A stretch of DNA of 64,000 nt, from contig JAZGTN010000027.1 of the NCBI GenBank assembly GCA_037783415.1, forward strand, positions 4,798,001 to 4,862,000. The letters are read 5' to 3'. The stretch comes from Leptasterias polaris (lineage: Eukaryota > Echinodermata > Asteroidea > Forcipulatida > Asteriidae). The position numbers and the translations under genes were made by a program. This document shows, in pieces, positions 1-64,000 of the stretch. The notes below the pieces were generated by a model that was given only the letters and a program-made list of their open reading frames with translations, did no database searches and was not told the DNA's origin. The number at the start of each line of letters is the position of its first letter. Within the stretch, counting starts at the first letter, position 1.

Positions 1-65
1 TTTTTATCAATTTTAGGAAATTCTGCCCGTAAAAATCATTCTGTAGCAATGTCATAACTAACGCA

Positions 66-138
66 GGCCGCGTGGCCTAATGGATAAGGCGTCCGACTTC
101 GGATCGGAAGATTGGGGGTTCGAATCCCTTCGTGGTCG
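66..138 (+). tRNA. tRNA-Arg (TCG), copy 1
   Basis: The 73-nt cloverleaf has a seven-pair acceptor stem (with G-U pairs), box A TGGCCTAATGG, anticodon loop CTTCGGA and box B GGTTCGAATCC. It matches the animal tRNA-Arg(TCG) consensus. Anticodon TCG is at 99-101. Type A flank. It differs from other copies by G instead of A in the T-stem (GGGGG), giving a tolerated G-U pair. Confidence 0.95.
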
Positions 139-352
139 CAATTTGTTTTAACGCTTATTTTGTCAGACGTTAGTATACACGTTTTTGTTCAAACGAGGAT
201 AGTTTTGATATTATATATCTGCGGTAACAATCGTTATACAGAGTTGTTATCATTCCAAATTTTAAGAAACATTTGATATTTCAGCGGCCGGTAAAAATCC
301 ACAAATTGTAGAATGCAATAATTAGTTTGGCAAAATAAAATTTAAAATTTGA

Positions 353-424
353 AGGTCCCACCGAGATTTGAACTCGGATCGCGAGATTCAAAGTCTCGAG
401 TGCTAACCGTTACACCATGGGGCC
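353..424 (-). tRNA. tRNA-Gln (TTG), copy 1
   Basis: The 72-nt minus-strand cloverleaf includes the discriminator U. Anticodon loop is CTTTGAA, box A TGGTGTAACGG, T-arm CCGAG/TTCAAAT/CTCGG. It matches the animal tRNA-Gln pattern. The acceptor stem has a C3-A70 mismatch (GGCCCCA with TGGGACC), shared by nearly all copies in the array. Confidence 0.93.
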
Positions 425-857
425 GATGGAGTATGCAACACTTCATTGAATATCACAATTTCTGCTTTTCTAACCAACAAACATTTGACAGATTACAGCA
501 ATAATCGGGCCATGGGTAGTAACAATATTTAATTCATGTTTTGCCCACACATTGCCTTTGATCAGTATTCAGTTTGCCAAATGTTTAGAAAGAAAACTAC
601 GGGCCAATTCATCATGTAACATTTGGCTTTGTATCAATTTAAAGCCCAAGTCACTTCCTTTATTAACAGCACTATGACGGCCGTATTTTAAATTCAGTTT
701 GGAACGTATGAATATTTTGTGCAAAACTTTCTAAAAATGAATTTCATTTTTCCCCGTTTTAAGTTTTTATCCACTTTGTGTGTGAGTTTGTCCGTATGAA
801 TCATTACCACAGCTAAGTTTTTATTTTGCATTTGCGTACAATATCATAACTAACGCC

Positions 858-930
858 GGCCGCGTGGCCTAATGGATAAGGCGTCCGACTTCGGATCGGA
901 AGATTGAGGGTTCGAATCCCTTCGTGGTCG
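858..930 (+). tRNA. tRNA-Arg (TCG), copy 2
   Basis: Intact consensus tRNA-Arg(TCG) with type B flanks on both sides (5' CGCC, 3' CATTTAGTTTTACC). The downstream TTTT is the likely Pol III terminator. Confidence 0.95.
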
Positions 931-1144
931 CATTTAGTTTTACCGCTTCTTTGTCAACACGTTTTTGTTCAAACGAGGTATATGTTTGATGTGCATCTGC
1001 GGTAACAAACATTTTACAGAGTTCTTATCATTCCAAATTTTAAGAAACATTTGGTATTTCAGCGGCCGGTAAAAATCCACACAAAAATTTATTGTAGAAT
1101 GCAATAGGCCTAATTAGTTTGGCAAAATAAAATTTGAAATCTAA

Positions 1145-1216
1145 AGGTCCCACCGAGATTTGAACTCGGATCGCGAGATTCAGAGTCTCGAGTGCTAACC
1201 GTTACACCATGGGGCC
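1145..1216 (-). tRNA. tRNA-Gln (CTG), copy 2
   Basis: Same body as the TTG copies but with anticodon loop CTCTGAA, giving anticodon CTG. Followed on the minus strand by an AT-rich spacer with TTTT. The C3-A70 acceptor mismatch is present. Confidence 0.93.
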
Positions 1217-1531
1217 GATGGAAACATGATGAACTTAATTGAATTTCACAATTTAATTTTTTCTAATAATAAAAAATGAAAAAAATAAATAAGGAATTCG
1301 TTGTTTTAGAAAATGAAGCATGGGCCGATTCAAATTCATATACCTTTTTGCTTTTTATCAATTTAGGCCTCAAGTGACTTCCGTCGTTAAAAGCACTTTG
1401 TCAGCCGAGTTTTAAAATCAGTTTGGAAGGTGCAAAAATTGTGTTTAAAACTTCCTAGTGCTTCACTTATTATCAATTTTAGGAAATTCTGCCCGTAAAA
1501 ATCATTCTGTAGCAATGTCATAACTAACGCA

Positions 1532-1604
1532 GGCCGCGTGGCCTAATGGATAAGGCGTCCGACTTCGGATCGGAAGATTGAGGGTTCGAATCCCTTCGTG
1601 GTCG
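1532..1604 (+). tRNA. tRNA-Arg (TCG), copy 3
   Basis: Intact consensus copy with type A flanks. It begins the irregular half-unit step in the array. Confidence 0.95.
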
Positions 1605-1818
1605 CAATTTGTTTTACCGCTTATTTTGTCAGACGTTAGTATACACGTTTTTGTTCAAACGAGGATAGTTTTGATATTATATATCTGCGGTAACAATCGT
1701 TATACAGAGTTGTTATCATTCCAAATTTTAAGAAACATTTGATATTTCAGCGGCCGGTAAAAATCCACAAATTGTAGAATGCAATAATTAGTTTGGCAAA
1801 ATAAAATTTGAAATTTGA

Positions 1819-1890
1819 AGGTCCCACCGAGATTTGAACTCGGATCGCGAGATTCAAAGTCTCGAGTGCTAACCGTTACACCATGGGGCC
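1819..1890 (-). tRNA. tRNA-Gln (TTG), copy 3
   Basis: Intact Gln(TTG) body. The base pattern just upstream of the 5' end differs (CCAATGG on the plus strand instead of CCGATGG). Confidence 0.93.
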
Positions 1891-2323
1891 AATGGAGTAT
1901 GCAACACTTCATTTAATATCACAATTTCTGCTTTTCTAACCAACAAACATTTGACAAATTACAGCAATAATCGGGCCATGGGTAGTAACAATATTTAATT
2001 CATGTTTTGCCCACACATTGCCTTTGATCAGTATTCAGTTTGCCAAATGTTTAGAAAGAAAACTACGGGCCAATTCATCATGTAACATTTGGCTTTGTAT
2101 CAATTTAAAGCCCAAGTCACTTCCTTTATTAACAGCACTATGACGGCCGTATTTTAAATTCAGTTTGGAACGTATGAATATTTTGTGCAAAACTTTCTAA
2201 AAATGAATTTCATTTTTCCCCGTTTTAAGTTTTTATCCACTTTGTGTGTGAGTTTGTCCGTATGAATCATTACCACAGCTAAGTTTTTATTTTGCATTTG
2301 CGTACAATATCATAACTAACGCC

Positions 2324-2396
2324 GGCCGCGTGGCCTAATGGATAAGGCGTCCGACTTCGGATCGGAAGATTGAGGGTTCGAATCCCTTCGTGGTCG
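2324..2396 (+). tRNA. tRNA-Arg (TCG), copy 4 (hybrid flanks)
   Basis: Intact consensus body with a type B 5' flank (AACGCCGG) and a type A 3' flank (CAATTTGTTTTACCGCTTATTTTGTCAGACG). The switch lies inside the tRNA, marking a recombination junction between half-units. Confidence 0.95.
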
Positions 2397-2610
2397 CAAT
2401 TTGTTTTACCGCTTATTTTGTCAGACGTTAGTATACACGTTTTTGTTCAAACGAGGATAGTTTTGATATTATATATCTGCGGTAACAATCGTTATACAGA
2501 GTTGTTATCATTCCAAATTTTAAGAAACATTTGATATTTCAGCGGCCGGTAAAAATCCACAAATTGTAGAATGCAATAATTAGTTTGGCAAAATAAAATT
2601 TGAAATTTGA

Positions 2611-2682
2611 AGGTCCCACCGATATTTGAACTCGGATCGCGAGATTCAAAGTCTCGAGTGCTAACCGTTACACCATGGGACC
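2611..2682 (-). tRNA. tRNA-Gln (TTG), copy 4 (variant)
   Basis: Two differences from the array consensus. The 5' end is GGTCCCA, which restores a normal T3-A70 acceptor pair. A T-stem base is changed (plus-strand GATATTTG for GAGATTTG), giving a G53-A61 mismatch. Function is therefore uncertain. Confidence 0.88.
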
Positions 2683-3116
2683 GATGGAGTATGCAACACT
2701 TCATTGAATATCACAATTTCTGCTTTTCTAACCAACAAACATTTGACAGATTACAGCAATAATCGGGCCATGGGTAGTAACAATATTTAATTCATGTTTT
2801 GCCCACACATTGCCTTTGATCAGTATTCAGTTTGGCAAATGTTTAGAAAGAAAACTACGGGCCAATTCATCATGTAACATTTGGCTTTGTATCAATTTAA
2901 AGCCCAAGTCACTTCCTTTATTAACAGCACTATGACGGCCGTATTTTAAATTCAGTTTGGAACGTATGAATATTTTGTGCAAAACTTTCTAAAAATGAAT
3001 TTCATTTTTCCCCGCTTTAAGTTTTTATCCACTTTGTGTGTGAGTTCTGTCCGTATGAATCATTACCACAGCTAAGTTTATATTTTGCATTTGCGTACAA
3101 TATCATAACTAACGCC

Positions 3117-3189
3117 GGCCGCGTGGCCTAATGGATAAGGCGTCCGACTTCGGATCGGAAGATTGAGGGTTCGAATCCATTCGTGGTCG
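3117..3189 (+). tRNA. tRNA-Arg (TCG), copy 5 (T-stem variant)
   Basis: Type B flanks. T-arm 3' side reads CCATT instead of CCCTT, giving a G-A mismatch in the T-stem. The same change is in copy 9. Confidence 0.9.
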
Positions 3190-3397
3190 CATTTAGTTTT
3201 ACCGCTTCTTTGTCAACACGTTTTTGTTCAAACGAGGTATATGTTTGATGTGCATCTGCGGTAACAAACATTTTACAGAGTTCTTATCATTCCAAATTTT
3301 AAGAAACATTTGGTATTTCAGCGGCCGGTAAAAATCCACACCAAAATTTATTGTAGAATGCAATAATTAGTTTGGCAAAATAAAATTTGAAATCTAA

Positions 3398-3469
3398 AGG
3401 TCCCACCGAGATTTGAACTCGGATCGCGAGATTCAGAGTCTCGAGTGCTAACCGTTACACCATGGGGCC
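3398..3469 (-). tRNA. tRNA-Gln (CTG), copy 5
   Basis: Intact CTG copy, type B half-unit, same body as copy 2. Confidence 0.93.
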
Positions 3470-3784
3470 GATGGAAACATGATGAACTTAATTGAATTTC
3501 ACAATTTAATTTTTTCTAATAATAAAAAATGAAAAAAATAAATAAGGAATTCGTTGTTTTAGAAAATGAAGCATGGGCCGATTCAAATTCATATACCTTT
3601 TTGCTTTTTATCAATTTAGGCCTCAAGTGACTTCCGTCGTTAAAAGCACTTTGTCAGCCGAGTTTTAAAATCAGTTTGGAAGGTGCAAAAATTGTGTTTA
3701 AAACTTCCTAGTGCTTCACTTTTTATCAATTTTAGGAAATTCTGCCCGTAAAAATCATTCTGTAGCAATGTCATAACTAACGCA

Positions 3785-3857
3785 GGCCGCGTGGCCTAAT
3801 GGATAAGGCGTCCGACTTCGGATCGGAAGATTGAGGGTTCGAATCCCTTCGTGGTCG
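3785..3857 (+). tRNA. tRNA-Arg (TCG), copy 6
   Basis: Intact consensus copy, type A flanks. Confidence 0.95.
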
Positions 3858-4071
3858 CAATTTGTTTTACCGCTTATTTTGTCTGACGTTAGTATACACG
3901 TTTTTGTTCAAACGAGGATAGTTTTGATATGATATATCTGCGGTAACAATCGTTATACAGAGTTGTTATCATTCCAAATTTTAAGAAACATTTGATATTT
4001 CAGCGGCCGGTAAAAATCCACAAATTGTAGAATGCAATAATTAGTTTGGCAAAATAAAATTTGAAATTTGA

Positions 4072-4143
4072 AGGTCCCACCGAGATTTGAACTCGGATCG
4101 CGAGATTCAAAGTCTCGAGTGCTAACCGTTACACCATGGGGCC
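4072..4143 (-). tRNA. tRNA-Gln (TTG), copy 6
   Basis: Intact TTG copy, type A half-unit. Confidence 0.93.
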
Positions 4144-4577
4144 GATGGAGTATGCAACACTTCATTGAATATCACAATTTCTGCTTTTCTAACCAACAAA
4201 CATTTGACAGATTACAGCAATAATCGGGCCATGGGTAGTAACAATATTTAATTCATGTTTTGCCCACACATTGCCTTTGATCAGTATTCAGTTTGCCAAA
4301 TGTTTAGAAAGAAAACTACGGGCCAATTCATCATGTAACATTTGGCTTTGTATCAATTTAAAGCCCAAGTCACTTCCTTTATTAACAGCACTATGACGGC
4401 CGTATTTTAAATTCAGTTTGGAACGTATGAATATTTTGTGCAAAACTTTCTAAAAATGAATTTCATTTTTCCCCGCTTTAAGTTTTTATCCACTTTGTGT
4501 GTGAGTTCTGTCCGTATGAATCATTACCACAGCTAAGTTTATATTTTGCATTTGCGTACAATATCATAACTAACGCC

Positions 4578-4650
4578 GGCCGCGTGGCCTAATGGATAAG
4601 GCGTCCGACTTCGGATCGGAAGATTGAGGGTTCGAATCCCTTCGTGGTCG
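4578..4650 (+). tRNA. tRNA-Arg (TCG), copy 7
   Basis: Intact consensus copy, type B flanks. Confidence 0.95.
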
Positions 4651-4858
4651 CATTTAGTTTTACCGCTTCTTTGTCAACACGTTTTTGTTCAAACGAGGTA
4701 TATGTTTGATGTGCATCTGCGGTAACAAACATTTTACAGAGTTCTTATCATTCCAAATTTTAAGAAACATTTGGTATTTCAGCGGCCGGTAAAAATCCAC
4801 ACCAAAATTTATTGTAGAATGCAATAATTAGTTTGGCAAAATAAAATTTGAAATCTAA

Positions 4859-4930
4859 AGGTCCCACCGAGATTTGAACTCGGATCGCGAGATTCAGAGT
4901 CTCGAGTGCTAACCGTTACACCATGGGGCC
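4859..4930 (-). tRNA. tRNA-Gln (CTG), copy 7
   Basis: Intact CTG copy, type B half-unit. Confidence 0.93.
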
Positions 4931-5243
4931 GATGGAAACATGATGAACTTAATTGAATTTCACAATTTAATTTTTTCTAATAAAAAAAAGGAAACAAATA
5001 AATAAGGAATTCGTTGTTTTAGAAAATGAAGCATGGGCCGATTCAAATTCATATGCTTTTTGCTTTTTATCAATTTAGGCCTCAAGTGACTTCCGTCGTT
5101 AAAAGCACTTTGTCAGCCGAGTTTTAAAATCAGTTTGGAAGGTGCAAAAATTGTGTTTAAAACTTCCTAGTGCTTCACTTTTTATCAATTTTAGGAAATT
5201 CTGCCCGTAAAAATCATTCTGTAGCAATGTCATAACTAACGCA

Positions 5244-5316
5244 GGCCGCGTGGCCTAATGGATAAGGCGTCCGACTTCGGATCGGAAGATTGAGGGTTCG
5301 AATCCCTTCGTGGTCG
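5244..5316 (+). tRNA. tRNA-Arg (TCG), copy 8
   Basis: Intact consensus copy, type A flanks. Confidence 0.95.
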
Positions 5317-5530
5317 CAATTTGTTTTACCGCTTATTTTGTCAGACGTTAGTATACACGTTTTTGTTCAAACGAGGATAGTTTTGATATTATATATCTGC
5401 GGTAACAATCGTTATACAGAGTTGTTATCATTCCAAATTTTAAGAAACATTTGATATTTCAGCGGCCGGTAAAAATCCACAAATTGTAGAATGCAATAAT
5501 TAGTTTGGCAAAATAAAATTTGAAATTTGA

Positions 5531-5602
5531 AGGTCCCACCGAGATTTGAACTCGGATCGCGAGATTCAAAGTCTCGAGTGCTAACCGTTACACCATGGGG
5601 CC
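5531..5602 (-). tRNA. tRNA-Gln (TTG), copy 8
   Basis: Intact TTG copy, type A half-unit. Confidence 0.93.
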
Positions 5603-6036
5603 GATGGAGTATGCAACACTTCATTGAATATCACAATTTCTGCTTTTCTAACCAACAAACATTTGACAGATTACAGCAATAATCGGGCCATGGGTAGTAA
5701 CAATATTTAATTCATGTTTTGCCCACACATTGCCTTTGATCAGTATTCAGTTTGCCAAATGTTTAGAAAGAAAACTACGGGCCAATTCATCATGTAACAT
5801 TTGGCTTTGTATCAACTTAAAGCCCAAGTCACTTCCTTTATTAACAGCACTATGACGGCCGTATTTTAAATTCAGTTTGGAACGTATGAATATTTTGTGC
5901 AAAACTTTCTAAAAATGAATTTCATTTTTCCCCGCTTTAAGTTTTTATCCACTTTGTGTGTGAGTTCTGTCCGTATGAATCATTACCACAGCTAAGTTTA
6001 TATTTTGCATTTGCGTACAATATCATAACTAACGCC

Positions 6037-6109
6037 GGCCGCGTGGCCTAATGGATAAGGCGTCCGACTTCGGATCGGAAGATTGAGGGTTCGAATCCAT
6101 TCGTGGTCG
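6037..6109 (+). tRNA. tRNA-Arg (TCG), copy 9 (T-stem variant)
   Basis: Type B flanks, with the same CCATT T-stem mismatch as copy 5. The shared mutation shows that these two units derive from one another. Confidence 0.9.
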
Positions 6110-6317
6110 CATTTAGTTTTACCGCTTCTTTGTCAACACGTTTTTGTTCAAACGAGGTATATGTTTGATGTGCATCTGCGGTAACAAACATTTTACAGAG
6201 TTCTTATCATTCCAAATTTTAAGAAACATTTGGTATTTCAGCGGCCGGTAAAAATCCACACCAAAATTTATTGTAGAATGCAATAATTAGTTTGGCAAAA
6301 TAAAATTTGAAATCTAA

Positions 6318-6389
6318 AGGTCCCACCGAGATTTGAACTCGGATCGCGAGATTCAGAGTCTCGAGTGCTAACCGTTACACCATGGGGCC
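6318..6389 (-). tRNA. tRNA-Gln (CTG), copy 9
   Basis: Intact CTG copy, type B half-unit. Confidence 0.93.
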
Positions 6390-6704
6390 GATGGAAACAT
6401 GATGAACTTAATTGAATTTCACAATTTAATTTTTTCTAATAATAAAAAATGAAAAAAATAAATAAGGAATTCGTTGTTTTAGAAAATGAAGCATGGGCCG
6501 ATTCAAATTCATATACCTTTTTGCTTTTTATCAATTTAGGCCTCAAGTGACTTCCGTCGTTAAAAGCACTTTGTCAGCCGAGTTTTAAAATCAGTTTGGA
6601 AGGTGCAAAAATTGTGTTTAAAACTTCCTAGTGCTTCACTTTTTATCAATTTTAGGAAATTCTGCCCGTAAAAATCATTCTGTAGCAATGTCATAAATAA
6701 CGCA

Positions 6705-6777
6705 GGCCGCGTGGCCTAATGGATAAGGCGTCCGACTTCGGATCGGAAGATTGAGGGTTCGAATCCCTTCGTGGTCG
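6705..6777 (+). tRNA. tRNA-Arg (TCG), copy 10
   Basis: Intact consensus body. The 5' flank carries one change (ATAAATAACGCAGG). Confidence 0.95.
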
Positions 6778-6991
6778 CAATTTGTTTTACCGCTTATTTT
6801 GTCAGACGTTAGTATACGCGTTTTTGTTCAAACGAGGATAGTTTTGATATTATAGATCTGCGGTAACAATCGTTATACAGAGTTGTTATCATTCCAAATT
6901 TTAAGAAACATTTGATATTTCAGCGGCCGGTAAAAATCCACAAATTGTAGAATGCAATAATTAGTTTGGCAAAATAAAATTTGAAATTTGA

Positions 6992-7063
6992 AGGTCCCAC
7001 CGAGATTTGAACTCGGATTGCGAGATTCAAAGTCTCGAGTGCTAACCGTTACACCATGGGGCC
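6992..7063 (-). tRNA. tRNA-Gln (TTG), copy 10
   Basis: TTG copy with one variable-loop change (plus-strand GGATTGCGAG for GGATCGCGAG). All stems are as in the consensus. Confidence 0.92.
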
Positions 7064-7497
7064 GATGGAGTATGCAACACTTCATTGAATATCACAATTT
7101 CTGCTTTTCTAACCAACAAACATTTGACAGATTACAGCAATAATCGGGCCATGGGTAGTAACAATATTTAATTCATGTTTTGCCCACACATTGCCTTTGA
7201 TCAGTATTCAGTTTGCCAAATGTTTAGAAAGAAAACTACGGGCCAATTCATCATGTAACATTTGGCTTTGTATCAATTTAAAGCCCAAGTCACTTCCTTT
7301 ATTAACAGCACTATGACGGCCGTATTTTAAATTAAGTTTGGAACGTATGAATATTTTGTGCAAAACTTTCTAAAAATGAATTTCATTTTTCCCCGCTTTA
7401 AGTTTTTATCCACTTTGTGTGTGAGTTCTGTCCGTATGAATCATTACCACAGCTAAGTTTTTATTTTGCATTTGCGTACAATATCATAACTAACCCC

Positions 7498-7570
7498 GGC
7501 CGCGTGGCCTAATGGATAAGGCGTCCGACTTCGGATCGGAAGATTGAGGGTTCGAATCCCTTCGTGGTCG
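7498..7570 (+). tRNA. tRNA-Arg (TCG), copy 11
   Basis: Intact consensus body. 5' flank is AACCCCGG rather than AACGCCGG. Confidence 0.95.
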
Positions 7571-7778
7571 CATTTAGTTTTACCGCTTCTTTGTCAACAC
7601 GTTTTTGTTCAAACGAGGTATATGTTTGATGTGCATCTGCGATAACAAACATTTTACAGAGTTCTTATCATTCCAAATTTTAAGAAACATTTGGTATTTC
7701 AGCGGCCGGTAAAAATCCACACCAAAATTAATTGTAGAATGCAATAATTAGTTTGGCAAAATAAAATTTGAAATCTAA

Positions 7779-7850
7779 AGGTCCCACCGAGATTTGAACT
7801 CGGATCGCGAGATTCAGAGTCTCGAGTGCTAACCGTTACACCATGGGGCC
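7779..7850 (-). tRNA. tRNA-Gln (CTG), copy 11
   Basis: Intact CTG copy and the last Gln gene of the array. Its upstream flank diverges after about 7880. Confidence 0.93.
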
Positions 7851-8187
7851 GATGGAAACATGATGAACTTAATTGAATTTTAGAATTTGATATTGTCTAG
7901 GCCTAATAATAATAAAAAGAAATTGAAAAAAAAAAAAGGAATTCGTTGTTTTAGAAAATGTAAAAGTATGGGCCGATTCATGGGCCGATTCATATTCATA
8001 GGATGTTTCGCTTTTTATCAATTTAAGCCTTAAGTGACTTCCTTCACAGTTTGGAAGGTGCAACATATATGTTCAAAACTTCCTAGTACTTCTCTTTTAT
8101 AAATTTTAGGGAATTCCGTCCGTAAAAATCATCATACCTCATCTAAGTTTTTGTTTTGGATTTTCTTACAATGTCCTAATTAACGCA

Positions 8188-8260
8188 GGCCGCGTGGCCT
8201 AATGGATAAGGCGTCCGACTTCGGATCGGAAGATTAAGGGTTCGAATCCCTTCGTGGTCG
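8188..8260 (+). tRNA. tRNA-Arg (TCG), copy 12
   Basis: Last tRNA of the array, in a diverged unit. The body is consensus except AAGGG in the T-stem 5' side. It is followed at once by TTTTTT, a strong Pol III terminator, unlike other copies where TTTT comes about 8 nt later. Confidence 0.94.
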
Positions 8261-8481
8261 TTTTTTGTTACAGCTGATTTTGGCAGCAAATTTCAACTTA
8301 ATCGAATATCAGAATTTCATATTTTGTAATAAAAAATTACTTTAGGAAAATTTTGAACCGTGCCATTGGATTGTAACAATATTTAATTCATGTTTTGCCC
8401 ACACAATGCCTTTGATCTATTCAGTTTGCCAAATCACATATGTTCCAGCCATAATAATTTGTTTTTTTCTACATTCTTCAG

Positions 8482-8562
8482 TGCTTGGCTACTACATTTT
8501 CCGTGCCTCCAACTCCCAGAAAAATGCATTTAGGCAAAATCCATACGGAAGTAAAGTTGCTC
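8482..8562 (+). CDS. Sterol reductase (LBR/TM7SF2-like), third-last coding exon
   Basis: Encodes ..LGYYIFRASNSQKNAFR.. and ..YGSKVA, a hallmark of the C-terminal catalytic half of ERG4/ERG24 sterol reductases, which reduce sterol double bonds with NADPH in ER or inner nuclear membranes. The acceptor is preceded by a T-rich tract (ttcttcag) and the donor is C|GTAAGT; the exon ends in phase 1. Earlier exons are not in the window, because the sequence upstream to base 1 is tRNA array. The exon sits in a membrane helix plus the NADPH-binding loop region of the family. Confidence 0.88.
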
Positions 8563-8693
8563 GTAAGTATACAATTATTTGTTCAATTTGAAATAATATT
8601 TGTCTCAATGTTTTACTTGACATATAAAAATAATCTGAAACTTCAGTTATCATGAGCAATTTGAACAAAATATTACGTATTATTTAAATGCAG

Positions 8694-8816
8694 ACCTTCA
8701 AAGCATCCCAACATCCACTGGTAAGAGATTGTTGGTATCTGGCTGGTGGGGTCTGGTGCGGCATCCCAACTACCTGGGCGACCTAATCCTTGCATTGTCT
8801 TGGTCATTATATTGCG
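8694..8816 (+). CDS. Sterol reductase (LBR/TM7SF2-like), penultimate coding exon
   Basis: Encodes [16 protein letters not shown] followed by [17 protein letters not shown]. The [GS][11 protein letters not shown] block is the C-terminal signature of the ERG4/ERG24 family. Boundaries are CAG|AC and GCG|GTAAGC, phase 1 to phase 1, joining in frame with both neighbouring exons. Sequence resembles lamin B receptor at least as much as TM7SF2; the two cannot be separated here. Confidence 0.92.
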
Positions 8817-9257
8817 GTAAGCACACTGTTACAATTTATTTTAAATGTACATTTTATTTTACAAATGGCCATTTAATACACAAATTTAACACCTTTTAAT
8901 TGCAAAATCGGTGTTATTAGAAAACTGTGTTCTTAGGGCTTGGGTCTTTCCCGCATGTCATTATTGTATTAATGTTAACAATGGCTAAGGTATTACAACA
9001 TCGGTCCATTTGGTCTTGTCTTGCCTATGTTTTAGCACAAGTGTAAACAAAAACTAAAGACAGAAACTGAGGCACAGGTAACTTCATAACGGAAATCTAT
9101 ACATATTTTGGAACGAACATGCACGATGTGTGTAGAAACACAACGTAATTGCTTGTTAACAATAGACCTTCATTGCTGGTCATTTGGGGCTCAATCTGTG
9201 ACATTGTGTCTTCATTGAGTTCCGTGAATCTCCAGAATTCTTTTGCAGACTTTCGTT

Positions 9258-9278
9258 GGGGGGGGGGGGGGGGGGGGG
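9258..9278. repeat. Poly-G tract (21 nt)
   Basis: Uninterrupted G homopolymer inside the last intron of the sterol reductase gene. Its exact length is unreliable in most sequencing data. Confidence 0.95.
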
Positions 9279-9437
9279 TTGCTTCTGTGTGGAAGAGGGG
9301 AATAATTAAGGGACTCCGCACATTGGGCAATGTTTACATTGGATTGCACCTTAGCAGCGGAAACAGTTCTACGACACCTATTATTTTTCTCTTAAAAAAC
9401 TTGATCAAATCATTATCTCTTATCTTCTTGACTCTAG

Positions 9438-9598
9438 GTTTTGACAGCATCATCCCGTATTTCTACCCGATCTATTTCACGATCCTCTTGGTTCATCGAG
9501 CCTACCGGGACGCTGCTATGTGTAAAGACAAGTACGGCGAGGCATGGGAACAGTACTGTAAACGTGTTCCGTACCAGATATTCCCTCTAATATTCTAA
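9438..9598 (+). CDS. Sterol reductase (LBR/TM7SF2-like), last coding exon with stop
   Basis: Encodes [18 protein letters not shown], then [11 protein letters not shown] and [11 protein letters not shown] before TAA at 9596-9598. The ..KYG..W..YC.RVPY.I.P.I.. ending is the conserved extreme C terminus of LBR and delta-14 sterol reductases. The acceptor is TCTAG|GT. An open frame extends upstream to 9149 across a poly-G run, but that part is intron. Candidate poly(A) signals AATAAA lie near 9692 and 9837. Confidence 0.92.
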
Positions 9599-10474
9599 AC
9601 GGAAGATAGCAAATTGTTTTAATTGCAATTTTATGCGTCTGCCAAAAAAAAAACTTAAAGAAACCCCCCCCCCCCAAAAACAAATATATAAATAAAAAAT
9701 AATAATAAAATAAGCAGCAGCAGTTTATGCCTTTTCGTCATTCACTGTTTTCTGAAAATTGTGTGAAGCCTTTTCGATGAATCTTTCACAGATTAATCTT
9801 ATGGTATATTTCTTGAAGACTGGGCGACTGAAATACTAATAAAAACTAGACACTCACTATAAAAAAGCAGAGATCTACGCATATCATTACGCAACTCCAA
9901 ACTGCCACAGTACGGTCTGATGTGACACACAATGCGTCTTTGCGTAATCGTCAACTAGGTATAGACCACGCAGAACAAATAACTGTCTTCTTAATTACTG
10001 CTTTTGGGTCTTTTCTTTATGAGATGCTTGGTCGTAATGAACAAACACCATTGTTGGGATATCCATCTATTATCATAATTGTCAGTTGTTGTACAAATAG
10101 ATATGGGTAGAGTGGGATGAAAGATTACTACATCGCTGAAAATCATGTTTTGTTATCAACATTAGGATGTGCTCAATTTCAATCCGTACCTTCCGATCCT
10201 AAAATAAAAGTGTGTTAACTGGATGAACCATTTTGTGTGTACTGTGTTGATCAGTTGGAGGAATTCATTTATTTTGTATGTTTATTCATTATTTATTTAC
10301 TTTTTAATTGTTAGGGTTTTTATTTCAAAATGGAACTGGTTTCAACTTGATCCTTCAGCCGTCACTGACGAATTTCTGCAGCATTGAGTAGATTAATGAA
10401 AAGGGGCGTCACTTTATAATGAAGGGATTTCAACTATGATTCTAACGACGGTTGTTGTGTAACTCATGAACGTT
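9599..10474. other. Sterol reductase 3' flank, no further gene seen
   Basis: Holds the 3' UTR, a short poly-C run near 9664, AT-rich sequence and AATAAA-type signals. Open frames here are short and show no recognisable protein. Confidence 0.6.
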
Positions 10475-10737
<263 letters not shown>

Positions 10738-10799
10738 AGTATTCAGCCTTGGCTTTCGACAGCAGCAGCAAACACATAGATTAAAATCTTGATGTTTCT

Positions 10800-11077
10800 T
10801 ACAGTTCCGCTTAAAATCGCGTCTAACTGTCATCTTCAAAAAACTGAACCATCTAGCTCCATCCAACATTGACCACCTCAAGGTGACAAAGGAGGAAACA
10901 ACCCACAACAGACAATCCAGAAATGATCACCCAAACATCTTAAAAAGAGTTACAGTAAACAAAGATTGCCCATACACCACACCAGAATGGAATCTCTTAC
11001 CAGCTGACATGAAGGAGACAACCAACTTAAAGCACTTCAAATCCAGACTTGATGACATTGACCTAAAAAAAACTTAA
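10800..11077 (+). pseudogene. Non-LTR retrotransposon (LINE) 3' end fragment
   Basis: The frame ending at 11077 reads ..CPYTTPEWNLLPADMKETTN followed by LKHFKSRL, the usual C-terminal ending of CR1/L2/Jockey-type reverse transcriptase ORFs (..PRT..WN.LP.......L..FK..L). Upstream sequence to about 10800 looks like the degraded preceding part in changing frames. There is no RT core in the window, so this is a 5'-truncated dead copy adjoining the microsatellite. Confidence 0.6.
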
Positions 11078-11668
11078 CCAAAAAGCCAATTTTAAAATGT
11101 TGGTAGCCTGCCGCATGCATGACGTAAACTGCATGTTTAGAAAGCTACTCCAGGCGTTTTCATGCAGTATACATTTTTTGAAGATTTCTGAAGGTTCCAT
11201 TGTTAATGTATTTGCATGTAGTGTGTTTACGTTCACGAGAGATGAATCCATCTTACTGCAAGTACAACCTTGGAGTGACGTCACCCTTTCAGGTGCGGCC
11301 GAAGAGCTCGTTACACACAAACCATATTTGGGAGATCTCTTTTGTTACCCCCACGCATGGTCGATCCAAGAATACAGTTTGCCCACGGGGCATTGATATG
11401 CAAAACGCAATCGTCTTTGTTATGCTGCACAGACCATTGGCCCGTGAAAGCAAAAGTACATACCAATGCATTTTTTGTGTCTGCGTATGATCGTACTCCA
11501 TTTGTTTGATTTGCACACAATAATGATTCATCGGCTGCTCATACAGGGTGTCTAATTTTGACTGACGAAGAAGTATTTACGCAATTCTGAGGAGTACGAG
11601 TAGAGAGTAATTTTGGAATATTCCCAGTAGAACGAACACACGTTATCAGCTGGTCTGATTACGATCTA

Positions 11669-11740
11669 ACTTTATAAACTACGTCAGATATTAACATCTT
11701 TGGAACTATATTATTACAGGAATTCAAGTTGGAAACACAG
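11669..11740 (+). promoter_or_regulatory. Candidate TATA box and 5' UTR first exon of the EGF gene
   Basis: A TTTATAAA-like motif lies at about 11669-11676. About 30 bp downstream a short segment ends with a strong donor (CACAG|GTGAGAG at 11741). The next acceptor before the start codon is TTAATCCAG|ACAACGATG at 14065. A non-coding leader exon at about 11700-11740 spliced to 14067 would fit, but it rests only on motif spacing. Confidence 0.3.
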
Positions 11741-12035
11741 GTGAGAGATCATTGTTATCTTTATGAATTTGATTTGTGTAGTGCTCGATGGTAATAATGG
11801 TTTTAGTACGGAAGTAGGGTGTATTGAGGTTTTAAAATTACTGTTTTAACTGGAAGAGATTTCTGAAATACATGCTTCAATTTTTAGGAGTTTTAATAGA
11901 GTTTGAAAAACTAAGTAATTCGTCTATTTAACGTGTTGTTATTCAAAGTGAAAGACTGGGATTTGGATTGTTATAATTTAACATATCGTTGCGGTACCTG
12001 TTAGGAATCGAACCGCCTTTATAGCTACCGGGCAA

Positions 12036-12110
12036 GCTCGGTGGTCTAGTGGTGAGACATCTGCCCTACAATGGCAAAGGTCGTGGCTACGAATCCCACC
12101 AAAGTAACAT
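12036..12110 (+). repeat. tRNA-derived SINE head or tRNA pseudogene
   Basis: Reads GCTCGGTGGTCTAGTGGTGAG, then TGCCCTACAATGGCA, which folds as an anticodon arm with loop CTACAAT. A T-arm-like GTGGCTACGAATCCCAC follows, with box B altered from the consensus GGTTCGAATCC. Best read as a decayed tRNA-related SINE. Confidence 0.6.
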
Positions 12111-13247
12111 GCAAGTGGATTTCACAAACAACATACTTTGATGAAATTTACATAAAGTATAATTTACATAATTCATACCCTATTAAAAAAATAACCTACC
12201 GTTTCTGCGATTGTAAAGTCGACTCTATGACACATTTAGAAATGTTTGGGAAAAAACGACGGTTTTCCACTCATTTTGCCCCAAATTGTCTCTTATTTTG
12301 TTCCTCAACTAGATTATATTATTATTTCGGTCAAAATAAGTTTAAACCCTTTTTTTTAAATGGCGGTCAGATGCGGCATTCTTAACAGACGGAGTTCAAA
12401 TTATTAACTACCAAAATTAGACACATCGAAAAATCCCTCAAGTTATTTAAGATGATTTGACAGAACGAATCAAACGTAGTGGAAATTCAGACAAAATTTA
12501 TTAACAGTTAAACATGTAGGTTATTTCAGAGTTAAATTTTCCATCTTGCTTCTAAGGGGAAACATTATATTTTCACTCATGTATATTTTATAAATGTCAG
12601 ACCATATCTAGCGACATGCTTTCTAAAGATGATATAAAACTGCATTTTATACGAACTATAATATTTCAACGCCTAGTTCAGTATATTTTTACCTTATTGT
12701 TTCCAAATAAGAATAGAAATCCAAATTGTATATCATTGTACGCTCTTACTATACCTTCCGTCAAACACTACCTTTTCTTTCCTCCGAGTGTTATTGCACA
12801 ATGTGTGTGGTCAGCTTTGATTCTGAAACACCTGTCACAATTTCCCGTGCAGTTCCGTTTTCCCATTTTTCTCACATTATAGATTCAGAATTAAATTATG
12901 CATCCGCTTGTAAACCGATCGTGAGCTTTGAATGATGGATTTTATATGCATGTATAACGATCACTGACGTAATACGTTCAACAAAATATCAACATTTACA
13001 TTAGTTTCGGACCCAATGGAAACAATGATCAACATTTAAAAAATTTCTCTAACATTGATTAGCAATTTTGTTAATGAGTCAGCAAAAACTGAAAGTGTCT
13101 TGCCTTTTTTGCATATTTGTTTTTGTTTAGCCTTTGAAAAATGTGAGGCCATTAAGCCATTTTTGTATTATTGGAAAAAAAGGTATATGTGTAAACCATT
13201 GTGCACGCAGGAGAATTTGGCACTTTAAAAGTGTGTGTAGTCAATGG

Positions 13248-13313
13248 CCTGACGTTTCGACCCTACCAGAATATTTTTCGAAAAGGACTCTGCTTGCGGG
13301 TCGAAACGTCAGG
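13248..13313. repeat. Perfect 16-bp inverted repeat (small hairpin)
   Basis: CCTGACGTTTCGACCC at 13248-13263 and its exact reverse complement at 13298-13313, separated by 34 nt. This resembles the terminal motif of short dispersed foldback elements. Confidence 0.8.
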
Positions 13314-14072
13314 TAATTAAAAAAACCAAAAACATTTATACCACTGGTCCTTTTGGTTGGTAAGCAGTTTGCAAGACGTAATTTTGTTTTCTCATTAAAA
13401 TTTTATATTAAGAGACTTAGTCTTTCGACGCTTGTACCATAGCCTGCCGGGACAAAGTGTCTTCAAAATCCGACCAAAGATAGACGTCTAATATTTATGT
13501 AAACAAAGGCAGAATTTAAAACAACGTTTATCAGATCCGAAATACAAATCTTCTATAGATTCAACCCATTAGCAACTGCCGCGTCTTTTGTAACATTCAA
13601 ATTGTTGATTTATGTTGTTTCGGGAGAAAAATTTAAGATGAGCTTGAATTTGAGGGTTTAGACACTGATTTAGAAAACACCTGAACGCTTTGTTTAGTTT
13701 GCTTACACCCTGTGACTCACAAAAGCCATTTAAACGGGGAAGGCCTAAAAAATGAGATCAATATAATTCACAGGCGTGGGAAAAGTCAATGTATTAATCA
13801 CAACTTGTGGGCAAATCAACTGGTACAAGGGCCAGCATGGAGTACGGGCATCTTTTAGACGTCTTACTCTTATGTTGAAGTAAGAACCCTTACATTTTTC
13901 CCCCAGTTTAGGCCTATATTATTATAGCCCTATAAGTGAGCAAATTATAAGATGCACAATTTTCACTTCACAGCAAATGTTGACACCCTTTTTAAACCAT
14001 TGCTAACGTACTAAACCAGTAGGCCTATTTTTTTAAGAGCAACTATTTTCTCTCTCCTTAATCCAGACAACG

Positions 14073-14133
14073 ATGAAGTACATTCGGATTTTGGGCGTCA
14101 TTTTATACAGCGTTATCGCACTCACATCAAAGG
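14073..14133 (+). CDS. Exon 1: start codon and signal peptide
   Basis: ATG at 14073 begins MKYIRILGVILYSVIALTSK: short basic N end, hydrophobic core and small residues before the cleavage region. Donor is AAGG|GTAAGTG, phase 1. It is preceded by TCTCTCCTTAATCCAG|ACAACG, which may be an acceptor for a 5' UTR exon. Confidence 0.85.
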
Positions 14134-17100
14134 GTAAGTGAGACGATGATATCATCCTGTTCGGGTTATAGTGGTTTCAGAGGGTCTGTGACAAAAACTA
14201 CTGAATAGTGTAGTTAAATATAAGCTTGGTTTGAGGGTTGGCACTAAAACCACCCGAATACTGGCTAAGTTTACCATCGTAAAAAGTATACTTTTACACT
14301 TCAAATACATCACATGTGACTGACTCTTTGAGTGAATTAAATAATTAAGGGCCTAACTATTTTAAAGTTCAGTTTGGTTTTGATAGCAGAGTGTTTAAAT
14401 TTGTAACTTCTTTTGTTTGTCTATGACTGTCTATCATTCCTGCACTACTGTAAACATCCAGGTAAACTACTAATACTATGACTGACTGTGTTTGTATCAA
14501 ATTTCAAGGAAGTTTTGTGATCATGACTCGACTATAAATATAGGCCTATCCAGTTTTAATCTGTTTTGTTCTTTGGTGCCTGATCAACTACATTTATGTT
14601 TGGCAAAAGTTGTTTAGTGAGTTTGCTTGTCGATGGTCTCAAACCTATAATTATATGTTTAATTATAGGTTTTATTATAGGTTTAATTATAGGTTATTAT
14701 TATAGGTTATTATTATAGGTTATATAATAGCTCATTTGTCATGTGGCTGATTTTGGCAACCGCATGCGCAACAGAGCTTTGTATCACAAGCAAAACGTGC
14801 GTCCCAAAGAGTTTGCTCTGACAGACTCTCGAAACTGTTTGTGTCTAGTGTTGTCTAAACAAAACTATCTCATTTTTGTTACAGCTGATGCTTACTGTTC
14901 ACCAGATCCATGTTTAAATGGAGGAACTTGCTACACAGGAGCCAGTTCCTATTTATGCATTTGTCCAAGCAAATACTCCGGGGAGCATTGTGAAACGTAT
15001 CAAGATGATAACAACAGTGAGTACATACAAACAAACAAACGCCAAATGAAATAAAGCAACGAACATGCCGAAGATGGGGGTAACTCGAGCTGAAATGTGC
15101 ACTGGGCGCCATGCCGAAAATGACTATTGGTATTGCTATAGTCAATAAAATCAATGACCATTGGATTGCTGCATGGTCATTGCTATTTTTATTATAAAAT
15201 TAAAAACATTTTCTTACCAAAATGGCAAATGGTACCCATTCGTATTTCACGTTCCACTCTCCAGTTCCCAATCATGCACCTTCGGTGCTCCACACAAGTG
15301 ATCAATCATCACGGGCCCACTTTATAGATAAATGTAGCTTTAAGCACAACAACACTAGTTAAAAATGATAAGCATAAGTTATGGCGCTTACCATTTTTGA
15401 CTAGTAGTAGTACTAGTAGTATCTTGCACATTTTTTCTAAGCTGAAAACTTTTAAGCAATATTTTCTGCTCTATGAAATTTGGCCCACAAGACGGAGTAG
15501 TTGTCATTATGTTTACACACACAGCATCTGTTTATCACCCACAATGTAGGCTTCTGTCTCGTACATCAATGGATGAGAAATATTAGGCTTTTATTTGAAT
15601 TGAGGCTTTTTAAAGTCTGCCCGGTAAAGCACAACATTCTGTATTTTTCTCAAAATAAATTAAGTTATGCTCTTTGATTTGATTTACTTTTCTTTTCTAC
15701 CAATGAGGATGCTCCCGAGAGCTCATTGGAATCTATAGGTTCTCCAAGGGTTGCTGAAATCATTTCAAAGTACCTCCTAAGATCTGGATCCATGTTTCAC
15801 ACCTTTTTTTGTCACAAATTACTCTCACTCACACCATCATACATACATGGCACAACCAAAATTGTTTGGGAAATGTTCAGTGTCACAAGCATTCAAGAAG
15901 AAACTGTAAACACTGTTTAAAAGAAAGAAAGAAAAAAAATTATCATCAATCAATGCAAAACTACAACTATGTATGTAAAGTTGCACAATGATTTATTCAG
16001 ATACACACCACCTACACCTCCCAAAACATCACATTAGTCACGGTAACGGTTAATCTACAAATTAAACGAATGAAGTGAAGTTTGATTATGATTCTACCGA
16101 GCCATTACCGTAATGAGGAGTCACGTGAGATTGTATTGTTTAGTAGCTAGAGGTATGCCACAATTGAAAGAAAAGAATGCAATTCCCGCCTGTGTGCCCC
16201 TATAAATGGGCCGTCCACAGGCGTACTCACCAGTGGTTTAAAGTATGAAACAAAAAATATTTACACTGTTCCCACACAAAGGGTGGGTGAGCATGACGAT
16301 GTGAGCGAAAAACGTGCTAAGGCACAAAGGGTGGGAGTCACGTGACTCCTCATTACGGTAATGGCTCGGTAGAATCATAATCAAACTTCACTTCATTCGT
16401 TTAATTTGTAGATTCTACCTCACCATTACCTCCATTCCGACTCACGTGAGATTTTAAAGCGGGACAGTGTAAAACCAAAAGCAAGTCCCATAACGCAGTT
16501 GATGCACATATGAAAGTGTAAAAACTACAGATCTTGTATTCTGATGTCCAAGGTAACTTATTCTTGCATTCTTTATTAAATTATAAATACAAAATCAAGA
16601 CTAATCTGTCTTGTTTGACAAAAATATACAGTACAAATTAATGACCAAACAAGCCCTTCACTTCTGTTCAGCATAATTAGCACTAAAAATGTCGTTCAAA
16701 TTCACACTGAAAAATAAACTAGACTTTATTGGCCTTCAAATAATCATTTGTTAGTTAAGATCGCTTGAGAAAAACGACATTGTGCTTCTTCTGAAAATAA
16801 AACACTCTCACTTCTGTTATAGAATCCAGCGAAGGTTGTTGAGTTTGTCCAACCTGCTGTCTTCAGAATTAAGTTAATTGGTATCCCTTTGTTTACTGCT
16901 GCTGAGGTTGAAGCAGCTCTAAAGCTGTGAGCTTTAAACTCTGATACATCTACACCAGCCTCAGTAAGAGACTGTTTTAACCAACGGGAAATGGTGGCAG
17001 TGCATATCTCTTTATGCGGCACCGTATAACTTCAAAATAATTTAGAATTACAACCTCTGAAAACTTTTGTTCTTCTCAAATACTCTAATAGGGTTCGAAT

Positions 17101-20100
17101 AACACAAATATTTTTATCATGTGGATATGCCGACAGTACCACCTGTGGTTGAAGTTTGCCTGGTTTAGACGTTTTAATCAGGTCAGTTATTTGAATACAA
17201 ACTTGTTTGTTTCTGACTTTCATGTTAGAAATATCAAACAGATTTAATGTCTGGGCACGTTGGCCGGTTGTGAGTGCACACAAACAAAGGAGTTTGTAAG
17301 TTAACTGTTTCAATGTGATGGACTGTAATGGCTCCAATCCGCTGACATAGCGGAGCAAAATGCCGACATCCCAAGTATGGGTATAACGAGGAAATTGAGG
17401 TCTTAAGTTAAATACACCTCGCATAAAGCGAATAACCAAAGGATGGCTGCCAAACTTAGTTTTATTATCAGATGTTAACCAAAGCAGTGATGACAGCGCA
17501 GATCGGGCTGTATTTACGGTGCTATAATTTGCCCCAGTGTGAACTAACTGGGTAAGGAAGTCTAAAGCAAATGTTACAGTCGCATGAACTGGATCGACTG
17601 TCCGTTCAGTGCAGAAACGTAGCCATTTGTCAATTGATGATGCATACTGTTTCTTGGTGCTTGATCTCCATGAATGTAGGATGATGTCAATAGTTTTGCT
17701 CGAAAATCCCCTTGCTTGGAGTGATCGTTTGATAAGAGAGCAGCACACATTGTCATTTGGCTCTTTAGTGGATGCTGAGACTGTGGAGCATGTGGTAGGC
17801 TCAGCAACCCGGAAGTCTTTGGTAGTACTAATGGCTGTGCTATCAACAGACGCAGCATTCTGGGGAACCAGTGTTGGGTTTGCCACAAAGGAAATATGAG
17901 TATCCCCGTGGATCCATCTGTCTCTATTTTCTGTAGCACCCTGTCAATGACAGCAAAAGGTGGAAAGGCATAAATAACTTCATTTGCCCAAGAAATTGTA
18001 AAGGCATCGCATGTAGTTGCCTCTGGGTCAGGGAGCCACGAAACAAACGGCTTAAGTTGGTAATTTGCTCTAGATGCAAATAGATCAATACTCGGTGTGA
18101 TGCCCATTGTTAAAATGATTTGACGAAAAACATTGGCATCTAATTTCCATTCGAGATGATCCTTAAAGGATCGGGAAAGAGTATCTGCACATGTATTCTG
18201 TACGCCAGGTATATGACGTGCAATCAACCAAATGTCATGTTGGGTGCACCAGAACCAAATTTGTCTGGCCAAGTGATTCAGTTCAGACGAGTGACAGCCC
18301 CCCATATGGTTAATATATGCAACTGCAGATACATTGTCCATTGCAATGGACACAGTTCTGTTTTGAATGTCAAGTCTAAAACACTTTAGAGCATAGAAAG
18401 CAGCAAGGAGTTCCAGATAGTTTATGTGAAACCTTGCTTCATGCACTTTCCAACGTCCATTAGTTTGAATTTTAGCCTTAGGACAAGAGGCTCCCCATCC
18501 CTGAAGGGAAGCATCAGTAAATATCTCAATGCTGGCTACATGTGGTAGTATTGGTCGAAAAGAGACCGGTAAATTCTGTATCCACCATTGCAACTCAAAC
18601 TTAGCATCTGCAGAGAGAGGCATTTTAGCCTTGTAATTTCCATCATGTGTTTTCAAAGCAATGTCTTTGCTCGTTTCCAAACTTCGGTAATACAAAGGTC
18701 CCAGAGGGATTGCTGGGAAGCATGACACAAGTTTTCCTATAACCTGTGAAACTCTATGAATTGTTGGGTTTGATTGACTTGCAAGTTCAAGGCATGCCTC
18801 AACCGAGGTTGATATTTTAAGTGGCGGCAGGCGTACCGTCATTTCTACTGAATTAATGGTGAATCCCAAAAACACCAGTTCTTGGACTGGGTTAAAGTGC
18901 GACTTCGATTGGTTAATGACAAAACCAAGTTCATTAGTTAATGCGCAACGGTGTGCAACATTTTGGGTACATTCATCTATCGTGTCCCCGATCAGTAATG
19001 AGTCGTCAATATAGTTAGCAGAAATATGGCCAGCATTTCGTAGAGTTGAAATGAGTGGTTTCATAATCTTTGTAAAAACACGAGGTGCACTCGCAAGCCC
19101 AAAACACAAGCATTTAAATTGCCATAGTCTGTCTCGCCATTGAAACCGTAAAAACTTCTGGTGTTCCTGGGCAATTGGTATTGTAAAATATGCATCCTTC
19201 AAATCTATGGATGCTAAATAGCAATTTGGACGAATTAGTGCCAATGCAAAATCAAGAGTTTCCATTTTAAAGTGGTGATAAGTGACGAATTTGTTTAGAC
19301 CTTTAAGATTAATAATTGGTCGCATCGAACCATCTTTCTTTGGTCGAAGAAAAATATTGGACAAGATTTGTCCATGGCAAGGAGTGACTCGAACAATTGC
19401 TCCTTTTTCTTGTAATTTTGTAATTTCCTCGTCAATCAGTTGCACCTCCGATTCAGAACATTGAATAGGCTTTGGAATATGTGTCTGGAAAGGAGGGTGA
19501 TCAAATTCAATATGGTAATGTGCAACTGTATCCAGCACCCATTTATCAGAAGTTATTCTTTCCCAAACAGGGATAAATTGTTGCAATCTTCCAGCAATAG
19601 GAGACATGTACTTACTCACCAACTCCCTTGTTCCTGATGCCCTTAGGTCACCTATTTTTTGGCTGTCGAGGCCACGGTGGATGTGCTTGGGATTTGCTGG
19701 TAATTGGCACGGCCACTTTGACTCTGTTGTCGATGTTGTTGCTGCCGATGATACTGTTGGTGGTACTGCTGGTAGCCGCCTCGCCCTTTCGGGTAATATG
19801 GCGCCCTCTGGTGGCCGCCAAAGTGCAGTTTCGGGAATCGTGAGCGATAGTCCCCCGATCGTTGGGTCGATCCACGGCCTCCAAACTGTCGATGATTACG
19901 ACTTTTAGAATCATATGCAAACATCTGTGAGCTAATTTTGTTAGTCTCAACAATAGTTTTACATGACTGGGCCAAGTCGTCTCCGAAAAGGAGATTAGTA
20001 CAAGGGACTTGGGATGAGCATAAGGTTGCGTACTTTTGGTTGAGATCTGGTCGAATACAGTCTCTTCTGCGCAGATTTAACTGGACGTTGCCAGAGCCAA

Positions 20101-23100
20101 GTATGGCTATTGCGTCCACCAGCATTCTGATAACTTGAGCGGTGTCAATGGCTTTTTCATTGTTGTTTTTGGCTTTCAGCAACTGATCAGTGGCCATTGC
20201 AATAGCTATTGATGCCCGCACAAAAGAGCTTTGTACCCGTTGGAATTTGACATCTCTGGCCCGTGTAGTGGGTTTTAAGATAGACCAAATCTCCGGGTTT
20301 ACTCTGGTTAGACACAAACTATCGCAATTGTTTGGTCTATTATATTTTCCCATTTTTTCCTCAAGTTTTTCGGGTTTAATTTTGCCTTTTGCAAGTGCAT
20401 TGATTGTCTTGGCCAATTGTTCATTAAGGGCTGAACTTGTCTTATCGTCACCCTCTATTAATGCTTCCATTTCAGTCAGCAAGTCACTGCCGTTATCGCC
20501 CAACAAATTTTCCAAATCACCTTCAGTGAAAGTATCTTCGCCCTTTTCAGGTGCAATGAAAGTGTTTGCAGTGGTATTGCCCTTGCCCGTCTCCGGTACC
20601 AGGTTTAGTGGACGCAAATTGTCATCAGGGATTTCGCCCTCACTTAAAATACCCTCAGACGGGATAGGCCCAATAGCATCATGGCCGGAACTGGAATCTT
20701 TCTGCTGCAAAAATGCATTTGTCAAAGTAGCAACAGTCTGTTGCAAGCTAGAAACTGCGTTGCGCAAATCTGAAACATCTTCGCCGCTCTTAATTAGCTT
20801 ACCAGGCGGGTCGGTCAGCGCATTGACGCCTTGCTGCCGTTCCGTGTTTTTGCGCTTGTTGGTTCGCTTTTTTGCCTTCGCTGCAGGCGGCATTGACTTA
20901 CTCAATGAAGAAGAGGCAGTTTCCGATACTGGCACTTGTGTAAGAAAGGATAGCTCGTCATCGAGTTGGCCCATAAGACCCTCGTCCTCCGAGGGATCAA
21001 TTTGCAAAACGGCTACATCTGCCATTACTGATGGACACGTAAAATGATGTCCCAAACAATTATTGTGGTAAGTTCACGGTGCTATAATTTGCTAGAGCGC
21101 TGCAGGAACGCACCGACGTACTCTCGCGATAGCCACTAAAAATACACTGGTGAGTACGCCTGTGGACGGCCCATTTATAGGGGCACACAGGCGGGAATTG
21201 CATTCTTTTCTTTCAATTGTGGCATACCTCTAGCTACTAAACAATACAATCTCACGTGAGTCGGAATGGAGGTAATGGTGAGGTAGAATTGGTTTGAAGA
21301 CCTCAACTTCTTAGAACATCTAACAAGTAAGCCTAAATAATGAGGAAAACTCGACTCTAAACATCCACAGAGATTAGAATATTCATAAAGAAGGCTAATT
21401 GTACTCAACAATGAGGAACTTGTGAGAGGTCATGTCATCTTTGTAGCTCTACGGTGATCGATGACTCCACAATGTGTGAAATTCAAGTATGCAAGGTTGA
21501 TTAAAGGCAGTGTATACTTTTGGTTATTGTCAAAGACCAGTATCCTCACTTGGTGTATCCCATGAATGTGAATCAATAACAAACCTGTAAAAATGTGGGG
21601 TTCAATTGGTCATTGAAGTTGCAAGAAAATAAAATGAAGAAAAAAAAACCCACACCCTTGTTGCGTAAGATTATTTGCTCTTAGATGCCTAAGAAAGGTT
21701 TCATGCCTGAAGCCTTTCTCAGATTCAAATTTTGGGGGGAAATTTGTTCTCTTTCGCTTAAACTACATTCTTTTAAAGAGGGTAGTTTCTAAGAATGTTT
21801 TTATACTTGTTAAATGTTGAAGTAATTTCCTGAGGTATACCCTCCCTTTAACATAAAAGACCTTAAATAAAAGACCTTTAATAAAAGACCTTAAATAAAA
21901 GACCTTTAATAAAAGACCTTAAATAAAAGACCTTAAATAAAAGACCTTAAATAAAAGACCTTAAATAAAAGACCTTAAATAAAAGTATACAGATTGACTC
22001 GAATAATGTGATCCTTGAGTTTGGCTCTACCAGCAGACTTATGTACTTTGTTTGTGATGGTATTTGAAAGGATTGAGTTCTATCCATAAGATCCTCTGCA
22101 TAGAAACCCAGCCATTCATCAGAATCCTAATCGAAGTCTAAATCCTTCTGGAGGAATCGAAGTCTAAATCCTTCTGGAGGACTTGAGCATGAATCAATCC
22201 GTAGTCAAATATCCTTGGTAGTGTTCGGCAACAGCTTTGTTTGGCTTACACTTTTAAAGCATTGTGTGTAAAACAAATTATATATCATAACAAGTGTTTA
22301 ATTGCTAAGTGATTTAAAATTAGGCTTAAATTCAAGGAATTTACATCAACAAAAACAGTTGAAAACCCCCAAATTAAGGGGTTAGGCCTACATAATAGAC
22401 CTACTATAATTACCAAGGAATGCAACTTTTCAATCATTTCCCTTACTTTCAATTTCTCAGCTGTGCCATTGGAAATTAAAAAGCACGGTACAAAGTCTTG
22501 CTGTGCCTGGGTTTTCCCACCTTTTTTTAATGTTGTTGACAGTATGCAATCCCTAGCCTGAATACTTAAATAAATCAAGTTTTGCAAATGGACATAGGCC
22601 TAAATACAACTTTCTGAAACTTTTAAAACCATAACACTTTTAAAACATTAAACTTATCCCAGAGATTTGGCACGTTCACTTTCTGTCTACATCACGGGGA
22701 GCAATCCTACTTATTTGACGCTAGATTTTCAAAATAAAACCATGATAAAAATATATGTACCACTGAAAGTTAACAGTTTAGTCAATTCTAAAATGATGTT
22801 GTTGTTTCCCCCCTGTTTAGTGCTACTTCCATGCTTTCCAGACCCCTGTGTCAATGGAGCCACCTGTTTCACCGGACCACAGGGTGCTTATTACTGTGCG
22901 TGCTCACCTGGGTTCGATGGAACTCGATGTGAACGTTCCATAGAATATGAGTCTAGTACTCGTAAGTCAACAATAAATTTCTGTTTTCTGTTTACTTTTT
23001 CCTTTCTTTTTAAAGGCCCTGTACACTATTGGTAAGATCGAAAAACACAAATGTTCACAGATTCACACATAACTTACATGATTTAAAGTAAGTAATGGTA

Positions 23101-26100
23101 GAAAGGGTTCCTTAAAATATTTCTGCCTAAAATGCTATCGTTTCTGAGAAATGAGTAAAACAATAGTTTTTATCGCGCGCGATTAAACTCGACGTTTGAA
23201 AAACAGAAAACACATAAGGTCTCTTTTCACTATTTTCTCGTGACCTCGATGACCAATTGAGCTCAAATTTTCACAGGTTTGTTATTTCATGTATGTGGTT
23301 GATTACACAAAACATGAACACTGTCTGTGATTATTTTGTCAGCTCTGCCAATCCTGTATAATACCTTTAAGGTCTGTTATTTAGGAATTTCTATAAGAGC
23401 TGGTTAAAGTATAGATCCCCAGCACTGACGTCACACACTGCTACTGTCAGCCCATAGTCTGCTATGTTGGAATATGGTGTGCATCTTCAATTGGATGTGT
23501 GCGTCGCTGAAATGTGCGCTGCACAGTAGCCCTGCCTGGTAGGACGTGTGTCTGTCATGGCATTGTATGCAACGGAGGAGTCCAAAACCTGGGCTAATGA
23601 CACAGTAACATTAGGGGAACCCGGCTCCTAAAATGGCGTATCAAGAAAATGTTGTGGCACTGGCCTATTTCTCAAAGTGTTTTTGTGATTACTGAAAAGC
23701 TCACTTTTTATAACAAATACACAAAGGGATTTTTTATTTGAAAACCTCTTGGCCTTTAAAAAATGATTATGCCAACCTTGACTGAAGCCAACCACATAGT
23801 TTGTGTGGAGAAACTTTATTCAGAGAAGTGGAGTTTTCTAAATTAAATTATATTTGGTGAGTTGAATCTGGTGAATTGGCGGTCTGTTTTTAAATCAACT
23901 CTGTGTTTTTGTGATTTGTCTTTTATTTCATGTAGCTGTCTGTACTGCAAGCACGTGCTCCAATGGCGGCTTATGCTACACAGGACCATGGGGTTCATTT
24001 TACTGTTCTTGCCCGACCAGTTTAATCGGAACACGATGTGAAACCGAAGCTCCATCAGTTGCTGTGACTCCATCCACTGGTAAAAAAAGCTTCATTCCTA
24101 TTTGCTTTTTTTGTACTCAATGTTGGTAAACAGTGTTGGAGCTGAGGCAGGAAACTCCTTGGCCAGGGATTGAACCTAAAAACCATTGACTAGAATTTCC
24201 TTACTGTGGCCTATGAAGTTGTGATAACCGTACCCCTTGATCCCCTTGATGGTCTCATCCTCTTTGGGTGGAATGACCCATAAAACTGCAAGCACTCTCT
24301 CCAGTTTGTTTGTTTTGGTCAAAGATTTGGCTTTATTCCAAAACTTCCATCCTAGCTGTTTTCTTTCCTTTACCGCAGTACACTTCCATGCTGTTCTCGG
24401 CTGTTCTACTTTCCTCATGCCTGATGGTCTCAGGGCTACGGTTATCACAGCTACAGTCCGAGTACCATGACATGCCACAAGGAATTTGTTTTCAATAACT
24501 TCACTATAAACGATGCTTAGAAAACACACAAAAATAGATTAGATTTAAAAGCCTTGAATGAAATTTTCAAGACACTGGTTCTCTTGGCCAAGGACATGGT
24601 CATACAATTTGGCCTTCAGGCAGCCAAGGCCGAGCATCAAGGCACTGCAACAGTACTACCAAAATACCCCAAATGGGATACTCAAACGGACCCTATTACT
24701 CCCCCAATCTAGTCCCAAATTATGTAATCCATTTGTGATGTCTGGGTCTATATAATGTAATTAAACCAACCATAACACAACACGTGACAGAATAAATATG
24801 GTCAACAGAGCTGCCAACATTTGCATCTTGCAATCAGGGAGATTTTGTACAAAAATCAGGGAGATTTTCAGAATAACATTCAACACAACAGGGAAAAAGT
24901 TTCTATCAGGGAGACTATTTGTTCATAGGAACATGGAAAGATTGGTTTATTTTCAGGGAACTTTCTGCAGAATCAGGGAGAGTTTATAACTTTATAGCAG
25001 CTCTGGATCAACCATCTCGCTCTAGATCAAAATAATAAAAGTAACTTAAAGATGCATTTTTTCCCAATCCTGGTGCCTTTCTCAACCTCGGCTTGGGCTC
25101 AGGCTCCAGGCTCCGTCTGATGTTTGAACCACCGCGAGCAAATACACGCCGCACCAACAATTTATAACGGAGCCCAAGCCGAGGTTTGAGAAAGGCCGCA
25201 GGTAGGCCCCTCAAAGCCTCCCACATTATTGCTTCCCCTGTACTTGTTCATACATCTCCGTGCTACATACACTCTGTTGACATTCTTTTGTTTTGTACAC
25301 ATATTCTTCAACACTGTAAAATATACTGTGTGGACGTGATAGTGTTTAAAGTCGCTACATTATGTTGACTTCTTTTGTTCTCAGGTCCACACTTTGTTTA
25401 CAACTCTTAAACATGTTGTTATTTTGTGTGCATTACTTGACCACACTATGTAGGGCCACGGTAGTGCAAATAGTCAATCAAGTTAACCATAATAATAATA
25501 ATAATACCAAAGGATGCAAGGCGCTTATGTAAAAGCAGAGCATTCTTTGGGATTGGCTGTTGCTGGAACACCATAAAGTCCTAATATTCAATATTGCTTT
25601 TGCAGCCTACTGCTGTAGTCGCAGCCGCAGTCACCTGATTTTGACGCGGCCTACACTGCTGCCAAATGCCTGCACTTTTTTAAAAACGTAAAATTATGGC
25701 ACTTCCTTAAGATGCCCATCCACCCAGCTGGTGTTTCAAGCTCTTTATCTCTTGTTGAAAAGTTTCAGATTTTTGTTTCTTGAGTCCTTGTACAAATGGT
25801 GGGACTTGCTTCACTGGACAGTCGTCTTTTGTTTGTATTTGTCCACCGCAGTTTACTGGACAGCTGTGTCAGACATCGGGTAAGTTTTGAGAATGTCTTG
25901 GTAAAGCTTTGAAAAAAAAAAACTATTTTGATTGAGCGGTTATTATTTGTAATCAGAATCGCCGTAGTCAGGATTATATAAGTAGGATGTTGAAATTTAA
26001 TATTTTAAATACAAGGTGTCCAAATTATTCATAAAATTATATTGAATAAATTTCTTGCAGTGTCATGTAGTGACGTCCCGTGTATGAATGGTGGCACATG

Positions 26101-29100
26101 TTTTACAGGCCAGACAGGATTTGTCTGTTCTTGCTTAAATGGCTTCACTGGAGAGATCTGTGAGAATTACAGTAAGTGCACCTCCCCCCCCCCCCCCCCC
26201 CACCCCCAGCACAAAATTTGTTTTTCATTTTGGTTTTTATAACATAAAACAAAATGCTACCAGTTCACAAGTTCAAATAATTCACCCAATCTAAATTGAA
26301 TTTTTATATTTTGAATGTAATCGATAAATGTTTCTAAACGATATCTTGTTTATGGTTTCAAGATGATCTTGCCTGTGTTTGTCCTCAAGCTTTTAATCGA
26401 ATATCTTTCCTGTAGCTCTTTGTAATTCTATTTACATATTTAAATATATTTCTTCAAAGAAGTGCAATCCTACGAGTCATTTTACCAGTATTAAGCCCAA
26501 TAATGTGTACGTATATAATTACTGTCACCCTTATGTTTAGTCATTAACCAGGGATGTCCCAAAGATGCTTGCCTGAACGGGGCAACGTGCCATCTCAGCT
26601 CCTTTGGGGATACGTCTATCTGTAGCTGTGCTCCTGGGTTCATGGGATCGCAGTGTGAACAGCACATAGTTGGTAAGTATACAGAAGTCGGTCTTTGTCC
26701 TTCTGAGCATTTCGGTAACTTAATGGGAGACTTTGGAACGTTAGGTGGCAGCAGACTTACCAGGTAACTGTCCATTGTTTACGTAGTTCTGTGCATGCGC
26801 ACATTACCGAGAACAATGGACTTAGCTGATATGTATGCTGCCACCTAGCGTCCAAAAAGTCCCCTTTTAATGTAAAAATTGCATCTGGCGTAAAGAAAAT
26901 ATTCCATCAATTTTTTCCACGTGTATTGATGTGGGATAAGCACTGTATACATGCTTGCCACAACTCCTACGCCCCCAAAAATCACAGGCTACTCAAGTGG
27001 AATTCGAACCCAAGACCCTGTAATTGTAAATGGCGGATAAAAACTAATGTGCTGTAACATGTTTAGGTGTCTACTACCTCGATCTGTGTTGAAAATGTTC
27101 AGTATGTAAGGCTCCGTGCCAAAAACCAGGTACTTCTTGCAAACTCAACATGGGCCTATTTGCTCATCAAATAGATGAGAATAATAAGAGCTTTCAAATA
27201 ACACATAACATTAATGTAAACATTCCTAAACATACAGAACGTTAGAGACATCACAGCACCAAGGCTGATGCTTCAGTTGTTAATGCCTTTTTTAATTCCA
27301 TTTCATTATTTCCAAGAAATTCTTGATTGCGGTACATCACATATTTTTGCTTGTAAGCAAAGAAGACCAAAGAAATCATTTGATTTGAAATTTTGTAACA
27401 TTTATATTAGTGTTTTTGACACTTGTCTTGGGGTTCAGAAGTCAAGGTGTGCGAGACAAAGAGACGATGCGATAACCTATGAAAGAATGGGAAATTATGT
27501 CATGTCTTTGTTTTTTCTGTTTCTTTTTGTTTACAGTGAATAGTTGCTTCAACGTGGAGTGCCAAAATGGTGGCGTATGTGTGCAAGACCCTGCTGATGC
27601 TACCGACACAATGTGTATATGTACTGAAGAGTTTTATGGCCCTAACTGTGAAAATATGCATGGTGAGACAGATTTTAAGATGATTGATTAATTGTACCAG
27701 GCCTGTGAGATCTCCGCTTTAAAGCGGATATCCGCTTGCTTTTTTTTGCTGATTTTTTATTTCCGCTTTTTTCTGTTAAATACCCTCTCTTTAAAGTCGG
27801 TGTTTAAAAAATTCTTGAAAAATTTTGATTTCGTCTTCAGATATTTGCACTTCAAACAATCCTTGTCTGAACGGAGGGACTTGCTACACCTCCAGTCGAA
27901 ACAGAACAGCCTTTGTGTGTTCTTGCCGGCAAGGTTTCGAGGGTGGCCTTTGTGAAACATCAAGTAAGCTACTTGTTCATTGTTGTTTATCTCATCTTCT
28001 CAGATTTTTTGTCAGTTTGAGAATCACACTTTTTCCCTTTAGCTCAATATTTTCCCTTTTTTTAATGTCTACCTTTTATACCCCAAGCTCTTGTATGTAT
28101 AGCATTTATAGCCCTTCTACACACACACAAATTGAAACATAAAGTTTATTCCCAAATGGGAACTAGCTGACCTGTTGAAAAAACCCTGATATCTTTCTCA
28201 TTTTTGTTTTTATATCTTGGTAAATTTTTCCTAAAGTTTTTTTTTGAGAATTTTTACTTTTCCGAAGTTGACTCGTGCCTTGTGCATCAGGCCAGAAGTT
28301 TTCATGGAAAACTTGTCAGATCTGATACTTTGTATTTGTAAAGGCGTGGCGAGTTTTTCTTTAACAAGGGGCACCTCAATGAGGGCAATTTTCATTTGTA
28401 CTGGAACATTTCAAGGGGCACCAAGGCAATGACTAAGAGGCATGGAGGCAATTGCCTGTTGCCTTCTTGCAGTGTCAGGCCTGCATTGTAATACAAGTAT
28501 CAATCAATCGATTAATCAATCAATCAATTGTTAAATTGTTAAATTTACAAGGTGCCATGCCATTCCAACATTTTTAGCTGCTAATGATCAGTGTAATAAA
28601 TGCTCTCTGTTTTTCTTGCGGACTCATTTAGATCCATGCGCCAGTAATCCATGTCTGAACAGTGGAGTTTGTACTAAGCCATCAGATCCATCTATTGACA
28701 TGATACTGTGTCAGTGTCCCAATGGATATGTTGGAGTTCGTTGTGAAATACTCGACACTGGTGAGTCTCCTCTCGATTATATTTCTCACTTACCTTGGAC
28801 AGTATCAGGAAAGATGAAAATGAAGTAGAATTCCAACAGGCAGTTCAGACGCAAAGGAGCTGCTCAAAATGTGTTTAACTTCATAGAGTATTCTTATAAT
28901 AAGCAAGCATTTTAGCAGGGTGTAGCAAAGGCATTTTCATGGTTGTGTGTAGAATGAAATTCGCAGACTGACCTTGAGACAACGTAATGAATTATGCGGT
29001 AACGCCCTGGAACGAAATCACCAAAAACGTCTTTATTTCATGGCCAATGATGTTACACCATGGTGTTGCTTCATGTGATTTAGGGTTTTCCTGGAATCGT

Positions 29101-32100
29101 ATGCATATACCATGTTGCAATTGATTTGATACCATGATTTAATTCCAGTAATAAAAAATTGTATTTTTATCCAACGTGCCCCTCTTTGCCTTTTTCCAAT
29201 AGGTGAAGGAGCATGTGTCTTAGGGGCGTGCCTGAATAATGGAACCTGCATCCCGTCTCCCTTTGCCCCCGGTGGTTTTACATGTGCCTGCCCCACCACT
29301 CACACTGGTAGCCAATGTGAACAACAAGGTAACTAGCTGGATTTGATACTTTACTTGGTGGGAGTACAATCAAGTGAGGTTTGCGGCGACACCATATGCA
29401 TAAATCTCTTTTGAGTTGTGATGGTTTTCAAACCACCGGTTCTTCTCAGAACCACCACTCACTCAAAAGAGACTAAATGCACATGGTGTCGCCGCGAACC
29501 TCACTTGAAGGTAACTAGTTCTTTGATTGGGTCCACTGACACAAATGACCATCAGACTGCTTTGAATTCGAAAGAAAGATAAAAATGCTTTTTGTTTGTT
29601 ATTCTTGAACTCTGCACCAATAGTCTTCAGTCCGCGCCACCAGCTGAGTTTTTCATATTGTGTTTGCAAATCATATGCTTAAAACTAATCATTGTTGTTT
29701 TTTTGTCTGCTTCATCTTTTTTGAAATGCAAAATTTGACAGCTATAGTCATAATAATTTTTGTCCCCCCCCCCCCCCCTCAGTACCTCTGGCCTGTACCA
29801 GTAACCCCTGCATGAATGGAGCAAGCTGTAGCAATGTTGGAGATGGTAACTACCAGTGTGTTTGTCTGGAGGGATATACTGGACGCAGATGTGAAGTTGT
29901 AGGTAGGTACAAAAGGGAAAAGCTTGCTATTCAAATCTGGTTTACAATGTTGCCCAAAATGGCGGCACTACCAGGGGAACTAAATTCTTTCTTAGCCCGT
30001 CCCAGCCACCACCACGCACACACTCTGAAACTGAGTAGTATTTCAATGGACTGAAGTTGGGTTCTTTGGACACAGTAGCTCATTAGATTAGTTTATCATT
30101 TCGTTTTAATTTTGGGTTGACTTTGGGTTGTTTAGGGTTTATTACTTGATATTTGAAATAGAAAGTTGCATCCCTTAAGGTGCCGCTTCCCATGTTGTAT
30201 CATAAACTTGGGTGTGATTCCTGACTATACAGCAGTTTCAGGTTGAACTGCTTCTGACTGGCACCCCTGAACAAAGATGTTGACAGAATATATTGGGAGA
30301 TCGCCAATTAGGGCTAGATAGCTTAGTTGGTAGAGCACCGGCACGTTAATCTGGAGGTCATAGGTTCAAGTCCCGCTGTAGTAAATTTTTCTTTGTTCAA
30401 CCCAAAATTATTAAAGGTTTATACCTAGTCAGTTTCCCCTGGTCACTGCCTTGAAATGTTTTAAATTCCTCTTAGAAGTACCCTTTGCTGAAGGAATAAA
30501 CTGCTTTGCTCTCACAAGAATGAAGTATCAGGCCTGGGTTCGATTTCACAAAGCACTAAGATTCATCTTAAAGATTAGTTGTCAGAATTACCATAGTCAT
30601 TTGTTTTGTGACATCACACTTTGCTTAGCAACTACGACTGATTTGCAATAAAGATCAATCTTAGCTCTTTGTGAAATTGCTCTATTTCGAGAAAGTGGGA
30701 CGGCTGTTTCTGATGATCCTCGTTTCTGTTTGTTTGTTTGTTTGTTTATGATTCAGGTCCTTGCGTATCATCACCATGCGAGAACGGAGGCACGTGTATA
30801 GAAGAGGTCTATAATCCCGGTAACTTTATCTGCCTGTGTCGAGACCAGTACACCGGAAGAACGTGTACCATCCCACCACATGCAGGTATGGAATCACAGG
30901 CTTTTGTCATTGATCACTTCAGAACCAAGCGTTAGAAAAACAACCAAAAAGAGTTGTTTGTCTGTAGTCAATTTATTACATATCTTTACCTATGGTATCC
31001 AGACAGTTAATACTGGGGCCCTTTAAGCATTACTACACATTCAATGTTTCTGTCACATCATTTTAGACATGCCGGTAAATTCACTCAAAAAGGGCACCAA
31101 ACTAAAGCAAAAACAAAACCAACATGTTATTCAACATTTTTTGAAGTGCTCAGTACATTGATTTTGATGGTGATTTGTCTTCCACACAGTATATGTTTGG
31201 CGATAAACCATAATTCCGTTAAGAAAACATTTGTGTAGTGTTTGATAACTGTTTTTCTTTTTTACGGCCATTTTGGTTTTTGGATTATCACAAATTAAAT
31301 TGCAAATGAGGACACATTAGCACTCAGGTAAATAATTCCCACAGCTATATCTGGTATTGAATATTTGCTAATCTTTCCCTTGTAGATCCATGCACCTCCA
31401 CACCTTGCCAGAATAGCGGCTCTTGCTTACCGACCATCTCAGGAGACGGCTACATTTGCAACTGCCCAGATGAGTTTGTTGGACAGAATTGTGATACACC
31501 AGGTGAAAGAATGCCCTCAATGCTTCTCCTTTACCCAAATACTCAACTAGAGAGTATGGTATATAAATGACAATTTTTTTTTTTTTTTCCTCAGACAAAA
31601 TCTTTAGAGTTTGACCATTTATATTTCACAAAGCTGTTTAGAATCTTACAAAAATGCTTAACACAGGAAAAACTTGCTAGCAAAGACAAGTTACCAACCA
31701 AAATACCATGTAATATATATATGTGGTTTGTGACAGGTTCCTTGCTTATTTTTCCTTAGCAGATTTTGTTTTTCTAAAGCACCATGTTCTGCTTAATAAA
31801 AATGGCACAGAATGTGCCTTAGATGAAGGATTCCTTATATGAGGAAGGATAGAGGCCCTATGAACAATTGCTAAGTACACTAAGTTGCTTAAGCACAGAG
31901 ATATCCCGCTTGGCCAAATCAGGTAACAATATACACTACCCTTGACCTGGCAAATTTACTAAGCGCCATTTTCTGCTTATTAGCCGCTCTATGAAAATAA
32001 GCCTTGATGAACTTAATGTCTCTGATTTTCCACAGATCCATGCAGTCCCAATCCTTGTCTCAACTCTGGAGTCTGTAATGCCATCCCAGTTACAGCAGGT

Positions 32101-35100
32101 ACCTGGGAGTTCTACTGCCTCTGCACCAGTCAGTTTCTAGGAACTACCTGTGGGGTGCAAAGTAAGTCCTACTCTAATTGTTTTCAAATTGCATGGAAGA
32201 TGTGGAATACTAATTGGTGATAAAGTAAACCCCTCAAAAAACAAATAATTATAATAATAATAATACAAAATAAATTCATCTAAAGTCAAATTGGTATAAA
32301 GGTCGATACTTTCACCAAGTTTTCCCTAAACAAGTCAGTCCTATGTGCTGCCATATTCAATTTCTTGACTTTGATATTTTACATGAATTGATCCCTCGTA
32401 AACTGAATCATCTCATGTGCTTCTGTTGACAGGGGCCTGTGTCAGTAATCCTTGTTTGAATGGTGGCCACTGCATCGATGTACCAGAATCATCTAGCCAG
32501 CCCTTATACGGGGCAGATCCTACCAGCCAGATGCTCAACTATAACTGCCGCTGCCTGGACAGATGGACTGGAGCACACTGCGAATCAGAACTCATTGGTA
32601 CGTTAAGACAAAAATAGAAATACAAAAATTAATGTTCTCATTTTCTATTATTTTATAATAATGTTTAGACCTCTTTATTTACTTTTTATAACATAATTTT
32701 GTAAAAAAGTACATCAAATTTTTACTTGATTTCCAATTGTCTTCATTTCCTGCCCATTGAATCTCTATTTAAGATTTTGATTTAGCACATTGCAAGTAAC
32801 ATTTCTTTAAAAAACTTGGTATTATACAGGATTGGTAGAGCTGACAAAATAGTGTGATCAACCATAATACATGAAATAACAAATCTGTGAAAATTTTGGC
32901 TTAATCCGTTGTGTGACTCTGGAGAAAATAGTCCAAAACCATTCACAACTTTCAGTTTCAAATCAGCTATTGCCACTTTTTAGGTTTTCAGATACAGTTT
33001 TCCCGAATATAACTTTATTTCAAAGCAAAACATTTCACAGAAAAAATTGTTCTAAACTCCATAATCAGTAAGCTTTCAAACTAAAATTGAACAATGATGT
33101 TTTTCACCCTCTATATAATAACTTTATGTAATACCTTTAAATAAGAAATGCACGTACTAAAGCAATGATGCAGAAAGTGGTTACAAATCTTATGATGTTT
33201 GTGTGTGTGTTGTGTTTTTTCCTAGATCCTTGCACGTCCAACCCCTGTCAGAATAATGGAACGTGCTTCAGGAGTCAGTCCAGTGATAGATTCTTTTGTA
33301 TGTGTCTAGATGGTTTCTATGGTGATCACTGTTTTGGTGAGTCTTTTATTCTTGAGTGCTCTGAGAAGTTAAAGTCGAGTCAGGAGGAAAACAAATTTGC
33401 CCGTTCCAACTGTGATCTTGAGGGGCATGGGGCTGATTTCACAAAGAGCTCAGATTGATCTTAAGTGCAAATCAATGTTAACCGCTAAGCTAAGTGTGAT
33501 GTCACAATAAAAATCAGTATTGTATTAAGTGACAACTCATCTTGAAGATGAATCTTAGTGCTAATTGTGAAATCGAGCACAGAGCTTGCATCTTGTTTCA
33601 GGGAATAAGACTCAAAGCAGGAAGGAATTGGTCGTCCTTTTAGCATGAAAATATTGGCAAATAGTTGTCAACTTCTCAATACCTTTATTTGGCCAAACCA
33701 ATTGTTTTCTTCTACATACCAATCCATTTGCAGTCAACTTCAACTTCAAATGTCATGTACAAGTTTTTTTTTGCAAGTACTGGAATGGTTTTACAGACAT
33801 GCCAACTAGTACGTTTTTCCCGTATTTCGTACGGGTTTTCGTAAAAAATACGGGTGTACAGGTTTTGCAAAATAAATACGGTTTTGACCACCGCCACCGC
33901 AAAAATAATTCCATTCCCCAAAACGGCTGCGAGAAATACTATACTAACTATGCTAGCGCTATTAAGCCATGTGGTACAACCTCGTTTCCAATGGTGTACA
34001 ATCTCGCCGGGCAATTATTTTCATTCCCAGAATGATCGATACGGCGCACGCGCTACCCATGTTAGCGAGGTTGTCTGTGGGCACGAGGCAGCGGAGGCTC
34101 GTTTATCACCAATTATTCGTAAGCGCGTCAGTTATTGGTGCATGGTATGTAAACAAACCTGTATTAACCAATCGGAACACTGCATGCAAAAGGTTACGAT
34201 TGTTCGCCTTTCGAGAGCTGTCAGTGTCAGTTCACGCTGTTTTGGGGAATTTTTTTAGCACTCCTGCATGAAATTGTAATATAAATATCTGATTATGGCT
34301 TCGACCTCGTCGAATAAAAGGAAGCAGTCATTTAAAGGAGAATATTCAGCGAAGTGGGACTTCATAAAAGCGTCCAAAAAAGGGAGAAAATAATTAATTT
34401 ATCAATATAGGCCTAATGTTATTTTGTTATGTACTATAATAAGCAGCATCCCTCACAATAATATGGAATGGATGGAGGTACGCAGGAGATGTTTTTTGTT
34501 AATATGGAGGTATGATTGTGTCAGATATCTTTCAAAAAATATAAATTTTCGGCTAAAAGGTTGCCCCAAATCGTCCGCTTGCGACTTCTCTTGTCCACTC
34601 TCGTTCATCTGCACAACGAATTGGACAAACTCTTGCGCAATCTGCAGTTTGCGCCATGCAGAATCGGCAGCTCCCATTGCCTATCGAGTAAAGGTTTGCG
34701 CAATTTTCAGATTGCGCATTGCCTTGTACACCATGCGCGCTGTGTACTTCACGAAACGCGACGCGACGACCGTGGATCACAAAATCATGAGACCAAAATC
34801 ACGGAGATATCAGTGGATGTGTTCTGGTTTTTTAGTTCAATTTTGTTAAAAACATGTTTGGTTGGTCAAATTAGTCTGACATTTAATTTTTGTAATTTTT
34901 TTGTTGATAATTTTTTTTTTTTAAGTCGAATAAAAAGTTTAGGGTCGTGGCACGGGAAACCGAAACAGACATGACAGAACACCCTTTTTGGGGGCCTAAA
35001 CTCTTTTATGCATTTTTTTTCAAAAATACAGGTTTTTAAGGAAAAATACAGGTTTTGGGGTTTCAGAATACAGTTTTGTGATCCCAGAGGTTGGCATGTC

Positions 35101-38100
35101 TGGTTTTATGCTGATGTATGCGCAGAGGGCAGGTTTCTGTCTCGCATAAATTTGGCATCTTGTATAGTTTTGTCAACATCATTGGCATAAAAATGGAGGC
35201 TTGGCGTATTTGCATCCAAGTACCAATGTGGAAAATACGGGTACAGCACAACCGCAATGGTTTGGTCTCTTCTGAAATTGAATTTGAAGTTTCTCTGTCT
35301 GTGTTTTATCTTGACAACAGCCGATCCCTGCGCTGGAAACCCATGTAAGAATGGTGCAACGTGCCAGTCTAGTGGGAGTGTCTACCAATGCATCTGCAAC
35401 TCTGGTTATTCCGGAGACAATTGCAATGTAGAAGGTAAGGTTAGGTCAGACTGAAACTTCCTTGGCTATGGCTTATAGGCTGTAGGCTTTCTTGGCTATG
35501 GCTTATAGGCTGTAGGCTTTCTTGGCTATGGCTTATAGGCTGTAGGCTTTCTTGGCTATGGCTTATAGGCTGTAGGCTTTCTAGGCTAGGGCTTAGGATA
35601 AAGGCTTCTAAGGGTAATGCTGAAAGTGTTTTTTTTTTTTTGTGTGTAAAATTTAATTATTTTTGACAATTTGATAGAAAACAAATCCCCACCTGTTATT
35701 ATTATTTTTCTTTTTAACCTCAAAGGGATGTCCAAAGTTTCAAAATATGTTATGGTTATAGAAGTCTAGAATATTTTTCAAGATCTCCACCTCTCCCAAA
35801 CTTGTAGTTGTTTTAGTTGTGTTTGTCAATTAGATTCCATGTGAAACTGCTCATCAACTGCCATCAACTGCCCCCCAAAAAGTCCCCCCCCCCTCAAAAA
35901 AGGAAAATCTCAAAACACACAAATTGCATAATGTGGTTTTACTACTGTTAGTCCAGCTGCTAAGGCCCATATGTGAAAAAATTGTGCACTTTGTGGTAAA
36001 AGCATGGAACTTCCTACAGTTGTTATATACACCCTAAGGATCATTTTAAGACTTGGACCCATCTCGGATCTTACCTATTTTAGGGGCGGGGCTATGTTTT
36101 AAGAAAGTGGGGGTAAAAATCGCCAAATTGACTTTTCCACTAGATTGTTTTATTTTTCTGCACTTTTTGGGACTGCAAAACATAAAAACAGTGAAATGAT
36201 AAATGTTTATATGAAGTTTTGTTTATTTCTGACCCTTTTGTGGGCGGAGTTACGTTTTTTAAAACATAATCTGCCAACTGTTAACTTGAACCTATTTTTC
36301 CCTTTTTATTGAAGCAACTAAATGTAGATCATCAAGATTTTCACCTAAATCTGTAACTAGGTTTCTTCTATTCTGAAGAAAAATGGAAAGGTAAGGTAGA
36401 TTACCTTGACAACACAAGGTATGCTGGTTTTCTTGGAAACGCAACAACAGGTCTTAATCTTGGCATTCTCCTGAGCATGCACATAATACAGTGCATGCCA
36501 ATCCAGCCTTTCCACACTTGCAGCGTCCACCGCATGACTTCTTGCATGAGCAGTGTAGTAACTCTGAGCATGTCTTGGATGCTTCTGGAAGTGTGGTCCA
36601 AAATGGATGCCACAGTCCGGACACTTTTGTCCATCCCCAATCCGAAGGGCTTGGCTGATGATGATCAGGATGAAGACAGAACTTCCAACAGTTACTTTGA
36701 AAGCAAGCACGTTTGATGTGTTGAAGAAGGGAAGCAAAGGTCGGTGGAATATTCTCTATTGAACGGGACTTACTTGCAAACAGTTGTTTTCTTGCCTCAT
36801 TTACAGTGTCAAGGTCACTGGTTCGACAGTAAAGAAGCACCACAAAACGCTGCATCAAGGCAATGGACTTGTGGCTGATGTTATCTGGCATGGACACCAA
36901 CTCCTCAAAGGCTTCAGTTGCTTCAGGGTACACATTCCATACATTCCATGCCGTCTTTTTCCCTATCCCTGTAAATGATGATACTGTATCACAGCCAGTG
37001 AAAGAATGAAAGAATGGGAGGGCAGCTGACTTCCGAGGACCAATTGATGCAGCAATGCTGTGAATGGGTATATATCTGAAGTTCTTGCCAACTCCAAAGG
37101 CCACCCAGAGCTCTTCAGGCTTGATGTCATTCATGACAGATATTGCAATGACAACAACATCGGTGTCTACTGTGCGCACCAATAGCTTCTTACATCCTTT
37201 CTGCTTGGCATCGGCTGCATGCAAAAGCATTCGGGTGTCCGCTTCTTCATGAGAACATGGGGCTATCCTGCTGATATCGAGTGTGGATGGAGAGCAGCGA
37301 ACACTTCCCCCATCAGTAGCGTATATATCTTTGCCGGGTATTGCTAACAATGTAATCTGCTGCGTCAAGAAACTGAATAACTCGGTCTTGTTCTCGTTTA
37401 CACGCAGGAAGTCTTTCCAGTATCTTGGCATTGTCGTTGAACCTTCAACTCGCCTACGAACACCTTTGCCTCTCTTTTCTCTTGTTGTACCCTTTAGACT
37501 ATCTGGCCGATAAACATCCCAAACAATATCCAAACGTGAAGTCTTCCCAAGCTCCTTTTTCACATATGGTACGAATATCTGCTTTGCATATTCATAGAAT
37601 GTCCGAACTGTTCCTGGGGCCAACATCTGTACTATAGCAGCACCATCCAAAATGGTTGCATCAACTGTTAAAGGTTCATTTGAGCCTTCGACCTCTGCTT
37701 CCAAACAGGACATCAGCTTTGCTTTAGTTCCAAGCCTCAGTTTTCCGCTTTGTGACAAGGAAGGTGGACATGCCTGGTTCTCATGTTCGAAGAACGTGTC
37801 GATATCTCCGTCTCGTGATTGGCACGCGAGATATAACCTTGCAAAGAGGTTACAGTCACTCTTTAATGACTGTATTTGGAGTTTACTTTTGGTCCGATGG
37901 ATTGGTCCAGAGCTTCTAAATAACGTAAGCTTATTCTTGCGAATTGTTTCAGAAACGGGCTTCACACACGTGGACAGCCTCTCCTCAACAAATGTGTCGT
38001 ACTGCTGCTTTCCTTTGTATTCGATGTTTCTCACAGCTTCCACCACTGATTCTTCCATTATTTCTTTTGTATCCAAAACAAGAAGATCCTTGCTCGTTTC

Positions 38101-41100
38101 GAGAAACGGATTTCCGAGCTCTTCCATCGCCGTTTTAAGGGACCTGACATCTGCCTTTAAAGTATTCTGCACTGCCGGACGCTGTTCATGGTGTCGCTCA
38201 TTATTACCTTTTCGTGCCTTTTGGGATATGCTTAAGTGGTCTTCTTCAAACTCAGTCAGTACACGGACGACCTCAGGCCCTGCCACCATCCAACGCCTTA
38301 AAGCTCCCGGGTTATCCGTTAGCCCAACTGCTCCGCCTGTACCCTTTATCAACGCGTTGTTCTGCTCATGGCATTGGTCGATGGCCATTCCTGAAAATCG
38401 GTGTACTGACTTGTTGACGACGAACTTTCCTGCTCTGAATTCCTCAAAGATGGAAGGGTGTTTTTGTTCTAGAGACATCATGTCACGGATGTGAACAGAC
38501 AACCACCGAGAGTAGTGAGTATGATCCAGTGCAAAAAACCAAGGCATAATTGCAGTGAGAGATTGAATGTATAAATCAAAGTTCCCTTCGCGGATGGAGC
38601 GCACAAAGATTAGAAGTTTGATCTCTAGAGAGATTACCTTCATCCAGTAGTCGAAGTGGACACTCTCTCGAGCTCGCTGTGAGCACCAGTCATCAAATGA
38701 TAGACTACATTCTGAACCAGTGGTTCCATCAGTGTAATCAGTGTAAGCATCTTGAAGAAGAGCATGAAGAGTGGCTGCAGTGACTTGGTGTGCATGACGT
38801 GTCTTTGTCACATGGCATACCCTGATGAATGAGTCCGATGTACCCGTGCTAGCAATGCTCGCTTCTGTTAGAACACTGGTCCATCCACTACCATCCAGCC
38901 AGTCTCCCAGTAGCTGTAAAGACATGGTAATAGAATTCAAACTTAAAACACAAACAATCTAGGTAACAAAAAAAGAACCACACAAAATGTTTTTTTAAAC
39001 ATTGCACTAATGTACAAATAGTAGAGTATGGTTTATAGTTACCTTTAATATGGCCATCTCGATGTGGAGTCCTCCAAACATCACAACGATAGAATCTTCT
39101 CCATGTGATGCTGGCCACATCCACTGAATTTGCTTTGCTAGGGCGAAGAGTGGTTGATCTACTGCAAGTACAGGAACTTGACCGGGGTTGAGGTACTTGA
39201 CCGCCGCACTGACAACATCCATAGAATGCTTTATCATGGCAACTGAGTGAGCATTGTCCAAGAAGAGTGGCATCAGAGCATTCAATGCTGGTGGCGGGGC
39301 ATCTGTTTGCTGTGTATCGGCATGGTATGCACTCCATGATATCCATTCTGAATCATCTAGTTTGTCTCTCTTCAAGGCTGCAGTGACCACATTCAACCAC
39401 TGTTTCTCCTCTTCAATGGCCTTAGAAAACATCAGTTCGTCACTGGGACATAACGGCCCAGGTACTGTAGGTGCAGTGAACTCCTTTTTCTTCATAGCAA
39501 CTGGTGGAACAGATGTGTAGAAGGTTGGTAGGTGAGAAACCGTCTTTGTACAGCTTGAAGATGTTTCTTTGTTGATCAGTACCAGTCCACGGTCAATACC
39601 AGTATCCCTATATGATGGATGTTGCATGATGGATATGCCTGTACCATGGAATGAATCATGAGATGTTGTAGAGCTGGGATTGTGATCTATATTATCCACT
39701 GCCCCTGTTGTGAAAAGTTCATGACGCATTTTACTTGGGCACACAACTTTTTCTGTTTCAAATTGCTTACATATTCCATTTGCCATATCCGCTGTAATTT
39801 GCAGAAGTCTGTCATAGGATACACACATACCAAGGCAGTAGAATACATCAACCAGAATTCTTTTCCGGGTTAGTCCATGCAGCTTTAGAGCAATGTACAC
39901 GGGCAAAGGTGTTTCTCTTTCTCTTGTGTGGCGTATTCTATTACCCGATTGAAGGTGAGACTTGCTTGCGTGTTGAACACTGTTGAACATAAGCAATTGG
40001 GATATAGATAATGCAGAAGGGGTCCTGGATGATGTACCATCTGCAAGTTTAGACTGCTTTTCGATGTTTGGTCCTTCTTGTATCATTTTTACCAGAGCTA
40101 GCAAAGAGGATGGTACAGCATCTTGTTGGCAACCTTGCTTGAATGTTCCCATGAACGAACATTGATGAGTGAACATCTCACGGCGTACAATCTTTGCAGC
40201 ATTTGCCAAATGTATGGCATCATTGTCATAATCACACGCTTTTATCAAAGCTGCTCCAAGGTTTGTATCATAGGTAAGGAGAACATCACGGCCCTCTGTG
40301 TGTGCTGACAAATGAGGAAGTGCTGTCATTAGACGATCTTTTAGCCGTGTACTATGAACTCTAGAATCACTGACTGCTCCCATCTGCTTTAGCCGGTCCT
40401 GGTAAAGTGTAGCAAGATCGGATAGTTTGAACACAGGAACAAGATCTTCCTGATCACAAAAGTCTTCCATGTACGCAACAAGTTCTGCCAAAACGATGCC
40501 ATGCAGATGAGCGTCAGGATCCTGAGATTTACTAGGCTTGTCCCTAGCAGCCTTATTGTATAATGTAACTAAACACCTTGCATGATACTTTGCTTCTGTG
40601 GCTATCATGTCACCATCTGCCAGCTTTCGAAGAAGCTTTGTATCTTGCAAATCAAGAGCACACTTTCTAACTCTTGCGTCAAGGTCAAAGGTAGACACAC
40701 TGTGGAGAACTAGTTTCCCAGCAGGTTCTTCACAGAAGAAGCATATTGGCTCAGAGCATGGTTCACTTGGCCGTCGAGTTTGAATTGTTGCATTTTTCTC
40801 ATGTGTGCTTCTCGCAGTTTTAGACTTGATGGCGCGCTCCAACTTAATTTTACTGAATTTCAGCAAACAGGTTTTGTGCCACACTGCTTTATGTTTCATC
40901 AGTGTTGTTTCGATGCCACGCCCATCATCATCAAGTCGGCTAGGATCTAGGTCAATGGGCAATGTGCATCCGAATTCTTCAAACTGTTTTATATTCTCTG
41001 CAAAGGTCATATATCCAATTCCTGCAGACTTTGCTGGGCATTGCAAAGCTTCATCCGTATCAGTTTGGCATAGAGCACATCGCTCCCAGGTTGTTGATAA

Positions 41101-44100
41101 AATCTTTGGCTGCTTGGGTGTGCTCGGCTGGAAAGGATCAACAAGCATGTAGCGCTTGGCCATTTTTAGTCACTGTGTACCAGTTTATGTCCAAACAAGG
41201 CCTACTCTGTCTCTCTGCTCTGTTGTAATACGCAGACTGTAATATATATTACTAATTCTCACTGGTGTTTAGATCAGATTGTCTTCAACTGTATGGCTGA
41301 GTCAGACTGACGCGCTGTATACTCTCTGTCTGTAATGCAGTTAAATGGGAACTTTTAGTAAGTTGAGTTATCCATGCAATTTCAAACACTAAAATCCTTT
41401 GAATGGAGAAGAATTACTGCAGAAAATGCGAGGTTGTAGTTGGGTTGTAAGTTATTATCAAATTAAAGAGTGAATTTACTTCCCTACAGACCATGTTTGT
41501 ATAAAAAAGTCAAAATAATACTCACCACGTGGCTGCACTTAACCAGATCATGGGGGCTGCCATATTGGTTTTGCGCCCTCTTGTGACAATTACAGTTGCG
41601 CCCTCTTGTGACGCTTACAATTCTCAAGGGTAATATGGTATTCAAGCAAAGAAACTTTTGTCTTATTGTATGGATGTATCATTCACTGACAATCTATAAA
41701 CAAAATCGCTGTTAAAAATATTTTCAGAAGTTTAAGATACTAAAAAAGGAACCAAAAGTTTATGTTACATGTACCCTAAGATGTTTCTCCCCAGTGTTTA
41801 AAATACAAGCCCTACCCACAAAAGATGGGTTCGATAAGGGCGATTTAATTTGTGATCAATTTCCATTCAGTCTATGTCTATAAGTAATATGTATGTAAAC
41901 AAAAAATATGATACCACACAAGGAAACGAAATTCTTTTAAAAAGACGCCCACTTTTAGGAAAATCGAAGCTCCGCCCATTAAGGGGGGATTTTAAATTTT
42001 TATTTGTACCCCAAAAATTATGATATTGTTCAAGCTTGTATTAATTGGAAAAAAAATACAAAATTTTTCAATTCTAGAATTGGTTTTCTCATTTTTAAAT
42101 TATCGACACCCCCCTTTTATGCAAATTAAGCTCCGCCCCAAAATAGGTGAGACCCAAGGTGGGTCCAAGTCTAAAAATTATATTTAGCCCCATACCAACC
42201 ATCATAGCAAATTTCATGCTTTTACCACAAAGTGCACAATTGTTACCTTAGCAGCTGCACTATGTACACTAGAATGTAAATTACGTGTGTTTTCAAATAT
42301 TAAATGATTAATTAAATTGAATTTAATTGAATTGAACTTATCAAACTGATTCTCTTCCTAGATTTGTTTCAGTGACTGTTTTTGTTGATTTCACTGCAAA
42401 CAATTTTTTTTTTAAAGTTTAGAAACAGCTGACCACGCCCCTCCCCCCTCTTTTGTAATCATGGTAACTTTTAGAATGTGAAAATAACTTTTCACGGCCC
42501 CTTAAGTCTCATAATAGTCTTCATGAGCTGACTTTTGGTTTGTCCCCAGATTTTTGCCACAACGATCCTTGCATGAATGGAGGAACATGCCGCTTGACAC
42601 AGGAGTTGTTTGAGTGCACTTGTCTCCCCGGGTTCACAGGGATGCATTGCTCCGAAGCAGGTAACATCATTAGTTATGACACAAGCGGGAGTGGGAAAAC
42701 GGAATATCCGACGAGGTTGAAGGCCAGACATGCTATATTTTTCTGTATTCCACGAGCCCGCAAGTGATAACTTGCAAACAAGCAAACTTGCAAACAAGCA
42801 AACTTGCAAACAAGCAAACTTGCAAACAAGCAAACAAGCAAACAAGCAAACAAGCAAACTTGCAAACAAGCAAACTTGCAAACAAGCAAACTTGCAAACA
42901 AGCAAACTTGCAAACAAGCAAACTTGCAAACAAGCAAACTTGCAAACAAGCAAACTTGCAAACTTGCAAACAAGCAAACTTGCAAACAAGCAAACAAGCA
43001 AACAAGCAAACTTGCAAACAAGCAAACTTGCAAACAAGCAAACTTGCAAACAAGCAAACTTGCAAACAAGCAAACAAGCAAACTTGCAAACAAGCAAACT
43101 TGCAAACAAGCAAACAAGCAAACTTGCAAACAAGCAAACTTGCAAACAAGCAAACAAGCAAACTTGCAAACAAGCAAACTTGCAAACTTGCAAACAAGCA
43201 AACTTGCAAACAAGCAAACAAGCAAACTTGCAAACAAGCAAACTTGCAAACAAGCAAACAAGCAAACTTGCAAACAAGCAAACAAGCAAACTTGCAAACA
43301 AGCAAACTTGGCGCGTATTTTAAAGTAGCGCAATATGCAGGGTGTGATCAGGGCCTAATTTCATCAAGCTGTTAAGCAGAAAATACTGCTTAGCAAATTT
43401 CTATGCTAAGCAAAAAATGGGTTGGGGACCAGTCACAACAATGTAAACTTTATGGAGTTTTGCCAGGTAACCAGTTTCTGCTAAGCAATATTTTTCTGTG
43501 CTTAGCAAGTTTTTGTGCTTACATGCTTTATGAAATTGGGCCATGGTCTGTGCAATAAAGATTTATAGCACATCTCTTGTTTGCTATGATTCGACCAATC
43601 AGAATTGAGTATCCAGGATTGCTTGAAGATAAAACATAACAGAACTTATAGCGGTTACAATTTATTGGGCGCTATTCCATCAAGATCATAGCTCATATGA
43701 TAGAAATTAATATGGGAAGAGGTGAGTCTTAAGAGCTATATGAAATAGAGGTAAACTAACAGATTCACAAGATTGTTCCATCATTGGTCCAGCTGAATGC
43801 TTGTTGACACATGAAACTTTGTTTGCATGGGGAACATTCAACGTGTGAGTGATGTAAAGTAAGGACCTAAGAAAACTCTGAGGAATGTAATATGACAGTA
43901 AATTGGAGAGAGATTTTGGAGTTTGGGTCAAGCATTCATAAACAAAAAGAGCCAGTTTAAAAGTTGCAAACGTTTAGCAAAAAAAAAATGTGTTTACAGT
44001 GTTAATGTCGACAAGAATTGAATCCAAAACCTCAAAATTAAAGGCTGCTGTTTTGGTTTTTGTCTTTTGCAGAGCCATGTTTCCAGATGCCATGTATGAA

Positions 44101-47100
44101 TGGTGCTACCTGTATCGCTGTCACACGGGCCGGCTCAAGATCCTTAGAGTTCCAATGTCTCTGCCCACAAGGCTTTGGTGGACTGACTTGCGGGGTGAAC
44201 TTTGGAGGTAAAGACTGTGATCAAATAAAATTAAAGAGAACATTTATTATCAGATTTGCAACTTCAAAAGCAATCTGGACTGCTTTTTCCTAACAAAAGC
44301 TTTTATGCCAAGTGACTCATGCAGTCTTGCTACCATGGGCATCGTGCCATATTGATAACACTGTGTTGTCGATAACACTGATTGGCTCCCAAAAGTGACT
44401 GGTTTGCGTTCACACTTGTTATAAACTTTTGAGCGCTTGTAGGATGCTTAGTAAGCGCGTGTCGAAAGTCAAGTATTTTGACGCGATTCCATTTCAAATG
44501 AATCATGTTTTTACACGGTCACCCTGAACTGCATATTGTTAGACATGTCACAAAGTCAAAGAAGAATGAGAGGGGACCAGTTGCTCTTTGACTTGATGCC
44601 TCTTTTGCTGGCTACCATACCAGTGAATGCTAAAAACCGAACCTTTTTCAAACAAACTTGAATGCTAAAAAACTGAGCTTTTTCAAACACATTGAATGAG
44701 CCTGTGTTAAATTGAACAAAATCATGTTGAAACCAACAATGAGACTTCAGCATGTGCTTGTTTTAAACTATGGATGTTTTTGAAACTATGTGTTGAGGTT
44801 CGGCTGTGGCTTCGGAAGCCATGTCTCTTTGGTAAAAGCTTTCATAAGCTTTCATGATGCCAAAGCCATACTTTCAGTGAAGTAGTATTCATAGAAAAAA
44901 GAAATCTGTGCTGGAAAGATCTTTGCAATTATGCTCACTGAATGTATGTTTGCATCTTTCTAATGATAACATGATGTTTTTATATATTCTAAAATATCTT
45001 TTAATCTAAAACTGGCAGCTGAAAATGGAACAGATAAATATCTGTGGGAACCTTCACCCAAACGAAATGGCTGGCTTTCAAACTAGCAGTGTGACAGTCC
45101 GATTAAACCGGCCCAATTCCTAAAGCATTGGTAATTGGTTACAACCCATCACTTGACCTATCAATAATTTTCGTGAAAGCTCAAAGTGGCCAAAGTAAAG
45201 TATGGGAAGTTAGCTTTGAATTTGGTGTAAAAATTGCAGTAATTGTTAAATGTTTTCTTTTTTTTAAGTACAGTAATTTACAGCTTAAAAAGCATGGCAT
45301 TACGTGTATTTTACACTGAGCACTACTATAAAGCAACTTCTCAATTAAAGAAGAAGCCCCTCCTTCATCTGTCACAATTTCTTGCTAAGGAATTCTTGCT
45401 AAGAAACTCTTTCGAAATGCAGCTTATCTTCACCCTGCACTCGCCCCTTCCCCGCTCAGCACCCATCTTTGCTCATTGTCCATTTCCCCCCCGTTAGACT
45501 TTTCTATACATATGTGTGCTTTCCACGTTTGCTCTCTGTGACTAGGTGTAAACATGTGTGCTGTGAATCCGTGTGCCAACGGGGCCAGTTGTTACCAAGG
45601 TTCTGATCCGTCAGCTACTACGTATGTCTGCGTGTGCCTCGGGGGCTTCACTGGTGAAACATGCGAGCAGACGGCGTGTATGTACCCACACATCGTTTAC
45701 TTTGTTCCTGTTTTGGGTGTTGAATCATCAATTCAAAATGAATAATAACGTAACACACTGCGATAAATACTAACCTACCATCACAAATTTTCTTTAAAAA
45801 TTCCTTGCGCTTTAGTCAACTCATCTTTAACACTCTAACCCCCCTGTGTGTTCTTTTTTATTAGATGTAATAATTTTCATCGGGGATAACAGTTTTTTTA
45901 AAAATGGTTTCACCCTTACACTGATGTGTGATAAGCTCTGATTATTCAGTTCTGTCCTGAGACCTGCAGGAACAAAACATTACATACATTACTACTCGGC
46001 TGGGATTTCCGCAGGACTTGGGATAGCACCGAGTTTAACAGAGTGTTGTCACAAATAAATATATGGTAAAAAAAATAAAAATTTACTGTTTGTTCTATCC
46101 AAAGACAATGTACAAGATAGGGGAAATAAGATTTTAAAACAAATTGATATGGAGAAATAGCACTTGCTTATTGCGATTGCTGCAATTAAAATAAGCTCCA
46201 GATGAAAATGCACAAAAAGTCGTACAAGATTGAAACAATTTCAAATTGTTTTCACTAAAACATGACCATGGACTTTGATGTTGGTGAAAGGACAACATTT
46301 TCACGGGTTTTCATTTCAAAACTTGAGGTTTGGAAGTTAATTTCATCTTCTGAAAAAACACCGATGTACTCTCCCTTCAAATAAAAGCATTAATCATGCC
46401 AACTCCAAAATAGTAATTGAGTGTCATTGGAACTAGTGCGGGTAGAGGTTGAGTAACCGCTTCTCAGTAGGCACATACATTTCAAACCATTTCCACACCA
46501 GGACAAAAGGTTTTGATTCAATTATCATGTACTGACAAATGAATATAAGTTTGTTCCATAATAATCCAAATTGATAACCATCCGTTTTCAGGTGAAATAC
46601 ATTGAGTTTCTAAATTTGTTTGTATGGGTGGTTTGTTCTCCTTTTTTCTGCAAAAGTACCCTCACAATTTTTGCATTGGCTTAGTAGTAAGATTTTGGCA
46701 AAAGACATAAATGCTTTTATTTAAGAGTTCATTTGAAATGAAATAGCCATTGCTTGTTTGGTATTATCTTTGCTCTATGCTTCGCTCCTACTAAAAGCAA
46801 CATGTGGCAACACGTATCCTTTTAACAGCATTTTAAAGTGAATGGTTTCTAACACTAACAATGTGTGGAATTATTCATCTAAATATTGCAGAAACTGACT
46901 GACTTCTTCTTCTAATCCCTTGTGTCTTTCATTTATAGATCAACCCATATTTGGTCATATGGTAATGTTTTGAACCAGTGGTTTCCGCTGTTTTACTGGG
47001 ATGCATAGGCTTGCGTACGCATTATGACTAGGCTTTTACGCGCATCACGCTGGTGGTTTGTGCAGTCGCGTATTGTAACAACATTGGCCGAAGATGCTTG

Positions 47101-50100
47101 GATATGCATAAGAAATGATGGGCACACCTGCAGCCTGGTAATGGTGGAAAACACTGGTACAGGATGTCTGTCATGGTTTTGTCTATAGTTTTACCCTGTG
47201 TGGTCATTGGCAACAATTCATGCTTTGAAAATTATTGTTAGAAGTTTTCTTGTTGAAAATGTTTGAAATGTTGACCAGAAAGTTGTTAAACTTTGTCTTC
47301 TGTAGCCACAAACCAAAAGTGCAGGATTTGAAAATGGTTGACATATACCAGACATGAGAGGTTAAATGTTCGTTGTAGTGTAGCTGTACACTGTCATAGA
47401 GGTCATAGTGAGGCTTGAATCCTTTCCGAACTAGTGCTTTCTAAAACAAATCCTTAGTTGCGATGAATTTTCCCTTGGGATTCATACTTATTGGGGTGGC
47501 ATAGGTGGCTAGTGCGTAAAGCGCTCGCCTCTCAGTGTGGCCCTGGTTTGATTCCCGGCTAAGGCTAAGTGAGTAGAGTTGTGCGTTGGTTCTCTCCTAT
47601 GCCATGAGGGTTTTTCTCAGAGAAGAAAACTTTGGATCTATGGCTGTGCTCCGTAGTCATATGTGGGTCAATGTGGCTGGCTGCCGAAGGCACCCTTGAA
47701 TGCCTGTGGCTCAGACACATTGTAGTCGCGTCATTTGCAATTCAGCTTCTCAGCTAAGGATGATTAGCCTCCTAAATTGTTTTTATTAATATTGTTTGCT
47801 GTTTGGTACTATTTTTGTGGCACATGTTCGATTCAAGCTCGCTTTAGTGTGTTTTGAACGTGAGCAGCTGACAAGAACATTGAAGGCAATTTGTCTGCAT
47901 GGACCTGGACTTTGCCTTGATGTCATTTGTTAATAAGCTAAGAATTTCCCATCCCGCTTAACATCATGGCTTGTCACCACAGATCCTGTCGGGAGTATGG
48001 AGCCTCCGTTTGGGGTTGAGATGCCCTGCACCGATGTAGAATGCCAGAACGGCGGCACATGCTTCCAGAGTGGGGAAGGAACACAATATGTATGCCACTG
48101 CACTGCGGGCTTCACTGGGGTGCACTGCGAGACAGTCGTGACTACACCTACAGTAACAACGACACGCGCACCAACAGATGTGCCCACAACTACCACACCA
48201 GCACCTACAGGTAAGAGATGTCATGTGATGTAACTGTTCATCAATGTGTTCCAACAAGGGATTGTAACAACAGCTGTTAATCTTGCAAAAGAACTGTTTG
48301 GTAGTTTGCCACGTTCATTTCTATAAGCTTTGGTTAGGCTTGATTTAAAGATCGAGGTAATATAAAGCAAATAATAAACCACAAGGGAAACTGACTGGGT
48401 AAATAAGGAGACTGCCAACATAGGGCTAGATAGCTCAGTTGGTAGAGCGCTGGCACGTTAGTCCGGAGGTCGTTGATTCAAATCTTGCTTTATTCAATTT
48501 TTGTTTGTTCGACCCCAAATCATAATATAAAGCAGTAATATTTATGGTAATTGTTGTTAAAATGTCTAAAGATTGAGAATACTAACCACTGTTAAAAACA
48601 GAAGAGTAAACACGACAACAAGTTTTATATACAAAGTTATACCTAAATGTATAAATTTTCAATTTCCCCATGTTGCTATAACCAGGTTGTGTCTTTGGTA
48701 ATGAGAGTTACGAGGAAGGAGAAACGAGGGAGGACGGCTGCAGAGACTGGTAAGCAAAACTGCTAAGCAAAACTGCTTAGTGAAAAGGCATTTAAGCTAA
48801 CATTTAAACTTTCCAGTTGGAGGTATGTGTGGAAAAAATTGTATTAAAAATGAGTTTTAAGCATATCAAACCTTTTCGAATTGTATCAATAGAGGATATT
48901 TGAAAAGGAATTTTAAATTGGATTTAATTCAGCAGATGGAAAATGTCTAGTTTCTTCATTTGTTTGTACAAATTTGAATTTAAATGTTGGTTTTGAAAAG
49001 ACGCATTTGGGATAATCATGATTGTAAGAATGACCATTTGTAATGTGCCAATATCCAGCACGGAATGTGACAATAGGAGGAATGATGTAAAAAAGGAATG
49101 AACAGAGGGAACTACATAAACACTAGTCAGCAGTAAATTATTATTTTCGTTATTATTATTACATACTTCTGGTATTGAAAACTAAAATGCCTCAAAAATG
49201 ACTTTAATCACTGCAAGCCTGAGGACAAGGGAGCTTGCAATGTGAACCATAAACACCAGGGAGCTTGCAATGTGAACCATAAACACCAGGGTTAACCCCT
49301 GCTCTTTCCACAAAACGTGTTCTGGGTTCTTTTGCGTGTATTGCCAATCCTAGTGTGCGAGACCCATGGCTCACTGTCCCATCAGAAGGACAAAGCAATT
49401 ATGGTAAAATATCTAGCTGAAGGACACAAGTGCCCTGACCAGGACTCGAACCACAACGAGGACCCAAATGAGAAATAACACTCAGAGGGGAGTTTTGAAC
49501 GAAGCCAATGATGGAAAAATTTTATCATGTTGTGGTAATTAATTGTTCGTTATCAAAGAGTGACCATTTATTGTGAGTGTGTTTCATTTTGCTACATTCT
49601 GCAGTGGGTGGGAAAGTTTAGTATTTAAATTTTAATTAAACACAAGGACACTATGTTAGCAACCTATTAACGTACTGGGTATAATCCATTACGGATACCA
49701 AACTTGTCACAGATGAGAACATTTACAAGTATTCTCTTCATTTTGTTTTCCCTCCTGTACTACAGTGTGTGCAGAAGCGGAGACTGGACGTGCTCGAGTC
49801 AAGGATGCAGTAAGTATTCTTTCAAAATATTTCATTACTAGATATTCAGTAATTTACCATAAAAACAATCAAACATTTTGTGAAAGCTGTATTTTCGATT
49901 GAGGGAAAAACTTCATTAGAAATATGAATTATTGTTTAGTCTACACAGGCTTTTTAATTCACATGTTTATTAATTCACTGAAAAGGAGTTTAGTTGAATA
50001 TGTTTTCCTTCCTAACTCTATTTTCAGTTCAGGTACACATTTATTTCCATACTTCTATGTAGAAAAACGATAAGTACATGTAATTATGGAGTAAAGCAAA

Positions 50101-53100
50101 ACAAAATAACAATAAGTAGCAATACGCAGGATAATGTAATAAATAGAGTATGGGGCTGTTTTGATAAGCCGAAGCTTGTAGAAAACAGCCAGACACATAC
50201 AAACAAACAAACAAACGAAAAACAAGCAGACAGACACGAAAACAGAAGGACAGAATAACACTGGACAATTTTCTCTCTCTCATTGGGGGGCAATGGGAAA
50301 GTATTTAAGAAAATATGTGGAAAGTTTCAATAAATGTTATTATCTGCTTGTTTGACAGGATGCATGTACGATGGTCAGACTTACAACAATGGTGAATCAT
50401 GGAAGATTGATTGCCTCTTTTGGTAAGTTTTAGAAATGAAAAAGTAAATACAATAATGTTATCAGTAAGGATAAAATTCATAAACTGTGAAAGTCTTGCG
50501 CATATTAATTGATGGGGAGAAATAAAGTAGTTTATGCTTATGATTTTCCAGAAAAGAGAAACCAATTTGGTAAAGTACAAGAAATGAAAAAACTAAATGG
50601 TATTAAAATGAAACCAATTTTGGCAAAGTACTTTGCAGTAAGCAGTAAAACAAAATTTATCTGCTCGTTAGTCAAATTCAGCCAAGAAAATTTGTAAAAA
50701 GATGTGAACAGTAGCCAAGATGTCCATGAGTATTAATTAGTATACATTTCTTTATTTTGCCAGTTCTTGTTTGAATGCTGTAGCAAAGTGCTCAGATATG
50801 GAGTGCAGAGACCGTAAGTAGCTTCTTCTTGTTACTATTATATACTTCTAGTAATGAATCCAAGGGTGCCTCATAAGTGAACTTAATCACTGTAGCTCGC
50901 AAGCCTAAGGAAGTCTATAAACAAGGGTGCTTGCTTTGTGAACCAGAACCACCGGGTTTAACCCCTACTCTTCCACGATAAATGTTCTGGGTTCTTTTAA
51001 GTGAACTACCAATGCCAGTACACAGGACCTATGGCTTAATGTCCCATCCAAAGGACAAAGCAATTATTATGGACACAAGTGCCACGACCGGGACTCGAAC
51101 CCTCTGCTGATCAGAAACACAAGAGCATGAATCCGATGCTCTTAACTGCTCAGCCACGCCACGCCACAACAAGTCTTGCAATGGGTTCTTTAAGTATTTA
51201 AAGAAAGAAGTTAAAACATTTGAAATCATTCAGCATCATTTGTTATGGGATCAATCTCATCTCAATTTTTCTCTTTGGTCAAAAGAACTTCTGTCTACAT
51301 GGGAGATAAAGGCACGTCCAGATTAAATGAAATAGTAAGGAAAAACTTAAACTATATACATAGATGAAAGTCCCGTGCTGTTATTCAGATTGTTCACACT
51401 GTAGCTGTATATTAAAATACTTGGTAGGAAAACAGAACATAGAGAAAACTGAGCCAAATTTGTGTCTGTGTCTGCTGTGCAGGCCCTCTATTGCAGCATG
51501 TGGACATGGAGTATAACACCATGTGACATATTGTACAGCTAAAATGGCAGATATGCACATCATTCTCCAAGTTCCATTTCTATGTTTGTAACAAAGGCAG
51601 AGAAAACAGGCAGGGGCCATGGATTCATTGCAACCAAGGCCCATTTAGATGGAGCTGCTTATAATAAGCACAAAAAGTAGCTAAGCACAAGAAAATTATG
51701 CTTACCAGACTGAGGTTAAACCAGCCGAAGCACAATGTCACATATACCGTTTGTGACTGGTTTCCTGCTTACTTTTGCTTAGCAGAAAATTGTTAATCAC
51801 CATTTCCCGCTTAAGCATCTCCATGAAATTGGCCCCAGGAATTTGAGCAAACTCATAAACGGGGCCCAACTAGACACTAAAGATGGCCGCACTGTACCTA
51901 AGCATCACTTTGTTATTTCCTCTATCTAGGTTGTGCACATGAAGGTGTCATGTATGAGCCAGGTAGCAACAGATCGGATAGCTGTAACTCCTGGTGAGTA
52001 TAGATTTTCTAGTGTTTTCCTTTTACTGTTGTAAATATTGCCACGGTTATCAGGTCCAATTTCAATTCCGTTCTTTGCTTGCCTAGTTTTTGTCTTATTA
52101 GTCACCAGCTACTTTTTTACGATGCTTTTTGAGCAGTCTAGTATCTAGCCTAGTATTTTTGGTTATATCGCTTTTCAGGTTTACTGTTTAAATCGTTTAA
52201 AATTTTAACTGTTGTAGTTTTTAAACAATGTAAACACGTCAATTTAAGTCTTTTTAACTTCTGTCGTGTATTTTTTGAGAAATAAATAATAAACCTAATT
52301 GAATTGAATTGAAATTGAATTGAATAGGTCTAGAGAGAAGAGATCCACTGTAGAGTCTGTACACTTTTAGCACTCCATCGTGCATGGCAGTCATCTGCTT
52401 GAGCAATTTACAGACTTCAATTCAAAGTCATGTACCTCTCGGCATCAGAGAACCTTCACTGCATCCTGTGCAAGGCATTGAAACTCTCTTCCTGTTTCTG
52501 CAGTGGTTACCCTTAATCTAAAAATTCTTTAGAATACTTTGTAAATATGTTCTTCTTCTTTAATACGCCCGTTTCTTACAATGATAGAACTTTAGATGTG
52601 GTTTTCTAACTGTTTCTCATTCTTTTGAGGGAGAGTTCAAACTATAATAAAAGCTTAAATGAGGAGACATTTTCTATCCCTCAGTTTTGGCGGTTAGTTT
52701 GTTGTTTAAGGGTGAGAGGGAATTATAAAACCATTGTGCTACTTTCAAGGTGTTGTCATAGATTGGTAAATTCTCCAACAATGAATGACCATAACAAATT
52801 ACTTTATGAGGTTGATGGTATAAATAGATGTTATTTTTGCATCGGGGATAAAGGATAAGTTTGTTTTACCTTTACACCAATGTGTATTAATCACTGTACA
52901 CTCGGTACTTTCCTGAGTTCTGTGAAAAAATCCACAGGCAATTATTTCTCGGGTGCGATTTAAATTGTTTCTTTTCTTTTTTGATCTCTTTCATTTTCTT
53001 GTGATTGTTATTTTGTCAGCGTTTGTGAGGCTGGAGCTTGGATGTGCACTGAACGCGGATGTGGTAAGATATTTCTATGATCCTTGTCAACTAAAATCAC

Positions 53101-56100
53101 GAACTTAATTTTGCAAGATTTTTTCAATTTTCACAGTCCTGCAGAAAGTTATATTAACTGATCAATTGGATTCGAACAGACGTGCAATCATGGATCAAAA
53201 GAAGGAATAGAGCTAAAGTTTCTAAAGATTTGAAATAATCATAAAAATTTGTCATGTTGAAAATTGAGTGATTACGGTAACGGTGTATAAAAGGTTTCTT
53301 TGCTGCAAATTTGTTTTTCAGGAAAAACTTGCAAGTTTGGAATCAATGTGTATCTTCAAAACGAGTACAGAGAAGACGACTGCAATACGTGGTAAGTTTG
53401 AGGTTGCGGCTGAAACATAATGTTAAGATCATTTATTTATTTATTTATTATTATTATTAAATATATTTGTTTTTTTGGGGGGCAGTATTGGGGATTTATA
53501 ATATTGGATTTATAATAAAAATCAAAGGTGGCCTTTAAAAAAGATTTTATCAACTGTAAACCAAAGGAGGGATCTCAGAATTTAAGCCTTAACAGTCCCT
53601 AAAGAAAAAGTGTTGCTCGTTTTAAAATTATATTAGCAGAGGGAAGCTCTTTGTGCAATATGTGAACATTTGAGTTGTAAAATTTACAAATTTATTCAAA
53701 TATTAAGTTATCATTTTCAGATCTTCTCTTGTTTTTCATTGATGTACATCTAGCCACTGGTTCTTTTCAGAACCTCCACAACTCAGATCGAGATTATTTC
53801 AATGTTCCTGCAAACCTTACTAAACACTTATTTCCTTTGTATTTCAGTAACTGTTTTGACGGCCAGTGGCTCTGTACAACCAAAGACTGCAGTAAGTGGA
53901 TTTGTTTTTGATGTTTTTTCAAAAATACACTAATATGACAACTCATTCGTCACCTTGTGAGTTCACCACCTTGTGTCATATTTCTTGAATACATATTTTT
54001 TCTTTATTTCAATTTGATCCACAAAAACTAAAAAGTATGTTGGGGATTTTTTTAAAACTTCGTTTACAAGATCATTAACAGCACCTTTACACTGCATTTA
54101 ATATAATATTTGTTGCATTGATTTAACCCAATATTTTCTGTATTTATTAAATGAAATTGCTGACATTTCCTCATTCCCCCTTTTTTCTTCTTCTTTATCT
54201 CCCGTGTTACTTGCTTCTGGTTTGACTGGTGAGCAGAGGCTGAGTAAGTGACATTTATACTTTTTTATTTATTATCGCTTTTGCTTGAACTAGTTTGCAA
54301 TTTTTTTCTCAAATTATGAATTCATGAACCATGTAGATAGTATCGACTGGTCAAACTGAAGAAGGGTAAACTGTAAACAGGATGTTGGAAATTTGAAACT
54401 TACCTCATCCATGATGTATGTTTTTGTGACATTATGTTTTGTTTAATAATGGAGATATTATTACAAGTTTTCTCTTAGTGTATCGCAAAGTTTTCTCTTT
54501 AGAAGACTAATATCATCACCTTGAGAAACTCGACCTAACTCATTGAATAATTTAGCTGTCTACGTTTTTGTTGCTGTTTGTGAAAAATGATTTTGGGTTG
54601 AACAAAGAAAAATTGACTAGAGCGGGATTTGAACCAACGACCTCCGGTTTAACGTGCCGGCGCTCTATCAACTGAGCTATCTAGCCCTATGTTGGCGGTC
54701 TCCCTATTTTGTCAATATCTTTGTTCGGGGGGGGGGGGGGGGGTGCCAGTCAGAAGCCATTCAACCGCAAACTGCCGTGTAGGCAGGGATCACACCCAAG
54801 TATACGATACAACCTGGGAAGCGGCAGCCAGGGGATCACCTTGTGAAAAAGACACATGTTCCAATATTTGTTGTCTCAGCCAAATCTGTGAGAATCCTTT
54901 ACTCTTTTCTTGTGGTAGCAAATTTCTGAACATTTTTCCGCAGTAGTGGTAATGTATCTTAAATGTCTGCGTTGTTTTGTTTATTCACAGACCCGTTAAA
55001 ATTAAGGTGGAGTTTAGTTTCAATGAAGATTTCAACAGTATCTCAAATAACCAAGCACAATTTATCAGGTAAGTATTGAAGGCCTAATGTTAACCAGAAA
55101 GTTCATATTAATAGCTTTTTGGAAGAGTCAATTTGTTCCAACCCTTTAGTTTTAGTTTTAAACACCGCCTAACCAATTATGTGAAAATGTCATCAATAAT
55201 CTCTGCATCAATGAGTTATTTTTGCTCAAAATACTTGGATATCAGACAAACATTTCACCACTCCTGCAATCACCATATCATATGCATGCCAGACCGCAGT
55301 TATAGTACAGTCAGTCTATGCGAGTAAACATAAAGCTTTGACATGTTCGCATGCGTACATTAGTGAAATAGTGCATAGTGCTTCGGTGGTCATGTAAGAA
55401 AAAGAAAAAAACTTGTTTATATTTCGTCAGGGATTTTAAGCATGTTTACATCAGGCTTATTTCAATTGGTGCAATCAAAATAAGCAACAGTGATTTGTAG
55501 GGTGTTCAAGTGCCATTTCCTTGACTTTGAAAGTGTTTAAGAGTTACATATTTCTCTGGAAGATTTGTACTGGTATGAAAATGGTTGGCATCAATTAAAG
55601 AAAAGTACATCCCATAATTGGTTGCTTTGTTTTCAACAGATTCAACACAATGTTTGAGTGTTTGTGTAACCGTTGTTACAAACTGTCAAATTTTGTTTTC
55701 TATGAATCAGTTCTTGATTGTCTGTGATTTGAATACTTGTTCTGTATTTGCCAGCTTTTCTTTCATTTTCGCTAATGTTGAAAAAAAATGTCAAATTGAA
55801 CTAAATTGGTTTGAAATATGACATTTAGAATGGACAGTTTAAATCTATATATGTGTAATTTGTTTTTTCACTGTGGTTGCAGGGACCAAAATCAATTGAT
55901 GCGTTAACATTTAAGACTTCTTTCTTTTGCAGGGAGTTGACAGCTGATTTAAATACAAATCTTGGATTGACAAATCACATCCAGAACTTAACGGTATGGT
56001 TACTCTCCATAATTACTGTCCCCCCCCCTCGTCCAACACCCCACCCCCAAAAGAAATACAAATAAATAAATAAAATTTATAAGAAATTTTACAAATATTT

Positions 56101-59100
56101 CAAAGTGTAGGCCTATATAAACAAATACAAAATTCAAATCCCAGAGAAAATTACAAGAATTAAAAAAAAAGAATTTTGTTATCAACGACACAAGTTTGGT
56201 TATTTTGTCATGTCTATTGTCAAGTTAAAATATGTGTTTATTTATCAAAACTTCCTTTTTAGTATTATAAATATTCATTGATTAATTGCTGAGTATCATT
56301 GTATCGATTGCATTCAAATGTTCTTAAATTCATACAAATGTGGGTTTTTTTGTGCCATCTCTTTAATAACCGGATGATATCTTCTCCATTTTCAGATCGC
56401 TGCAGGTAGCATCAAAGTGACGTTCTATCTTGTGGAGAACAAACAAGACAATGTGAATATTGAAACAGTGGCTATTAAGTTTGAAAATGAGGTAATGCTA
56501 CACATGTATGTTCATCCCTTCAGATTATTTCATGTGGCGTGTCGTGGCCGAGCGGTTAAGAGCACCGAACTCAAGCTCTGGTGTTTCTGTTCAGCAGAGT
56601 GTGGGTTCGAGTCCCGGTCGTGACACTTGTGTCCCTGAGCAAGACACTTAACTATAATTGCTTCTCTCCACCCAGGGGTAAAATGGGTACCTGTGAGGGC
56701 AGAGATGGTTCTTGTGATTGATTTAGCCTAGTAGCGCATATATTGCAGCACAGGCTGTATACTCCCCAGGGAGCTGAGATGGTTTAAGGAATGAAATAAA
56801 TGGCCCAGTGACCAGGGGTAATAATGTTCGAAGCGCTTTGAGACGCCCTTGGGAGTGATAAAGCGCGATATAAATCCATATTATTATTATTATTATTTAG
56901 TAAACTTGAGTGGATAGACGAGGGTTAACTTAATCAGTTGGTAGATAATAATAATAGTACTAACAATTTAAGATTTATATTGCGCCCCTTACATAAAAAT
57001 TATCAAAAGCGCATAACACGTTTTAAAAATGCTTAGAATGGCAAGAAAGAGATTAAAAGAAACAAGACTGGTCACCAGTCCAGTGCCCAAACCACATGGA
57101 GGTACGCTGACATTCTTGTTTGTTGTACACAGGTCAACGACAACTCCTACATCTTTGTGTTCAATGGACAACAGTACAATGTGAAGCCTGGATCTTTCCG
57201 AGCTGAGAAACTAAACAGCAATGGATCGGTTATAAATGAGTCGATGATGACGTTAGTTATTATCATTGCTGTCGTTGCTTGTGGTGTTGTGGGACTTCTT
57301 ATCGTCATTGGATCTGTCTGCTGGCTGGTATGTAGAGGTTCTTGTAATTCCCCTCTCCCCCAATTCCCCTCTCCCTCGTTCCTAGTGGTGTACGATCTCG
57401 CCGGGCCCAGAATGCCTTGTTCGATCGTAACCCCCTGGAAGTGTGACTTTGAAATATCCAAATATATTGGATATTTTAATTAGTCCTGTGGTTGATCCAT
57501 TCTATGTTAGAAACTACGCAGAGCGCGCTGTCAAAGGACGCACAAGTCATAGAGCAACTGGCCCCCTCTCATTCTTTTTTCAATCTTGTGATACATCAAC
57601 TGTATGCAGTTTAAGGTGACCATATAAAAACATGATTCATTTGAAATGTATTGCGTTGAAATACAAGCATTTTTACACGCGTGTACTATGCGCCCGACAA
57701 GCGCCTACAAGCGATCAAAAGTTTTTAACAAGCGTGCAGACAGAGCAGTCACTTTTAGTAAGCCAATCGGCATTGATTTTGAGTGCTTCCCTTCCAGGGG
57801 TTAGAGACGTACGCGGAGCTAGAGGGCGATACGGCGCGCTGCCATGGTAGTGAGGCTGCCTCTCTCCCCCACTTCATTTTAGCTGTGTAACTGTTTGGTT
57901 ACCAGCCTCTCCAGCCAAAATCAACACCAGAAACATAGCATTTGTAAAACAGGTGATCATCTTAATCAATGATACCGCCGTGTCTGAATCAATCATCAAC
58001 GGCTCTGGCTGTTGGCTGCAACAACAAAGTTGAAGAATAGGCCTTTTCAGCGATCCAGTCATAGCCATAGCCGGAGCCATTCATTCTGACATGGCCTAAG
58101 TTACCCATGATGTATTTTGAGTGAGAATTGAAGGGGAAAATGAGAGGACTCTGCTTTTCTGACTCTCGTCTCCAAACAGATTTTGAAAGAACTAAATCAA
58201 ATTGACAATTACAAGGGAATCACTACAGACAGTTGGACGATTGCATTCAAACCACTGATATCAAATGAGAATGTTTACTTATTGAACAAAATAAGATGGC
58301 ACATTTTTTATATAGGGGGCCTATATATTTTGTTTACTTTTAAAACTAATGTCCATGATCCGGCCTTTCAGCTCTATAAAAATTACCCTTTGATGACCCA
58401 GCAATAGTGTGACTATCTTTCTATTCATTATTATTATTATTATATATTTCTGATAATGATACTGAAGTAATTAATAAGTTATCAATTTACTTACTCAAAA
58501 ATATGCTGTTTTAGATGACCATCCAAGCCGTCAAAGTGTCGGTCACGACGATGGTCAAAACAGTAGAACCAACTACAGCACTTCCATATTATACACACGG
58601 ATTGTGGCTAAGATTTCAGTATAACGTCCACAGATAATTGAATCTAAGTCTGATGGTATACAGTTAATATCGTTCAAATAAGGGTTTTCCTGATTACCCA
58701 AATAAAAGTTAAGCAAAGTTATGAAGATGAAGGAGCAGAGAAACACTGTTGCATCAAAAGAACTATCCAGCAGTACAGTCGTTTGACCAGTTCCGGATCA
58801 TTGACCAGTTCCGGATCACTTAAACTTTGCAACAACCACATAATTAAATTACTTCTCACATTACCAATTCCTGTTGATACATGTGAAGAATAACATCCAA
58901 TAAACCAACAAACCCAAGATAAGGTGACAAACATCATCGACAAATAAATTATGGTAATTTTTCTTAAGTTTGTCGGCGATAATGATCATTATTTACCCCC
59001 CAAAATGTTGGTTGAAAAACGCTGTTAAAACTTCTCACCTTTCAAATTTGAATGCCAGGGCTAATAGCATTTATGTAAAATGGTAAGAATGTGTAAAACA

Positions 59101-61404: not shown

Positions 61405-61460
61405 CCTTCTCAACAAGTACCAACATTTGTCAACATCCTAACTGCTTCTGGATGAAGAGA

Positions 61461-61466
61461 AATAAA
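61461..61466 (+). terminator. Poly(A) signal of the EGF gene
   Basis: AATAAA 57 nt after the stop codon, the nearest canonical signal. It would imply a very short 3' UTR; later A-rich variants near 61650 are alternatives. Confidence 0.55.
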
Positions 61467-62730
61467 AGACTATTTTCTCAATGCTATTCTTCTGTTCTGT
61501 TTGACATAGACGTAGTAAGGGCATTTTCTTTTGGGAGTAGGCCTATGAATGGAATCCAGCTTGCCGACTTAAAGACTATCCTCACTACTTCAAGAAACAA
61601 CAAGAGCGTCCATTCCAGAACCCCACTGTGTTCAACAATGTCAAAGTAAAAGATAAATAATAATTGCCTATTAGTGTGCTTGAAGATTTTTTTTTGATTT
61701 TTTAAATTGTAGTCGGCAAAATGAGTTAATTTAAATCTGGATGCCAGTGTGCCATTGTTTTACTTGATTTAGTGCTTCATTTGCAAACTGATTCTCAAAA
61801 GTAGACTGAGGGTAAATATTTGTTGAGGGGGAGGAGACGTGACAACCCCCGACAACCCCATGGTTGCTACACCTCTTCTGTTTGATGGAATTTTCTCCCC
61901 CACTATTTAACACTCAGTGTGACAGATAGGGGGAGTATAGGTGTTGTAAATCTACTCTATTGTAAACTGAATTCACTTGTGATGTGGAGGGTGTGGTACC
62001 ATGGGGTGGATCACTGGCTGGCCCGTGAGCCATTTCAAGACTGTTTACAACAAACTTGAAGAAAGTCTTAATGATTGGCAAAGTAAAAAATTCTAATTTT
62101 TATTTTTTTTTAATGTTGAAATTAGCTGTGACTTTGACAGTTTTTTACTTCATATCATATCCCTTGAATTTATTGAAGCACAGATACATTGACAAAGATT
62201 TACGCTTCAAGAGTTTTTAACGTTTTTATTTTTTTAAATGTAGGCCCTATGTCATGATTCTTACAAAGTATTTGAGTACCGAGAGAATGATGCATTGATC
62301 CAGTTCACCTGACGTCATCATCACCTAAATCTCTTGGTTGCACCATTTTGAAAGTCGATGTCCCTGTGTTACCATTATGTTGGTAGACATTAGCCTTTGT
62401 GATGTTGGTGCAAGGGGTCAATTCCCAGACCTCAGATTTCACTCTTATTCAGGGGAGGCCACTCTTCCATAGAAAAGGCCCCCCCCCCTATAGAAAAATA
62501 GAGAATTACAAGAGTAGAGTGATAAGGAAGAACAGAGTCTTGAACCAAGACTAATAGCAACATTGCATTATTGGCTTGATGTCTACTGTTAAGACTGTTT
62601 GTATCAAAGGAAAACAAAAATGCCATAAGTTTGTCATTAAATTACAACTGCCAAACAGCAAAGGGCGCAAAACAGCAATGAAACAATACTAGCTGACAGC
62701 ATATGTCTAATTGCCACGGCTACTTAGTAT

Positions 62731-62926
62731 AGAGCTGCCAACTCTCCCTGATTTAACAGAAAGTTTCCTAAAAAATAAACAAATCTTTTCATGTTCTGAT
62801 GATCAAATTTGAAAATCTCCCTGGTTATGGAAACTTTGCCCCTCTTACGTTGAATGTAATTCTAGATATCTCCCTGATTGTTGCACAAAATCTCCCTAAT
62901 TGCAAGATGCAAATGTTGGCACCCCT
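62731..62926 (-). repeat. Family B copy, inverted
   Basis: Starts AGAGCTGCCAACTCTCCCTG and ends GCAAGATGCAAATGTTGGCA followed by CCCCTG. The inverse contains the same CATTTGCATCTTGCAAT-type block as 24817-24833. Confidence 0.65.
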
Positions 62927-63237
62927 GATAATTTGGGCACAACAGTGAAAAATGTATCAGGAAGCATATGAAAACTTGGACTGATTAATTACACACACAC
63001 AGTGCTTATTTTCACTGATGTTTAGTACACAATCAAATATTATGCTTTTCAACATCAATGTCGTAAAATGCATTGATTTATTGCCCCCAAGTAACTGATT
63101 TAATATTGAAAGTCATGTCATGCTACAAGTCAACTGCCTCGTTGGAGACAGTTTTTATTTAAGATTGAGTTAAATCTTTCTTCGATTCTCTGGTGATGAC
63201 AACTCCAACTTTGTAAACTTTGTTATAAAAGTAACTT

Positions 63238-63347
63238 GGGATTGAACAAAGAAAAATTGACTAGAGCAGGATTTGAACCAATGGCCTCCGGATTAACGTG
63301 TTGGCGCTCTACCAACTGAGATATCCCACCCTATGTTGACAGTCTCC
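63238..63347 (-). repeat. tRNA(Lys-like)-derived SINE, copy 5
   Basis: Minus strand reads GGGTGGGATATCTCAGTTGG, then a box B GGTTCAAATCC and the TTTTTCTTTGTTCAATCCC tail. The flank 63350-63420 shares TTTATTACTTGATATT and CTGCCGCTTCCC with 30130-30190. Confidence 0.72.
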
Positions 63348-64000
63348 ATTGTGGTTTATTACTTGATATTGGAAATGATGAATTTGCATCTACTTAAGGT
63401 GATCCCCTGGCTGCCGCTTCCCGCTTTTGTTTGTTCAACCCCAAACTATTTAGAACTTACCCAATCAGTTTCCCTTCTGGTTTATTACCTAATGAAAGTA
63501 ACTTGGGGAAGAAGTCTTTATAATGTTCTACCCATATGAGAGTTGGGTATAAGATGGTATATCAAAACAGTTACAAAATGAATCATGAACAAGTTTTCAT
63601 ATTGATGTGGTGATGTATCGTACTGTTAATTTAAGAAAAAGTTAAACATAACTGCAGTTAAATAAAAAATTCCATTTTGATTTTGTTTTATTGCATACAA
63701 TGAGTTGAAGAAAAAATAATGTCACAATTCCTACAAAGAAGTTGGCACACCTTGAAAAACAGTTTTACGTAAACAAAAATAAAAGTGATGTGTGTTTCTA
63801 AAACTTTAAAGTGACTATATTTGAATAAATTGGACTCTTAAAAGGGCAATGTTTATATGGTAAAGGTGTTCCCCTTTAATGTGGTATTGGCAAAGAGACT
63901 CAATGTTTTTGTGATGGTTGGTTTTGTCAATATTTCAAGTATGTAGGAGGCGATTTTCTCCCTTTGCATTTTTGACAGTTGTTAAATATGTGGTGACATT

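What the first reader, a model, noticed from the sequence alone, without database searches (positions are those of the whole stretch)
36454..41163. Transposon-like two-exon gene with a full FEN1/XPG-type nuclease active site
Seen: two long antisense frames (707 and 819 codons used) join in phase across a 129-bp GT-AG intron to give 1526 residues. The C-terminal half contains, in order, VDAT..VQML (D1125), IVWDVYRPDSLK (D1173) with a following basic R/K-rich helix, SHEEADTR (E1264/D1266), VDTDVVV (D1290/D1292) and GCDTVSSFTGIGKKTA (D1349). Known: FEN1-family enzymes use seven acidic residues in this order and a helix-two-turn-helix with a G-[SC]-D..GIG.K.A signature. Inference: the element encodes a structure-specific nuclease, fused to N-terminal zinc-binding modules and a C-terminal Cys cluster, possibly the recombination enzyme of an undescribed class of mobile element.
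Basis: partly seen in the sequence, partly recalled or inferred. Interest (0 to 1): 0.88.

Follow-up and report, generated by a model that had tools for sequence, protein, structure and literature searches.

The report
Animal transposon with DDE and flap-nuclease domains
This is an apparently intact copy of an animal 'jumping gene' whose protein seems to unite a cut-and-paste transposase with a second DNA-cutting domain built like DNA-repair flap nucleases; it fits an already described transposon group (Academ, AcademX lineage), so it is a good clean example rather than a new class.

Summary

The same protein holds a candidate DDE transposase core (D490, D669, E890), split by the intron. And the gene lies in a bounded 6314-bp element, 35949-42262, with about 155-bp imperfect terminal inverted repeats and ACA/ACA flanks, a possible 3-bp target duplication.

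These features fit AcademX, reported to make 3-4 bp duplications and to encode a nuclease (PMC10045372, passage). Hundreds of related protein clusters exist; where the listed rows name a host it is an animal, bar three bacterial MAG rows. So 'undescribed class' is not supported: most likely a new member of a known kind. No Repbase Academ sequence could be compared, the duplication is seen in one copy, and no fold match was obtained for the DDE part.

The parts
35949..42262 (-). whole transposable element, 6314 bp (AcademX-like)
   Evidence: termini defined by inverted repeats and a 3-bp flank match
42108..42262 (-). terminal inverted repeat at the 5' side of the gene, beginning TAGTGCAGCTGCTAAGG
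   Evidence: 73% identity over a 167-column alignment with the other end, E 4e-21
35949..36114 (+). terminal inverted repeat at the 3' side of the gene, beginning TAGTCCAGCTGCTAAGG
   Evidence: local alignment score of the two ends 94.5 vs maximum 39.5 in 300 base shuffles of one end; arms also found
42263..42265 (-). possible target-site duplication ACA, 5' side
   Evidence: flank printed; one copy only
35946..35948 (-). possible target-site duplication ACA, 3' side
   Evidence: flank printed; one copy only
39043..41163 (-). exon 1, residues 1-707: two zinc modules and the first two candidate DDE acids
40867..41079 (-). zinc-type module 1: C29, C32, H96, C99
   Evidence: C29 and C32 in 22 of 24 (2 gaps), H96 and C99 in 24 of 24
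40573..40743 (-). zinc-type module 2: C141, C144, H194, C197
   Evidence: 24 of 24 each
39694..39696 (-). D490, candidate first catalytic acid of the DDE core (D493 is equally conserved)
   Evidence: 24 of 24; lies in strand 1 of the model of relative P0001
39157..39159 (-). D669, candidate second catalytic acid
   Evidence: 21 D, 1 N, 2 gaps of 24; 37 D, 1 V, 12 gaps of 50; just after a strand in the model
38914..39042 (-). 129-bp GT-AG intron inside the candidate DDE core
   Evidence: same position suggested in 7 of 23 relatives (by eye)
36454..38913 (-). exon 2, residues 708-1526 and stop
38365..38367 (-). E890, candidate third catalytic acid (motif DQxHEQNN)
   Evidence: 50 of 50 in A1; in the helix after a helical insertion in the model
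36646..37728 (-). XPG/FEN1-like nuclease domain, residues about 1103-1463; acids D1130, D1173, E1264, D1266, D1290, D1292, D1349; basic K1181, R1188
36463..36552 (-). C-terminal CXC (tesmin/TSO1-like) cysteine cluster, C1495-C1524
   Evidence: nine Cys, each in 47-50 of 56, 6-7 of the misses being gaps; C1489 just before is C in only 40 of 56; CXC named by sources; low confidence in the model

Best explanation
An apparently intact autonomous DNA transposon of the Academ superfamily, AcademX lineage, in an animal genome. Its single two-exon protein binds the ends through zinc modules and a CXC domain (inferred). A DDE transposase core (D490/D669/E890; candidate) cuts and joins the ends, making a short target duplication (inferred). 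The built-in XPG/FEN1-like nuclease (fold shown by model, activity inferred) cuts the second strand or trims the 5' flaps left at the transposon-target junctions, so that a 3-4 bp duplication remains.
Against: No Academ reference sequence was available, so membership rests on architecture. The TSD is one 3-bp match at one copy (1 in 64 by chance at fixed ends). In the P0001 model about 110 residues stand between strands 2 and 3, more than in a plain RNase H core. Foldseek alignments of the XPG domain have modest TM-scores (up to 0.40 by query, 0.56 by target in the rows shown). DUF6589 matches the transposase part only below Pfam's cut-off. An older paper names a RecQ helicase in Academ (PMC3627910 passage), which fits AcademH rather than this element. 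PMC10294476 finds Academ nearly confined to bivalves among molluscs, whereas a relative here is from the limpet Patella. Copy number in this genome is unknown (genome search did not complete).
Confidence: 0.83

Rival explanations
1. A separate, unnamed superfamily of TIR transposons that also pairs a DDE core with an XPG nuclease, not AcademX.
For: No sequence link to a named Academ was made; Pfam gives only weak DUF6589; relatives are spread wider than the bivalve-centred picture of PMC10294476.
Against: Possible TSD length, nuclease, candidate DDE core, size and presence in Capitella all agree with what is printed on Academ.
Confidence: 0.1
2. The XPG-like domain is itself the recombinase, and the upstream region only binds DNA.
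For: The nuclease active-site residues are complete and its fold is well supported; the DDE core has no fold match yet.
Against: The upstream region has its own highly conserved acids in an RNase H-like order; XPG nucleases cut but are not known to join DNA ends (established knowledge).
Confidence: 0.04
3. A host gene derived from such a transposon (domesticated), not a mobile element.
For: Long intact frames; all catalytic residues kept.
Against: The gene sits between matched terminal inverted repeats with a possible flank duplication, and some protein clusters stand for many member sequences (up to 162, 318), as expected of repeats.
Confidence: 0.03

Closest known systems
AcademX lineage of the Academ superfamily (Kojima 2020, paper not held; described in PMC10045372, passage read)
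   Same: DDE/D-type transposon, 3-4 bp TSD (here a possible 3 bp), nuclease instead of helicase; similar length to curated Academ
AcademH
   Same: sister lineage of the same superfamily
   Different: helicase and 9-10 bp TSDs (PMC10045372 passage); here a nuclease and a possible 3 bp
EXO1/FEN1/XPG structure-specific nucleases
   Same: fold, order of the acids, arch-like K/R pair, region where FEN1 has its helix-two-turn-helix (FEN1 details partly recalled)
   Different: 10-16% identity in the structural alignments; fused to a candidate DDE core, zinc modules and a CXC domain
XRN/Rat1 5'-3' exoribonucleases
   Different: lower Z than EXO1; RNA substrates (established knowledge)

Membership tests
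AcademX (Academ superfamily) | 3 or 4 bp target-site duplication | tested here: inconclusive
   ACA on both sides of the TIR-defined ends, but a single copy
AcademX (Academ superfamily) | encodes a nuclease (not a helicase) | tested here: met
   XPG/FEN1-like fold with all seven acids, activity untested; Pfam lists no helicase at E up to 1
AcademX (Academ superfamily) | DDE/D transposase | tested here: inconclusive
   conserved D490/D669/E890 on the expected secondary structure of a relative's model; no fold match obtained
AcademX (Academ superfamily) | terminal inverted repeats | tested here: met
   73% identity over a 167-column alignment, E 4e-21
AcademX (Academ superfamily) | sequence homology to Repbase Academ proteins | not testable with these tools
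   no Repbase; the Kojima 2020 paper is not held
XPG/FEN1 nuclease superfamily | XPG fold | tested here: met
XPG/FEN1 nuclease superfamily | seven active-site acids in order | tested here: met
   D1130, D1173, E1264, D1266, D1290, D1292, D1349 each in 55-56 of 56
XPG/FEN1 nuclease superfamily | acids meet in one metal site | not testable with these tools
   model coordinates are not exposed
XPG/FEN1 nuclease superfamily | 5' flap or 5' exonuclease activity | not testable with these tools
   needs an assay

The most novel reading that the evidence does not exclude
A distinct superfamily, separate from AcademX, in which one protein unites a DDE transposase, split by an intron that relatives seem to share, with a complete EXO1/FEN1-like nuclease that removes the transposon's own 5' flaps.
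Probability: 0.1. Interest if true: 0.6.

Novelty: new member of a known kind. Interest (0 to 1): 0.33.

Why it matters
It gives an apparently intact copy with the candidate catalytic residues of both domains, defined ends and a good nuclease model, so the question of what a flap-type nuclease does for a DDE transposon, and whether it sets the 3-4 bp TSD, becomes directly testable. As a class of element it is most likely already known.

Tried and rejected
Sequence-profile search of the PDB with the family alignment found nothing useful (2 rows, best E 0.5), so the XPG assignment rests on fold, motif order and conservation. Pfam at E up to 1 gave no XPG_N or XPG_I match in the window protein or the 19 members of A3; in A3 there was a weak 5_3_exonuc match (E 0.25, 1 of 19), a weak TCR/CXC match (E 0.44, 1 of 19) and DUF6589 (5 of 19, best 2.3e-5). 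Pattern-based scans of GTDB genome contigs and IMG/VR gave 76 and 93 stretches, none encoding a relative by tblastn, so a bacterial or viral home is not indicated; the three rows labelled Sedimenticola MAG (P0113, P0135, P0238) are probably host contamination (inference). Fold search of the relative's 1112-residue model gave XPG-type or XRN rows in all 50 VIA rows shown and, in Foldseek, those plus chance rows, so absence of a transposase row means nothing. D1125 was rejected as an active-site acid.

Papers: 'Academ'+'XPG'+'transposon' 0 papers; 'XPG nuclease'+'transposase' 2 listed, neither on transposons by title; 'DUF6589'+'transpos' 0; AcademX in 1 paper; further listings. Only passages were read, of PMC10045372, PMC9587614, PMC10799480, PMC10294476, PMC3627910, PMC12210899, PMC4455052 and PMC5753468.

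Full report
What is there. The antisense gene was rebuilt from the window: exon 1 41163-39043, a 129-bp GT-AG intron, exon 2 38913-36454, 1526 residues. An open run of 834 codons is far beyond chance (maximum 214 in 500 first-order Markov simulations). Relatives read across the junction without a gap (P0026), and 7 of 23 relatives in the exon-1 alignment appear to keep an intron at the same place (read by eye).

The element. The gene lies inside a unit bounded by imperfect inverted repeats of about 155 bp (73% identity, E 4e-21) beginning TAGT(G/C)CAGCTGCTAAGG. The local alignment score of the two ends is 94.5, against at most 39.5 in 300 base shuffles of one end. The unit is 35949-42262, 6314 bp, with ACA directly outside each end on the gene strand: a possible 3-bp target-site duplication, seen in one copy only. 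No second copy of the ends or the gene was found in the window; the rest of the genome could not be searched.

The transposase. In the model of relative P0001 (1112 residues, 64% identical to exon 2, pLDDT 83.7) the upstream part has the strand and helix order of an RNase H-like core, with about 110 extra residues between strands 2 and 3 and an all-helical insertion of about 150 residues before the last helix. D81, D258 and E475 of P0001 (D490, D669 and E890 of the window) sit in the first strand, just after the fourth strand and in the last helix. E475 is in 50 of 50; D258 in 37 of the 38 with a letter there; D81 in 19 of the 19 with a letter there; D490 in 24 of 24 of the exon-1 alignment. 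This is the classic DDE layout (established knowledge), but no fold match was obtained for this part because the XPG domain filled the lists. D493 is as conserved as D490, so which of the two is catalytic is open. Pfam DUF6589 matches this part weakly (E 0.0028 in the window protein; 2.3e-5 and 4e-6 in P0042 and P0160, all below Pfam's cut-off).

Other parts. Two CxxC...HxxC modules at the N terminus are conserved in 22-24 of 24, and nine C-terminal cysteines in 47-50 of 56, the misses mostly gaps. Sources name the latter Tesmin/TSO1-like CXC.

What it is. 581 protein clusters match exon 2 and 430 match exon 1 at E 0.001 or better, 120 of each listed, from about 8000 scored candidates each. 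None was found in GTDB genome contigs or IMG/VR with the patterns used. A TIR element with a candidate DDE core, a nuclease and a possible 3-bp duplication fits AcademX: PMC10045372 states that AcademH makes 9 or 10 bp TSDs and AcademX 3 or 4 bp, and relates this to the helicase and nuclease they encode (passage). Academ is listed among DDD/E superfamilies (PMC9587614 passage), averages 5565 bp in curated bivalve copies, and a few ORFs occur in Capitella teleta (PMC10294476 passages). The same paper finds Academ nearly confined to bivalves among molluscs, which sits less easily with a limpet relative. That AcademX's nuclease is of the XPG type is my recollection of Kojima 2020, which is not held.

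How it most likely works. Shown: gene, ends, XPG fold by model, conserved acids. Inferred: the zinc and CXC modules bind the ends; the DDE core cuts and joins; the flap-type nuclease cuts the non-transferred strand or trims 5' flaps at the new junctions, comparable in role to a second nuclease working beside a DDE transposase (TnsA in Tn7, which PMC3627910 names beside TnsB; the comparison is mine). Another possibility is that the nuclease acts only in repair of the donor site.

Verdict. The observation and the nuclease assignment are right; the 'undescribed class' reading is not supported. Most likely a new member of a known kind, with a useful intact copy.

Noticed in passing
66-8260: Tandem array of 23 tRNA genes alternating tRNA-Arg(TCG) on + (12) and tRNA-Gln(TTG or CTG) on - (11), repeating every 666-793 bp.
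   Followed up: partly
16037-21289: DIRS-like element on the - strand: RVT_1 (E 3.8e-19), RNase H and tyrosine-recombinase N-terminal matches below Pfam cut-off, with 145-nt 93% complementary arms at 16091-16235 and 21145-21289 and further inverted pieces at 16338-16456.
   Followed up: partly
42769-43310: Long tandem array of AACTTGCAAACAAGCA-type units (104-bp higher period, 94% match) about 500 bp from one end of the element; it yields long ORFs on both strands that are probably meaningless.
   Followed up: no
35457-35595: 30-bp tandem repeat, 4.6 copies, about 350 bp beyond the other end of the element.
   Followed up: no
[quoted passage not shown] D in 44 of 50, H in 27 and N in 23 of 50.
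   Followed up: partly
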